Source: Clostridiales bacterium (GTDB lineage: Bacteria > Bacillota > Clostridia > Saccharofermentanales > Saccharofermentanaceae). From it: a stretch of 43,621 bases of DNA. The number at the start of each line of letters is the position of its first letter. Within the stretch, counting starts at the first letter, position 1. Position numbers and translations under genes: made by a program. The stretch lies in assembly GCA_024691135.1 (NCBI GenBank), contig JAILNZ010000055.1, positions 1-43,621 of the forward strand, in the 5' to 3' direction. Positions 1-43,621 of this stretch are shown one piece after another. The notes beneath the pieces are model-generated. The model was given only the letters and a program-made list of their open reading frames with translations, was not told the DNA's origin and ran no database searches.

Positions 1-1281
1 TTCATCCAGATATTTGTTGAAATCCCTGAACCTGATATCTTCAATGTTGTAATCGCTCTTTACGTCGCTGTTAAAAGCTATACATGATAAAGAATCGTCG
101 AATACGGCTACAACAGGATTTCCTTTCTTCAGATCGGAAGAATAAAACTTGTATTTACCGGAAACCTGCGGAGTGAAAGAGAATACCTCCTGAGCTATCT
201 TTTCATCATATTCTTCACGGTCGATGTGCACGGTTTCCCCCAACTCAATGCTATTTGCGGTTGAATCGTTGATGATAAAATAGTACATGATCTTTCGTAG
301 CATTTTTTCTTCTGTGCTGTTAAATGCTATCTGATAATATACGACTTCATTACAGTCATCAGGCAGGTTCATCTTAGGATTCCCCAAATTGTAATCAATT
401 TGGTTTGTAAAGCCTTCTACCAGGAGAATATAGTAGATCTGATCATATGAACCGCCGTCGATCGTGATATCTGGGAAGACCGAAGTCCTTCCCTCAAGAG
501 TTTCCCATGCCTTGATCTCTCTTACGAAATCTCCGTCATATTCCTTAAAACACATGTTTGGATCGATAATAAGAGAAAAAAACACTTTGTAAGTTCCGGA
601 AGACTGATCTGTTATGTCACATCGGAGCATACCCCTGTCTGCTTTTAAGGTAACCGACGGTTGGGTCGAATCAAGTTTTGTGTATCCAGAACTGTCGGAA
701 TATGAATCGTAGTACCACTGGTATGTATATTTTGTGTTTGAAGGTAATCCGAGGAACTTCATATCTACCTTGAGTTCTTTGTTTTTCTGAACCAGGTATT
801 CATAAGAAAAGTAGTCATCTTCCGGATAACCCTTGCCGATCAATTGGGTCATTCTTCCGTCAGTTGTAACACTGATCTCGAAATCAGGCTCAACCCAAAC
901 ATTGCACATATAGATCGGCTTCCCGTCTGTTCTCTCTACGGTAAAGTAATATGATTCCTTCTCGAGCCACAGACTCAGTTGATCAATGCCGCTTTTTATC
1001 AGCTTAAGATCCTCGTCATAGACATTGATCTTAATATCTTGGGCGGGATTCATAAAATAATACGACTCACTCTTGATAACATAATTACTTTCCATACTCG
1101 GAGTTATCTTATACGTGGCAGAGTCAGAGTTACTTATATATGCCATGCTTCCGCCGATCTTCATATCGACCGCGTCCCCTTTATCAGGAACGACATCGGC
1201 TGATACCGGCAAAACGAAGCCGCCGAGCATCAAGGTCACCGTCAATAGGATTACAGCAGACCTCTTCAAGATTTTGTTCAT
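1..1281 (-). CDS. Secreted protein with signal peptide and Ig-like segment; C-terminus truncated at the window edge
   Basis: Manual translation of the minus strand from ATG at 1281 gives MNKILKRSAVILLTVTLMLGGFVLPVSADVVPDKGD..., open to position 1. It is absent from the ORF track because it runs off the edge. It contains the Ig-like pattern YTYQWYYDS...GMLRCDITD. Confidence 0.85.
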   Translation of the reverse strand, partial: MNKILKRSAVILLTVTLMLGGFVLPVSADVVPDKGDAVDMKIGGSMAYISNSDSATYKITPSMESNYVIKSESYYFMNPAQDIKINVYDEDLKLIKSGIDQLSLWLEKESYYFTVERTDGKPIYMCNVWVEPDFEISVTTDGRMTQLIGKGYPEDDYFSYEYLVQKNKELKVDMKFLGLPSNTKYTYQWYYDSYSDSSGYTKLDSTQPSVTLKADRGMLRCDITDQSSGTYKVFFSLIIDPNMCFKEYDGDFVREIKAWETLEGRTSVFPDITIDGGSYDQIYYILLVEGFTNQIDYNLGNPKMNLPDDCNEVVYYQIAFNSTEEKMLRKIMYYFIINDSTANSIELGETVHIDREEYDEKIAQEVFSFTPQVSGKYKFYSSDLKKGNPVVAVFDDSLSCIAFNSDVKSDYNIEDIRFRDFNKYLDE

Positions 1282-1336
1282 CGGGTACACCTCCCTTGTT
1301 TTAGACGTAATTGTAGAGTTTCCTTTATAATATCAC

Positions 1337-1368
1337 AAAACGGCAACACTCCTTTATGTTGCCGTTTT
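1337..1368 (-). terminator. Intrinsic terminator-like hairpin, possibly bidirectional
   Basis: Inverted repeat AAAACGGCAAC / GTTGCCGTTTT with a 10-nt loop, just downstream of the solute-binding protein stop. Confidence 0.8.
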
Positions 1369-1408
1369 ACTTGAACAATTTTAAGATATCCCGGATGCCC
1401 GTTTTGGA

Positions 1409-2818
1409 TCAGCTGATCTCGGTCACCTCTGCTTCAAATGAGGCCTTGGCATCATCTACCGTATCATAATCCCCCAGATAATAGGACTTGACTGATGCAT
1501 AGAAAGCTTCGTTGATCCGGTAGTCATTTGCTCCCGTTATGGTGTAATCGATCCCTGAGGCCACATCGAAAAGAAGCGTGTACGGATTTTGCCCGCCGAG
1601 CCATTCGAGTCCGAACGAGGAATCCTCCGACATCTCCTTCATTATCGACTTGGAGTTGACAAAGATCCCCTTGTTTGTCGCCATATCCTTAAGGTTATCG
1701 GGATCAATACATATGGCCTGCATTATATCTCCTGCGTCCTTTTTCATATCACAGGAAGGAGATGCCATGAGCCAGCTGCCGCCTGAACAGTAATTGACAG
1801 GAGATTTGATAAAGCCCCAGTTTCCGTATGTCTCATCATCAGGATCGGAGAGGAGCGATCTTCCCATATCGAGAGTTCCCCAGTAAGAGAGGATGTTTTC
1901 GTTCGTATAAGGTTTAACGGTAATACCGCCTTCTTCGTTGATCACTTCAAACGTGAGATTCTCTTCAAAGAAAGCATCTGCATAAGTATAGAAACCTTCA
2001 AGATCCGGATCGACCGTAAGAGTACCGTTCACTATCCACGGGGTCTTTTTGACAGCCCCGTAAGGGGTCTCAAGATCACCTATCGTAGCTATTGCCTTGG
2101 CCTCTCCTTCGGATGCCTTCTGAACGGCCTGCGCCATCTTAAGGAAACTGTCCCATGAAGAGAAATACTGCGATACTTCAGAAGGTTCTGTCACGCCCAG
2201 GTATTCCTCCGTAAGGAGCTTATTATAGAAAACCCCCGCAGGGGCGGCTTCCCAGGTGATACCTCTGATTACTCTCTCGGAATCATCCGAGGAATAGAGA
2301 ATATATGCAAACATATCCTGAAGGTCAGCGTAGTCAAGTCCGAGTTCGTTGATTGGAAGAGCCCTGTCTGAATCAATATATTCCTGAGCCCATGAGGAAT
2401 CTGCCACATAAAGATCCGGGAGGTCTTCTCCTGAATCAAATGCCTTGTCGAGATATGCCTTGTAGGATTCGATGTCTCCGTCACCTACGACTTCGTATTC
2501 AAAACTGATATCCGTATAAATATCGATTAGTTCTTCGAGATCGTGATTCCAGGACCAGATAACGATAGGATCAGTACCTTCGTTAACGGCTTCCTGTGCG
2601 CCGAGATCAGTAAAACCTGTCAGGGATATCTTGTCATCTACTACTATGCTCGGTGTGGTCGGGTCGGGATCAACGATGTCGGTCGGCTTTGTGGTCTTCG
2701 TCGTAACGGAAGTCTCGGCAGTTTCCGTCGTATCCGTCTCCTTCTTTTCGCATGAAGTCAAAAGACCCAAAAACATAGTTGCGGTCAAACAAAGAGCGAT
2801 ATATCTTCTCATCTTCAT
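1409..2818 (-). CDS. Extracellular solute-binding lipoprotein (ABC sugar transporter type)
   Basis: 469 aa. Lipobox signal MKMRRYIALCLTATMFLGLLTSCEKK, Thr-rich linker, then a family-1-like solute-binding fold (PDLYVADSSWAQEYIDS..., GVFYNKLLTEEYLG..., WGFIKSPVNYCSGGSWLMASPS). Confidence 0.8.
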   Translation of the reverse strand: MKMRRYIALCLTATMFLGLLTSCEKKETDTTETAETSVTTKTTKPTDIVDPDPTTPSIVVDDKISLTGFTDLGAQEAVNEGTDPIVIWSWNHDLEELIDIYTDISFEYEVVGDGDIESYKAYLDKAFDSGEDLPDLYVADSSWAQEYIDSDRALPINELGLDYADLQDMFAYILYSSDDSERVIRGITWEAAPAGVFYNKLLTEEYLGVTEPSEVSQYFSSWDSFLKMAQAVQKASEGEAKAIATIGDLETPYGAVKKTPWIVNGTLTVDPDLEGFYTYADAFFEENLTFEVINEEGGITVKPYTNENILSYWGTLDMGRSLLSDPDDETYGNWGFIKSPVNYCSGGSWLMASPSCDMKKDAGDIMQAICIDPDNLKDMATNKGIFVNSKSIMKEMSEDSSFGLEWLGGQNPYTLLFDVASGIDYTITGANDYRINEAFYASVKSYYLGDYDTVDDAKASFEAEVTEIS

Positions 2819-2895
2819 TGCCGTTTCCTCCTGCCCGCCGGTAAAGTGCTTTACGTCGGAAGTTTACAACAAATAGTGCTTTGTTGCAACTTACG

Positions 2896-3714
2896 TCACT
2901 TCCCTGCCGCCATGAATGCCTCGATTATCTTCACTGCACATTCATTGTCGGAATTATCCATCTCAAGAAAGCCTGTGTCAGTCAGAAGACCGCTCGATAC
3001 GACCAGGACATAAGGACCGTTGACCGCATCTGTCATGATGGTCCTCTCCTCAGGATCGTTCATAAGGAGCTCGCCGGTCTCTTCGTCATAAGAGAAGAAT
3101 GATCTCTCGGCGGTCGTAAGTGACGAGAGGTTCTCGGAAAAATCCTTCCAGTCGACATTCGAGATGTCGCGCATCTGGGATCTGTATGTATAGGTCAGCT
3201 GCCCGCTGCTCACTGCCTGCTTATATGTGGTGGATTCGGTATCGAGTTCAAAGATGTCGACACGCATGACTACGTTCATCGATTCCTCGATATCTTCCGT
3301 ATATACCTTGAAAGTGGTGTAGTTGAGGATGTCATCTTCTTCCGATACCTCGGCATCGCACTCGGCCTGAAGCTCTTTGGTGTAATACCAGCATTCGCCC
3401 TCGAAGACACTTACTTTGCTCATGTCGGAAAACCACGACTTGACGGCGTCGCTGTCTGCCATGTAAGCGACCATCTCTTCGAAGAGCATGCCCGAAGCAT
3501 CCTTCTCCTCAGAAGGTTCTGTTTCCGGAGGCTGTTCTTCCTTCCTGTTGCTGTCAATGATCTTGACCTGTATCGCTGCCGCGCGGTCAAAATACCCTTC
3601 TGTCGGAGTCAGATCCGAAGGAAGGGCGTCTTTCTTACAGCCCGCAAATGCTATGACGGTCAATACCGAGAGCAGTACTGCCGTGTTTTTGATAAATACA
3701 CTTCTTGTTCCCAT
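2896..3714 (-). CDS. Putative lipoprotein, paralogue of 3781..4521
   Basis: 272 aa. Signal and lipobox-like VLTVIAFAGCKK. Shares a YMxxSxAVxxWF...F.GECWY...ELQxxCDxEV...(I/L)NYT(T/S)F core with its neighbour. Confidence 0.75.
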   Translation of the reverse strand: MGTRSVFIKNTAVLLSVLTVIAFAGCKKDALPSDLTPTEGYFDRAAAIQVKIIDSNRKEEQPPETEPSEEKDASGMLFEEMVAYMADSDAVKSWFSDMSKVSVFEGECWYYTKELQAECDAEVSEEDDILNYTTFKVYTEDIEESMNVVMRVDIFELDTESTTYKQAVSSGQLTYTYRSQMRDISNVDWKDFSENLSSLTTAERSFFSYDEETGELLMNDPEERTIMTDAVNGPYVLVVSSGLLTDTGFLEMDNSDNECAVKIIEAFMAAGK

Positions 3715-3780
3715 ACGGGTTCATTTTACCCTTCGAAAAATATCAATGCAAATCTATGTCTTCGGCAAATTGACGAAAGA

Positions 3781-4521
3781 TCAGGATCCGAATGCCGTAA
3801 AAGCATCTACGATGCCGTGAGCACGCTCGTTTTCGGAGGAAAACGCCTCGATGATCTCACCTTCCGGATTGATGCCGCTGTGAACAACGATTACAAATCT
3901 TCCGTTAAGTCCGTGGATAGGGAGCGTAACGTCGATGGTGTCATCCAGTGTAACGACGTTTCCTGACGCATCATAAGTGTAGAGCAGACGCTCTGCAGTC
4001 GTCATATTATGGAAATCAGCGAGGTACTGATCCTTGTCAAGTCCGTCGGTGTCGCGGTAAGGCACCTTCATCTTGAAGGTGATCTCCCCGTCTTCCTTCA
4101 CCTTATTATAGTAATCGGAACCCTCTTCGAGCTCGAAGATCTCAAAATACGTGACCTCGCCTTCGATCTGGTCCTTTGAACTGTAATAGATATGAAATGA
4201 CGTGTAGTTGATGATATTCGGTTCAAGCTCTACTTCGACATCACATACCTTCTGAAGCTCCGGGATATCGTACCAGCACTCACCCGTAAAACCGTCAAAG
4301 GACTCGGTCTCTTCAAACCAGGTGGTTACGGCTTCGGAGGACTTCATATAATTTACTATCTCCGAAAAGGAACTGTCATCACTGTTACCCGCTGCCACTT
4401 CATAAGTCTGGTTAGAGCCCGAAGCAGCGCTGTCTGCCGGATTCTCATTCGTGGAATGATAATTACACGCGGTAAGGAAGACCGCGGCAAGGCATATACT
4501 GGCAAATATCTTAAGTTTCAT
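3781..4521 (-). CDS. Putative lipoprotein, paralogue of 2896..3714
   Basis: 246 aa. Lipobox signal MKLKIFASICLAAVFLTACNYH, with the same core motif as the adjacent lipoprotein. Confidence 0.75.
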   Translation of the reverse strand: MKLKIFASICLAAVFLTACNYHSTNENPADSAASGSNQTYEVAAGNSDDSSFSEIVNYMKSSEAVTTWFEETESFDGFTGECWYDIPELQKVCDVEVELEPNIINYTSFHIYYSSKDQIEGEVTYFEIFELEEGSDYYNKVKEDGEITFKMKVPYRDTDGLDKDQYLADFHNMTTAERLLYTYDASGNVVTLDDTIDVTLPIHGLNGRFVIVVHSGINPEGEIIEAFSSENERAHGIVDAFTAFGS

Positions 4522-4598
4522 AATGATCCCCTCTCATGGGTCAGCCCCTCAGGGGCAAACACGTTAACATCATATTCTTTTGGCACTTGTTCGTCAAC

Positions 4599-4633
4599 GA
4601 AAAAAGCGGAGAGCCATATTAAGGACCCTCCGC
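4599..4633 (-). terminator. Intrinsic terminator after the MacB-like gene
   Basis: Minus-strand GCGGAGGGTCCTTAATATGGCTCTCCGC followed by TTTTTTCG, 15 nt past the stop at 4648. Confidence 0.8.
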
Positions 4634-4647
4634 CTGTATATATCATT

Positions 4648-5904
4648 TTAGTATGTCGGCTCCACATATACTTCGTTCAGAGCCTCCTCAGGCTCTTCGA
4701 TCCTGTCGAACTTTCCGCCCGGCTTACGGAGCCTTAAGATCATGATGATGATACCTATGATCAGGAGGATGATCCCGATAAGGAGCGCCGCTTCGAAGAA
4801 GAACAGCCTCTCCGTCGCGAGGATGGAGGCCTTCTCCCAATAAGGGAATTCATATCCTGCGGTCTTGCTGTTGAACTCACCAATCGGCATGACCTGGTCA
4901 TAAACATTATCCACTCTGAACCTTCCCGTGTTACTTACGATCCTGTACTGAGGTTCGCTTACGTTATAGGAAGGAAGGGCATTGAGCATATCGCTCTTGG
5001 CAACGCCCTTAACGGCCTCCGGAAGGAATGCCTCGTAGCATGTTATTGCGAGCGGAGTTGCATAGAAGTCTTCTCCCGTATTTCCGCCCGGCGAGAAGTA
5101 TCCCTTTTCCGAGAGCTGATCGATCTTCGAGAAATAGCAGAATACCCTGTACTTGCCCGAGCCCGTGATCTCATCGATCTTAGTCTTCTTTTCGCGGATT
5201 ACGCCGACTATCGTCATTTCCTCCCCGAAAAGCTGTACCTTCTTGCCGCTTACGGAATACGACTTGAAGAGTTTCCAGGCCAGCTCGTCATTGATGACTA
5301 TCTGGTTTTTATCATACTCATTCTCCGGAAGGAATCCGCCGTCCATGAACTCGAACGGATGGAATGCCTTGAAGTTGCCTCCGACTGCCACTATGTCGGC
5401 ATCAAAATCTATGTAACCCGTCTTTTCAACTCCGTTAACCGTTATCGTCTTCTGATAAATTCCCGAGGAGCTGAACGTCGTGGAGTAACAGTCCTCCCAG
5501 CCGACAGGACCCGTGGACTTGGATTTTTTCTTCTTGCCGCCCGAGCCCTTTCCCGAATCGACGGTTCCCTGCAGAGATTCCCTTATATCTTCAACATCTT
5601 TCAGGGTAATGGAGTTTCCTTCGCCGAGGGACGTAAGCGGATAAGTATTGTCCACCCTGTTCCCCTTCGCGAAAACACTCATCTGCCTGTAGGAGATCTT
5701 TCCGCCGTTCTGCCAGACCTCGTTAAGGTACTGGTCTCTTCTTCCGTTCAAGGTATTGAAGATCATGACGGACATGGAGATGATGATCGCCACAGCGATC
5801 AGGATCACCCAGAAGTGAGCCGTGAGGACTACATTTTTGAAGGTATTCTTGGCGGACTTTCTTATGTCACGCCAGTAGTCCCTGATCCAATTGATTATAC
5901 CCAT
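4648..5904 (-). CDS. MacB-like periplasmic-core-domain protein lacking a complete FtsX permease domain
   Basis: 418 aa. N-terminal TM (HFWVILIAVAIIISMSVMIF), extracytoplasmic MacB_PCD-like region (IVINDELAWKLF...GKKVQLFGEEMTIVGVIR), and only one C-terminal TM (FFFEAALLIGIILLIIGIIIMILRL). Confidence 0.65.
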   Translation of the reverse strand: MGIINWIRDYWRDIRKSAKNTFKNVVLTAHFWVILIAVAIIISMSVMIFNTLNGRRDQYLNEVWQNGGKISYRQMSVFAKGNRVDNTYPLTSLGEGNSITLKDVEDIRESLQGTVDSGKGSGGKKKKSKSTGPVGWEDCYSTTFSSSGIYQKTITVNGVEKTGYIDFDADIVAVGGNFKAFHPFEFMDGGFLPENEYDKNQIVINDELAWKLFKSYSVSGKKVQLFGEEMTIVGVIREKKTKIDEITGSGKYRVFCYFSKIDQLSEKGYFSPGGNTGEDFYATPLAITCYEAFLPEAVKGVAKSDMLNALPSYNVSEPQYRIVSNTGRFRVDNVYDQVMPIGEFNSKTAGYEFPYWEKASILATERLFFFEAALLIGIILLIIGIIIMILRLRKPGGKFDRIEEPEEALNEVYVEPTY

Positions 5905-5911
5905 TGATGCG

Positions 5912-7645
5912 TCACTCCTTCTTGCTGTAATCCTGAAGTCTTACGCGGTCTCCGTCCTTGAGTGGTTCTTCGCTTCGTGTGACATACTGGTACTTTGAAT
6001 CAAGTTTCTCGCCCTTGATGGCAGTCCTTGCTCCGTCAGTATCCTCGATATCGACCATTATCTTCTTAACCGTATACTTGGTTCCGAGAGGTGTTGACTT
6101 CTCGACGAGTGCGTAAACAAACGTGCCGGAATTGTCCGTAATGACTGCACTGCTCGGAACGATATTCTCATAGTTCTTGTTTGACTTGCCTGCTATGACG
6201 GTGATCTCATCGCCCGGGAAGATATAGTCACCTTCTACCTTGCACTTAACGATCCTGTTCGTTCTCGGAGCATTCTTATCAGGCTTGATGGAAGTGATCC
6301 TTACGGATCTGACCCATGAATTGTCAGGCGTGAGCTCCATACCCGTATAGAAGCCCTGAGTCTTCTCCGTCTCGAAGTTGAACTCTACCGAGCACTCCAT
6401 CTGATCAGCATCAGGCAGAACAGAGAAGAGAACGTCACCTTCGTGGATCACGTCTCCTTCTGCAACACTGAGATCATAGAGACTTCCGTTTGCAGGAGCT
6501 TCGATGGTAACGATGCTCATGTTCTTCTCATACTCGGCGATCTTCTTTTCATAGTCCTCGAGCTGCTTAATCTGCTTCGTATATGAATCGGTATCCTTTT
6601 CCGCCTGGATACCGTCAAGGATATTCTGATTATTGAGATCCTTCTTGGCTTTATCAAGTTGCTTATTTGCTTCCGTTACCTGCTTCTTCGCTTCATCGAC
6701 CGAAGGAACCATCTCCTGCTCGGCGATCACGGTCTGTGCATCGGCAATGGCACTGCTCAGTTCCGTCTTCTTTGCAGAATAACTTGCAAGTCTGTCACTT
6801 GCGGCAGAGAGATTGCCCTCCGCCTCGTTCTTCTTGGATTCGATCTCGGCGATCTTGTCCTCGAGTTCCTTTATCTTCTGCTCATTGCCGTTGGAAGGTG
6901 CCGTCGTCTCTGTCGGCTCTGTTCCCTCTTCGCCCTCGCTTCCTTCTCCGCCTTCATTTGCGGCAGGTGTCGGAGTCGAAGCAGGTTCGCTCTTGAGCTT
7001 CTCGATCTGAGCCTGAAGATCAGCTATCTGCGAGTCATAAGACGAGATCAGTGTGTTCAGATCCTCGACCTGCTGGGCATTTGCCTCGATCTCGGCCTCG
7101 ACTATGGTAAGTTCCGTCTGCTTGGTATTGATAACAGAATTTGCTTCGCTTATCTTGGAATCCTTCTGCTGCGCATCGTTCAATGTCGCATTGGCTTTAT
7201 TGACCGTCTCCTGAGCCTGGTCGACAGTGTCCTTGAAAATGGTAGAATTATCATCCTTAGGAGTCCTTGCCGCGTAATCCATCTGCTTCTTGAGTTCGTC
7301 ATAGGAATCAAGAAGTGTCTCATATTCGGTCTTGTCTTCTATTTCTGAAAGTGTGATGACAGGAGTACCCTTGACCACGTAATCGTATGTATCGTAATCG
7401 ATCTTGTGGATCTTACGTCCCTCAAGCCCCTTCGGCACCTTATACTGTGTCTTGTTGTCACACTGGATATATCCCTTTGCGGAATTCGTAAAGGAGAGAT
7501 TGCCCCACTGCGAGTATTCTGCAACCACCTTCGGGATAGTTGCATTCATTATAGTATTCGAAAAGAATGTGAGGAGAAGCATTACAACAAGGAATGCTAC
7601 TATCGCCCTGATTACCCATCTTCTTGTTTTCTTCTTGTCAGCCAT
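5912..7645 (-). CDS. HlyD-family / RND-type adaptor (membrane fusion protein) with a long coiled coil
   Basis: 577 aa. N-terminal TM anchor, biotinyl-lipoyl-like halves (KIDYDTYDYVVKGTPVITL; IEAPANGSLYDLSVAEGDVIHEGDVLFSV), long heptad region and C-terminal beta domain (VVPSSAVITDNSGTFVYAL-like). Confidence 0.8.
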   Translation of the reverse strand: MADKKKTRRWVIRAIVAFLVVMLLLTFFSNTIMNATIPKVVAEYSQWGNLSFTNSAKGYIQCDNKTQYKVPKGLEGRKIHKIDYDTYDYVVKGTPVITLSEIEDKTEYETLLDSYDELKKQMDYAARTPKDDNSTIFKDTVDQAQETVNKANATLNDAQQKDSKISEANSVINTKQTELTIVEAEIEANAQQVEDLNTLISSYDSQIADLQAQIEKLKSEPASTPTPAANEGGEGSEGEEGTEPTETTAPSNGNEQKIKELEDKIAEIESKKNEAEGNLSAASDRLASYSAKKTELSSAIADAQTVIAEQEMVPSVDEAKKQVTEANKQLDKAKKDLNNQNILDGIQAEKDTDSYTKQIKQLEDYEKKIAEYEKNMSIVTIEAPANGSLYDLSVAEGDVIHEGDVLFSVLPDADQMECSVEFNFETEKTQGFYTGMELTPDNSWVRSVRITSIKPDKNAPRTNRIVKCKVEGDYIFPGDEITVIAGKSNKNYENIVPSSAVITDNSGTFVYALVEKSTPLGTKYTVKKIMVDIEDTDGARTAIKGEKLDSKYQYVTRSEEPLKDGDRVRLQDYSKKE

Positions 7646-7677
7646 TTTACGCCTCCACTAATCCTAAAAATGATATT

Positions 7678-8748
7678 TTACTTAATGCCCGAATGCGAGA
7701 TACCTTCGACCAGATACTCTTCACCCCAAAGGAATATGAGGAGTGCCGGTATCATGTAGAGCGCGGAGGCCGCAAACGCTATTCCTATCTCAGCTTCATT
7801 GATCTGCGACAGGAAGACCGATAAAGGTTGTTTCTGTTCGTCCGTAAGAAGTACCAGCGGCTGTTCAACCATGTTCCAGTAGTCGATGAACAGGAGGATC
7901 GCCATCGCGAAGATGGCACTCTTACAGGTCGGAAGGGCGATCTTGGTAAATATCTGCCACTCGGTCGCCCCGTCGAGCTTCGCAGCTTCGACATATGAAG
8001 AAGGTATCTGTCTCATGTACTTCGTAAGAAGGAAGCAACTGAACGTCGAGAAGATGCCCGGTAGGATGATCGCCCAGAAAGTATTCAGCAAGTGAAGCTT
8101 TTCCGCGATCATATAGTTAGGAACGAGTGTTACCTGGAACGGCATGAGCATCAGGATGACGTATGAGAAGAAGAGGATCTCTCGCCTTCTTTTTCGATAC
8201 CTTGCAAAGCTGTATGCCGCGAGCGAAGATACCACGAGCTGTCCCAGAACGATAGGAACTACCATGATAACGGAGTTCCAGAACTTAAGAAGGTACGTAG
8301 GGCTCATGAAGAGCAACGTCTTGTACTGTTCAAAAGTAACCTTCTCAGGGACCATTCGAAGTACCGGTGTCTTATCCAGATAAGCTGCTCCGGACTCTTT
8401 GGCATGACCGGACAGGCTCTGGAAGATGACTCCGTAGTTGTCCTGGATCTCTGCCGATGACATAAACGAGTTGATGAATGTATAGAAGATAGGAATGAGA
8501 GCCAGTATCGACGCGATTATCGCGATACAGATGCCCAGTCCCATCGCACACTTGATGAGCGTGTTCCTTCTGGCAAGGACGCCTGCCGCTCTCTTTCTCT
8601 CTTTTGTGAAGAAGGCTTCCCTTTCTTCGGTCGACATGCTGTCGAACATGCTTACCGGTTTTTCGACATGGACATAGACCTTACGTCTGGCCTGAGTAGC
8701 CGCCAGTTTCCGCTGTTTGCGTATCAATTCTTCATTTCTGTATGGCAT
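7678..8748 (-). CDS. Carbohydrate ABC transporter permease (MalG-like)
   Basis: 356 aa. Multiple TM segments and the EAA-type loop YVEAAKLDGATEWQIFTKIALPTCKSA. Confidence 0.9.
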   Translation of the reverse strand: MPYRNEELIRKQRKLAATQARRKVYVHVEKPVSMFDSMSTEEREAFFTKERKRAAGVLARRNTLIKCAMGLGICIAIIASILALIPIFYTFINSFMSSAEIQDNYGVIFQSLSGHAKESGAAYLDKTPVLRMVPEKVTFEQYKTLLFMSPTYLLKFWNSVIMVVPIVLGQLVVSSLAAYSFARYRKRRREILFFSYVILMLMPFQVTLVPNYMIAEKLHLLNTFWAIILPGIFSTFSCFLLTKYMRQIPSSYVEAAKLDGATEWQIFTKIALPTCKSAIFAMAILLFIDYWNMVEQPLVLLTDEQKQPLSVFLSQINEAEIGIAFAASALYMIPALLIFLWGEEYLVEGISHSGIK

Positions 8749-8751
8749 GTT

Positions 8752-9699
8752 CTACTCCTCTATGTCTCCGCCGAACTTGGCCTCTGCAAAGAAGAGGAAT
8801 CCGACTATTATTATCATTGCTATACACATTACGATGGCGCCTGCCGAGAGCTTCGAATAATCGAGGTGCCTGAATGCGTTGTTCATATAATGCTGAAGCA
8901 TATAGAGCGTATCGAACGGATAGTCACCGGTAAGAAGGTAAACTTCACGGAAGATCTTGAAGGAATTGATGAGTGACATGATTCCTACAAAGAAGATCGT
9001 TGAGCTTAAGTAGTGCATCTTGATCGAGAAGAATCTCTTGACCGGGCCCGCACCGTCCATCTTCGCCGACTCGATGACTTCGGTCGGGATATTGTTCAGA
9101 GCCGCAAGGAACAGAACCATGTTGTAGCCTAAGTTCTTCCAGATGAACATGAGAAAGATAACGATCTGCGCGTAGGATGATTTGAGCCAGTCGATCTTGT
9201 TCATCCCGAACAGGCTTGCGAACCAGCCGTTGATTACGCCGTTATAACTGAAGAATACCTGCCAGATCAATACGATGGATGCGACAGGAACCATCATCGG
9301 GTTAAGAAGGATGCTCCTGAAGATACTCTTGCCCGGCATACCGCTGTTAAGAAGGAGTGCCACGAGAAGCGACAGAACGATCGCGAGAGGCACTGATATG
9401 AGCGCAAAGGTAAGTGTGTTCTTGGAAGCGTTGACAAAAGCCGAGTTCGTTATGACCCTGCCGTAGTTGGCAAAGCCTACAAAATCCGAATTGGTCGGCG
9501 ATTTCTGGAACGAGGTCTTGAGCAGCATAAGCAGCGGAAGGAAAAAGAACAGCAGAACGCCTGCCAGGCTGGGCAGGAGGTATCCCGTAAACACACCCCA
9601 GTCAAGCAACTTTCTCCTTCTGTGAAGGCGCTTCTTGCGCTTGGCAAGCTCAGCCTTCCGGAGCAGCAACTCTCCTCTTTTGTTTTGACTTTCCGACAT
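8752..9699 (-). CDS. Sugar ABC transporter permease (MalF-like)
   Basis: The ORF extends to 9837, but ATG at 9699 (MSESQNKRGELLLRKAELAKRKKR) is preceded by an AAGGAAG RBS. EAA-type loop VIESAKMDGAGPVKRFFSIKMHYL. Confidence 0.88.
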   Translation of the reverse strand: MSESQNKRGELLLRKAELAKRKKRLHRRRKLLDWGVFTGYLLPSLAGVLLFFFLPLLMLLKTSFQKSPTNSDFVGFANYGRVITNSAFVNASKNTLTFALISVPLAIVLSLLVALLLNSGMPGKSIFRSILLNPMMVPVASIVLIWQVFFSYNGVINGWFASLFGMNKIDWLKSSYAQIVIFLMFIWKNLGYNMVLFLAALNNIPTEVIESAKMDGAGPVKRFFSIKMHYLSSTIFFVGIMSLINSFKIFREVYLLTGDYPFDTLYMLQHYMNNAFRHLDYSKLSAGAIVMCIAMIIIVGFLFFAEAKFGGDIEE

Positions 9700-9768
9700 T
9701 TTATAATACTTCCTTATGTAGAATAGTTTACTTTTAATTTCCCAATTGTCCAGTTTTCCCTTATTTGT

Positions 9769-9795
9769 CTTCCGGCAGGAAAGTCCCGCCGGAAG
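9769..9795. promoter_or_regulatory. Hairpin in the leader of the sugar-permease operon
   Basis: Perfect 8-bp inverted repeat CTTCCGGC / GCCGGAAG upstream of the MalF-like start. Confidence 0.5.
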
Positions 9796-9825
9796 GTGTT
9801 TTGGGACATAAAGCTTTATTTGTTC

Positions 9826-9891
9826 TTTTCGGAACACTAGATAGACGAATCTGTCTCACCAAATGTTTCAACCTTTCTGATGTTCCGAAAA
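9826..9891. other. Long-range stem enclosing inner hairpins (candidate structured RNA or leader)
   Basis: Perfect 11-nt inverted repeat TTTTCGGAACA (9826-9836) / TGTTCCGAAAA (9881-9891) enclosing AGAC...GTCT. Confidence 0.4.
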
Positions 9892-10105
9892 AATCTAACC
9901 GTATGTCTTGTTTATGCCCTTGCTGCCGCACTTTGCGGTGCGGCCCGGGCTTATCCCCCGTCCACGTTAAACGGCATCCGCTCTTTTAATCTTCTTTCTA
10001 CGCTTAAGATTATGTACTTCCGGGGGGTTTCCTTTCCATTTGTTTTACTTACAAAGCCGCAGGTATCCTTACAATTTTGTAATCAGCCGCTGTACCGCAA
10101 TTTAT

Positions 10106-10150
10106 AAGCTGCCTTTCTCGCAGGGATAAGACAGCTTACGTTATTTTTTT
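10106..10150 (+). terminator. Candidate plus-strand intrinsic terminator in a long intergenic region
   Basis: AAGCTGcCTT...AAGaCAGCTT stem, then ACGTTATTTTTTT on the plus strand. No plus-strand protein-coding gene ends here. Confidence 0.45.
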
Positions 10151-10167
10151 CGAAAAGTATAAAAGTC

Positions 10168-11250
10168 TCAGAGAAGATCGTCCCTGCCCTTTTCCTTAAG
10201 CCGGTCGACCATGAGCTTGACGTCCTGAGCCTGCTCCTTGGAGCACACGAGGATAGAGTCTTCCGTCTGGACTATGACGAGATCCTTCACGCCAATCGTC
10301 GTTATGACCTTGTCGTTCGACTTGTTGAAGATGACCGATCCTTCCGTGTCGATGCCTTCAAAACTTCCCACAACGACATTGTCGTCTTCGTCATGAGGGA
10401 ACACCGAGTCGAGGGCATCCCACGAGCCGACGTCGTTCCAGCCGAACTCCGCAGGGATGCAGTAAACATCCGATGCCTTCTCCATGATGCCGTAGTCGAT
10501 CGAGATCTTCTCGAGCTCCGGATAGACCCGCCTGATGGCTTCTTCCTCGCCCGGGGTCCTCAACGTGTCGTATATCTCTTCCATCTTCTTATAAGTGTCC
10601 GGGAGAAATTCCTTGAAAGCATCAAGTATGACGGACGCCTTCCAGATAAACATTCCGGAATTCCACAGATACTTGCCTGACTGGATATACTCCTTGGCAA
10701 CCGACTCGCGCGGCTTCTCGACAAAACGGCGCAGGTAATAGACCTCGCTTCCCGGCTCCACCGGATTCGTCGAGAACCTGATATAGCCGTAGCCCGTTGA
10801 TGCAAAAGTAGGCCAGATGCCTATCGTTACTATCTTATCCGTGGCCTCCGCCGTCTTGAACGCGATGTCCAGGACACGCTCATATTCCTTGATATCCGAG
10901 ATATGGTGATCCGCCGGAAGCACTGCCATGAGGGCATCGCCGTAAAGCTTCTTAAGTGTCATCGCCGCATATATGATGCACGGCGCCGTATTTCTCTGTA
11001 CAGGCTCGATAAGGATCTGGGACCTGTCCACTTCCGGAAAGAGTACCTTGTCCAGGAGTTTTGCCTGTTTCTCGTTCGTTACTATAAAGGTCGATTCCCT
11101 TCCTATAACATGCTCGTAGTGCTTGATCGTCTCGTTGATCATAACGTCGGATCCCGTAAGCTTGACGAGCTGCTTAGGTGTCGACATCCTTGATACCGGC
11201 CAGAATCTGGTCCCGCCGCCGCCTGCCATTATAACTGCTGTTCTTTTCAT
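10168..11250 (-). CDS. manC: Mannose-1-phosphate guanylyltransferase
   Basis: 360 aa. MKRTAVIMAGGGGTRFWPVSRMSTPKQLVKL pyrophosphorylase signature, VLPADHHI, FVEKPRE, WNSGMFIWKA, FGWNDVGSWDAL. Confidence 0.93.
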   Translation of the reverse strand: MKRTAVIMAGGGGTRFWPVSRMSTPKQLVKLTGSDVMINETIKHYEHVIGRESTFIVTNEKQAKLLDKVLFPEVDRSQILIEPVQRNTAPCIIYAAMTLKKLYGDALMAVLPADHHISDIKEYERVLDIAFKTAEATDKIVTIGIWPTFASTGYGYIRFSTNPVEPGSEVYYLRRFVEKPRESVAKEYIQSGKYLWNSGMFIWKASVILDAFKEFLPDTYKKMEEIYDTLRTPGEEEAIRRVYPELEKISIDYGIMEKASDVYCIPAEFGWNDVGSWDALDSVFPHDEDDNVVVGSFEGIDTEGSVIFNKSNDKVITTIGVKDLVIVQTEDSILVCSKEQAQDVKLMVDRLKEKGRDDLL

Positions 11251-11287
11251 TTTCCGCCCCTTTTCTATTGCAAAGCGTTCGTCTGTT

Positions 11288-11318
11288 ATTATACCCTATT
11301 GAAAAGATAAAAGTTCAA
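11288..11318 (-). promoter_or_regulatory. Candidate promoter for manC
   Basis: Minus-strand TTGAAC and TATAAT with a 19-nt spacer (longer than ideal), in the divergent intergenic region. Confidence 0.35.
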
Positions 11319-11332
11319 CAAATGAGGTAATT

Positions 11333-12160
11333 ATGAAGTATCGCTATCTTGTGGCATCTGACATGGACTACACGCTCTTCGTCACGGGTCAGGAAGTCTC
11401 CGAGGAAAACAGAAAGGCCATCAAGGAGCTCCGCGAGGCAGGCGTGGCCTTCACGCTCGCAACCGGCAGGACGTCCTTCCTCGTCAGCAAGTATGTAAGG
11501 GACCTTGATATCGACGTGCCCTGCATAACAAGTAACGGCGGTGCCTTCTACGATCCTTCGTCCATGACCGAGATCCTTCCGAACAACATGAAGGAAGATA
11601 CCGTAAGGGAGATATTCAGGATCCTTCTTGACCGCGGCATAGACTGCGCAGGCTACTCGGGCGAAGGCATCTACTTTGCCCCGGATAGCAAGAGGCGCAA
11701 GTTCTTCGAAGGCTACAACAAGACAGTCCCCAAAGAAGAGCAAGTCAGTTTCTTCCTTCTGGACAGGACCCTTCTTGACAGGAACACCCTTCCTCCCTTC
11801 AGCAAGATACTCGTCGTAGGCGCAGATGAGAAGACAACAAGAGAGCTCCGTTCCCGCAAAGACATCGAGAGCGTCGCCTCGACAGGCGATTTCTTCGACC
11901 TCATGAACATTGGATCCTCCAAGGGAAACGGCCTTCTCCGTCTCGCTGACATGCTCGGCATCCCACGGGAGAACACCTTCGCCATAGGCGATAACGAGAA
12001 CGACCTGTCGATGCTGGAAATGGCTTCACACTCGATAGCAATGGGAAACAGCAGAAAAGAGATCCTTGATGCCTGCGACTACATAACCTCAGACTGTAAG
12101 GACGACGGCTTTGCAAAGGCAGTAAGGGAATATATCCTCCCTGTCGTCAGGAGATCTTAA
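11333..12160 (+). CDS. Cof-type HAD-superfamily hydrolase
   Basis: 275 aa. SDMDYTLF motif I, TLATGR, SSKGNGLLRLADMLGI...FAIGDNENDLSMLEMASHSIAMGNS. RBS GAGGT before ATG. Confidence 0.92.
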   Translation: MKYRYLVASDMDYTLFVTGQEVSEENRKAIKELREAGVAFTLATGRTSFLVSKYVRDLDIDVPCITSNGGAFYDPSSMTEILPNNMKEDTVREIFRILLDRGIDCAGYSGEGIYFAPDSKRRKFFEGYNKTVPKEEQVSFFLLDRTLLDRNTLPPFSKILVVGADEKTTRELRSRKDIESVASTGDFFDLMNIGSSKGNGLLRLADMLGIPRENTFAIGDNENDLSMLEMASHSIAMGNSRKEILDACDYITSDCKDDGFAKAVREYILPVVRRS

Positions 12161-12929
12161 AAGCCTCTTTGATGTTGGCCTCCGTAACGGCTTCCACAAG
12201 AAGTCTGAAAGCATCAAAATCCATACTGTCAGTCCCCGACTTGAAGAACAGTATCTCCTTCCCGTCCCTGAATCCGTGTTGGAAATAGGCACTCTCCTTT
12301 TGAATGGCATTCGTCAGATACTTGGCGTCATTCATCATGCCCTGTATCTCGATAATAAAGCACCTGTCCGCTTCGGCTATGTTCACCAGAAAGTCCGGGT
12401 ACACGATCTGCCCGTTGTCCAGAACGACCTTGGGTTCATATTTGAACTCCAGTCCAAGCTCATCCAGGATCTCGGCCACTATAACTTCATTCTTCGATCT
12501 GTAACAGACTCCCTTGTAAACAAAAGACGATCTGTGCGCCATATCGTTACTTTCCTGCTTCGCCCTGCGAAAGAAAGCACCGTTCATCCCGCACGGGCTG
12601 GCAACCTTCACCGTGAAATCCTTCTTATCAGGGATCTTGCCTTTATAATTAGTTCTCCAATAAGATTCCAGTTCCTTTATGCGCCTGTCGATATCCATCC
12701 TCAGGCGGATCCCCTTTGCGACCCGCCTCCCCCTTTCCGAGTTCAAGGAAAGATGGTGCCTTTTTCCGTCAGTCCATTCCCCACTGCCTGAGTCTTCCAT
12801 CTGAACTACCGAATTCGCGTATATGTATCCCGAAGGAAGCTTGCTCCTGAGCTCGGAAAGATAAGCTATCTTGATGATAATCGATTCTTTGCTTTTCATA
12901 TTGGGATTATACTTTTTCCGAATCATCAA
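12147..12929 (-). CDS. Putative PD-(D/E)XK-like nuclease-fold protein
   Basis: 260 aa. YRSKNEVIVAEILDELGLEFKYEPKVVLDNGQIVYPDFLV...CFIIEIQG resembles a PD-(D/E)XK core. Start uncertain (TTG 12929, ATG 12926 or ATG 12899). Overlaps the convergent HAD gene by 14 bp. Confidence 0.6.
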   Translation of the reverse strand: MMIRKKYNPNMKSKESIIIKIAYLSELRSKLPSGYIYANSVVQMEDSGSGEWTDGKRHHLSLNSERGRRVAKGIRLRMDIDRRIKELESYWRTNYKGKIPDKKDFTVKVASPCGMNGAFFRRAKQESNDMAHRSSFVYKGVCYRSKNEVIVAEILDELGLEFKYEPKVVLDNGQIVYPDFLVNIAEADRCFIIEIQGMMNDAKYLTNAIQKESAYFQHGFRDGKEILFFKSGTDSMDFDAFRLLVEAVTEANIKEAFKIS

Positions 12930-13018
12930 AGAATCGACAATTAATATGAAATCCCGACAAATCCTCTGTTTCTCAGTCTTCTGTTCAATAAATTACAGGA
13001 AACTCTCAATTTTGCTGA

Positions 13019-13077
13019 CTGTAAAAATATGGCTGTTTCTTGTAAAGGATTTACAAGAATTCCCCATATTTTTACAG
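13019..13077. repeat. Nested two-part palindrome
   Basis: CTGTAAAAATATGG-ctgt-TTCTTGTAAA-gga-TTTACAAGAA-ttcc-CCATATTTTTACAG: 14-bp outer and 10-bp inner arms symmetric about 13048. Confidence 0.9.
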
Positions 13078-13095
13078 AGAGACACCAGCCCGGGA

Positions 13096-14289
13096 TCAGG
13101 TAGCCTTGAGGGCGACGTCTCTCATGATGCCGTCGAGCCTTTGAACGATGCCTTCCCAGCTGTAGTTGGATTCTACGTAGGAGATGCCGTTTTCGCCCAT
13201 GATGGAGCACTCGGTGGGGTGACCGAGGAGATAATCGGTGCAGCCTTCAAACTCGAGATAGTCGGTGTAGTATAGTCCGGCGTTGCTCTTGAGGCAGTGC
13301 GCTTCGAGGACATCGCAACGGCCGTTGACGAGAACGGGCTTTTTGAGCATCATCGCTTCAAGGACAACGATCGAGAGGCTCTCGAACTGAGAGGGAAGGA
13401 TCAGGAATCGCGATGCGGCGATGGCATTGAACTTGTCTTCCTCGGACACGAAGCCCAGAGGGATGATGTCGGGCGCTTCAGGGACCTTGACGATCTCTTT
13501 TCCGGCAAGCACGAGTTTGAGGTCGGAGGACTTGTGGCGGTCCTTGTATTCACGGAAGTACCGGAAGAGTTCGGGACAGTTCTTGTTCTCGTCGATCCTT
13601 CCGATGTAGACCATGAAGTCGCCTTCGATGTTGTGACTTGCCCTGAAGGAAGCGGCGTCGACATTGGAAGGAACCTCGACTCCGACGCCTCCGATGCCTT
13701 TGTTGTCAGGAATGTTCCCTGTCGAAAAATACGTGTTGACGAGCTCCTTTTCCTCTGTCGTGTTGTAGAAGAAAGCCCCGGGAAGCGTAAAAATCTTCTC
13801 GAAAAGGGGCAGGTGCAGCGTCCACTCGTCGTGGGCGGTGGGGATGAGAACGGCCTTCTTGCCAATCTCCTTAAGGCCGAAGTATGTCGTGTAGTAGAGG
13901 TATGTCATGAAGACAAAGCAGTCGTAATTGTCCCTGTTTTCGCGCAGCCAAGTGATGAGAGCAGGGGTCTCGGGACCCTGGAGTCTCATCCATTCCTCGT
14001 ACTCTTCCATGGTGTGTTCGCCTGAGGCGATCTTGGAGGAGTATCTGTTGAAGACCTCGGTATTGCGCTCGTTGATGACAGGGAAGCGGCGGACTTTGAT
14101 GCCGTTTATGATCTCTTCGTCGTTTTCGTATTCATTTTTCCAGGTGACATAGTCGATCGCTTTGGTGGTGGCGACTTCGACTTCGTGATCTGTCAGGGAA
14201 TTGACGTGCTCGGCGAGTTGTTTGGCGTGGACTTCCGCTCCGCCGTTTACTTCGTCACCGTATCTTTGGACTACAAAACAGATCTTCAT
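13096..14289 (-). CDS. Glycosyltransferase family 4
   Basis: 397 aa. MKICFVVQRYGDEVNGGAEVHAKQLAEH, FMVYIGRIDENKN, LPSQFESLSIVVLEAMMLKKPVLVNGRCDVLEAH. ATGA overlap with 14286. Confidence 0.88.
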   Translation of the reverse strand: MKICFVVQRYGDEVNGGAEVHAKQLAEHVNSLTDHEVEVATTKAIDYVTWKNEYENDEEIINGIKVRRFPVINERNTEVFNRYSSKIASGEHTMEEYEEWMRLQGPETPALITWLRENRDNYDCFVFMTYLYYTTYFGLKEIGKKAVLIPTAHDEWTLHLPLFEKIFTLPGAFFYNTTEEKELVNTYFSTGNIPDNKGIGGVGVEVPSNVDAASFRASHNIEGDFMVYIGRIDENKNCPELFRYFREYKDRHKSSDLKLVLAGKEIVKVPEAPDIIPLGFVSEEDKFNAIAASRFLILPSQFESLSIVVLEAMMLKKPVLVNGRCDVLEAHCLKSNAGLYYTDYLEFEGCTDYLLGHPTECSIMGENGISYVESNYSWEGIVQRLDGIMRDVALKAT

Positions 14290-15368
14290 ACTGCTTCACC
14301 TCTTATGAATCTTTGGAGCTGCTCCATAAAGAGAGCCGATACCTTCTCGTAGGAGAAGCTCGTAAGTCTCGTGTTCTGGCCTTCGATCACTTCTTTGCGG
14401 ATGTCCTCGTCGTAAAGGAGCTCGTGAAGGAGGAAAGCCGATCTCTTGGGATCATCGTTTACGGTGAGGATGCCGCTTCCGCCGAGGGTGTCGGGAACGG
14501 CCGCATTGGCTGCGGCAAGGATCGGGACCTTGAAGTACATGGCTTCGATGAGAGGTACTCCGAATCCTTCGTGTTCGCTCATGCAGACGAAAGCATCAGC
14601 GATCCTGTAATAGGCGAGGATCGAAGGGAAAGACACCTGGCCCGTGAAGATCACGTTGTCCAGGTCAAGGAGCTTGGCGTAATCTTTGAGGCGCTTGTCG
14701 TAGTTTTCGAGACCTTTGGGGTTGCCGACGATAAAGAGCCTTATGCTGTCGCCGTACATCTTTTTGTAGGCGCTCATCATGGAGATGAGGTCTTCCTGTT
14801 TTTTGTTCGGGGCGATGCGGCTTACGAATACGACATTCTTGATGCCGTCACTGTATTTTTCGATTATCTCCTGATCGGGAGTCTTGTCATAGTCTTTGAA
14901 CGGGATGAGGATAGGCCTTACAGCCATGGGGCATCTGTATCCCATGTCGAGAAGGTCTTCCCTGTTATAGTCGGATACGCAGAGGACGCCTTCGAACGTG
15001 TCCTTGAGGCTCTGGACTTCACCTCTGCCCTTCGAGCAGAGTCTGGCGGTCAGGCCCGAGTACTTGGCGAAGAACTTCGGCGGCGTGATGTTGTGGTAGA
15101 TAAGGAGCTTGCGGCCGCCCATGGACTTGATCTTCCTGTTAAGATCCGTTCCGGTCGAGAGGTGGTAGATCATGATGTCGTCGTCATTAAGCTTCGGAAG
15201 CTGATTGATCTCCTTGACGCCGTCGACGGAGGTGAGACGCGTGTCGATGTGCTCGGCGTAGGTGTTTACCTTGAAGCCGTTTTTGTTCAGGAGGTCCATT
15301 ATGGCGAGGGCGTCGTTACTTACCGCGTCACCGAAGGACAGAGTTGTCAGTACCTGGTAAAGCTTCAT
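14286..15368 (-). CDS. Glycosyltransferase family 4
   Basis: 360 aa. NVVFVSRIAPNKKQEDLI, ADAFVCMSEHEGFGVPLIEAMYFKVPILAAANAAVPDTLGGSGILT. Confidence 0.9.
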   Translation of the reverse strand: MKLYQVLTTLSFGDAVSNDALAIMDLLNKNGFKVNTYAEHIDTRLTSVDGVKEINQLPKLNDDDIMIYHLSTGTDLNRKIKSMGGRKLLIYHNITPPKFFAKYSGLTARLCSKGRGEVQSLKDTFEGVLCVSDYNREDLLDMGYRCPMAVRPILIPFKDYDKTPDQEIIEKYSDGIKNVVFVSRIAPNKKQEDLISMMSAYKKMYGDSIRLFIVGNPKGLENYDKRLKDYAKLLDLDNVIFTGQVSFPSILAYYRIADAFVCMSEHEGFGVPLIEAMYFKVPILAAANAAVPDTLGGSGILTVNDDPKRSAFLLHELLYDEDIRKEVIEGQNTRLTSFSYEKVSALFMEQLQRFIRGEAV

Positions 15369-15739
15369 GTTTCTGACTCCAGTCTGCAGACCTCTGCTTC
15401 GAGTGCGTTGATCCTGTTATAGAGAGTTTCTCTTTCGCGGTAGAGCTTGAAGAGCTCGAGGAGCGCCACCGTGAAATTTCTGTCGATGTTGTTCTGCTGC
15501 GCGACCATCGGATCGACCCAGAATGACAGGAATTTTCTTACGATCCTGCCCTTTTTGCCGATACCGTTATAAGTGATCCCGCGGTTCTTTCTGATGTATT
15601 CGACGCAGTGCTTGATCGAGCCTGCCGTTCCTTCGTTCTGGTATGAGACGGGAACAGCGTCAAAAGGTTCGATCCTGATGTCGGGAAGGTCTTTTACAGA
15701 CGCTTCGAATCTGTCTTCGAGTACTTTTCTTACGTCCAT
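15365..15739 (-). CDS. Small coiled-coil protein of the glycan operon
   Basis: Likely start ATG 15739 (MDVRKVLEDRFEASVKDLPDIRIEPFDAV...). Contains GRIVRKFLSFWVDPMVAQQNNIDRNF then a C-terminal coiled coil. ATG overlap with the next GT. Confidence 0.75.
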   Translation of the reverse strand: MDVRKVLEDRFEASVKDLPDIRIEPFDAVPVSYQNEGTAGSIKHCVEYIRKNRGITYNGIGKKGRIVRKFLSFWVDPMVAQQNNIDRNFTVALLELFKLYRERETLYNRINALEAEVCRLESET

Positions 15740-15743
15740 GTCA

Positions 15744-16142
15744 TCAGCCCTTCTTCTGCTCGAGAGCTCTGATCCTCTTCTCGAGATCATCTGCCCTTTT
15801 CTTAAGTTCCACGTTGTCACTCTTTACTTCGCCGATCGTCTCGGAGATCCTGTAGTAATAGTAGTTCAGGGTGTTCTGCTGCCTTACGACCGGGAGGATG
15901 AAAAAGCCCGTGATCTTGCGGATGACCTTCTTGAAGAAGACCTTGATCCTGTTGCCCGGAAGAGGCTCATATGGCTGGACTTCGTAGTTATAGGAGATGT
16001 AGTCGATCGCTTCGTCGAGGTCGCCGTTACGCTTTGTCGATTACACGTCTTCAAAGAACAGAGGCTCCTTGTCCTTGCCTGTCCTCACGATCTCGTCGCG
16101 GATACTTTCCATGATCTTCTCTATGTCTACAGTGTTATCCAT
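15744..16142 (-). pseudogene. Small coiled-coil protein gene interrupted by in-frame TAA at codon 34
   Basis: ATG 16142 overlaps the upstream GT stop (ATGGATAA). Translation MDNTVDIEKIMESIRDEIVRTGKDKEPLFFEDV*STKRNGDLDEAIDYISYNYEVQPYEPLPGNRIKVFFKKVIRKITGFFILPVVRQQNTLNYYYYRISETIGEVKSDNVELKKRADDLEKRIRALEQKKG*. The TAA is at 16041-16043 and the frame stays open to 15744. Confidence 0.8.
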
Positions 16143-17325
16143 TTGAAGCCTCCGTACAAAGCTTGAAGAATTCGATATATTTATTCGTCACGACATCCCA
16201 GTCGAACATGCTGTTAACGTATTCATATCCGTTCATGCCCATCTGATCTGAAACGGAAACGTTGTCTCTTATGTAGTTTACCGCACCTTCGAAATCAAGG
16301 AAATTTTTAAAATACAATCCGCCGTTTGATTCGATCACGAAGTTCTTTGTCACGGCACAGTCCTCATGCACGAGAACGGGCCTTTTGCCGAGCCAGCTCT
16401 CCATTATGACGAGGGAGAAACTCTCGTTCTTGGACGGCTGGCACAAAAGGAGCGATGCCGCCTCCGCGTCGATCTTGTCCTGCGGATCGACAAAACCGAG
16501 ATCGATGAACCTGTCGCTGTCCGGAAGATCGATCTTTCCGCCCCCGATCAGGACGAGCTTCATGAAGGAAGGATTGCGCTTAATATATTCGTCAAAATAC
16601 TTCACGAGCGTGTGAACGTTCTTGCCTTCGTCCTTGCGACCCGCATAGAGGATGAACGGGCAGTCGATCTTATATTTTTCCCTGAACCTTTGCGCATCGC
16701 CTGTAAGGCCGCAGTCGACGCCTATTCCCATGACGATCTTGTTTGCTCCCTCTATCTCGAAAAGCCTCTCCGCCAGTTCCTGCTCGGGCTTGGCGTTGAA
16801 CACGAACCCATTGACGTTTTTAAAGACATCTTTGAGGACGTCCATGTGTGCATAGGATTCGTCGTGAAAACAAGGGATGACAACTGACTTTTCGGGACAG
16901 ATCCTGATACCGTTCACGGTCGTTCCGAACATATAGGGGATGAATACGAAAAGGCTGTAGCCATCCTTATGTTGCTCCATATATTCGTAGAGCTTCGGGC
17001 TGTTTATCATCTCCCGGAAGAATATCTCCTGGTCTGGGATCTTCGGCACCCTGCCGCGCATCAGTATCCTGTTGACCCTGTCGAATCCGGAAGAGTCTCT
17101 TTTTCCTGCGGGAAATCTAATCACGGTGATACCGTTTTCGACTGTCTTTCCTTCTTTGTGGTAATTCTCGTTCCAGTCGCTGTCGAACTGTTTTACGCAT
17201 GTGGTGAGGATCTCGAGCTCGACTCCTGCTTCATGAAGGTGCGAAGTCACACCGCGAAGCTCCATCTCGGCGCCTCCCGGAATGTTCTCACCGTACCACG
17301 GAACAACAAACCCGAGTTTTTTCAT
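16135..17325 (-). CDS. Glycosyltransferase family 4
   Basis: 396 aa. MKKLGFVVPWYGENIPGGAEMELRGV, FILYAGRKDEGKNVHTLVKYF, CQPSKNESFSLVIMESWLGKRPVLVHEDCAVTKNFV. Similar layout to 13096..14289. Confidence 0.88.
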   Translation of the reverse strand: MKKLGFVVPWYGENIPGGAEMELRGVTSHLHEAGVELEILTTCVKQFDSDWNENYHKEGKTVENGITVIRFPAGKRDSSGFDRVNRILMRGRVPKIPDQEIFFREMINSPKLYEYMEQHKDGYSLFVFIPYMFGTTVNGIRICPEKSVVIPCFHDESYAHMDVLKDVFKNVNGFVFNAKPEQELAERLFEIEGANKIVMGIGVDCGLTGDAQRFREKYKIDCPFILYAGRKDEGKNVHTLVKYFDEYIKRNPSFMKLVLIGGGKIDLPDSDRFIDLGFVDPQDKIDAEAASLLLCQPSKNESFSLVIMESWLGKRPVLVHEDCAVTKNFVIESNGGLYFKNFLDFEGAVNYIRDNVSVSDQMGMNGYEYVNSMFDWDVVTNKYIEFFKLCTEASNG

Positions 17326-17335
17326 CCTGTTCTCC

Positions 17336-18508
17336 TTATTTCCTTGCGATTATCGCGTAGTCCTGGCAGCCATACATCTTCTCAGACAGCTTGGTGATCG
17401 CTTCGTTGACCTCGTCAAGATTCTCGATAGCATCGGATTTGATCTGAGGGATGTTGCCGTCTGCCCTGGATTTCTCGGCAAAAGCGATCTTTACGTCGGT
17501 AAATCCGACGAGTCTTGCGATATATTCGAGATAGTAAGGATGGATCGGCTTCTTGTGGGAAGGATCGATGTAGAATGCATTCGTAAAGATCGATACGCAG
17601 CACGGATTCTGCGTCTCGAAGATGCAGTAACCGCCCTCCTTAAGGACTCTGTATGATTCCCTGTAGAGCGTGATGACATCGTCGTTCGAGATGTGCTCGA
17701 CGACCTGGGCCGCAAATACTCCTCCGAGGGTATCGCCCGGGATCGTCTTCATCAGTGTGATGCCGTTACCGTACTGGACGTCGAGGTCCTTTCTTAAGCA
17801 CTTATTGACAAAAGGCTTGAACATGTCGATGCCGCTCGCCTTGATGCCGTTCTCCCTGAGGAGCTCGAGGAATTCCCCTCTTCCGCTTCCGATCTCGAGG
17901 ACCGGTGCATCCTGCTCCTTGAAGTACGGGACATAGACCGAGAGCTTGTCCTTGATCGTCTCTTCGTCGCCTCTGAAATACGCCTCAAAGCTCTCGTATT
18001 CGAAGTCGGACATTCCGCCTCCGCAGGAGATGCCTGCTTCCTCCATCGCATTCTGAAGTTCGGCGCTCTTCTTGGACAGGTACGTATTCTGTATATTGAG
18101 CTTCATTACGGCATTACGGAGATTGACTATCTCGGCCTCATGCTCGCCCCTCATCCTGTTGAGTTCGTTAAGGGACGCGACAAGGTGGTGGTTCATTATG
18201 TTCTGCTCTGCGAACATGGGTCTGTTGATCTTGGCAAGTATCTTCCAGATGAAGCGCTTGATGCCTGCGCTAAGCTTGTTTCCGCCGAACTGCCTTTCGA
18301 GCGTCGTATCGATATGCGCATTTGCTTCACCGAGCTCGACACGCAGGGCCGAGTCCTCGCCTGAGATGAGGTTGGCGCCGAGGATCAGGTCATCGAACAT
18401 GTGCTTCGAGCCCTCGCCTTTGTCGGATTCGTTCTCGTGACTTACCGCAACGACGTTCTTATCTTCGATCTCTTCTATTATCCTTGAGACTTTTTCCTTA
18501 GTTTGCAT
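17336..18508 (-). CDS. Class I SAM-dependent methyltransferase with N-terminal coiled-coil module
   Basis: 390 aa. VLEIGSGRGEFLELLRENGIKASGIDMF motif I, FAAQVVEHIS..., LKEGGYCIFETQNP. N-terminal half has IKRFIWKILAKINRPMFAEQNIMNHH plus coiled coil. Confidence 0.87.
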   Translation of the reverse strand: MQTKEKVSRIIEEIEDKNVVAVSHENESDKGEGSKHMFDDLILGANLISGEDSALRVELGEANAHIDTTLERQFGGNKLSAGIKRFIWKILAKINRPMFAEQNIMNHHLVASLNELNRMRGEHEAEIVNLRNAVMKLNIQNTYLSKKSAELQNAMEEAGISCGGGMSDFEYESFEAYFRGDEETIKDKLSVYVPYFKEQDAPVLEIGSGRGEFLELLRENGIKASGIDMFKPFVNKCLRKDLDVQYGNGITLMKTIPGDTLGGVFAAQVVEHISNDDVITLYRESYRVLKEGGYCIFETQNPCCVSIFTNAFYIDPSHKKPIHPYYLEYIARLVGFTDVKIAFAEKSRADGNIPQIKSDAIENLDEVNEAITKLSEKMYGCQDYAIIARK

Positions 18509-19553
18509 ACTTCAAGAGCTCCTTTACAACGTGGTCCCATGTAATGTCCATATCGGTTATCTTCTTTTTCGCGGCCTCGCCCATACTGATCGCCTTGTCC
18601 TTATCCGATCCGAGCTTGTCCATCGCCTCTGCGATCGAATCCGAATCAGGCTCACAGATAAATCCGTTCTCGCCGTCGGTGACGAACTCCAGAGGGCCGC
18701 CGCTGTCTTTGGCCGTGATGACGGGCTTGGACGATGCCATGGCTTCGAGAGTGATGTAGCCGTAGTCCTCGTCCTTCGGGATGAAGACGACGCCGCGGCA
18801 GTTCGCGTACATATTGATCTTTTCTTCCTGCGATACGAAGTCAAAATACCTGACACGGTCTTTGAGTCCGTACTCGCTTATGTTCTTGATGAGTTCCTCC
18901 CTGACCTTGACGGTATCGGCGGCTCCGACAATGTAGAGCTTGATGTCCGATTTTGTTTTCGAGAGGGCGCGGAGGGCAAGGAACTGCCTTTTGGTGGAGT
19001 TGACCCTGCTTGGCATGAGAAGGTAGTCTTCGGACTCCTTGCAGTAGAACTTGTCCATGTCCGGGCACGGGTGGTAGAGAGGCGTGGAGTCGAGCCCGCA
19101 GTAGCGCTTGAGCCTCGCGGCGACGTTGCCGGAATTGGCGTAGACGTGCTTGGCCTCCGATATGTACTTAACGTCGGCATTCGTGATGATATCCTTGATC
19201 CTGAGGCCTTCGGCGTCGCTCCTTATGCTCGAAAACTCAGTGTCGAATAAGTCGTACGCCTGCCTGTGCTGATGAAGTATCCACATGACCTTGTTCGGGT
19301 GCGGGATGAGATAGGCGGGGAACTTCATGCCGATCGCGAGATCGATCCGGCCCGCCCATGACTCGCTCACGTTCAGGAGCCTCATGGCGACGATGTGATC
19401 TTCGACTCTGGATATCGGGTTATCGTTAAAAGGAATATTTATGATCTCGACTTCGTGACCATGTTCTTCGAGGGCCTTCCTGAGATTATTGACGTGCATC
19501 TCGGCTCCGCCTTTGACAAAAGGTATCTGGGTCGTAAGAAGCGCAATCTTCAT
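18498..19553 (-). CDS. Glycosyltransferase family 4
   Basis: 351 aa. MKIALLTTQIPFVKGGAEMHVNNLRKALEEHGHEVEI, GVVFIPKDEDYGYITLEAMASSKPVITAKDSGGPLEFV. Confidence 0.9.
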   Translation of the reverse strand: MKIALLTTQIPFVKGGAEMHVNNLRKALEEHGHEVEIINIPFNDNPISRVEDHIVAMRLLNVSESWAGRIDLAIGMKFPAYLIPHPNKVMWILHQHRQAYDLFDTEFSSIRSDAEGLRIKDIITNADVKYISEAKHVYANSGNVAARLKRYCGLDSTPLYHPCPDMDKFYCKESEDYLLMPSRVNSTKRQFLALRALSKTKSDIKLYIVGAADTVKVREELIKNISEYGLKDRVRYFDFVSQEEKINMYANCRGVVFIPKDEDYGYITLEAMASSKPVITAKDSGGPLEFVTDGENGFICEPDSDSIAEAMDKLGSDKDKAISMGEAAKKKITDMDITWDHVVKELLKYAN

Positions 19554-19559
19554 TGTTGA

Positions 19560-20831
19560 TCATTCCTTTCTTATATCTTCGGGTAAATGCCAGGTCTGGT
19601 TGATCCTTACTATGCCGCAGTCTTCGCGCTTGGAATATGTCTCGAAGGAACATGCTTCCTTATAGTAATCGACCGGAACCCAGTTCCCGCTCTGTATGGC
19701 AAGATCCACCAGGTATTTTCCAGGGAGGAGATCGACCACGGGCATCTCGATCTCAAGGACTCCGTCCTTCTCGATATCGAACTTCGGGAGCCTGTCGATC
19801 CTCGTGTTCGTGCCGTAGCAGTAGACGCCGTCGTTCCTGAATATGCCTACGCCGAAGACGGCATCCTCGATCTTCTTTTTGACCTTGAAGGTAACACGGA
19901 TCGTGATCTTGGAACCGACATGGAAGACCGTCTTTTCTTCGCCGTCCTTATCGAGGATCTTAACGTTCGTGATCTTCGCGTCGCCGTTTCCGAATCTCTT
20001 CTTGTCTTCCTCTTTTTCTTCGGTCTCTTCTTCGCCGGACTCTTCTTTTGCGGAATCTTCTTCCCTGGCCTTTTCTTTTTTCAGCTGGTCGTTACGGAGC
20101 TGTCCCATGTAGTCGAGATACTCCGGATGGATGTCTCTCGGGAGGCCGTCAGCTACGATCTTGCCGTCGTTGATCCAGACCGTCCTGTCACAGAACGCCT
20201 CGATCTGTTCAAGCGAATGCGATACGATGACGATCGTCGTTCCCTTGGCCTTGATCTCCTGAAGCTTCGAGAAGCATTTTGCCTGGAAGTTCGTGTCGCC
20301 GACCGCGAGGATCTCGTCTATGAGGAGCACGTCGGCATTGACGTTGATCGCTACCGAGAACGCGAGCCTCATGTACATGCCGGAAGAATATGTCCTTACC
20401 GGGTTATCAATAAATTCCTCGAGCTCCGAGAAGGCGATGATGTCGTCAAGACGGCGGTCGATCTCCTTTTTCGAGAGGCCGAAGATGGATGCGTTCGTGT
20501 ATATGTTTTCCCTGCCGCTCATGTCAGGGTGGAAGCCTGCGCCAAGTTCAATGAGGCTCGATACTCGGCCCTTGACGTCGATGGTTCCCTTATCCGGGTA
20601 CAAGATCCTCGTCATGAGCTTGAGGAGCGTGGACTTGCCGCAGCCGTTGTGACCTATGAGGCCCACTGCTTCGCCCTTTTTGACCGTAAGCGAGATGCCG
20701 TCCAGGACGACACGGTCCTCGTGACGGTTCCTTCCCCTGAAGAGGATCCTCTCCTTGAAGCTCTGGCCCTTGTCGAAGTAAACCTTGAACTTCTTTGTCA
20801 GATCTTTGATCACGATCGAATTCTCTGCCAT
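19560..20831 (-). CDS. wzt: Polysaccharide ABC transporter ATP-binding protein with C-terminal Wzt-like carbohydrate-binding domain
   Basis: Walker A GHNGCGKST, signature YSSGMYMRLAFSVA, Walker B VLLIDEILAVGD, acidic linker, then a Wzt_C-like region (VFGVGIFRNDGVYCYGTNTRID...LLPGKYLVDLAIQ). Start placed at ATG 20831 (MAENSIVIKDL), 1 nt after the permease stop, instead of 20888. Confidence 0.92.
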   Translation of the reverse strand: MAENSIVIKDLTKKFKVYFDKGQSFKERILFRGRNRHEDRVVLDGISLTVKKGEAVGLIGHNGCGKSTLLKLMTRILYPDKGTIDVKGRVSSLIELGAGFHPDMSGRENIYTNASIFGLSKKEIDRRLDDIIAFSELEEFIDNPVRTYSSGMYMRLAFSVAINVNADVLLIDEILAVGDTNFQAKCFSKLQEIKAKGTTIVIVSHSLEQIEAFCDRTVWINDGKIVADGLPRDIHPEYLDYMGQLRNDQLKKEKAREEDSAKEESGEEETEEKEEDKKRFGNGDAKITNVKILDKDGEEKTVFHVGSKITIRVTFKVKKKIEDAVFGVGIFRNDGVYCYGTNTRIDRLPKFDIEKDGVLEIEMPVVDLLPGKYLVDLAIQSGNWVPVDYYKEACSFETYSKREDCGIVRINQTWHLPEDIRKE

Positions 20832-20832
20832 A

Positions 20833-21618
20833 TCAAAGTTCCTCCGCAAAGTGCTTCTTGAGCTTTCCGAAAACGAAGAAACCCGCAACGAGGAAGAAGA
20901 CTCCGAGGCCCAGAGCCTCCAGGAGCGTCGACATGTCTGGCAGCTTTGATTCGTAAAGTATAGTTCTGTATGCGTTTATCACAGGTGTCATGGGATTGAT
21001 GTGAGTCATGACGAACTTGATCTTCGGCGGGAGATTGTCGTATCTCTCCTTAGGATAGACGACAGGCGTCAGGTACATCCAGATCATCGAGATGATGCTC
21101 AGGATATGCTCCACATCCCTGAAGTAGACAGTCAGTGCCGACGTGATCATGGCAATTCCCAGAGCCAGGATATATTCGATGATCATAATGACCGGAAGAT
21201 AGAGTATGCCGAGAAGAAGGATCTTCGTTCCCGATATGATGACGACTGCAAAAACGACGATAAAGCAGAGGAGCATGTTGACAAAACAGCTCGTGACATA
21301 AGATATCGGCAGGACTTCCCTCGGGAAATATATCTTTTTTACCAGGTCCTTCTGGGAGAGGACCGAAGTGGATCCGCCCGTGATCGATGCCTGGAAGAAG
21401 ATCCACGGTATGAGCGCGACCGTAAGGAAGAGATAGTACTTATCCATACCGGTCGGAAGGATTACCGCAAAGACGAATGAGTAGACGAGGATCTGGAACA
21501 GAGGATTCAAAAATGTCCACAGAAAGCCCAGAACGGAACCTTTGTAGCGTCCGCGCAGGTCCTTCCTGACAAGGCTAATGATCATCTGGCGATAATCCCA
21601 AATCTCTTTAAACATCAA
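20833..21618 (-). CDS. wzm: Polysaccharide ABC-2 type transporter permease
   Basis: 261 aa. VRKDLRGRYKGSVLGFLWTFLNPLFQILVYSFVFAVIL, typical of Wzm/TagG-type permeases. Directly upstream of wzt. Confidence 0.92.
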   Translation of the reverse strand: MMFKEIWDYRQMIISLVRKDLRGRYKGSVLGFLWTFLNPLFQILVYSFVFAVILPTGMDKYYLFLTVALIPWIFFQASITGGSTSVLSQKDLVKKIYFPREVLPISYVTSCFVNMLLCFIVVFAVVIISGTKILLLGILYLPVIMIIEYILALGIAMITSALTVYFRDVEHILSIISMIWMYLTPVVYPKERYDNLPPKIKFVMTHINPMTPVINAYRTILYESKLPDMSTLLEALGLGVFFLVAGFFVFGKLKKHFAEEL

Positions 21619-22535
21619 CCGTTTCCTCTCCTAAAGTCTTCGAGCACTTCCTTCACCGTCTCGAAAACATCATGCTCCGGTTCAAATCCCGTGGCCTCCC
21701 GGAGCTTAGTTATATCGGCCCTGATATGGACCAGTTCATTATCGTCCAGACGTGGCGGAAGCGTTACTTTTGCCATGGCGGCGGGACTTGCTTCCATGAG
21801 TTTTCCGATAAGATCCCTGATATAGATGCTCTTGCCGGATCCCACGTTATAGATCCCGTTCTTCTCGCCCTTTTCGGCAAGGAGCCTGTATGCTCTTACG
21901 ACATCCCTGGCATCGGAAAAATCGCGCCATGAATCGAGATTGCCGAAGGTGAACGTATCGATCTTCCCTCTCTCGAGATCTGCGATCCTCTTACAGTAAT
22001 CGGAGACAACAAATCCCGTCTTCTGTCCGGGTCCTATGTGATTAAAAGATCTCGTCATGATAACGTTGAGATCATACTTCTTTGCCATAAGGAAGACCAG
22101 GTCTTCCTGCGCATTCTTCGACACGTCATAAGGTGACGTGCAGTTCAAGGGAGTTTCCTCCGAGATGACTCCGTCCTTTGCCTTCGATCCGTCATACTGA
22201 TTGGCCGAGCCGATCAGCATCACGCGGCACTTCGGACAGCACTTGCGGACTGCCTCGAGTATATTTACGGAGATATCGATATTGAGGTGCATCGTAAGAA
22301 GGACCTTCTCCCACGAGATGCTCGGAGCAGCCTGTCCCGCGAGATTGAAGATGATGTCGGGCTTAAGTTCGTCAATGAGGTCATAAGCCTTCTCGGGATC
22401 GAGCATGTCGACGATCCTTACGTTGTCATTATCGGAAACGACATCAACACCGAAGACTTCGTATCCGTTATCTTCGAGTTCATGTCTTAAGTATGTTCCG
22501 GCAAAGCCGTTCGCACCTACTACAAGTGTTCTCAT
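21615..22535 (-). CDS. rmd: GDP-6-deoxy-D-lyxo-4-hexulose reductase (GDP-4-keto-6-deoxymannose reductase)
   Basis: 306 aa extended SDR. GANGFAGTYLRHEL, NLAGQAAPSISWEKVLLTMHLNI, YDVSKNAQE, TRSFNHIGPGQ. Adjacent to gmd. Confidence 0.8.
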   Translation of the reverse strand: MRTLVVGANGFAGTYLRHELEDNGYEVFGVDVVSDNDNVRIVDMLDPEKAYDLIDELKPDIIFNLAGQAAPSISWEKVLLTMHLNIDISVNILEAVRKCCPKCRVMLIGSANQYDGSKAKDGVISEETPLNCTSPYDVSKNAQEDLVFLMAKKYDLNVIMTRSFNHIGPGQKTGFVVSDYCKRIADLERGKIDTFTFGNLDSWRDFSDARDVVRAYRLLAEKGEKNGIYNVGSGKSIYIRDLIGKLMEASPAAMAKVTLPPRLDDNELVHIRADITKLREATGFEPEHDVFETVKEVLEDFRRGNG

Positions 22536-23560
22536 CAGTTAAGTCCGTTTTCCTTCTTTACGATCTCGAGATCGTTTCTTACCATGCGCTTAACGAGTTC
22601 TGCAAAATCTATCTCGCGCTTCCAGCCGAGTACTGTCTCGGCCTTGGTCGGATCGCCGATGAGAAGATCGACTTCCGCCGGACGGAAGAACTTGGGGTTG
22701 ACCTTAACGACGACCTTCCCGGTCTTCTTGTCAACACCTGTCTCATTTACGCCTTCGCCCTTCCACTCGAGTTCGATACCGAGCTCTCTGAAGGCGATCT
22801 CGCAGAATTCACGGACTGTTCTTGTCTCGCTTGTTGCAACAACATAATCATCAGGCTTATCTGCCTGGAGCATGAGCCACATGGCTCTTACATAATCCTT
22901 GGAATGACCCCAGTCACGCTTGGAGCTCAGGTTGCCGAGTTCCAGATGATCCGTAAGGCCGAGGCTGATCTTGGCAGCCGTATTCGTGATCTTTCTCGTG
23001 ACGAATTCGATGCCGCGTCTTTCCGATTCGTGGTTGAAGAGGATACCGGAACATGCAAACATTCCGTAGCTCTCTCTGTAGTTCTTTGTGATCCAGTGGC
23101 CGTAGAGCTTGGCTACGCCGTAAGGTGATCTCGGGTAGAAAGGAGTCGTCTCGCGCTGCGGAACTTCCTGAACGAGACCGAACATCTCTGATGTGGATGC
23201 CTGATAGAACTTTGCTTCAGGCTTAACAGTTCTTATTGCCTCGAGCATGTTGGTCACGCCGACGGCATCGATATTGGCAGTCGCGATCGGCTGCTCCCAT
23301 GATGTAGCCACGAACGACTGTGCAGCCAGATTATATACTTCGTCAGCCTGGGATATCCTCATGGCCGAGATAAGGGAGATCGGGTCTGTCATATCGGCAT
23401 AGATAAACGTTACCTTGCCGACCAGGTGATTGGAATTACCGTAATCTGCGACGCTCTTACGCCTTACGATACCGTATACCTCATAGCCCTTCTCCAAGAG
23501 AAGTTCAGCCAGATATGAACCGTCCTGACCTGTGATTCCTGTTATTAATGCTCTTTTCAT
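22535..23560 (-). CDS. gmd: GDP-mannose 4,6-dehydratase
   Basis: 341 aa. [76 protein letters not shown]. Confidence 0.95.
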
Positions 23561-23600
23561 CTATATTGCCCCTCCGGGATCCAAACTTGATTAACGTCTT

Positions 23601-23609
23601 ATTATAGCA
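23601..23609 (-). promoter_or_regulatory. Extended -10 promoter candidate for the glycan operon
   Basis: Minus-strand TGCTATAAT about 40 nt upstream of the gmd ATG; no good -35. Confidence 0.45.
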
Positions 23610-23658
23610 TATTAAAAAGATCAGATACACCAAGACCACAGGATGAGAAACCTTTATC

Positions 23659-23677
23659 ATTGTGCTTAAAGCACAAT
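23659..23677. terminator. Hairpin downstream of the 2093-aa gene, possible terminator
   Basis: Perfect ATTGTGCT-TAA-AGCACAAT inverted repeat 12 nt past the stop; lacks a strong T-tract. Confidence 0.45.
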
Positions 23678-23688
23678 TTACCGCCGCA

Positions 23689-24423
23689 TCAGTAAGGAAG
23701 GATCCTTGCTTCGATACATTTTTCCACGAACTCAGGGCTTCTCGTGAATCCGAGAACGACCTGTTCCCTGGTCATGTTGTTCTTCATGCAGTTCAGCCAG
23801 TATTTCTTGCCGTCAGGATCGGAAGGTCTGTCCATGAATGTCAGATAGAGCCTTTCCAGGAACTCTTCATCGCTTAAGTCATAGCCCTTCATCTCGTCAC
23901 TTAAGAAGAAGCTTACGCCTACGGCTTCGCCCGTTAACTTGAAGTTGGCGAGAGCATTTGCCCAGTGGTCTCTGCCGCTTTGATCAAATCCTCTTCCGAG
24001 GGCCGTCAGATACATCCTCTCGACAAATCCGTACGTAAGATCCGAAGGAGCAATATTTACCTTCGGCGAGTATGATCCGCCCGATCTTATACCGTAAGAC
24101 GCACAGGTATCGGCCCACTCCTGCGAGTCGATAAAGCCCATCGCGACTTCATGTCTCGTCATGACTCCCGATGACAGCTGCGACATCCAGAACTTCTTTC
24201 CCTCGTCATCAGGCTCACGTCCGAAGAAGGTACGGTACAGTATATCGACAAACTCACTTTCCGTCTTGTTCCTTCCCTTAAACTCAGGACTGTCAATAAA
24301 ACCGATGGCGACCTGGGCGCCCGTCTGTCTGAAGCAGTAGAGTTCATCTGTCCAGTAATCTATTCCGCCCGGTTCCGAAGGCCTTCCTAAGACATAATCA
24401 TAGAGCCTTTCAACAAATCCCCT
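23689..24423 (-). other. DUF4214-like module, four units in ABAB order
   Basis: Units GFVERLYDYVLGRPSEPGGIDYW, EFVDILYRTFFGREPDDEGKKFW, GFVERMYLTALGRGFDQSGRDHW, EFLERLYLTFMDRPSDPDGKKYW. Confidence 0.7.
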
Positions 24424-27400
24424 GATGCCTTCCTTGTTGTCCGGTGTCTCAGGCTCAGGCTCCGGAGTAACCGTTACGACAGGCGTCGGCGGAGGCGGAG
24501 TTACCGGGATATCCTTGATCTTGAACGTGATATCCTTCTTCCCCTCATAATTTCCCATGCCGGTTATCGTGACAGTCGCCTGTCCCGGATCAGTGTTGTT
24601 CTTATATGTAAGGCTGTAATCCGTTCCTTCGGTAAGAGTAATGCTTCCGTTCTTGACCTTCGGCTTCGGACTGATCTCGGACCCCGTATAATCCTTATCG
24701 GATATCTGGCTTATGCTGAGATCTTTTATCTTTGCCTTGACTATCTTGAACGTCACGGTCTTGGAACCTTCGTAGTTTCCCTTACCCGTGACTGTTACCG
24801 ACGCATCCGATCCGACCTTTTTGTTGTCGCTGAATGATACCTTGTAGTCTTCGTCTTCCTTCAAGACAGTTCCCTCATCCGTTACATAGACATCAGGACA
24901 GATATATCCGCCCGTGAAGGCCTTGTCGGAGATCTTCGCGATATCTGCAAGAGAGATGTCCTTCGGAACTATCACGAAGCTTCCTTCAACGGTTCCCTTG
25001 TAGTTGTTGATACCCGTGATCTTATATGTGGCGGTTCCTGCGTTGATATTCGAACTATACTCGACCTTGAAGTCCTGGTCCTTGATGAGCTCGGTATTAT
25101 CCCCCGTCACAACAAAGTCAAACGTTATCTCTTTTCCGGTATACGTCATCTCTTCTTCGGCACCCTTGATGCTGAAGTCCGACATGTCCTTGGGATCGAT
25201 CCTGAACGATAACGATACCGTACCCTTATAGTTGTTCTTTCCTTCGATCCTTATTCCCGCCTCGCCGGCATTCGTATGGTTCGAGAAGAATATGTCATAA
25301 TCGTCCGGGCTTACTACGGTCTCCCCGTCCCTCACCGTAACGGAAGGAACTATCGAAGATCCCGTATATACGATGTCTTCTATGTCGTCGATCGTAAGGC
25401 CCGATACGTCCTTCGGCAGGATCACGAAAGAAACTTCCGATTCGCCCGTGTAATTGCCCTTGAAGCTTACTTTGATCTTTCCCTCGCCGGCATTTACATT
25501 GTTCTCATATGTCAGGTCATAATCCCTGTCCGTAAGGATCTTGTCCTTGTCCCTGATCACTACGGAAGGAGTTATGGGCGATCCTTTATATGTTGCCTGT
25601 GGTAATTCATCGATCTTTAACGGCGTCCCGTCCTTTGCCACGATGTTGAACGTGGTATGAAGGACTCCGCAGAAATTTCCGCAGCCTTCGACCGTCAGGT
25701 CATAAGATCCGGTATCAATGCTGTTTACCGTATAGACCTTATAATCCGTATCGAAAACAAGTTCAACGTCTTCCCATCTGAGCACGACCGGAGGGATGAT
25801 CTCGGATCCCGTGTAGATCATGTCGGAGACAGGATCAACGGTCATGTCTTCTATGCTCCTGGCATTTATCATGAAAGTGCCTTCGAGGATGCCTTCGAAG
25901 TTGCCCATGCCCGTGACCGTAACTTCGGCAGGACCGACGTTTACATTGTTTTCGTAAGTTACAAAATAATCCCTGTCTTTTTCAAGGATGATGTCGCCGT
26001 ATTGTACCTTGACCTGCGGCATTATCTCACTGCCCGTGTATGTCTTTTCGGAAAGGCCCTTTATCTCGAGGCTTCCTATGTCAAAAGCAACTATGTTGAA
26101 CGTCACAGTCGTGCTTCCGCAGAAGTTGCCCTTGCCCTCTATCAGGATCGATGCTTCACCCTTTTCGAGATTGGAGGAATAAGAGATGACATAGTCGGAG
26201 GAGGATAGCGCGGCGCCGCCGTAAGATAATACCGGAACAGGCGATATGGGATATCCGGTGTAGGTCTTGTCAGCGATATCTTCTATATCAAGGCCGTCGA
26301 TGTCCCTGGGTGTGACCTCGAACAGAAGAACCCGCTCGCCTTCGTAATTGCCGGTACCTTCCAAGGTAACCTCATAGGTTCCCGAACCGACCGGATCGTC
26401 ATATGTGAGGATATAGTCTTCGCCGGCCTTAAGCTCCCTGCCGTTGTCTTTTACGGAAACTTCAGGTGTAAGGACATTTCCGGTGTAGATCTGAGGCGCG
26501 ATATCTTCTATGTCGAGTTCATCCGCGGACTTCGGATCGATCACGAAAGTGCCGTCGATATTTCCGGAGAAATTGCCCGTACCGTATATGCTGTACGAAG
26601 CAGTGCCCGCGTTGATATTATCCGCGTAGCTTATCTTATAGTCTTTGCCTTCAGTAAGTTCCGTCCCGTTAAAGAGGATCTGCGGTTCTATCGTAAGTTC
26701 CGACCCCGTATACGTCTTTGAATCAGCGATGCCCGTGACATCGATTCTTCCGATGTCTTTCGGAAGTATGTCGAACGTGGCGCAGATCTCGCCCGCGTAA
26801 TCACCTTTGCCCGCAACAGTTACCGTATGCGTGCCGACATCAGGATCATTATCATAAGATACCGTGTAATCGGTTCCTTCGGTAAGTATGTCTTCGCCGT
26901 CCCGAACGGTAACAGAAGGCTCAAAGACTTCTCCCGTGTAGGTCACCGGATCGATCTCATCAATAGTAAGATCGTAGACGGTCTCTTTTGCGATCCTGAA
27001 ATACAGGGTCAGTTCGCCGGTGTAATCGTTTATGCCGGTTATCCTTGCCGTCGCGTCACCTATCTGATCGTTTCCTTCATAAGTGATCTCGAAGTCCACG
27101 TCCTTTACGAGAACATAATCGCCGTTTCTTATGACGACCTCAGGACAGCACTCTTCGCCCTCGATAAATCTTTGCGCCTTGATCGGTTCGACCGTCAGGA
27201 CAGACAGGTCTTTTGCATTGATGATAAATGTGGTCTCTATGCTGCCTTTGTAATTTCCCTTGCCTTCGATCAGGACTCTTGCGGTGCCAGGGTTAACATT
27301 ATCTTCGAAGGATACTTCATAATCGGTTCCTCTGATAAGTTCAATACCATCTGAGGTTACCGTAAATTCCGGTTCAATATTGTCACCAGTAAAGATCTCG

Positions 27401-29970
27401 GAAGGTATCTCAGATATCCCGGAACCTTCTATATCCTTAGGAGTGATCTCGAATTCGAGCGTGATCTCGGAAGCGTAATTCCCGGTACCCGTAATAACAA
27501 CAGTTCCTGAGCCCGCATTGATGTTAGTTCCGTAAGATACTTCAAAATCCGTTCCGTTTATAAGCTCAGTTCCGTCACAGACAACTGTCACGTCAGGCTT
27601 TATCTGCGCGCCTGTATACTCGAAGCTTTCTCCGACCGCCGCTTCCGATATATCAATAGACCTGCTCAGGATAAGGAAGCTTATCTCCTTTACGCCTTCG
27701 TAGTTACCCTTGCCCGTGATAGTTACGGTTCCTTCTCCCGCGTTAAGGTTCTCCCCGTAGGAGAGTTCGTAATCGACGTATTCGAGAAGTACAAGAGAAT
27801 CAACTGTCACTTCGAACTCAGGCTTTATCTGCCTGTTCTCGAAAACAATGTCCTCTATGATCGGCAGTTCCATCCCGCCTATATCTTTTGCCCCGATCAC
27901 GAAAGACCCGGTTATCGATCCCTTGTAGTTTCCAATACCGGTGATATCGATAACGGCCGTTCCTGTATCCGTATTATCCTCAAAAGAGACTTCGTAATCT
28001 TCTCCCTGCGTCAGGGTCTTTTCCCTGTCCTTTATGACTATATCCGGAGTGATCTCCTGACCCGTATAGATCCGGGCCCCGACAGGATCCATGGAAAGCT
28101 CCCCGATATCCTTCTCTTCGATCGTAAAGTCGAACGTTTCCGACCCCGTGAACCTTCCCGTTCCTGTCACCGTGATCTTACCCGTGCCGGCATTCACGTT
28201 ATTGGAATAGGAGACCTCGAAGTCCTCTTCCCTGACCAAAGAAACGCCGTTCATGCTTACTGTAATATCCGGCTCCAGCTCGTTTCCGCCGTCATAGACC
28301 AGCTCGTCCTCATACTCGAAAACAAGCGTCTTTATATCCCTCTTCCTGATAACAAAAGTCTTCTCTATCGTTCCTTCGTAGTTTCCGATACCCGTGATGG
28401 TTATAACGGCCGTTCCCGGTTCCGTATTATCCGAATAAGAGACGGTATAGTTCTCAGGCTCTATGATCGATCCGTTGCCGTAAACACAGAAATTCGGAGT
28501 AATCGCATTCCCCGTATATTCCTTGTCCTTTATCTCGTCTGTCGTCCACCCCGCGATACTCTGCGGAAGGATCTTATAAGATACCTCCGTACTTCCCGTG
28601 AAGTTGCCTTTTCCGGTGAGGATTATCTGATAAGTCCCTGCATTCTTCTGAGGCGATCCCGACCTGGAATAATCGCCGGTTGTGAGCTCCCTGCCGTTAT
28701 AAGTCAACGACAGGAAAGGAAGCTGATATCCGTCGTTAAATACAAGGTCTTCAATATCTTCGATCTGTACTTCCGATATATCCCTCGGTAATATATTGAA
28801 CCCGGTTACCGTCTGGCCTTTGTAATTACCCTTGCCGCTGATATATACGTTATTATCCTCACCTGCATCAATGCAGCCGGTGTAGAAGAGATCATAATCA
28901 ACTCCCTTTGTCAGGAGCTTCCCGTTCAACGTAACGGCAGGCTCGGGATGGATCTCTCCGCCTGTATAGATCTTGTCCTCTATGTCCGATATGGAGGCAT
29001 TAGTAAGAGAGAGCTTATCTACCGTGATATTGATCTCAGCAGAAGCCGTGATATCACCGTCAAATACGATGCTTGCGACAACATCGGCATTTCCTTCCTT
29101 CACGGGAACAAGTTTTCCGTTCTCGATCCTTACGACCGATTCGTCTTCGGAATACCACGTTATGTCATAGAGATCACTTGAAAGCTTGACACCCGCGGTA
29201 GTCGACTGATTCCTTACCTTGATCCTGACGGAAACATCAGGAAGATCATAAGGGTCATTGCCGAGGAACAGTACTTCTGAAGTTATATCAGGATAAGCCG
29301 TTGCCTCAAGATTGATCTTATCCGTATCTATGTCGAGGGTCCTTGTCATATTGCCGACAAAGGCAGTCGTGGAAGTTCCCGTGGAACAGGTGCTGCTGTA
29401 GCCGAATTCCAGGACCCAGTAATCAAATCCGTCATATGTGAACTTGGATGAGCCGACATAGGTATAAGTGCCGAGCATGATCCTTCTGTGCCCCTGCCCC
29501 GCAAAAGGCGCATCAGTTTCCTTCCAGGCGTCAAAAACATCCTGAACCGTAAAAGTATCGCTGTGGACCATCCTCAGGAGGCATTCACCCTTTGCGACAG
29601 ATCCGTTATAGGTCAAAGTGCTGAACTTGGATCCGTCAGGCCTGTTGTGACTGTTGGCAAGGATATACTCCGCCGCCCTCTGCATGGCGATCTGTTCGAG
29701 ATTATAACTGTAGGTGAGATTAGGAAGACTCAAAAAACCGCTGGACTCTTCGGAATCATCTTCGTTTCTGAGCCAGTACCAGGCTTCGTCAGGATCATGA
29801 CGCCACTGTTCGAGAAGAGGATATATCCTTCTGGCTTCTTCCTGATCATAGTATCCCGTTACGGTGCAGCTGTACGTGGAGGCGCAAACGTCCGCAGAAT
29901 AGAGACCCAACAACAAGAGCGTTGTCAGTATAAGACATAAATATCCGATGCAAGATCTCTTCTTGTTCAT
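23689..29970 (-). CDS. Giant secreted CAP-domain protein with about 20 YTG/GNYEG-type repeats and C-terminal DUF4214-like module
   Basis: 2093 aa. Signal peptide; CAP-like region (IAMQRAAEYILANSHNRPDGSKFSTLTYNG...GHRRIMLGTYTYVG...YWVLEFG); repeats of about 75 aa; Pro/Thr linker; GFVERLYDYVLGRPSEPGGIDYWTDEL... RBS AGGAGG. Confidence 0.88.
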   Translation of the reverse strand: MNKKRSCIGYLCLILTTLLLLGLYSADVCASTYSCTVTGYYDQEEARRIYPLLEQWRHDPDEAWYWLRNEDDSEESSGFLSLPNLTYSYNLEQIAMQRAAEYILANSHNRPDGSKFSTLTYNGSVAKGECLLRMVHSDTFTVQDVFDAWKETDAPFAGQGHRRIMLGTYTYVGSSKFTYDGFDYWVLEFGYSSTCSTGTSTTAFVGNMTRTLDIDTDKINLEATAYPDITSEVLFLGNDPYDLPDVSVRIKVRNQSTTAGVKLSSDLYDITWYSEDESVVRIENGKLVPVKEGNADVVASIVFDGDITASAEINITVDKLSLTNASISDIEDKIYTGGEIHPEPAVTLNGKLLTKGVDYDLFYTGCIDAGEDNNVYISGKGNYKGQTVTGFNILPRDISEVQIEDIEDLVFNDGYQLPFLSLTYNGRELTTGDYSRSGSPQKNAGTYQIILTGKGNFTGSTEVSYKILPQSIAGWTTDEIKDKEYTGNAITPNFCVYGNGSIIEPENYTVSYSDNTEPGTAVITITGIGNYEGTIEKTFVIRKRDIKTLVFEYEDELVYDGGNELEPDITVSMNGVSLVREEDFEVSYSNNVNAGTGKITVTGTGRFTGSETFDFTIEEKDIGELSMDPVGARIYTGQEITPDIVIKDREKTLTQGEDYEVSFEDNTDTGTAVIDITGIGNYKGSITGSFVIGAKDIGGMELPIIEDIVFENRQIKPEFEVTVDSLVLLEYVDYELSYGENLNAGEGTVTITGKGNYEGVKEISFLILSRSIDISEAAVGESFEYTGAQIKPDVTVVCDGTELINGTDFEVSYGTNINAGSGTVVITGTGNYASEITLEFEITPKDIEGSGISEIPSEIFTGDNIEPEFTVTSDGIELIRGTDYEVSFEDNVNPGTARVLIEGKGNYKGSIETTFIINAKDLSVLTVEPIKAQRFIEGEECCPEVVIRNGDYVLVKDVDFEITYEGNDQIGDATARITGINDYTGELTLYFRIAKETVYDLTIDEIDPVTYTGEVFEPSVTVRDGEDILTEGTDYTVSYDNDPDVGTHTVTVAGKGDYAGEICATFDILPKDIGRIDVTGIADSKTYTGSELTIEPQILFNGTELTEGKDYKISYADNINAGTASYSIYGTGNFSGNIDGTFVIDPKSADELDIEDIAPQIYTGNVLTPEVSVKDNGRELKAGEDYILTYDDPVGSGTYEVTLEGTGNYEGERVLLFEVTPRDIDGLDIEDIADKTYTGYPISPVPVLSYGGAALSSSDYVISYSSNLEKGEASILIEGKGNFCGSTTVTFNIVAFDIGSLEIKGLSEKTYTGSEIMPQVKVQYGDIILEKDRDYFVTYENNVNVGPAEVTVTGMGNFEGILEGTFMINARSIEDMTVDPVSDMIYTGSEIIPPVVLRWEDVELVFDTDYKVYTVNSIDTGSYDLTVEGCGNFCGVLHTTFNIVAKDGTPLKIDELPQATYKGSPITPSVVIRDKDKILTDRDYDLTYENNVNAGEGKIKVSFKGNYTGESEVSFVILPKDVSGLTIDDIEDIVYTGSSIVPSVTVRDGETVVSPDDYDIFFSNHTNAGEAGIRIEGKNNYKGTVSLSFRIDPKDMSDFSIKGAEEEMTYTGKEITFDFVVTGDNTELIKDQDFKVEYSSNINAGTATYKITGINNYKGTVEGSFVIVPKDISLADIAKISDKAFTGGYICPDVYVTDEGTVLKEDEDYKVSFSDNKKVGSDASVTVTGKGNYEGSKTVTFKIVKAKIKDLSISQISDKDYTGSEISPKPKVKNGSITLTEGTDYSLTYKNNTDPGQATVTITGMGNYEGKKDITFKIKDIPVTPPPPTPVVTVTPEPEPETPDNKEGIRGFVERLYDYVLGRPSEPGGIDYWTDELYCFRQTGAQVAIGFIDSPEFKGRNKTESEFVDILYRTFFGREPDDEGKKFWMSQLSSGVMTRHEVAMGFIDSQEWADTCASYGIRSGGSYSPKVNIAPSDLTYGFVERMYLTALGRGFDQSGRDHWANALANFKLTGEAVGVSFFLSDEMKGYDLSDEEFLERLYLTFMDRPSDPDGKKYWLNCMKNNMTREQVVLGFTRSPEFVEKCIEARILPY
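24515..29013 (-). repeat. Array of about 20 protein repeats (about 75 aa, 225 bp each)
   Basis: Counted by eye. Consensus like I.DI.D.xYTG..I.P.v.V.dg...L..g.DY.vsY..N.naGta.vtItGkGNYeG....tF.I..kDI. Boundaries approximate. Confidence 0.85.
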
Positions 29971-30068
29971 CAGGACCTCCTAACACACAAAACGCGATAT
30001 TATTATATCACCCTGCCATACCCCTTATCAGCATTCTCCCCTTTTTGTTACAAAATATTAATCTAAAT

Positions 30069-30104
30069 AAAAAGAGCCTTCTCTTTCTCGAAAAAGCTCT
30101 TTTT
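30069..30104 (-). terminator. Intrinsic terminator of the giant Ig-repeat gene
   Basis: AAAAAGAGC / GCTCTTTTT stem; the minus strand continues into ...TTTTTATTTAG. Confidence 0.85.
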
Positions 30105-30147
30105 ACGTTATCAAAAGTGTTATTTCCCGCCTTTCAGGCGCCTGTCA

Positions 30148-30893
30148 TCAGTAAGGAAGTATCCTTGCCTCAATGCACTTTTCGACAAACTCAGGACTTC
30201 TGGTAAAGCCCAGGACAAGCTGTTCTTTTGTCATTCCCTTATTCATACAAGACATCCAGTAATCCTTTCCGGCCTTGTCGGAAGGTCTGTCCATGAAGGT
30301 CAGGTACAGCCTCTCTATAAATTCATCATTATCGAGATCATAACCCTGCATCTCAGGACTTAAGAAGAAGTTTACGCCAACCTGTTCGCCTGTCATCTTG
30401 AAGTTGGCAAGTCCGTCTGCCCAGTAGTCTCTTCCCGATTTATCAAAGCTTCTGCCGAGTGCCGTAACATACATTCGCTCTACAAATCCGTAGGTGAGAT
30501 CCGTCGGTGCGATCTTAACGCTCGGAGCGTAGGATCCTCCCGATCTGATGCCGTATTCAGCACACTTGTCCGCCCACTCAGGCGAGTCGATGAAGCCCAT
30601 TGCCACCTGATGCCTTGTCATCGTTTTCGACTTGAGCTGTGATACCCAGAATTTCTTTCCTTCGGCTTCAGGTTCACGGTCGAAGAACGTCCTGTAGAGA
30701 ATATCGACGAACTCTTCGTCACTCTTATTTCTTCCCGCAAATTCAGCGCTGTCGATAAATCCGATTGCGACCTGAGCACCTGTCTGTCTGAAGCAATAGA
30801 GCTCATCAGTCCAGTAATCTATTCCGCCCGGTTCAGAGGCTCTTCCGAGTACGTAGTTATAAAGCCTCTCGACAAATCCTCTTATGGCTGTCT
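30148..30893 (-). other. DUF4214-like module, four units, near-identical in protein to 23689..24423
   Basis: GFVERLYNYVLGRASEPGGIDYWTDELYCFRQTGAQVAIGFIDS... versus GFVERLYDYVLGRPSEPGGIDYWTDELYCFRQTGAQVAIGFIDS... Both end in FVEKCIEARILPY. Confidence 0.75.
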
Positions 30894-33800
30894 TTGCATC
30901 ATAAGGTGTCGGCGTCACAGGCGTCGGCGTGGTCGGAGTAGGTGTTACAGTGGTCGGTGTCGGGGTTACGACACTGACATTAAAGTAGACACTTTCCTTG
31001 TTGATGCTGTCGCTGACATCACAACGGTACTTCGTATCCTTATCAGGCTTAGCCTTATAAGTGGAAGATGAAGCGCCCGATATCTTGTTCGACTTACTTC
31101 CTTCGACCGTATACCAGCTGTATGTAAGCTGATTTGACGAAGTCGTGGAAGCCGTTACCTTAAGTTCTGCCGTCTCTCCCTTCTTGATCTTGAATGAAGA
31201 GCTGTTGCCTGTCGCGGTAAGCGTGTATACAGTTACTTCATAATCGAATACAACCGTATTTCCGTAATGGTCGCTTACGGTACACTTATACTTCGCGGAG
31301 CTTGACGCTTTGTCTGAATAGCTCGAAGAAGAACTGAGGATCACGCTGCTTCCGCTCTTTGTCCATACATATTCAAGCTGTTCGTCAGCAAGACTGCTCT
31401 TGGCATTAGCCGTCAGCGTGAATGTATCGCCGCTCTTTACGGAGATCTTTCCTTCATAGGAACCCTTGGTAAGAGTAGGTACCGTGATCTCAAAATCAAC
31501 ATTATGCTTGTTGCCGTAATTATCCGATACAACGCATCTGTAGGATGCTGACTTATCAGCCGTGAAGCTGTAAGTCTTGGATGTAGCACCGGAGATATTG
31601 GTGTAAGATCCCGATTTCTTGATCTGCCACTGATATTTAACGCTTCCGGTATTTGACGTTACGTCTGCCTTGAGCGTGACACTTGCTCCCTTAGAAACAG
31701 TCTGCTTGAGGTCCTTGGAATTATCGGTAAAACTGCACTCCCTTACCGTAACATTGAACGTCAATGTCTTGCTGTTATATCCGTCCGTTACCTTGCAGTA
31801 ATAAGTCGTATCATTATGCGGCTTGACGGTACAGGAAGAAGTATCGGAAAGCTTCACGTTTTCCTTGCCCTGCTCATACCAGTTATACTGTATGGTCTTC
31901 TCGGATGAGGCAGTAACGGACAATTTCGCGGAGCCTCCGTCAAAGATCGTATAATCCGACTGGGACGTAGTAGCTGTCAAAGTTACGACCGTTACTGAAT
32001 AAGTTACGGTAACCGAATTATTGTAATTATCCGTGATCACACAGTAATACGTTGCATTCGATGTCGTATTCGTGCTGAGGGAACTCTGCGTAGCGTTACT
32101 TATCACGCTGGAACCCTTCTTCCAGGTATAGTGGAGTTCGCCTCCGACACTGCTCGTTGCATTTGCATTAAGCTTGAATGTACTTCCGTTTCCGACTGTC
32201 AGACTGTTAGATGTATTCGATACATTGATCGTCGGAACGGTAATCTCAAATACAACATACTTCGTGTTGCCGTAATCATCCGTTACGGTACATCTGTATG
32301 TCTGGGAAGAAGTTGCCGTAAACTTGTATGTCTTTGCATTCGCCGTACCTGATGCATTCACATAATTGCCACTGGCATTTTTCTTCTCCCACTTGTAGTG
32401 AAGAGCACTGTTTGCATTCGACTCGACTTTTGCTTCAAGAGTGATCTTGGAGTTGTAGCTTACGGTCTGCTGCTTTCCTTCGGATCTGTCCGTAAGAGTA
32501 GCTTCCACTACCGATACGTCAAAGGATAATGTACGCGTGTTATAGCCGTCGCTTACTTCACAGCAATAAGTCGTATCCGTAGAAGGAGCGATAGTCAGAG
32601 AAGACTTATCTGACAATTTCTGTGTCGTGCCTTCCTTGTACCAGAAGTAAGTGATCTGATCATTATCGGATGTGGCATTTACCGACATGCTTACGGTATC
32701 ACCCTTAAATATCGTGAACGACTGCTGGGACGAACTTACTTCAAGGACGATTACCGTTACCGTATAGCTGATGGTTATCGAGTTGTTGTAGTCATCCGTG
32801 ATCTCACAGGTATAGACTGCCGATGAATCGGCAACTCCGCTGAAGGTAGCCGTCTTGATATTCGTAGTTGTCGAACCCTTCTTCCACTTATAGTGAAGAG
32901 TCGATCCTGAAACGCTGCTTACTGCATTTGCGGTAAGCGTAAATGACAGTCCCTTTCCTACTGTAACGGAAGTCTGGTTCGTTCCCTTGGTAAGAGTAGG
33001 TACCGTTATCGAGAAATCGACGTTGACCGTATTTCCGTAGCTGTCACTTACAACACATCTGTAGCTGCCCGAAGCGTTAGCCGTAAGAACGTATGAACTT
33101 GCCGTCTGGTTCTGGATATTGACGTATTTACCGGACTTCTTTTCCTGCCATGTATAGCTTAACGTGCTTCCGGAATTGGAAACAACATCAACTGCCAAAG
33201 TTACGGAATCGCCCTTCTTTACGGTACGGACCTTATTAACCGTATTATCCGTAAGAGAAGTATTCATTACGGAAACGGTAAACGTGAACGTCTTACTTCC
33301 GTATCCGTCGGTAACATCACAGCGGTAGACCGTATCGGTCTCCGGACTTGGCGAGAATGTGCTTCCCGAACCGATCTTCGTATCGGATCCTGCAATATAC
33401 CAGTCATATGTGATGCTGTTGTCACTGGTCGTCGATGCCGTGATCGTCATCTCCGCCTTGTCTCCTCTGAAGATCGTCAGCGAAGGCTCGCTCTGCTCGG
33501 CCGTGAGTGCGTATACCTTTACGGTATAGCTGATGGTTACCGTATTGTTATATTCATCAGTGACCTTACACTTGAAGAACTTCGTTCCGCTGCCTATTAC
33601 GGAAGTGGAATAAGAAGGTGCGTTTGCAGCATCCTGGATAGTGGTATTGCCCAGGATCCATGTGTAGGTAAGATTACTTCCGATACTGCTTACGACTACT
33701 GCATCCAATTTGAACGTCTGATCTTCACCGACCTTTAAGGATGTCGTGTTCGAACCCTTTGTAAGAGTAGGTACGGTAACGGTAAATGATACGTTCAGAC

Positions 33801-36800
33801 TGTCATAACTGTTCGATACAACGCAGCGGATATTTCCTGATGCATTGGCCGTATATGTATAAGATGACGAAGAAGCACCTGCTATATCAGAGTATGTTCC
33901 GTTTGTCTCCATCTTCTGCCACTGATATGTGATATTGCCGGCATTCGAGGTTACATTGGTCTGAAGCGTAACGCTTTGTCCCTTCTTAACGATCTTATCG
34001 GTATCCGTGGTATTGTTAATAAGATATGTGGAATTGACCACGACAGTAAAGTTCAGATATTCGGTATTATACTGATCGCTGACCTTACATACATATCTGG
34101 TCTCGGTATCAGGGCTGACCTTAAGGGTAGAAGTAGTACTCAGGACTGTTCCCTCATTTCCGCTCTGATACCATGTAAACGTCGGTTGATTTCCCGAGGT
34201 GGAAACAGCATCAACAGACATTGTCGCCTGATCACCCCTGAAGATATTTACCGTCTTTCCCGGATCCTGCATACAGGTAAGGGAATATACTGTAACGTTA
34301 TATGTTATCGTCACACTGTTATTGTAATTATCCTTGACTTTACACTTGAATACCGTCGTCTCCGAGACAGAATAAGAGTAGGAGGATACCCGGCCCTTGA
34401 TATCGGTCGAATCTCCGATCGTCCACTCATAAGTAAGAGAACTGTTGATGCTGCTTACTACATTCGCAGTCATCGTTACGGTATCTCCTTTTCCTGCCTC
34501 GAAGAATGTCTCGTTCACGCCTAATTCAAGAGTAGGAAGCGTGATATCAAAATCAACGTTTACACGGTTATTGTAGTTATCTGTTACGACACATCTGTAG
34601 TAGCCTGAAGAAGTTGCCGTAAAGGAATACTTGGAGGAAGTCTGGTTTGATATAACCGAATAGGATCCTGAAGCATTCATCTTATACCACTTGTACTTGA
34701 GAGTGCTTCCTGCATCGGATACCACATTGACTTCGAGTTCGACATTTTCTCCGTTACTTACTATCCTTGACTTGTTTTCGGTATTATCCGTAAGTGTCGC
34801 ATTCTTGACGGTTACGACAAAAGTAAGTGTCTTAGTGTTATAGGAATCACTCACCTCACAGTAATATGTCTTACTGGAAGACGGCTTAGGAGAATAGCTC
34901 TTCGTGGAGTTGAGATTTCCTGACGGATTATCCGAATCATACCATCTGTAAGTAATGGTATTACCGCCCTGTGTACTTGCCGTAACTGACATAGAAGCGG
35001 AATCGCCGTTAAAGATCGTAAGTTCCGCACTGTTCTGTGTCGCCGTGAGCTTACATACCGTTACGTTATATTGGATCGTTACGGTATTGTTGTGCGTATC
35101 GGAGACCTTGCAATAGAATGTTGAAGTCGAACTTACCGTAGGGGAATATACCGAGCCCGTAGACAGTACTGTACTTGATGATCCCTTGGTCCATGAATAG
35201 GAAAGGGTATCGTTAGAACTGCTTACTGCATTTGCTTCCATACTGCATACCTGGCCTTTACCGACCTTGATGGAAGTAATATTCTCACCTATCGTAAGTG
35301 TAGGAACAGTAATTACAAAATCAACATTTTTGGTGTTTCCGTATGTATCCGTAACCACACATCTGTAGTTACCGGAAGCTGTTGCCTTAAAGGTATAACT
35401 GCTTGACGTAGCTCCGCTTATATTCGTATACGAAGAACCTGACTTCTTCTGCCACTTATAGGTAAGCGTGCTGCCCGCATTGGATGTGACATTAGTCTCG
35501 AGAGTAACGTTCTCACCGTTACTTACGGTTCTTACCTTGTTAGTCGTATTGTCTGTAAGGACTGCGTCCTGAACGGTTACGACAAACGTAAGTGTCGTTG
35601 TATTATACGTATCGCTTACTTCACAATAATAGGTCGTATCGGAAGACGGCTTCGGATTATAGGAACTGCCCGTAGATAGAACCGTATTCGGAGAACCTGC
35701 GGCATACCACTTATAGGTGATAGTGCTGTTGTCCGAAGTTGCAGTTACGGACATTGATGCAGTATCGCCATTAAAGATCGAGATATCCGTCATGTTCTGC
35801 GTTGCCGTTAGCTTTATAACAGTAACCGTATAAGTGATAGTGATCGAGTTGTTGTAATCATCTGTGACCTTGCAGTAATACTTGGTCGTCTCGGAAGTCG
35901 ATGTCGAATAAGATGCGGCACTATGTACGCTCGTTGACGAAGGAGATCCCTTGGTCCATGAATAGTAGAGTCTGCTGTTATGACTGCTTACCGCATTTGC
36001 CGTGAGAGTAAAGGACTGGTCCTTGCCGGCTTTGATGCTTGTGGTATTATTTCCTGCGGTCAGTGTAGGAACGGTTATCGTAAAATCAACATTTTTGGAG
36101 TTGCCGTAATCATCGGTAACGACACATCTGTAGTAGCCTGTGGAATTAGCCGTATAAGTATATTTCTTACTCGTCTGATTACTGATGTTTACGTAGTTTC
36201 CGCCGGAACTCTGCGACTGCCACTGATAGTGGAGAGCAGATCCCGCATTTGACGAGACATTTACTTCAAGAGTAACGCTCGCGCCTTTTTTAACAACACG
36301 TGTCTTGTTCTCGGTATTGTCCGTGAGTGCGGCCTGAAGGACCGTTACTTGACATGTGAGAACGGTGGTATTATATGTGTCGCTTACTTCACAGCAGTAA
36401 GTGGTATTTGATGAAGGCTTTGGTGAATAGGAACTTGATGTGGAAAGTACTGTTCCCTGCTGACCCTGGATATACCACTTGTAAGACAGCTTGTCATTTC
36501 CCGCTGTCGAAGAGGCATTGACTGACATCTGTGCTTCATCTCCGCCGTATATCGAGAGGGAAGAATTATTAAGGCCTGCCGTGAGCTTATAGACCGTAAC
36601 GTTATATGTTACCGTTACGACGTTATTATATTCGTCCCTGATCGTACACTTATATGTGGTGCTCAACGAAGATGATGTCGTATAAGACGATGCACTGCTA
36701 AGGACGGTGGTCGAACTGCCCTGTGTCCATGCATACGACAGACTGCTGTTGTGACTGCTCGTTACGGAAGGAGTCATGGTAAATGACTTTCCTTCACCTG

Positions 36801-39063
36801 TCTTGATATTTGTATTGTTATTTCCGAGTGTAAGAGTCGGAACCGTGATTACAAAATCAACATTTTGGGTATTTCCGTATGTATCCGCAACCACACATCT
36901 GTAGTTTCCGGAAGAAGTTGCCTTAAAAGTATAACTTTTTGATGTTGCTCCGCTTATATCCAAATAGGAAGAACCTGACTGCTTCTGCCACTTATAGGTA
37001 AGCGCGCTTCCCGCATTGGATATGACATTAGTCTCGAGAGTAACGTTCTCACCGTTACTTACCGTTCTTACCTTGTTAGTTGTATTGTCGGTCAGGGTTG
37101 CATTGTTAACGGTTACCGTGAAATAAACCGTCTTCGTATCATACGAATCAGTGACCTCGCATCCGTATTCACAGCTTGAATCAGGTTTTGCCGAGTAAGT
37201 GCTTCCTGTGGAAAGCGTGGTTCCGGAAGCTCCTTTTTTGAACCATCTGTATGTCGGATTGTTTCCGTAATCCGTCTGAGCCGTAACAGTCAGATCTGTT
37301 GTCTCTCCCTTGAAGATCGTAACGGAAGAAGCGGATGTCGTAACGGTCAATGTACATACTGTTACCGTGTACTCGATCGTTGCCGTATTTCCTCTGCTGT
37401 CCGATACCACACATCTGTATGTACCGGATGAAGAGAGCTTATCCGTTATCGTCTTACCGGTCTTAAATACCGTATTGCTGTCACCCTTATACCAGTTATA
37501 GGTCAGGCTCTCGCCTGTTGTACTCTCGGCGTTTGCCGTCAGTTCAAAGTTCTTGTTCTTTGCTGTCTTTATATCCGTCACATTGGTAAGGATCCTTATG
37601 GAAGCAACCGTAACGTTGAAATCAACGTTGATGGTGTTTCCGTGAGTGTCCGATACGACGCAGCGGTATTCCGAGAACGTCTTATTAGGCGTAACGGTGA
37701 TGCTGCTTCCCGATCCGCTGATCCTGACATAATCCGTCGACGACTTGATATACCATTTGTACGTCAGTGCACCGACGCCTGAACAGACCGTCTGCAAAGT
37801 CGCGGAAGATCCTCCGGCTATAGTCAGGTTCTTATTTGATTCGGGAGTGTTGTCGTTGAGCTTATAGTTGTTATTTCCGACCGTGATGTGATAAACGAAA
37901 GAAATAGTCTGATCGCCGAGTTTTCTGCTAGACGCAGTAACTCCGCACTCGACATCACAAGACTTGGTAGGCGTAAATGTGTATGAGAAATCGTCATCAT
38001 CGCCGTCACCCCAGCTGCCCGACGGCAATACATGCCACTCGGAAGCAAGAATAAACCATGTGGGTTCTCCCTCGCTGATATTCGTATGAAGGCGCAAGGT
38101 AACGGGATCGCCCGCCGTGACGAAGATATTCCTTTCTTCATCGGTGCGCATATCCTTGAATTCAAAGGCATTCGGATCAGGTGTCGGAGTCGGGGTAACC
38201 GGACCCGTCGGTGCATAGCCTTCGACTCTTACTTCTATGCTGTCTGATCCCGACATATTTCCGTAGGACCAGTCGAACGTGATCAGGGCGCTCGGGGTGA
38301 ATTCCTTACCCGTTATGACTCCGTCAACGACTTCGACATAGTCAGGCATCGAACTTCTCCAGTTTGTTATGGTGTACTCGGAAGGATCGAGAGGGAATGT
38401 ATTATATTTGTTTCTCGCTTCGAGATAGTAACTGAGTTCTTTGCTCTCGCCCTTGGCGATAGTGACCGTATCACCGTAATTGGTTACGATTGATACTTCG
38501 GAAGAGTCGATGGCATAGTCTTTGTGAGTTACGTTGTCGTTAGGTACGACGTAATCGGTGTTGTAGATATCCTTGCCGAATTCCAGAGCCCAGTAGCTCA
38601 TTCCGTTGAAGTAGATATGGGCAACGGCACAGGATACGAATTCCTCATCCTTGAGGACGCTCGTATAGAGATCGTTCTCGTCATATGCCCAGTAAACATA
38701 GGCAGAATATGCCGTATCGCATCCCAGGGCGATACATTCGCCGTTGGAATTAACGCCGTCCACGATGCAGTTAAGGAGGTTCTCGTGATGTGATTCGTAT
38801 TCGAAGTTATCAGCCACCTGCTCGACCCTGAGCATGGCGATCTTCTCAAGAGTATAGTCATAGGTCAGCTGGCCTAATCCGTTGTTGCTCCTGTAGGAAT
38901 TGAGATAATCGATAACGCTTCTCGCTTCGGTCTGGTCATGCCTGATCTCGACATCAAACACCATTGTATCGGCGCTGACAGGGACCACGACTGCTGAAAT
39001 AATAAAGACTACCACCAGGGCAAGAGCTACAAATCTTGCCTTATCAAATAAGCTGTGTTTCAC
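30148..39063 (-). CDS. Giant secreted CAP-domain protein with 27 Ig-like repeats and C-terminal DUF4214-like module
   Basis: The ORF extends to 39072. Preferred start is GTG 39063 (MKHSLFDKARFVALALVVVFIISAVVVPVSAD), with a GGGGG RBS at proper spacing. CAP-like N-terminus, S/T-rich Ig-like repeats, PTPTT linker, GFVERLYNYVLGRASEPGGIDYWTDEL... Confidence 0.88.
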   Translation of the reverse strand: MKHSLFDKARFVALALVVVFIISAVVVPVSADTMVFDVEIRHDQTEARSVIDYLNSYRSNNGLGQLTYDYTLEKIAMLRVEQVADNFEYESHHENLLNCIVDGVNSNGECIALGCDTAYSAYVYWAYDENDLYTSVLKDEEFVSCAVAHIYFNGMSYWALEFGKDIYNTDYVVPNDNVTHKDYAIDSSEVSIVTNYGDTVTIAKGESKELSYYLEARNKYNTFPLDPSEYTITNWRSSMPDYVEVVDGVITGKEFTPSALITFDWSYGNMSGSDSIEVRVEGYAPTGPVTPTPTPDPNAFEFKDMRTDEERNIFVTAGDPVTLRLHTNISEGEPTWFILASEWHVLPSGSWGDGDDDDFSYTFTPTKSCDVECGVTASSRKLGDQTISFVYHITVGNNNYKLNDNTPESNKNLTIAGGSSATLQTVCSGVGALTYKWYIKSSTDYVRISGSGSSITVTPNKTFSEYRCVVSDTHGNTINVDFNVTVASIRILTNVTDIKTAKNKNFELTANAESTTGESLTYNWYKGDSNTVFKTGKTITDKLSSSGTYRCVVSDSRGNTATIEYTVTVCTLTVTTSASSVTIFKGETTDLTVTAQTDYGNNPTYRWFKKGASGTTLSTGSTYSAKPDSSCEYGCEVTDSYDTKTVYFTVTVNNATLTDNTTNKVRTVSNGENVTLETNVISNAGSALTYKWQKQSGSSYLDISGATSKSYTFKATSSGNYRCVVADTYGNTQNVDFVITVPTLTLGNNNTNIKTGEGKSFTMTPSVTSSHNSSLSYAWTQGSSTTVLSSASSYTTSSSLSTTYKCTIRDEYNNVVTVTYNVTVYKLTAGLNNSSLSIYGGDEAQMSVNASSTAGNDKLSYKWYIQGQQGTVLSTSSSYSPKPSSNTTYCCEVSDTYNTTVLTCQVTVLQAALTDNTENKTRVVKKGASVTLEVNVSSNAGSALHYQWQSQSSGGNYVNISNQTSKKYTYTANSTGYYRCVVTDDYGNSKNVDFTITVPTLTAGNNTTSIKAGKDQSFTLTANAVSSHNSRLYYSWTKGSPSSTSVHSAASYSTSTSETTKYYCKVTDDYNNSITITYTVTVIKLTATQNMTDISIFNGDTASMSVTATSDNSTITYKWYAAGSPNTVLSTGSSYNPKPSSDTTYYCEVSDTYNTTTLTFVVTVQDAVLTDNTTNKVRTVSNGENVTLETNVTSNAGSTLTYKWQKKSGSSYTNISGATSSSYTFKATASGNYRCVVTDTYGNTKNVDFVITVPTLTIGENITSIKVGKGQVCSMEANAVSSSNDTLSYSWTKGSSSTVLSTGSVYSPTVSSTSTFYCKVSDTHNNTVTIQYNVTVCKLTATQNSAELTIFNGDSASMSVTASTQGGNTITYRWYDSDNPSGNLNSTKSYSPKPSSSKTYYCEVSDSYNTKTLTFVVTVKNATLTDNTENKSRIVSNGENVELEVNVVSDAGSTLKYKWYKMNASGSYSVISNQTSSKYSFTATSSGYYRCVVTDNYNNRVNVDFDITLPTLELGVNETFFEAGKGDTVTMTANVVSSINSSLTYEWTIGDSTDIKGRVSSYSYSVSETTVFKCKVKDNYNNSVTITYNVTVYSLTCMQDPGKTVNIFRGDQATMSVDAVSTSGNQPTFTWYQSGNEGTVLSTTSTLKVSPDTETRYVCKVSDQYNTEYLNFTVVVNSTYLINNTTDTDKIVKKGQSVTLQTNVTSNAGNITYQWQKMETNGTYSDIAGASSSSYTYTANASGNIRCVVSNSYDSLNVSFTVTVPTLTKGSNTTSLKVGEDQTFKLDAVVVSSIGSNLTYTWILGNTTIQDAANAPSYSTSVIGSGTKFFKCKVTDEYNNTVTISYTVKVYALTAEQSEPSLTIFRGDKAEMTITASTTSDNSITYDWYIAGSDTKIGSGSTFSPSPETDTVYRCDVTDGYGSKTFTFTVSVMNTSLTDNTVNKVRTVKKGDSVTLAVDVVSNSGSTLSYTWQEKKSGKYVNIQNQTASSYVLTANASGSYRCVVSDSYGNTVNVDFSITVPTLTKGTNQTSVTVGKGLSFTLTANAVSSVSGSTLHYKWKKGSTTTNIKTATFSGVADSSAVYTCEITDDYNNSITISYTVTVIVLEVSSSQQSFTIFKGDTVSMSVNATSDNDQITYFWYKEGTTQKLSDKSSLTIAPSTDTTYCCEVSDGYNTRTLSFDVSVVEATLTDRSEGKQQTVSYNSKITLEAKVESNANSALHYKWEKKNASGNYVNASGTANAKTYKFTATSSQTYRCTVTDDYGNTKYVVFEITVPTINVSNTSNSLTVGNGSTFKLNANATSSVGGELHYTWKKGSSVISNATQSSLSTNTTSNATYYCVITDNYNNSVTVTYSVTVVTLTATTSQSDYTIFDGGSAKLSVTASSEKTIQYNWYEQGKENVKLSDTSSCTVKPHNDTTYYCKVTDGYNSKTLTFNVTVRECSFTDNSKDLKQTVSKGASVTLKADVTSNTGSVKYQWQIKKSGSYTNISGATSKTYSFTADKSASYRCVVSDNYGNKHNVDFEITVPTLTKGSYEGKISVKSGDTFTLTANAKSSLADEQLEYVWTKSGSSVILSSSSSYSDKASSSAKYKCTVSDHYGNTVVFDYEVTVYTLTATGNSSSFKIKKGETAELKVTASTTSSNQLTYSWYTVEGSKSNKISGASSSTYKAKPDKDTKYRCDVSDSINKESVYFNVSVVTPTPTTVTPTPTTPTPVTPTPYDAKTAIRGFVERLYNYVLGRASEPGGIDYWTDELYCFRQTGAQVAIGFIDSAEFAGRNKSDEEFVDILYRTFFDREPEAEGKKFWVSQLKSKTMTRHQVAMGFIDSPEWADKCAEYGIRSGGSYAPSVKIAPTDLTYGFVERMYVTALGRSFDKSGRDYWADGLANFKMTGEQVGVNFFLSPEMQGYDLDNDEFIERLYLTFMDRPSDKAGKDYWMSCMNKGMTKEQLVLGFTRSPEFVEKCIEARILPY
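30977..37870 (-). repeat. 27 Ig-like domains arranged as nine A-B-C triplets (about 768 bp super-repeat)
   Basis: Recurring openers: A 'LTDNTxNKxRxV', B 'VPTLTxGxNxTSIKxGK', C 'KLTATQNxxxxTIFxGDxAxMSV'. Each carries W and YxCxVxDxYxN. Boundaries approximate. Confidence 0.85.
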
Positions 39064-39165
39064 AAAGAACACCCCCTAAAATCTTCTTTCTTATATTAAA
39101 TAATGGATCGGGGTGTATTTCAATCAAAAATACTAGAATTGTTGCAAATTCTTTATGCTTATTTA

Positions 39166-39576
39166 TCAGAACAGAGCCTTGATGAGAAGGACCGCTTTCT
39201 TCGGATCTCCGTTAAGTTCGATGAAGCCCTCGGCTAGTGCCTCGTAAAAGCTCTTCTTTCCGTTTAAGACCTGCGCGAAAACATCCGTGTCGGCGTCGAT
39301 ATAGAAGCTGGCATTGTTATATTCGTAAGGAGCCACTTCGGCTACTTTATCCTCGACCTTGACATAGAGCGGACGGCACTCGAGGGAACCCTTGAGCGTT
39401 ATCTGCGTGGCAATGAAGACTGACGGGAATTTCGCATGATATGCTTTCCTGCACATCGCGTTATAGATGCTCTCAAAAGTCGGCTCAACTACTGTCTTTT
39501 CCTTCTTAGCCGCCTTTTTGTCCGTCTTCTTGACGGCAGACTTAGGAAGCGCATTTGCTTTGACATCAGTATTCAT
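39166..39576 (-). CDS. Small SCP2 sterol-carrier-like protein with Lys-rich N-terminus
   Basis: 136 aa. C-terminal pattern FYIDADTDVFAQVLNGKKSFYEALAEGFIELNGDPKKAVLLIKALF resembles SCP2-type domains. Confidence 0.5.
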   Translation of the reverse strand: MNTDVKANALPKSAVKKTDKKAAKKEKTVVEPTFESIYNAMCRKAYHAKFPSVFIATQITLKGSLECRPLYVKVEDKVAEVAPYEYNNASFYIDADTDVFAQVLNGKKSFYEALAEGFIELNGDPKKAVLLIKALF

Positions 39577-39590
39577 ATCTTATCCTCCGG

Positions 39591-41201
39591 TCAGTTAAGA
39601 CTTCCCTCAACGTTTTCGGCACGCCATTCGAGGTACTCGTCGTAAGTCATTCTCTTATCGATTATACCACTATCCGTGATCTCAATGATGCGGTTTGCTA
39701 CGGTATTTACAAGTTCCCTGTCGTGGGAAGTGAAAAGTATCGGTCCCGGAAACTTCTTTATGCCTTCGTTGAGAGCCGTGATCGCCTCAAGGTCGAGATG
39801 GTTCGTAGGATCGTCCAGGATGATGATGTTGGAATTCGTAAGCATCATACGTGACAGCATAAGACGCACTTTCTCACCACCGGAAAGGACCTTCGCACTC
39901 TTGGAAGCCTCCTCACCCGAGAAGAGCATCCTTCCGAGGAACCCTCTGATATATGTCTCCGTCTGATCTTTCGAAAACTGCCTGAGCCAGTCGGCCAGGC
40001 TCAGTTCGCATCCGTCAAAGAACTTCGAGTTGTCCTTCGGAAGGTATGATCTGGAGGTCGTTATGCCCCACTTGATCTCGCCCTCAAAATCATCTTCTTC
40101 GCCTGCAAGGATATTGAGTATCTGCGTGATCGCCACTTCATCCCTTCCGACAAAAGCGATCCTGTCGTCCCTCTCCATCGAAAAAGTAATGTGGCTCAAG
40201 GTACTTCTGCCGTTACTTTTGGCGGAAAGATCCGTGACGAAGAGGACATCGTTTCCGATCTCCCTGTCCTGCGTAAATGCGATAAAAGGATATCTTCTGG
40301 ATGACTGCTTGACTTCCGGCAGCTCCATGTTTTCGAGAAGCTTCTTACGGCTTGTTGCCTGCTTGGACTTGGAGGCATTCGCGGAGAACCTGGCGATAAA
40401 GTCCTGGAGTTCCTTCCGTCTTGCCTCTATCTTCTTTGTCTGGTCACGAAGCTGGCGCAAGGACAGCTGGGTATATTCATACCAGAAATCGTAGTTGCCC
40501 TGGAAGAGCGTTACCTGCTTAAAGTCGATATCGACGATGTGTGTGCAGACCTTGTTAAGGAAGTGACGGTCGTGCGATACGACGAGAACGCAGTTCTCGA
40601 AGTCCATGAGATAGTTCTCGAGCCAGCGGCAACTGTTGAGGTCGAGGTGGTTTGTCGGCTCGTCGAGGAGGAGCACGTCAGGATTTCCGAAGAGAGCCTG
40701 AGCCAGGAGAACCTTGACCTTCTGTCCGCCCGTAAGGTCCTTCATCGGACGCTCATAGAATTCCTCGCCCATTCCGAGACCCTGAAGAAGGATCTCCGCG
40801 TTGCTTTCGGCCGACCATCCGTCGAGCTCCGCGAACTCGCCTTCGAGCTCACCTAAGATGATGCCGTCTTCGTCGTTGAAATCAGGCTTGGAGTAGAGTC
40901 TTTCCTTCTCCTTCATGATCTCATAGAGGCGCTTATGTCCCATTATTACCGTCTCTCTTACGAGGTAGTCGTCGTATTTGAAGTGATCCTGTTCAAGGAC
41001 CGACATCCTCTCTGTTTTCGGAAGATTGACAAAGCCCTTCTGAGGTTCCACCTCACCCGTAAGGACCTTGAGGAATGTGGATTTGCCGGCACCGTTAGCA
41101 CCGATTATGCCGTAGCAGTTTCCCTTGGTGAACTGTATGTTTACTCCTTCGAAGAGCGTTCTGCTCCCGAACATGAGAGTAACGTTTGAGACATCGAGCA
41201 T
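39591..41201 (-). CDS. ABC-F family ATP-binding protein (YbiT-like)
   Basis: 536 aa. Two NBDs: GANGAGKST / LTGGQKVKVLLAQALFGNPDVLLLDEPTNHLDL and LSGGEKVRLMLSRMMLTNSNIIILDDPTNHLDLEA. Confidence 0.92.
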   Translation of the reverse strand: MLDVSNVTLMFGSRTLFEGVNIQFTKGNCYGIIGANGAGKSTFLKVLTGEVEPQKGFVNLPKTERMSVLEQDHFKYDDYLVRETVIMGHKRLYEIMKEKERLYSKPDFNDEDGIILGELEGEFAELDGWSAESNAEILLQGLGMGEEFYERPMKDLTGGQKVKVLLAQALFGNPDVLLLDEPTNHLDLNSCRWLENYLMDFENCVLVVSHDRHFLNKVCTHIVDIDFKQVTLFQGNYDFWYEYTQLSLRQLRDQTKKIEARRKELQDFIARFSANASKSKQATSRKKLLENMELPEVKQSSRRYPFIAFTQDREIGNDVLFVTDLSAKSNGRSTLSHITFSMERDDRIAFVGRDEVAITQILNILAGEEDDFEGEIKWGITTSRSYLPKDNSKFFDGCELSLADWLRQFSKDQTETYIRGFLGRMLFSGEEASKSAKVLSGGEKVRLMLSRMMLTNSNIIILDDPTNHLDLEAITALNEGIKKFPGPILFTSHDRELVNTVANRIIEITDSGIIDKRMTYDEYLEWRAENVEGSLN

Positions 41202-41294
41202 TATTACTTTTTCCCCTTTGAAATTTTTCCTAGAACATTATAAAGGCGGGCACATGACCCGTCTACTGTACAGATAACACCAAAACTGCGCTTC

Positions 41295-42089
41295 TCAGAA
41301 CTGTTTCATTGTGACCTTCTCGACCCACAGGATCCAAGCGGAAGGGATTATCTTCGATGCAACATGAAGGGCTTTTTGTGAGATCTTATACACATAAAGT
41401 CCCCTGCCCCTCTTACATGCCTTATATGAAGCCTTAGCGAGCTTATCCGGATCTGCCGCGCAAAGAGCCCTTATGCCCGTGAACTCGCCCGCCTTGTTAT
41501 CGGTCGCCTTTTTAAGGAACCCCGTCTTAACGGGACCCGGGCACACGGTCGTAACTCCGATGTTGTGCTTTCTGAGTTCAAACTGCAGAGCTCTCGAGAA
41601 ACTCTCGACATATGCCTTGGAAGCGGCATACACGTTAAATCCCGGCTGAGGGAGAAATGCCGCCGAAGAAGCGATATTAAGGATCCTCGGACCTGTCTTG
41701 AAAGTCCTTCCCTCAGTGATCATATAAGGGATACATACCTTCGTCAGCCTCGTTAAGGCAACACAGTTAAGTTCGATCGTATCAGTTATATCCTCAAGGC
41801 TGTTATCCTCGACCGTGCCTCTCTTTCCCATTCCGGCACAGTTGATAAGGAGCTCGATAACAGGCTTTTCCTCACTTAGTTTTCGGGAGATGATATCGAT
41901 CGATGAGGGATCAGTAAGATCAGCGGAGACAGGAACGATCTTTTCTTTTCCGTATGCTTCGGCCAGGGCAAGAAGCTTGTCTTCACGCCTTGCGATGACC
42001 CATATCTTCTCGTAATCCTCACCGGCGATGAGCTTTATAAATGCTTCGCCGATTCCGGAAGATGCACCCGTAACGATCGCGATCCCCAT
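41295..42089 (-). CDS. SDR-family oxidoreductase
   Basis: TGASSGIGEAF, INCAGMG, NIASSAAF, YAASKAYVE. Start placed at ATG 42089 (GGGGAGG RBS) instead of 42122. Confidence 0.9.
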   Translation of the reverse strand: MGIAIVTGASSGIGEAFIKLIAGEDYEKIWVIARREDKLLALAEAYGKEKIVPVSADLTDPSSIDIISRKLSEEKPVIELLINCAGMGKRGTVEDNSLEDITDTIELNCVALTRLTKVCIPYMITEGRTFKTGPRILNIASSAAFLPQPGFNVYAASKAYVESFSRALQFELRKHNIGVTTVCPGPVKTGFLKKATDNKAGEFTGIRALCAADPDKLAKASYKACKRGRGLYVYKISQKALHVASKIIPSAWILWVEKVTMKQF

Positions 42090-42128
42090 TAAGATCCTCC
42101 CCGTTTTTTTCGAAAATGACATAAAAGA

Positions 42129-42166
42129 TTATAACCTATGGCCGCCGAAGCGACCATAGGTTATAA
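42129..42166 (-). terminator. Strong intrinsic terminator
   Basis: 13-bp perfect stem TTATAACCTATGG / CCATAGGTTATAA plus CGC/GCG around a CGAA loop; minus strand followed by TCTTTTAT. Confidence 0.8.
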
Positions 42167-42191
42167 CAAACATAAGCCTAGAAATCATCAG

Positions 42192-43621
42192 CTATTCTTG
42201 GCCGGGTGCCTTCGCACCACCATCGTTCCCCTCACGCATAGCATGAAGTTCCTTCATTGCCTGCGCCTGGTTGAACGCCGTTTTATTTGTACCTGTCTTA
42301 GCTTCCCCTCTTACTCTCGATGCGGAACCTGATGCCGTATTCGAGTAAACAGGTCTTATGGAAGCCGTATCGGACTTCTTGAGATAACCGTTGACCGTAA
42401 CCGGCGCTTCCGCCTCCGGTACCGGTGTCTTCGAAGATCCGAACCTGTTCCTGATCGCCTTGACCGGAATAAATTCCTTCAGAAGATCAGAGTTATCGAC
42501 TCCGTCCATCTTCATCTTGGCGAACCTGACGCATACTCCGATAATAACAAGGATCAGCAGGAATGTCCACCAGCCGCCGCTCTTCTTTTTTGTGTCAGCC
42601 CTTATGACTCCGCTTACGGAAGTCTTCGAAAGCAGCTCGGGAGTAGGCTCCTCCGTTACTTCGCCCTCATTTTCACCCTCTTCGTTTTTTACTGCGGCAG
42701 GGGCTTTATCATCCTTCTTCGTACCGTCATCGTCTGAAGTTACAGGGATCTCTTCTTCATCTTTAGCGTCTCCCTCTTCAGTAAAAGCCTCATCCTGAAC
42801 CTCATTTTCTGCCGGTCCTTCTTCGCCTGTAACGGCATTCTTTTCTTCTTTTGATTCTTCTTTTACGGGCTCGGAAACAGCGTCTGTATCCTTTGTCTTA
42901 TCAGTAGTTTCCGCGGAAACTGCGGCCGTTGCGGCAGAAGATTTGTCATCCGCCTTCGCCTGATCACCAGAAACCTTGGAATCATCTTTCTTCGTATCCT
43001 TATTCCCGTTCTTGTCCTCCTGTTTGGCAGGTGTCTTCTCTTCTTCTACTTTCTTTTCGGGATCAGGCTTGTTCTCTTCCTGCTTCTTTTCCTCAGGTTT
43101 CTTTTCTTCAGGCTTGTTCTCCTCCGCCTTCTTTTCTTCAGGCTTCTTTTCCTCGGGTTTCTTTTCCTCCGGTTTCTTGTCTTCCGGCTTGTCTGCAGGC
43201 GGTTCCGGTGCAGGTTTCTCCTGTTCAGGATCCTTCTTCTCGGGTGCCGGCTTAGCAGGCTCTGCCTTGGGAGCGCTTCCTGTCGATGATTTGCTCAGGA
43301 CTGACAGTCCCTCGTAATTGCCGGTCATATACATGCCGACATTATACTCACCGTTCCCGTCAGTCGTTACTTCGAAAGTAACCGTGCTTCCATTGGAAGT
43401 TGCTGTTCCGTTCCAGGAGCTTGATATGTTGACCGTCGCCGAGAATGTTACCGTTACCTTGAATGTAGTATTCGGTGCGTATCCTTTACCGATTATCCCT
43501 ATGTTGGCTCCGTCCTTGTCCGCGTTATAGATCGCGACTGTATCCGAAGGACCGTCAGCCCGGACATCCTGATAAGATCCGAGTGCACATACTACGAATA
43601 CTACGGACAGGAGAAGCGCCA
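42192..43621 (-). CDS. Secreted, membrane-anchored protein with (EEKKP)n rod; N-terminus truncated at the window edge
   Basis: The listed ORF starts at 43334, but the frame is open to 43621 and reads ...LLLSVVFVVCALGSYQDVRADGPSDTVAIYNADKDGANIGIIGKGYAPNTTFKVTVTFSATVNISSSWNGTATSNGSTVTFEVTTDGNGEYNVGMYMTGNYEG..., i.e. the end of a signal peptide then a beta-rich domain. C-terminal TM WWTFLLILVIIGVCVRF. Confidence 0.82.
   Translation of the reverse strand, partial: ALLLSVVFVVCALGSYQDVRADGPSDTVAIYNADKDGANIGIIGKGYAPNTTFKVTVTFSATVNISSSWNGTATSNGSTVTFEVTTDGNGEYNVGMYMTGNYEGLSVLSKSSTGSAPKAEPAKPAPEKKDPEQEKPAPEPPADKPEDKKPEEKKPEEKKPEEKKAEENKPEEKKPEEKKQEENKPDPEKKVEEEKTPAKQEDKNGNKDTKKDDSKVSGDQAKADDKSSAATAAVSAETTDKTKDTDAVSEPVKEESKEEKNAVTGEEGPAENEVQDEAFTEEGDAKDEEEIPVTSDDDGTKKDDKAPAAVKNEEGENEGEVTEEPTPELLSKTSVSGVIRADTKKKSGGWWTFLLILVIIGVCVRFAKMKMDGVDNSDLLKEFIPVKAIRNRFGSSKTPVPEAEAPVTVNGYLKKSDTASIRPVYSNTASGSASRVRGEAKTGTNKTAFNQAQAMKELHAMREGNDGGAKAPGQE
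43065..43190 (-). repeat. Degenerate 15-bp tandem repeat encoding (EEKKP)n
   Basis: Protein DKPEDKKPEEKKPEEKKPEEKKAEENKPEEKKPEEKKQEENKP. Confidence 0.9.

Follow-up and report, generated by a model that had tools for sequence, protein, structure and literature searches.

A four-unit DUF4214 module as a probable noncovalent surface anchor of secreted proteins in a Saccharofermentanaceae bacterium

How are two giant secreted proteins, encoded side by side in a clostridial genome, held at the cell surface? The window analyzed here, a stretch of 43,621 nucleotides, is contig 145 of a 1.97-Mb MAG with 75% completeness. Giant protein 1 (positions 23689 to 29970, minus strand; 2,093 amino acids) and giant protein 2 (30148 to 39072, minus strand; 2,974 amino acids) share the same architecture: a signal-peptide-like N-terminal stretch, an N-terminal CAP domain found with Pfam (29404 to 29727 and 38620 to 38910, respectively, both on the minus strand), a long repeat region, and a C-terminal block of four DUF4214 units, here called DUF4214x4. 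The repeat region consists of about 20 MBG-like repeats (by eye) in protein 1 and many Ig-like repeats in protein 2. Between the two genes, a hairpin with A and T runs on its flanks was noticed by eye at 30067 to 30107, and it may terminate the transcript of the upstream giant gene.

The DUF4214x4 module of protein 1 lies at 23692 to 24420 on the minus strand (units at 24271 to 24420, 24109 to 24306, 23887 to 24027, and 23719 to 23913), and that of protein 2 lies at 30151 to 30879 on the same strand (units at 30730 to 30903, 30565 to 30765, 30346 to 30486, and 30178 to 30372). PF13946 matched four stretches in each protein, scoring 174 and 175 bits against a gathering cut-off of 23.2, and the two C-terminal blocks are 81% identical over 244 amino acids, which is far beyond chance. 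An earlier note on this DNA had taken the module to be the only element common to the two proteins; in fact, the CAP domain is also found in both. The same note had stated that both giants lack LPXTG, SLH, and a C-terminal transmembrane segment, and motif, Pfam, and transmembrane scans bore this out. No LPXTG-like motif was present in the last 120 residues of either protein, neither had a transmembrane segment outside the N terminus, so that the C terminus is not that of a sortase substrate, and neither contained an SLH-like motif or a PF00395 match. Sortases themselves are encoded in the source genome (three matches) and in 82 of the 85 genomes of the genus, the source genome included. Thus, the missing LPXTG is a trait of the two giants and not of the cell, and the argument that another mechanism is needed for want of a sortase was dropped.

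Directly downstream of the giants on the same strand lies a rhamnan-type run of gmd, rmd, wzm, wzt, and glycosyltransferase genes, as the earlier note had described. All of its genes are on the minus strand. They encode a GDP-mannose 4,6-dehydratase, Gmd (22535 to 23560; TIGR01472, above the cut-off), an Rmd-like GDP-4-keto-6-deoxymannose reductase (21615 to 22535) whose closest solved structure is the GDP-6-deoxy-D-lyxo-4-hexulose reductase 2pk3 (E value, 5e-54), and, by sequence match, a Wzm-like ABC-2 permease (20833 to 21618) and a Wzt-like ATPase with a C-terminal Wzt_C domain (19560 to 20888), the best solved relatives of which are O-antigen-type and teichoic-acid ABC transporters. Family matches identified four glycosyltransferases (18498 to 19553, 16135 to 17325, 14286 to 15368, and 13096 to 14289) and a methyltransferase (17336 to 18508), and a small ORF (15365 to 15820) had no family match. 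A GDP-mannose pyrophosphorylase-like protein with NTP_transferase and ManC beta-helix domains is encoded at 10168 to 11250. The gene set for an ABC-dependent D-rhamnan, i.e., Gmd, Rmd, Wzm, Wzt, glycosyltransferases, and GDP-mannose supply, is therefore complete in one cluster. The Gmd, Rmd, Wzm, and Wzt assignments are credible by homology, and it is a fair reading of them that the product would contain D-rhamnose. Gram-positive gmd-rmd and wzm-wzt clusters hold the same genes for GDP-D-rhamnose and ABC export, the present operon being known from its sequence. Farther downstream (4648 to 9837) are HlyD-like, MacB-like, and two BPD-permease ORFs.

In the source genome, 103 DUF4214 units are distributed among about 28 proteins on many contigs; hence, the module is not peculiar to the giant-protein locus. 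We compared 132 nonredundant full-length ORFs that have at least three units and come from the genus or its named near relatives (rumen and gut Clostridia, including one Saccharofermentans sp.), leaving aside the genome G302 described below. Exactly four units were present in 122 of them, and the module was C-terminal in 118 and N-terminal in 13. A signal-peptide-like start, called with a home-made hydrophobicity rule, was found in 128 of the 132, compared with 235 of 774 other ORFs at these loci, a set that may include spurious frames, and none of the 132 had an LPXTG motif or a C-terminal transmembrane segment. The anatomy of the module, its use throughout the genome, and its fixed terminal position are thus shown. 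The bodies that bear it include transglutaminase, polysaccharide deacetylase, L,D-transpeptidase, CAP, LRR, Ig, and beta-helix domains according to Pfam. Besides, an SH3 protein (L021) resembles an autolysin-like glucosaminidase by eye, Pfam finding in it only SH3 and DUF4214. A scan of viral contigs with the module gave no relatives, and the phage collection searched gave one weak match. DUF4214 ORFs are dense at L197 to L200 (G013 contig 2, 10000 to 84732), where some have an N-terminal module and one also has choline-binding repeats.

A second module, ChW (PF07538), proved informative about the role of DUF4214x4. Like DUF4214x4, ChW forms a terminal block with a fixed number of repeats, mostly six, on signal-peptide proteins; it occurs on the same bodies, often at the same terminus, and the two are mutually exclusive across the genus. 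However, the sequences are unrelated, and ChW sits at the N terminus in most cases (38 of 57), unlike DUF4214x4 with its preference for the C terminus. No ORF contained both. Among the 85 genomes, the 22 that are ChW rich and the 23 that are DUF4214 rich did not overlap (Fisher P = 5e-4, kinship ignored). On an rpoB tree, ChW changes only about five times, which leaves a paired test underpowered, and the argument for exchange therefore draws mainly on the homology of the bodies.

This homology was sought in 40 regions around ChW matches in nine genomes, sampled for convenience and not at random, together with the loci already collected. A DUF4214-bearing homologue of the body was found for 34 of the 59 sampled ChW proteins or, counted by family, for 9 of 22, and in seven of the nine the two modules occupy the same terminus. 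The clearest swap is an LRR protein with 54% identity over 619 aligned columns, spanning the whole body, which ends in ChWx6 in G001 and in DUF4214x4 at L094. Likewise, a glucosaminidase-like body carries a C-terminal DUF4214 in all seven DUF4214-rich genomes tested and six N-terminal ChW repeats in G001, G017, G066, G077, and G085, and a 1,946-amino-acid CAP-plus-repeat protein with ChWx6 resembles giant protein 1. Judged by these homologies, ChW and DUF4214x4 have evidently been exchanged on homologous bodies, in whichever direction. Two LRR bodies of the swap set, L094:8219-10723 (plus strand) and L238:3284-6154 (minus strand), contain a stretch that looks SLH-like by eye and that Pfam did not confirm. 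A further glucosaminidase-like paralogue occurs in DUF4214-poor genomes (L219 to L231, e.g., L219:1-2418 on the plus strand); by eye, its N-terminal region resembles degenerate DUF4214 units, with no match in Pfam.

Tandem blocks of SLH or CWB2 hold many different proteins on the wall via wall polymers, a logic comparable to that seen here, although DUF4214x4 belongs to another family and has another number of units. ChW can be used as a display anchor (PMC6700490). Given this and the shared bodies, DUF4214x4 most likely has the same function, and by sequence comparison it likely belongs with the noncovalent wall-binding modules of the ChW, SLH, and CWB2 type. The ligand of ChW itself is not known (PMC5817068), and the swap accordingly names no ligand for DUF4214x4. 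Taken together, terminal placement on secreted proteins, the wall-enzyme bodies, and replacement by ChW give strong comparative support to a noncovalent anchor. We therefore consider it quite probable that DUF4214x4 is a module for noncovalent retention at the cell surface, and we infer that its binding partner is a component of the wall of the bacterium itself. A giant protein would be exported via its signal peptide, the compact all-helical block would bind the wall component, the CAP and repeat regions would point outward from the cell, and the module would play the role that the ChW hexamer has in sister lineages. The candidate ligands are the gmd-rmd-wzm-wzt product, peptidoglycan, and another wall polymer. 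Against the wall-anchor reading, the exclusivity of ChW and DUF4214 stems from few independent changes, and the nearest solved fold, discussed below, binds proteins and not sugars.

The earlier note went further in proposing that the module anchors the giants to the rhamnan made by the neighboring operon. In the survey of 85 genomes, in which high unit counts were taken from candidate counts, DUF4214 is bimodal, with 23 genomes having at least 27 units and 62 having 0 to 3. Rmd is present in 22 of the 23 rich genomes but in only 10 of the 62 poor ones (Fisher P = 1e-11, kinship ignored), and Wzt_C parallels it, being present in 22 of the 23. The one rich genome that breaks the pattern, G095, has a completeness of 69%, and both Rmd and Wzt_C are present in its sister G048. 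When 65 genomes were placed on an rpoB tree, however, DUF4214 richness and Rmd were each seen to change only about four times, and an independent-pairs test across these few changes gave a median P of 0.5. Within the limits of 65 genomes, kinship accounts for the strong raw association that the survey revealed, and we no longer take co-occurrence as proof of a link. Moreover, the core gmd-rmd-wzm-wzt-GT-GT-ManC is alike in the DUF4214-rich genomes G019, G060, and G068, in the ChW-using genomes G001, G017, and G066, and in G003, which has neither module and whose gmd is cut by a contig end. Adjacency of a giant gene to gmd was likewise dropped as evidence, since it is confined to the close relatives G062, G099, and G096 and is absent in G070, G013, G060, and G012.

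A distant genome bears on the same point. Across 392 genomes sampled from the class, representing 219 genera, DUF4214 was abundant only in the source genus and in G302, a single contig of 1,515,556 bases that, judging by its content, is presumably from a segmented filamentous bacterium (SFB). Neither gmd nor rmd was found in this DUF4214-rich genome, the best gmd match reaching 31 bits and 27% identity. The operon core thus persists where the DUF4214 set is missing, and G302 is rich in DUF4214 without gmd and rmd, both of which weaken the claim that the rhamnan is the ligand. SFB DUF4214 proteins are of the same Pfam family and are secreted, as in the source genus, but those of G302 mostly have only one or two units each, so that the ligand there could differ. 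Two G302 proteins of the Amidase_2 family, L187:3574-4227 (minus strand) and L196:2888-3586 (plus strand), carry one C-terminal DUF4214 unit and no signal peptide. In both, the unit follows the catalytic domain, the usual site of the wall-binding domain in related phage lysins. The neighbors of these genes are ordinary chromosomal families (gidA, gidB, and phoU), by which the amidase genes look chromosomal and not prophage derived. An apparent open frame of 13,605 amino acids in G302 was rejected, because it starts in masked bases and gives no real protein length.

Specific binding of DUF4214x4 to the D-rhamnose polymer of the neighboring operon, for which the raw distribution of Rmd and Wzt_C and the credible Gmd, Rmd, Wzm, and Wzt assignments speak, consequently appears unlikely to us, with a modest chance of being right: the few changes on the tree, the operon core kept in ChW-using genomes and in G003, the SFB-like genome, and the poorly conserved adjacency all argue against it. 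Pairing of the module with an rmd-dependent glycan is possible, the support for it not extending beyond shared ancestry. The operon glycan might instead be coupled covalently to proteins of the surface, in the manner of S-layer glycoproteins, and not be a receptor, with the adjacency reflecting modification or chance. In Gram-positive bacteria, clusters for S-layer glycans likewise contain wzm and wzt genes, and S-layer genes are in some cases found close to them (PMC2943079), but no ligase, initiating transferase, or other attachment enzyme was recognized within the window, and adjacency fails in the four genomes named above; we regard this explanation as quite improbable. Even release of the proteins, with the module binding an external target such as plant fiber or mucin, would suit the rumen and gut origin of the relatives and the adhesin-like repeat bodies. 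It is nevertheless very improbable, as the deacetylase, L,D-transpeptidase, and amidase bodies speak for the bacterium's own wall as the target, and so does the swap with ChW.

The predicted fold raises yet another explanation, in which the module docks on a surface protein layer or on itself, as a phycobilisome linker does on phycobiliproteins. AlphaFold2 with 73 sequences modeled DUF4214x4 as an all-helical block (pLDDT 96), whereas single-sequence folding was poor (pLDDT 61). All 50 Foldseek matches listed for the model were phycobilisome linkers, with a probability near 1.00 for most of those listed and a TM score to the target of up to about 0.59. A PDB search with one module sequence gave no match, and a profile search gave only weak matches to phycobilisome linkers. 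In two DUF4214 proteins, PBS_linker_poly scored 25.5 and 26.6 bits, below the Pfam cut-off of 28.7, and no such match was listed for either giant. The model suggests that the module is remotely akin to the protein-binding linker fold. Yet the phycobilisome linker domain (PF00427), which resembles the module in predicted fold and weakly in sequence profile, is part of an intracellular light-harvesting scaffold of cyanobacteria, and a linker-like fold would speak neither for nor against sugar binding. Against docking on protein, the module occurs on wall enzymes and, in amidases, at the usual place of a wall-binding domain, is swapped with ChW, and has no identified partner protein, and we consider this alternative improbable. 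The retention module that we favor can also be combined with several of these elements into a single reading, namely, a new class of wall-glycan anchor that has a phycobilisome-linker-like fold, that in this genus binds the rmd-dependent polymer, and that one lineage replaced with ChW across many proteins while keeping the polymer. That full combination seems rather unlikely.

Of the noncovalent glycan-binding anchor put forward earlier, the surface anchor has thus gained support from terminal placement, wall enzymes, and the ChW swap, whereas the rhamnan has lost ground to kinship and to G302. Calling it a new display system is too strong, because a likely role of DUF4214 in anchoring proteins to the surface of SFB was described in 2025 (PMC12780176). 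In a literature made up mostly of journals readable without subscription, in which four papers mention DUF4214, we found no prior report of an exchange with ChW or of a phycobilisome-linker fold for DUF4214. In Pfam, DUF4214 still has the status of a domain of unknown function, and the comparative evidence that it fills the slot of ChW suggests a role that can be tested in Clostridia of the gut and rumen as well as in SFB, where surface attachment is at issue. Furthermore, anchor-for-anchor exchange on many homologous proteins amounts to a natural experiment on the selection of wall-binding modules. Sortases also vary within the genus: the mean number of matches is 3.7 in genomes with neither module, versus 2.3 in DUF4214-rich and 1.3 in ChW-rich genomes, which may point to a third strategy at the cell surface where both modules are missing.
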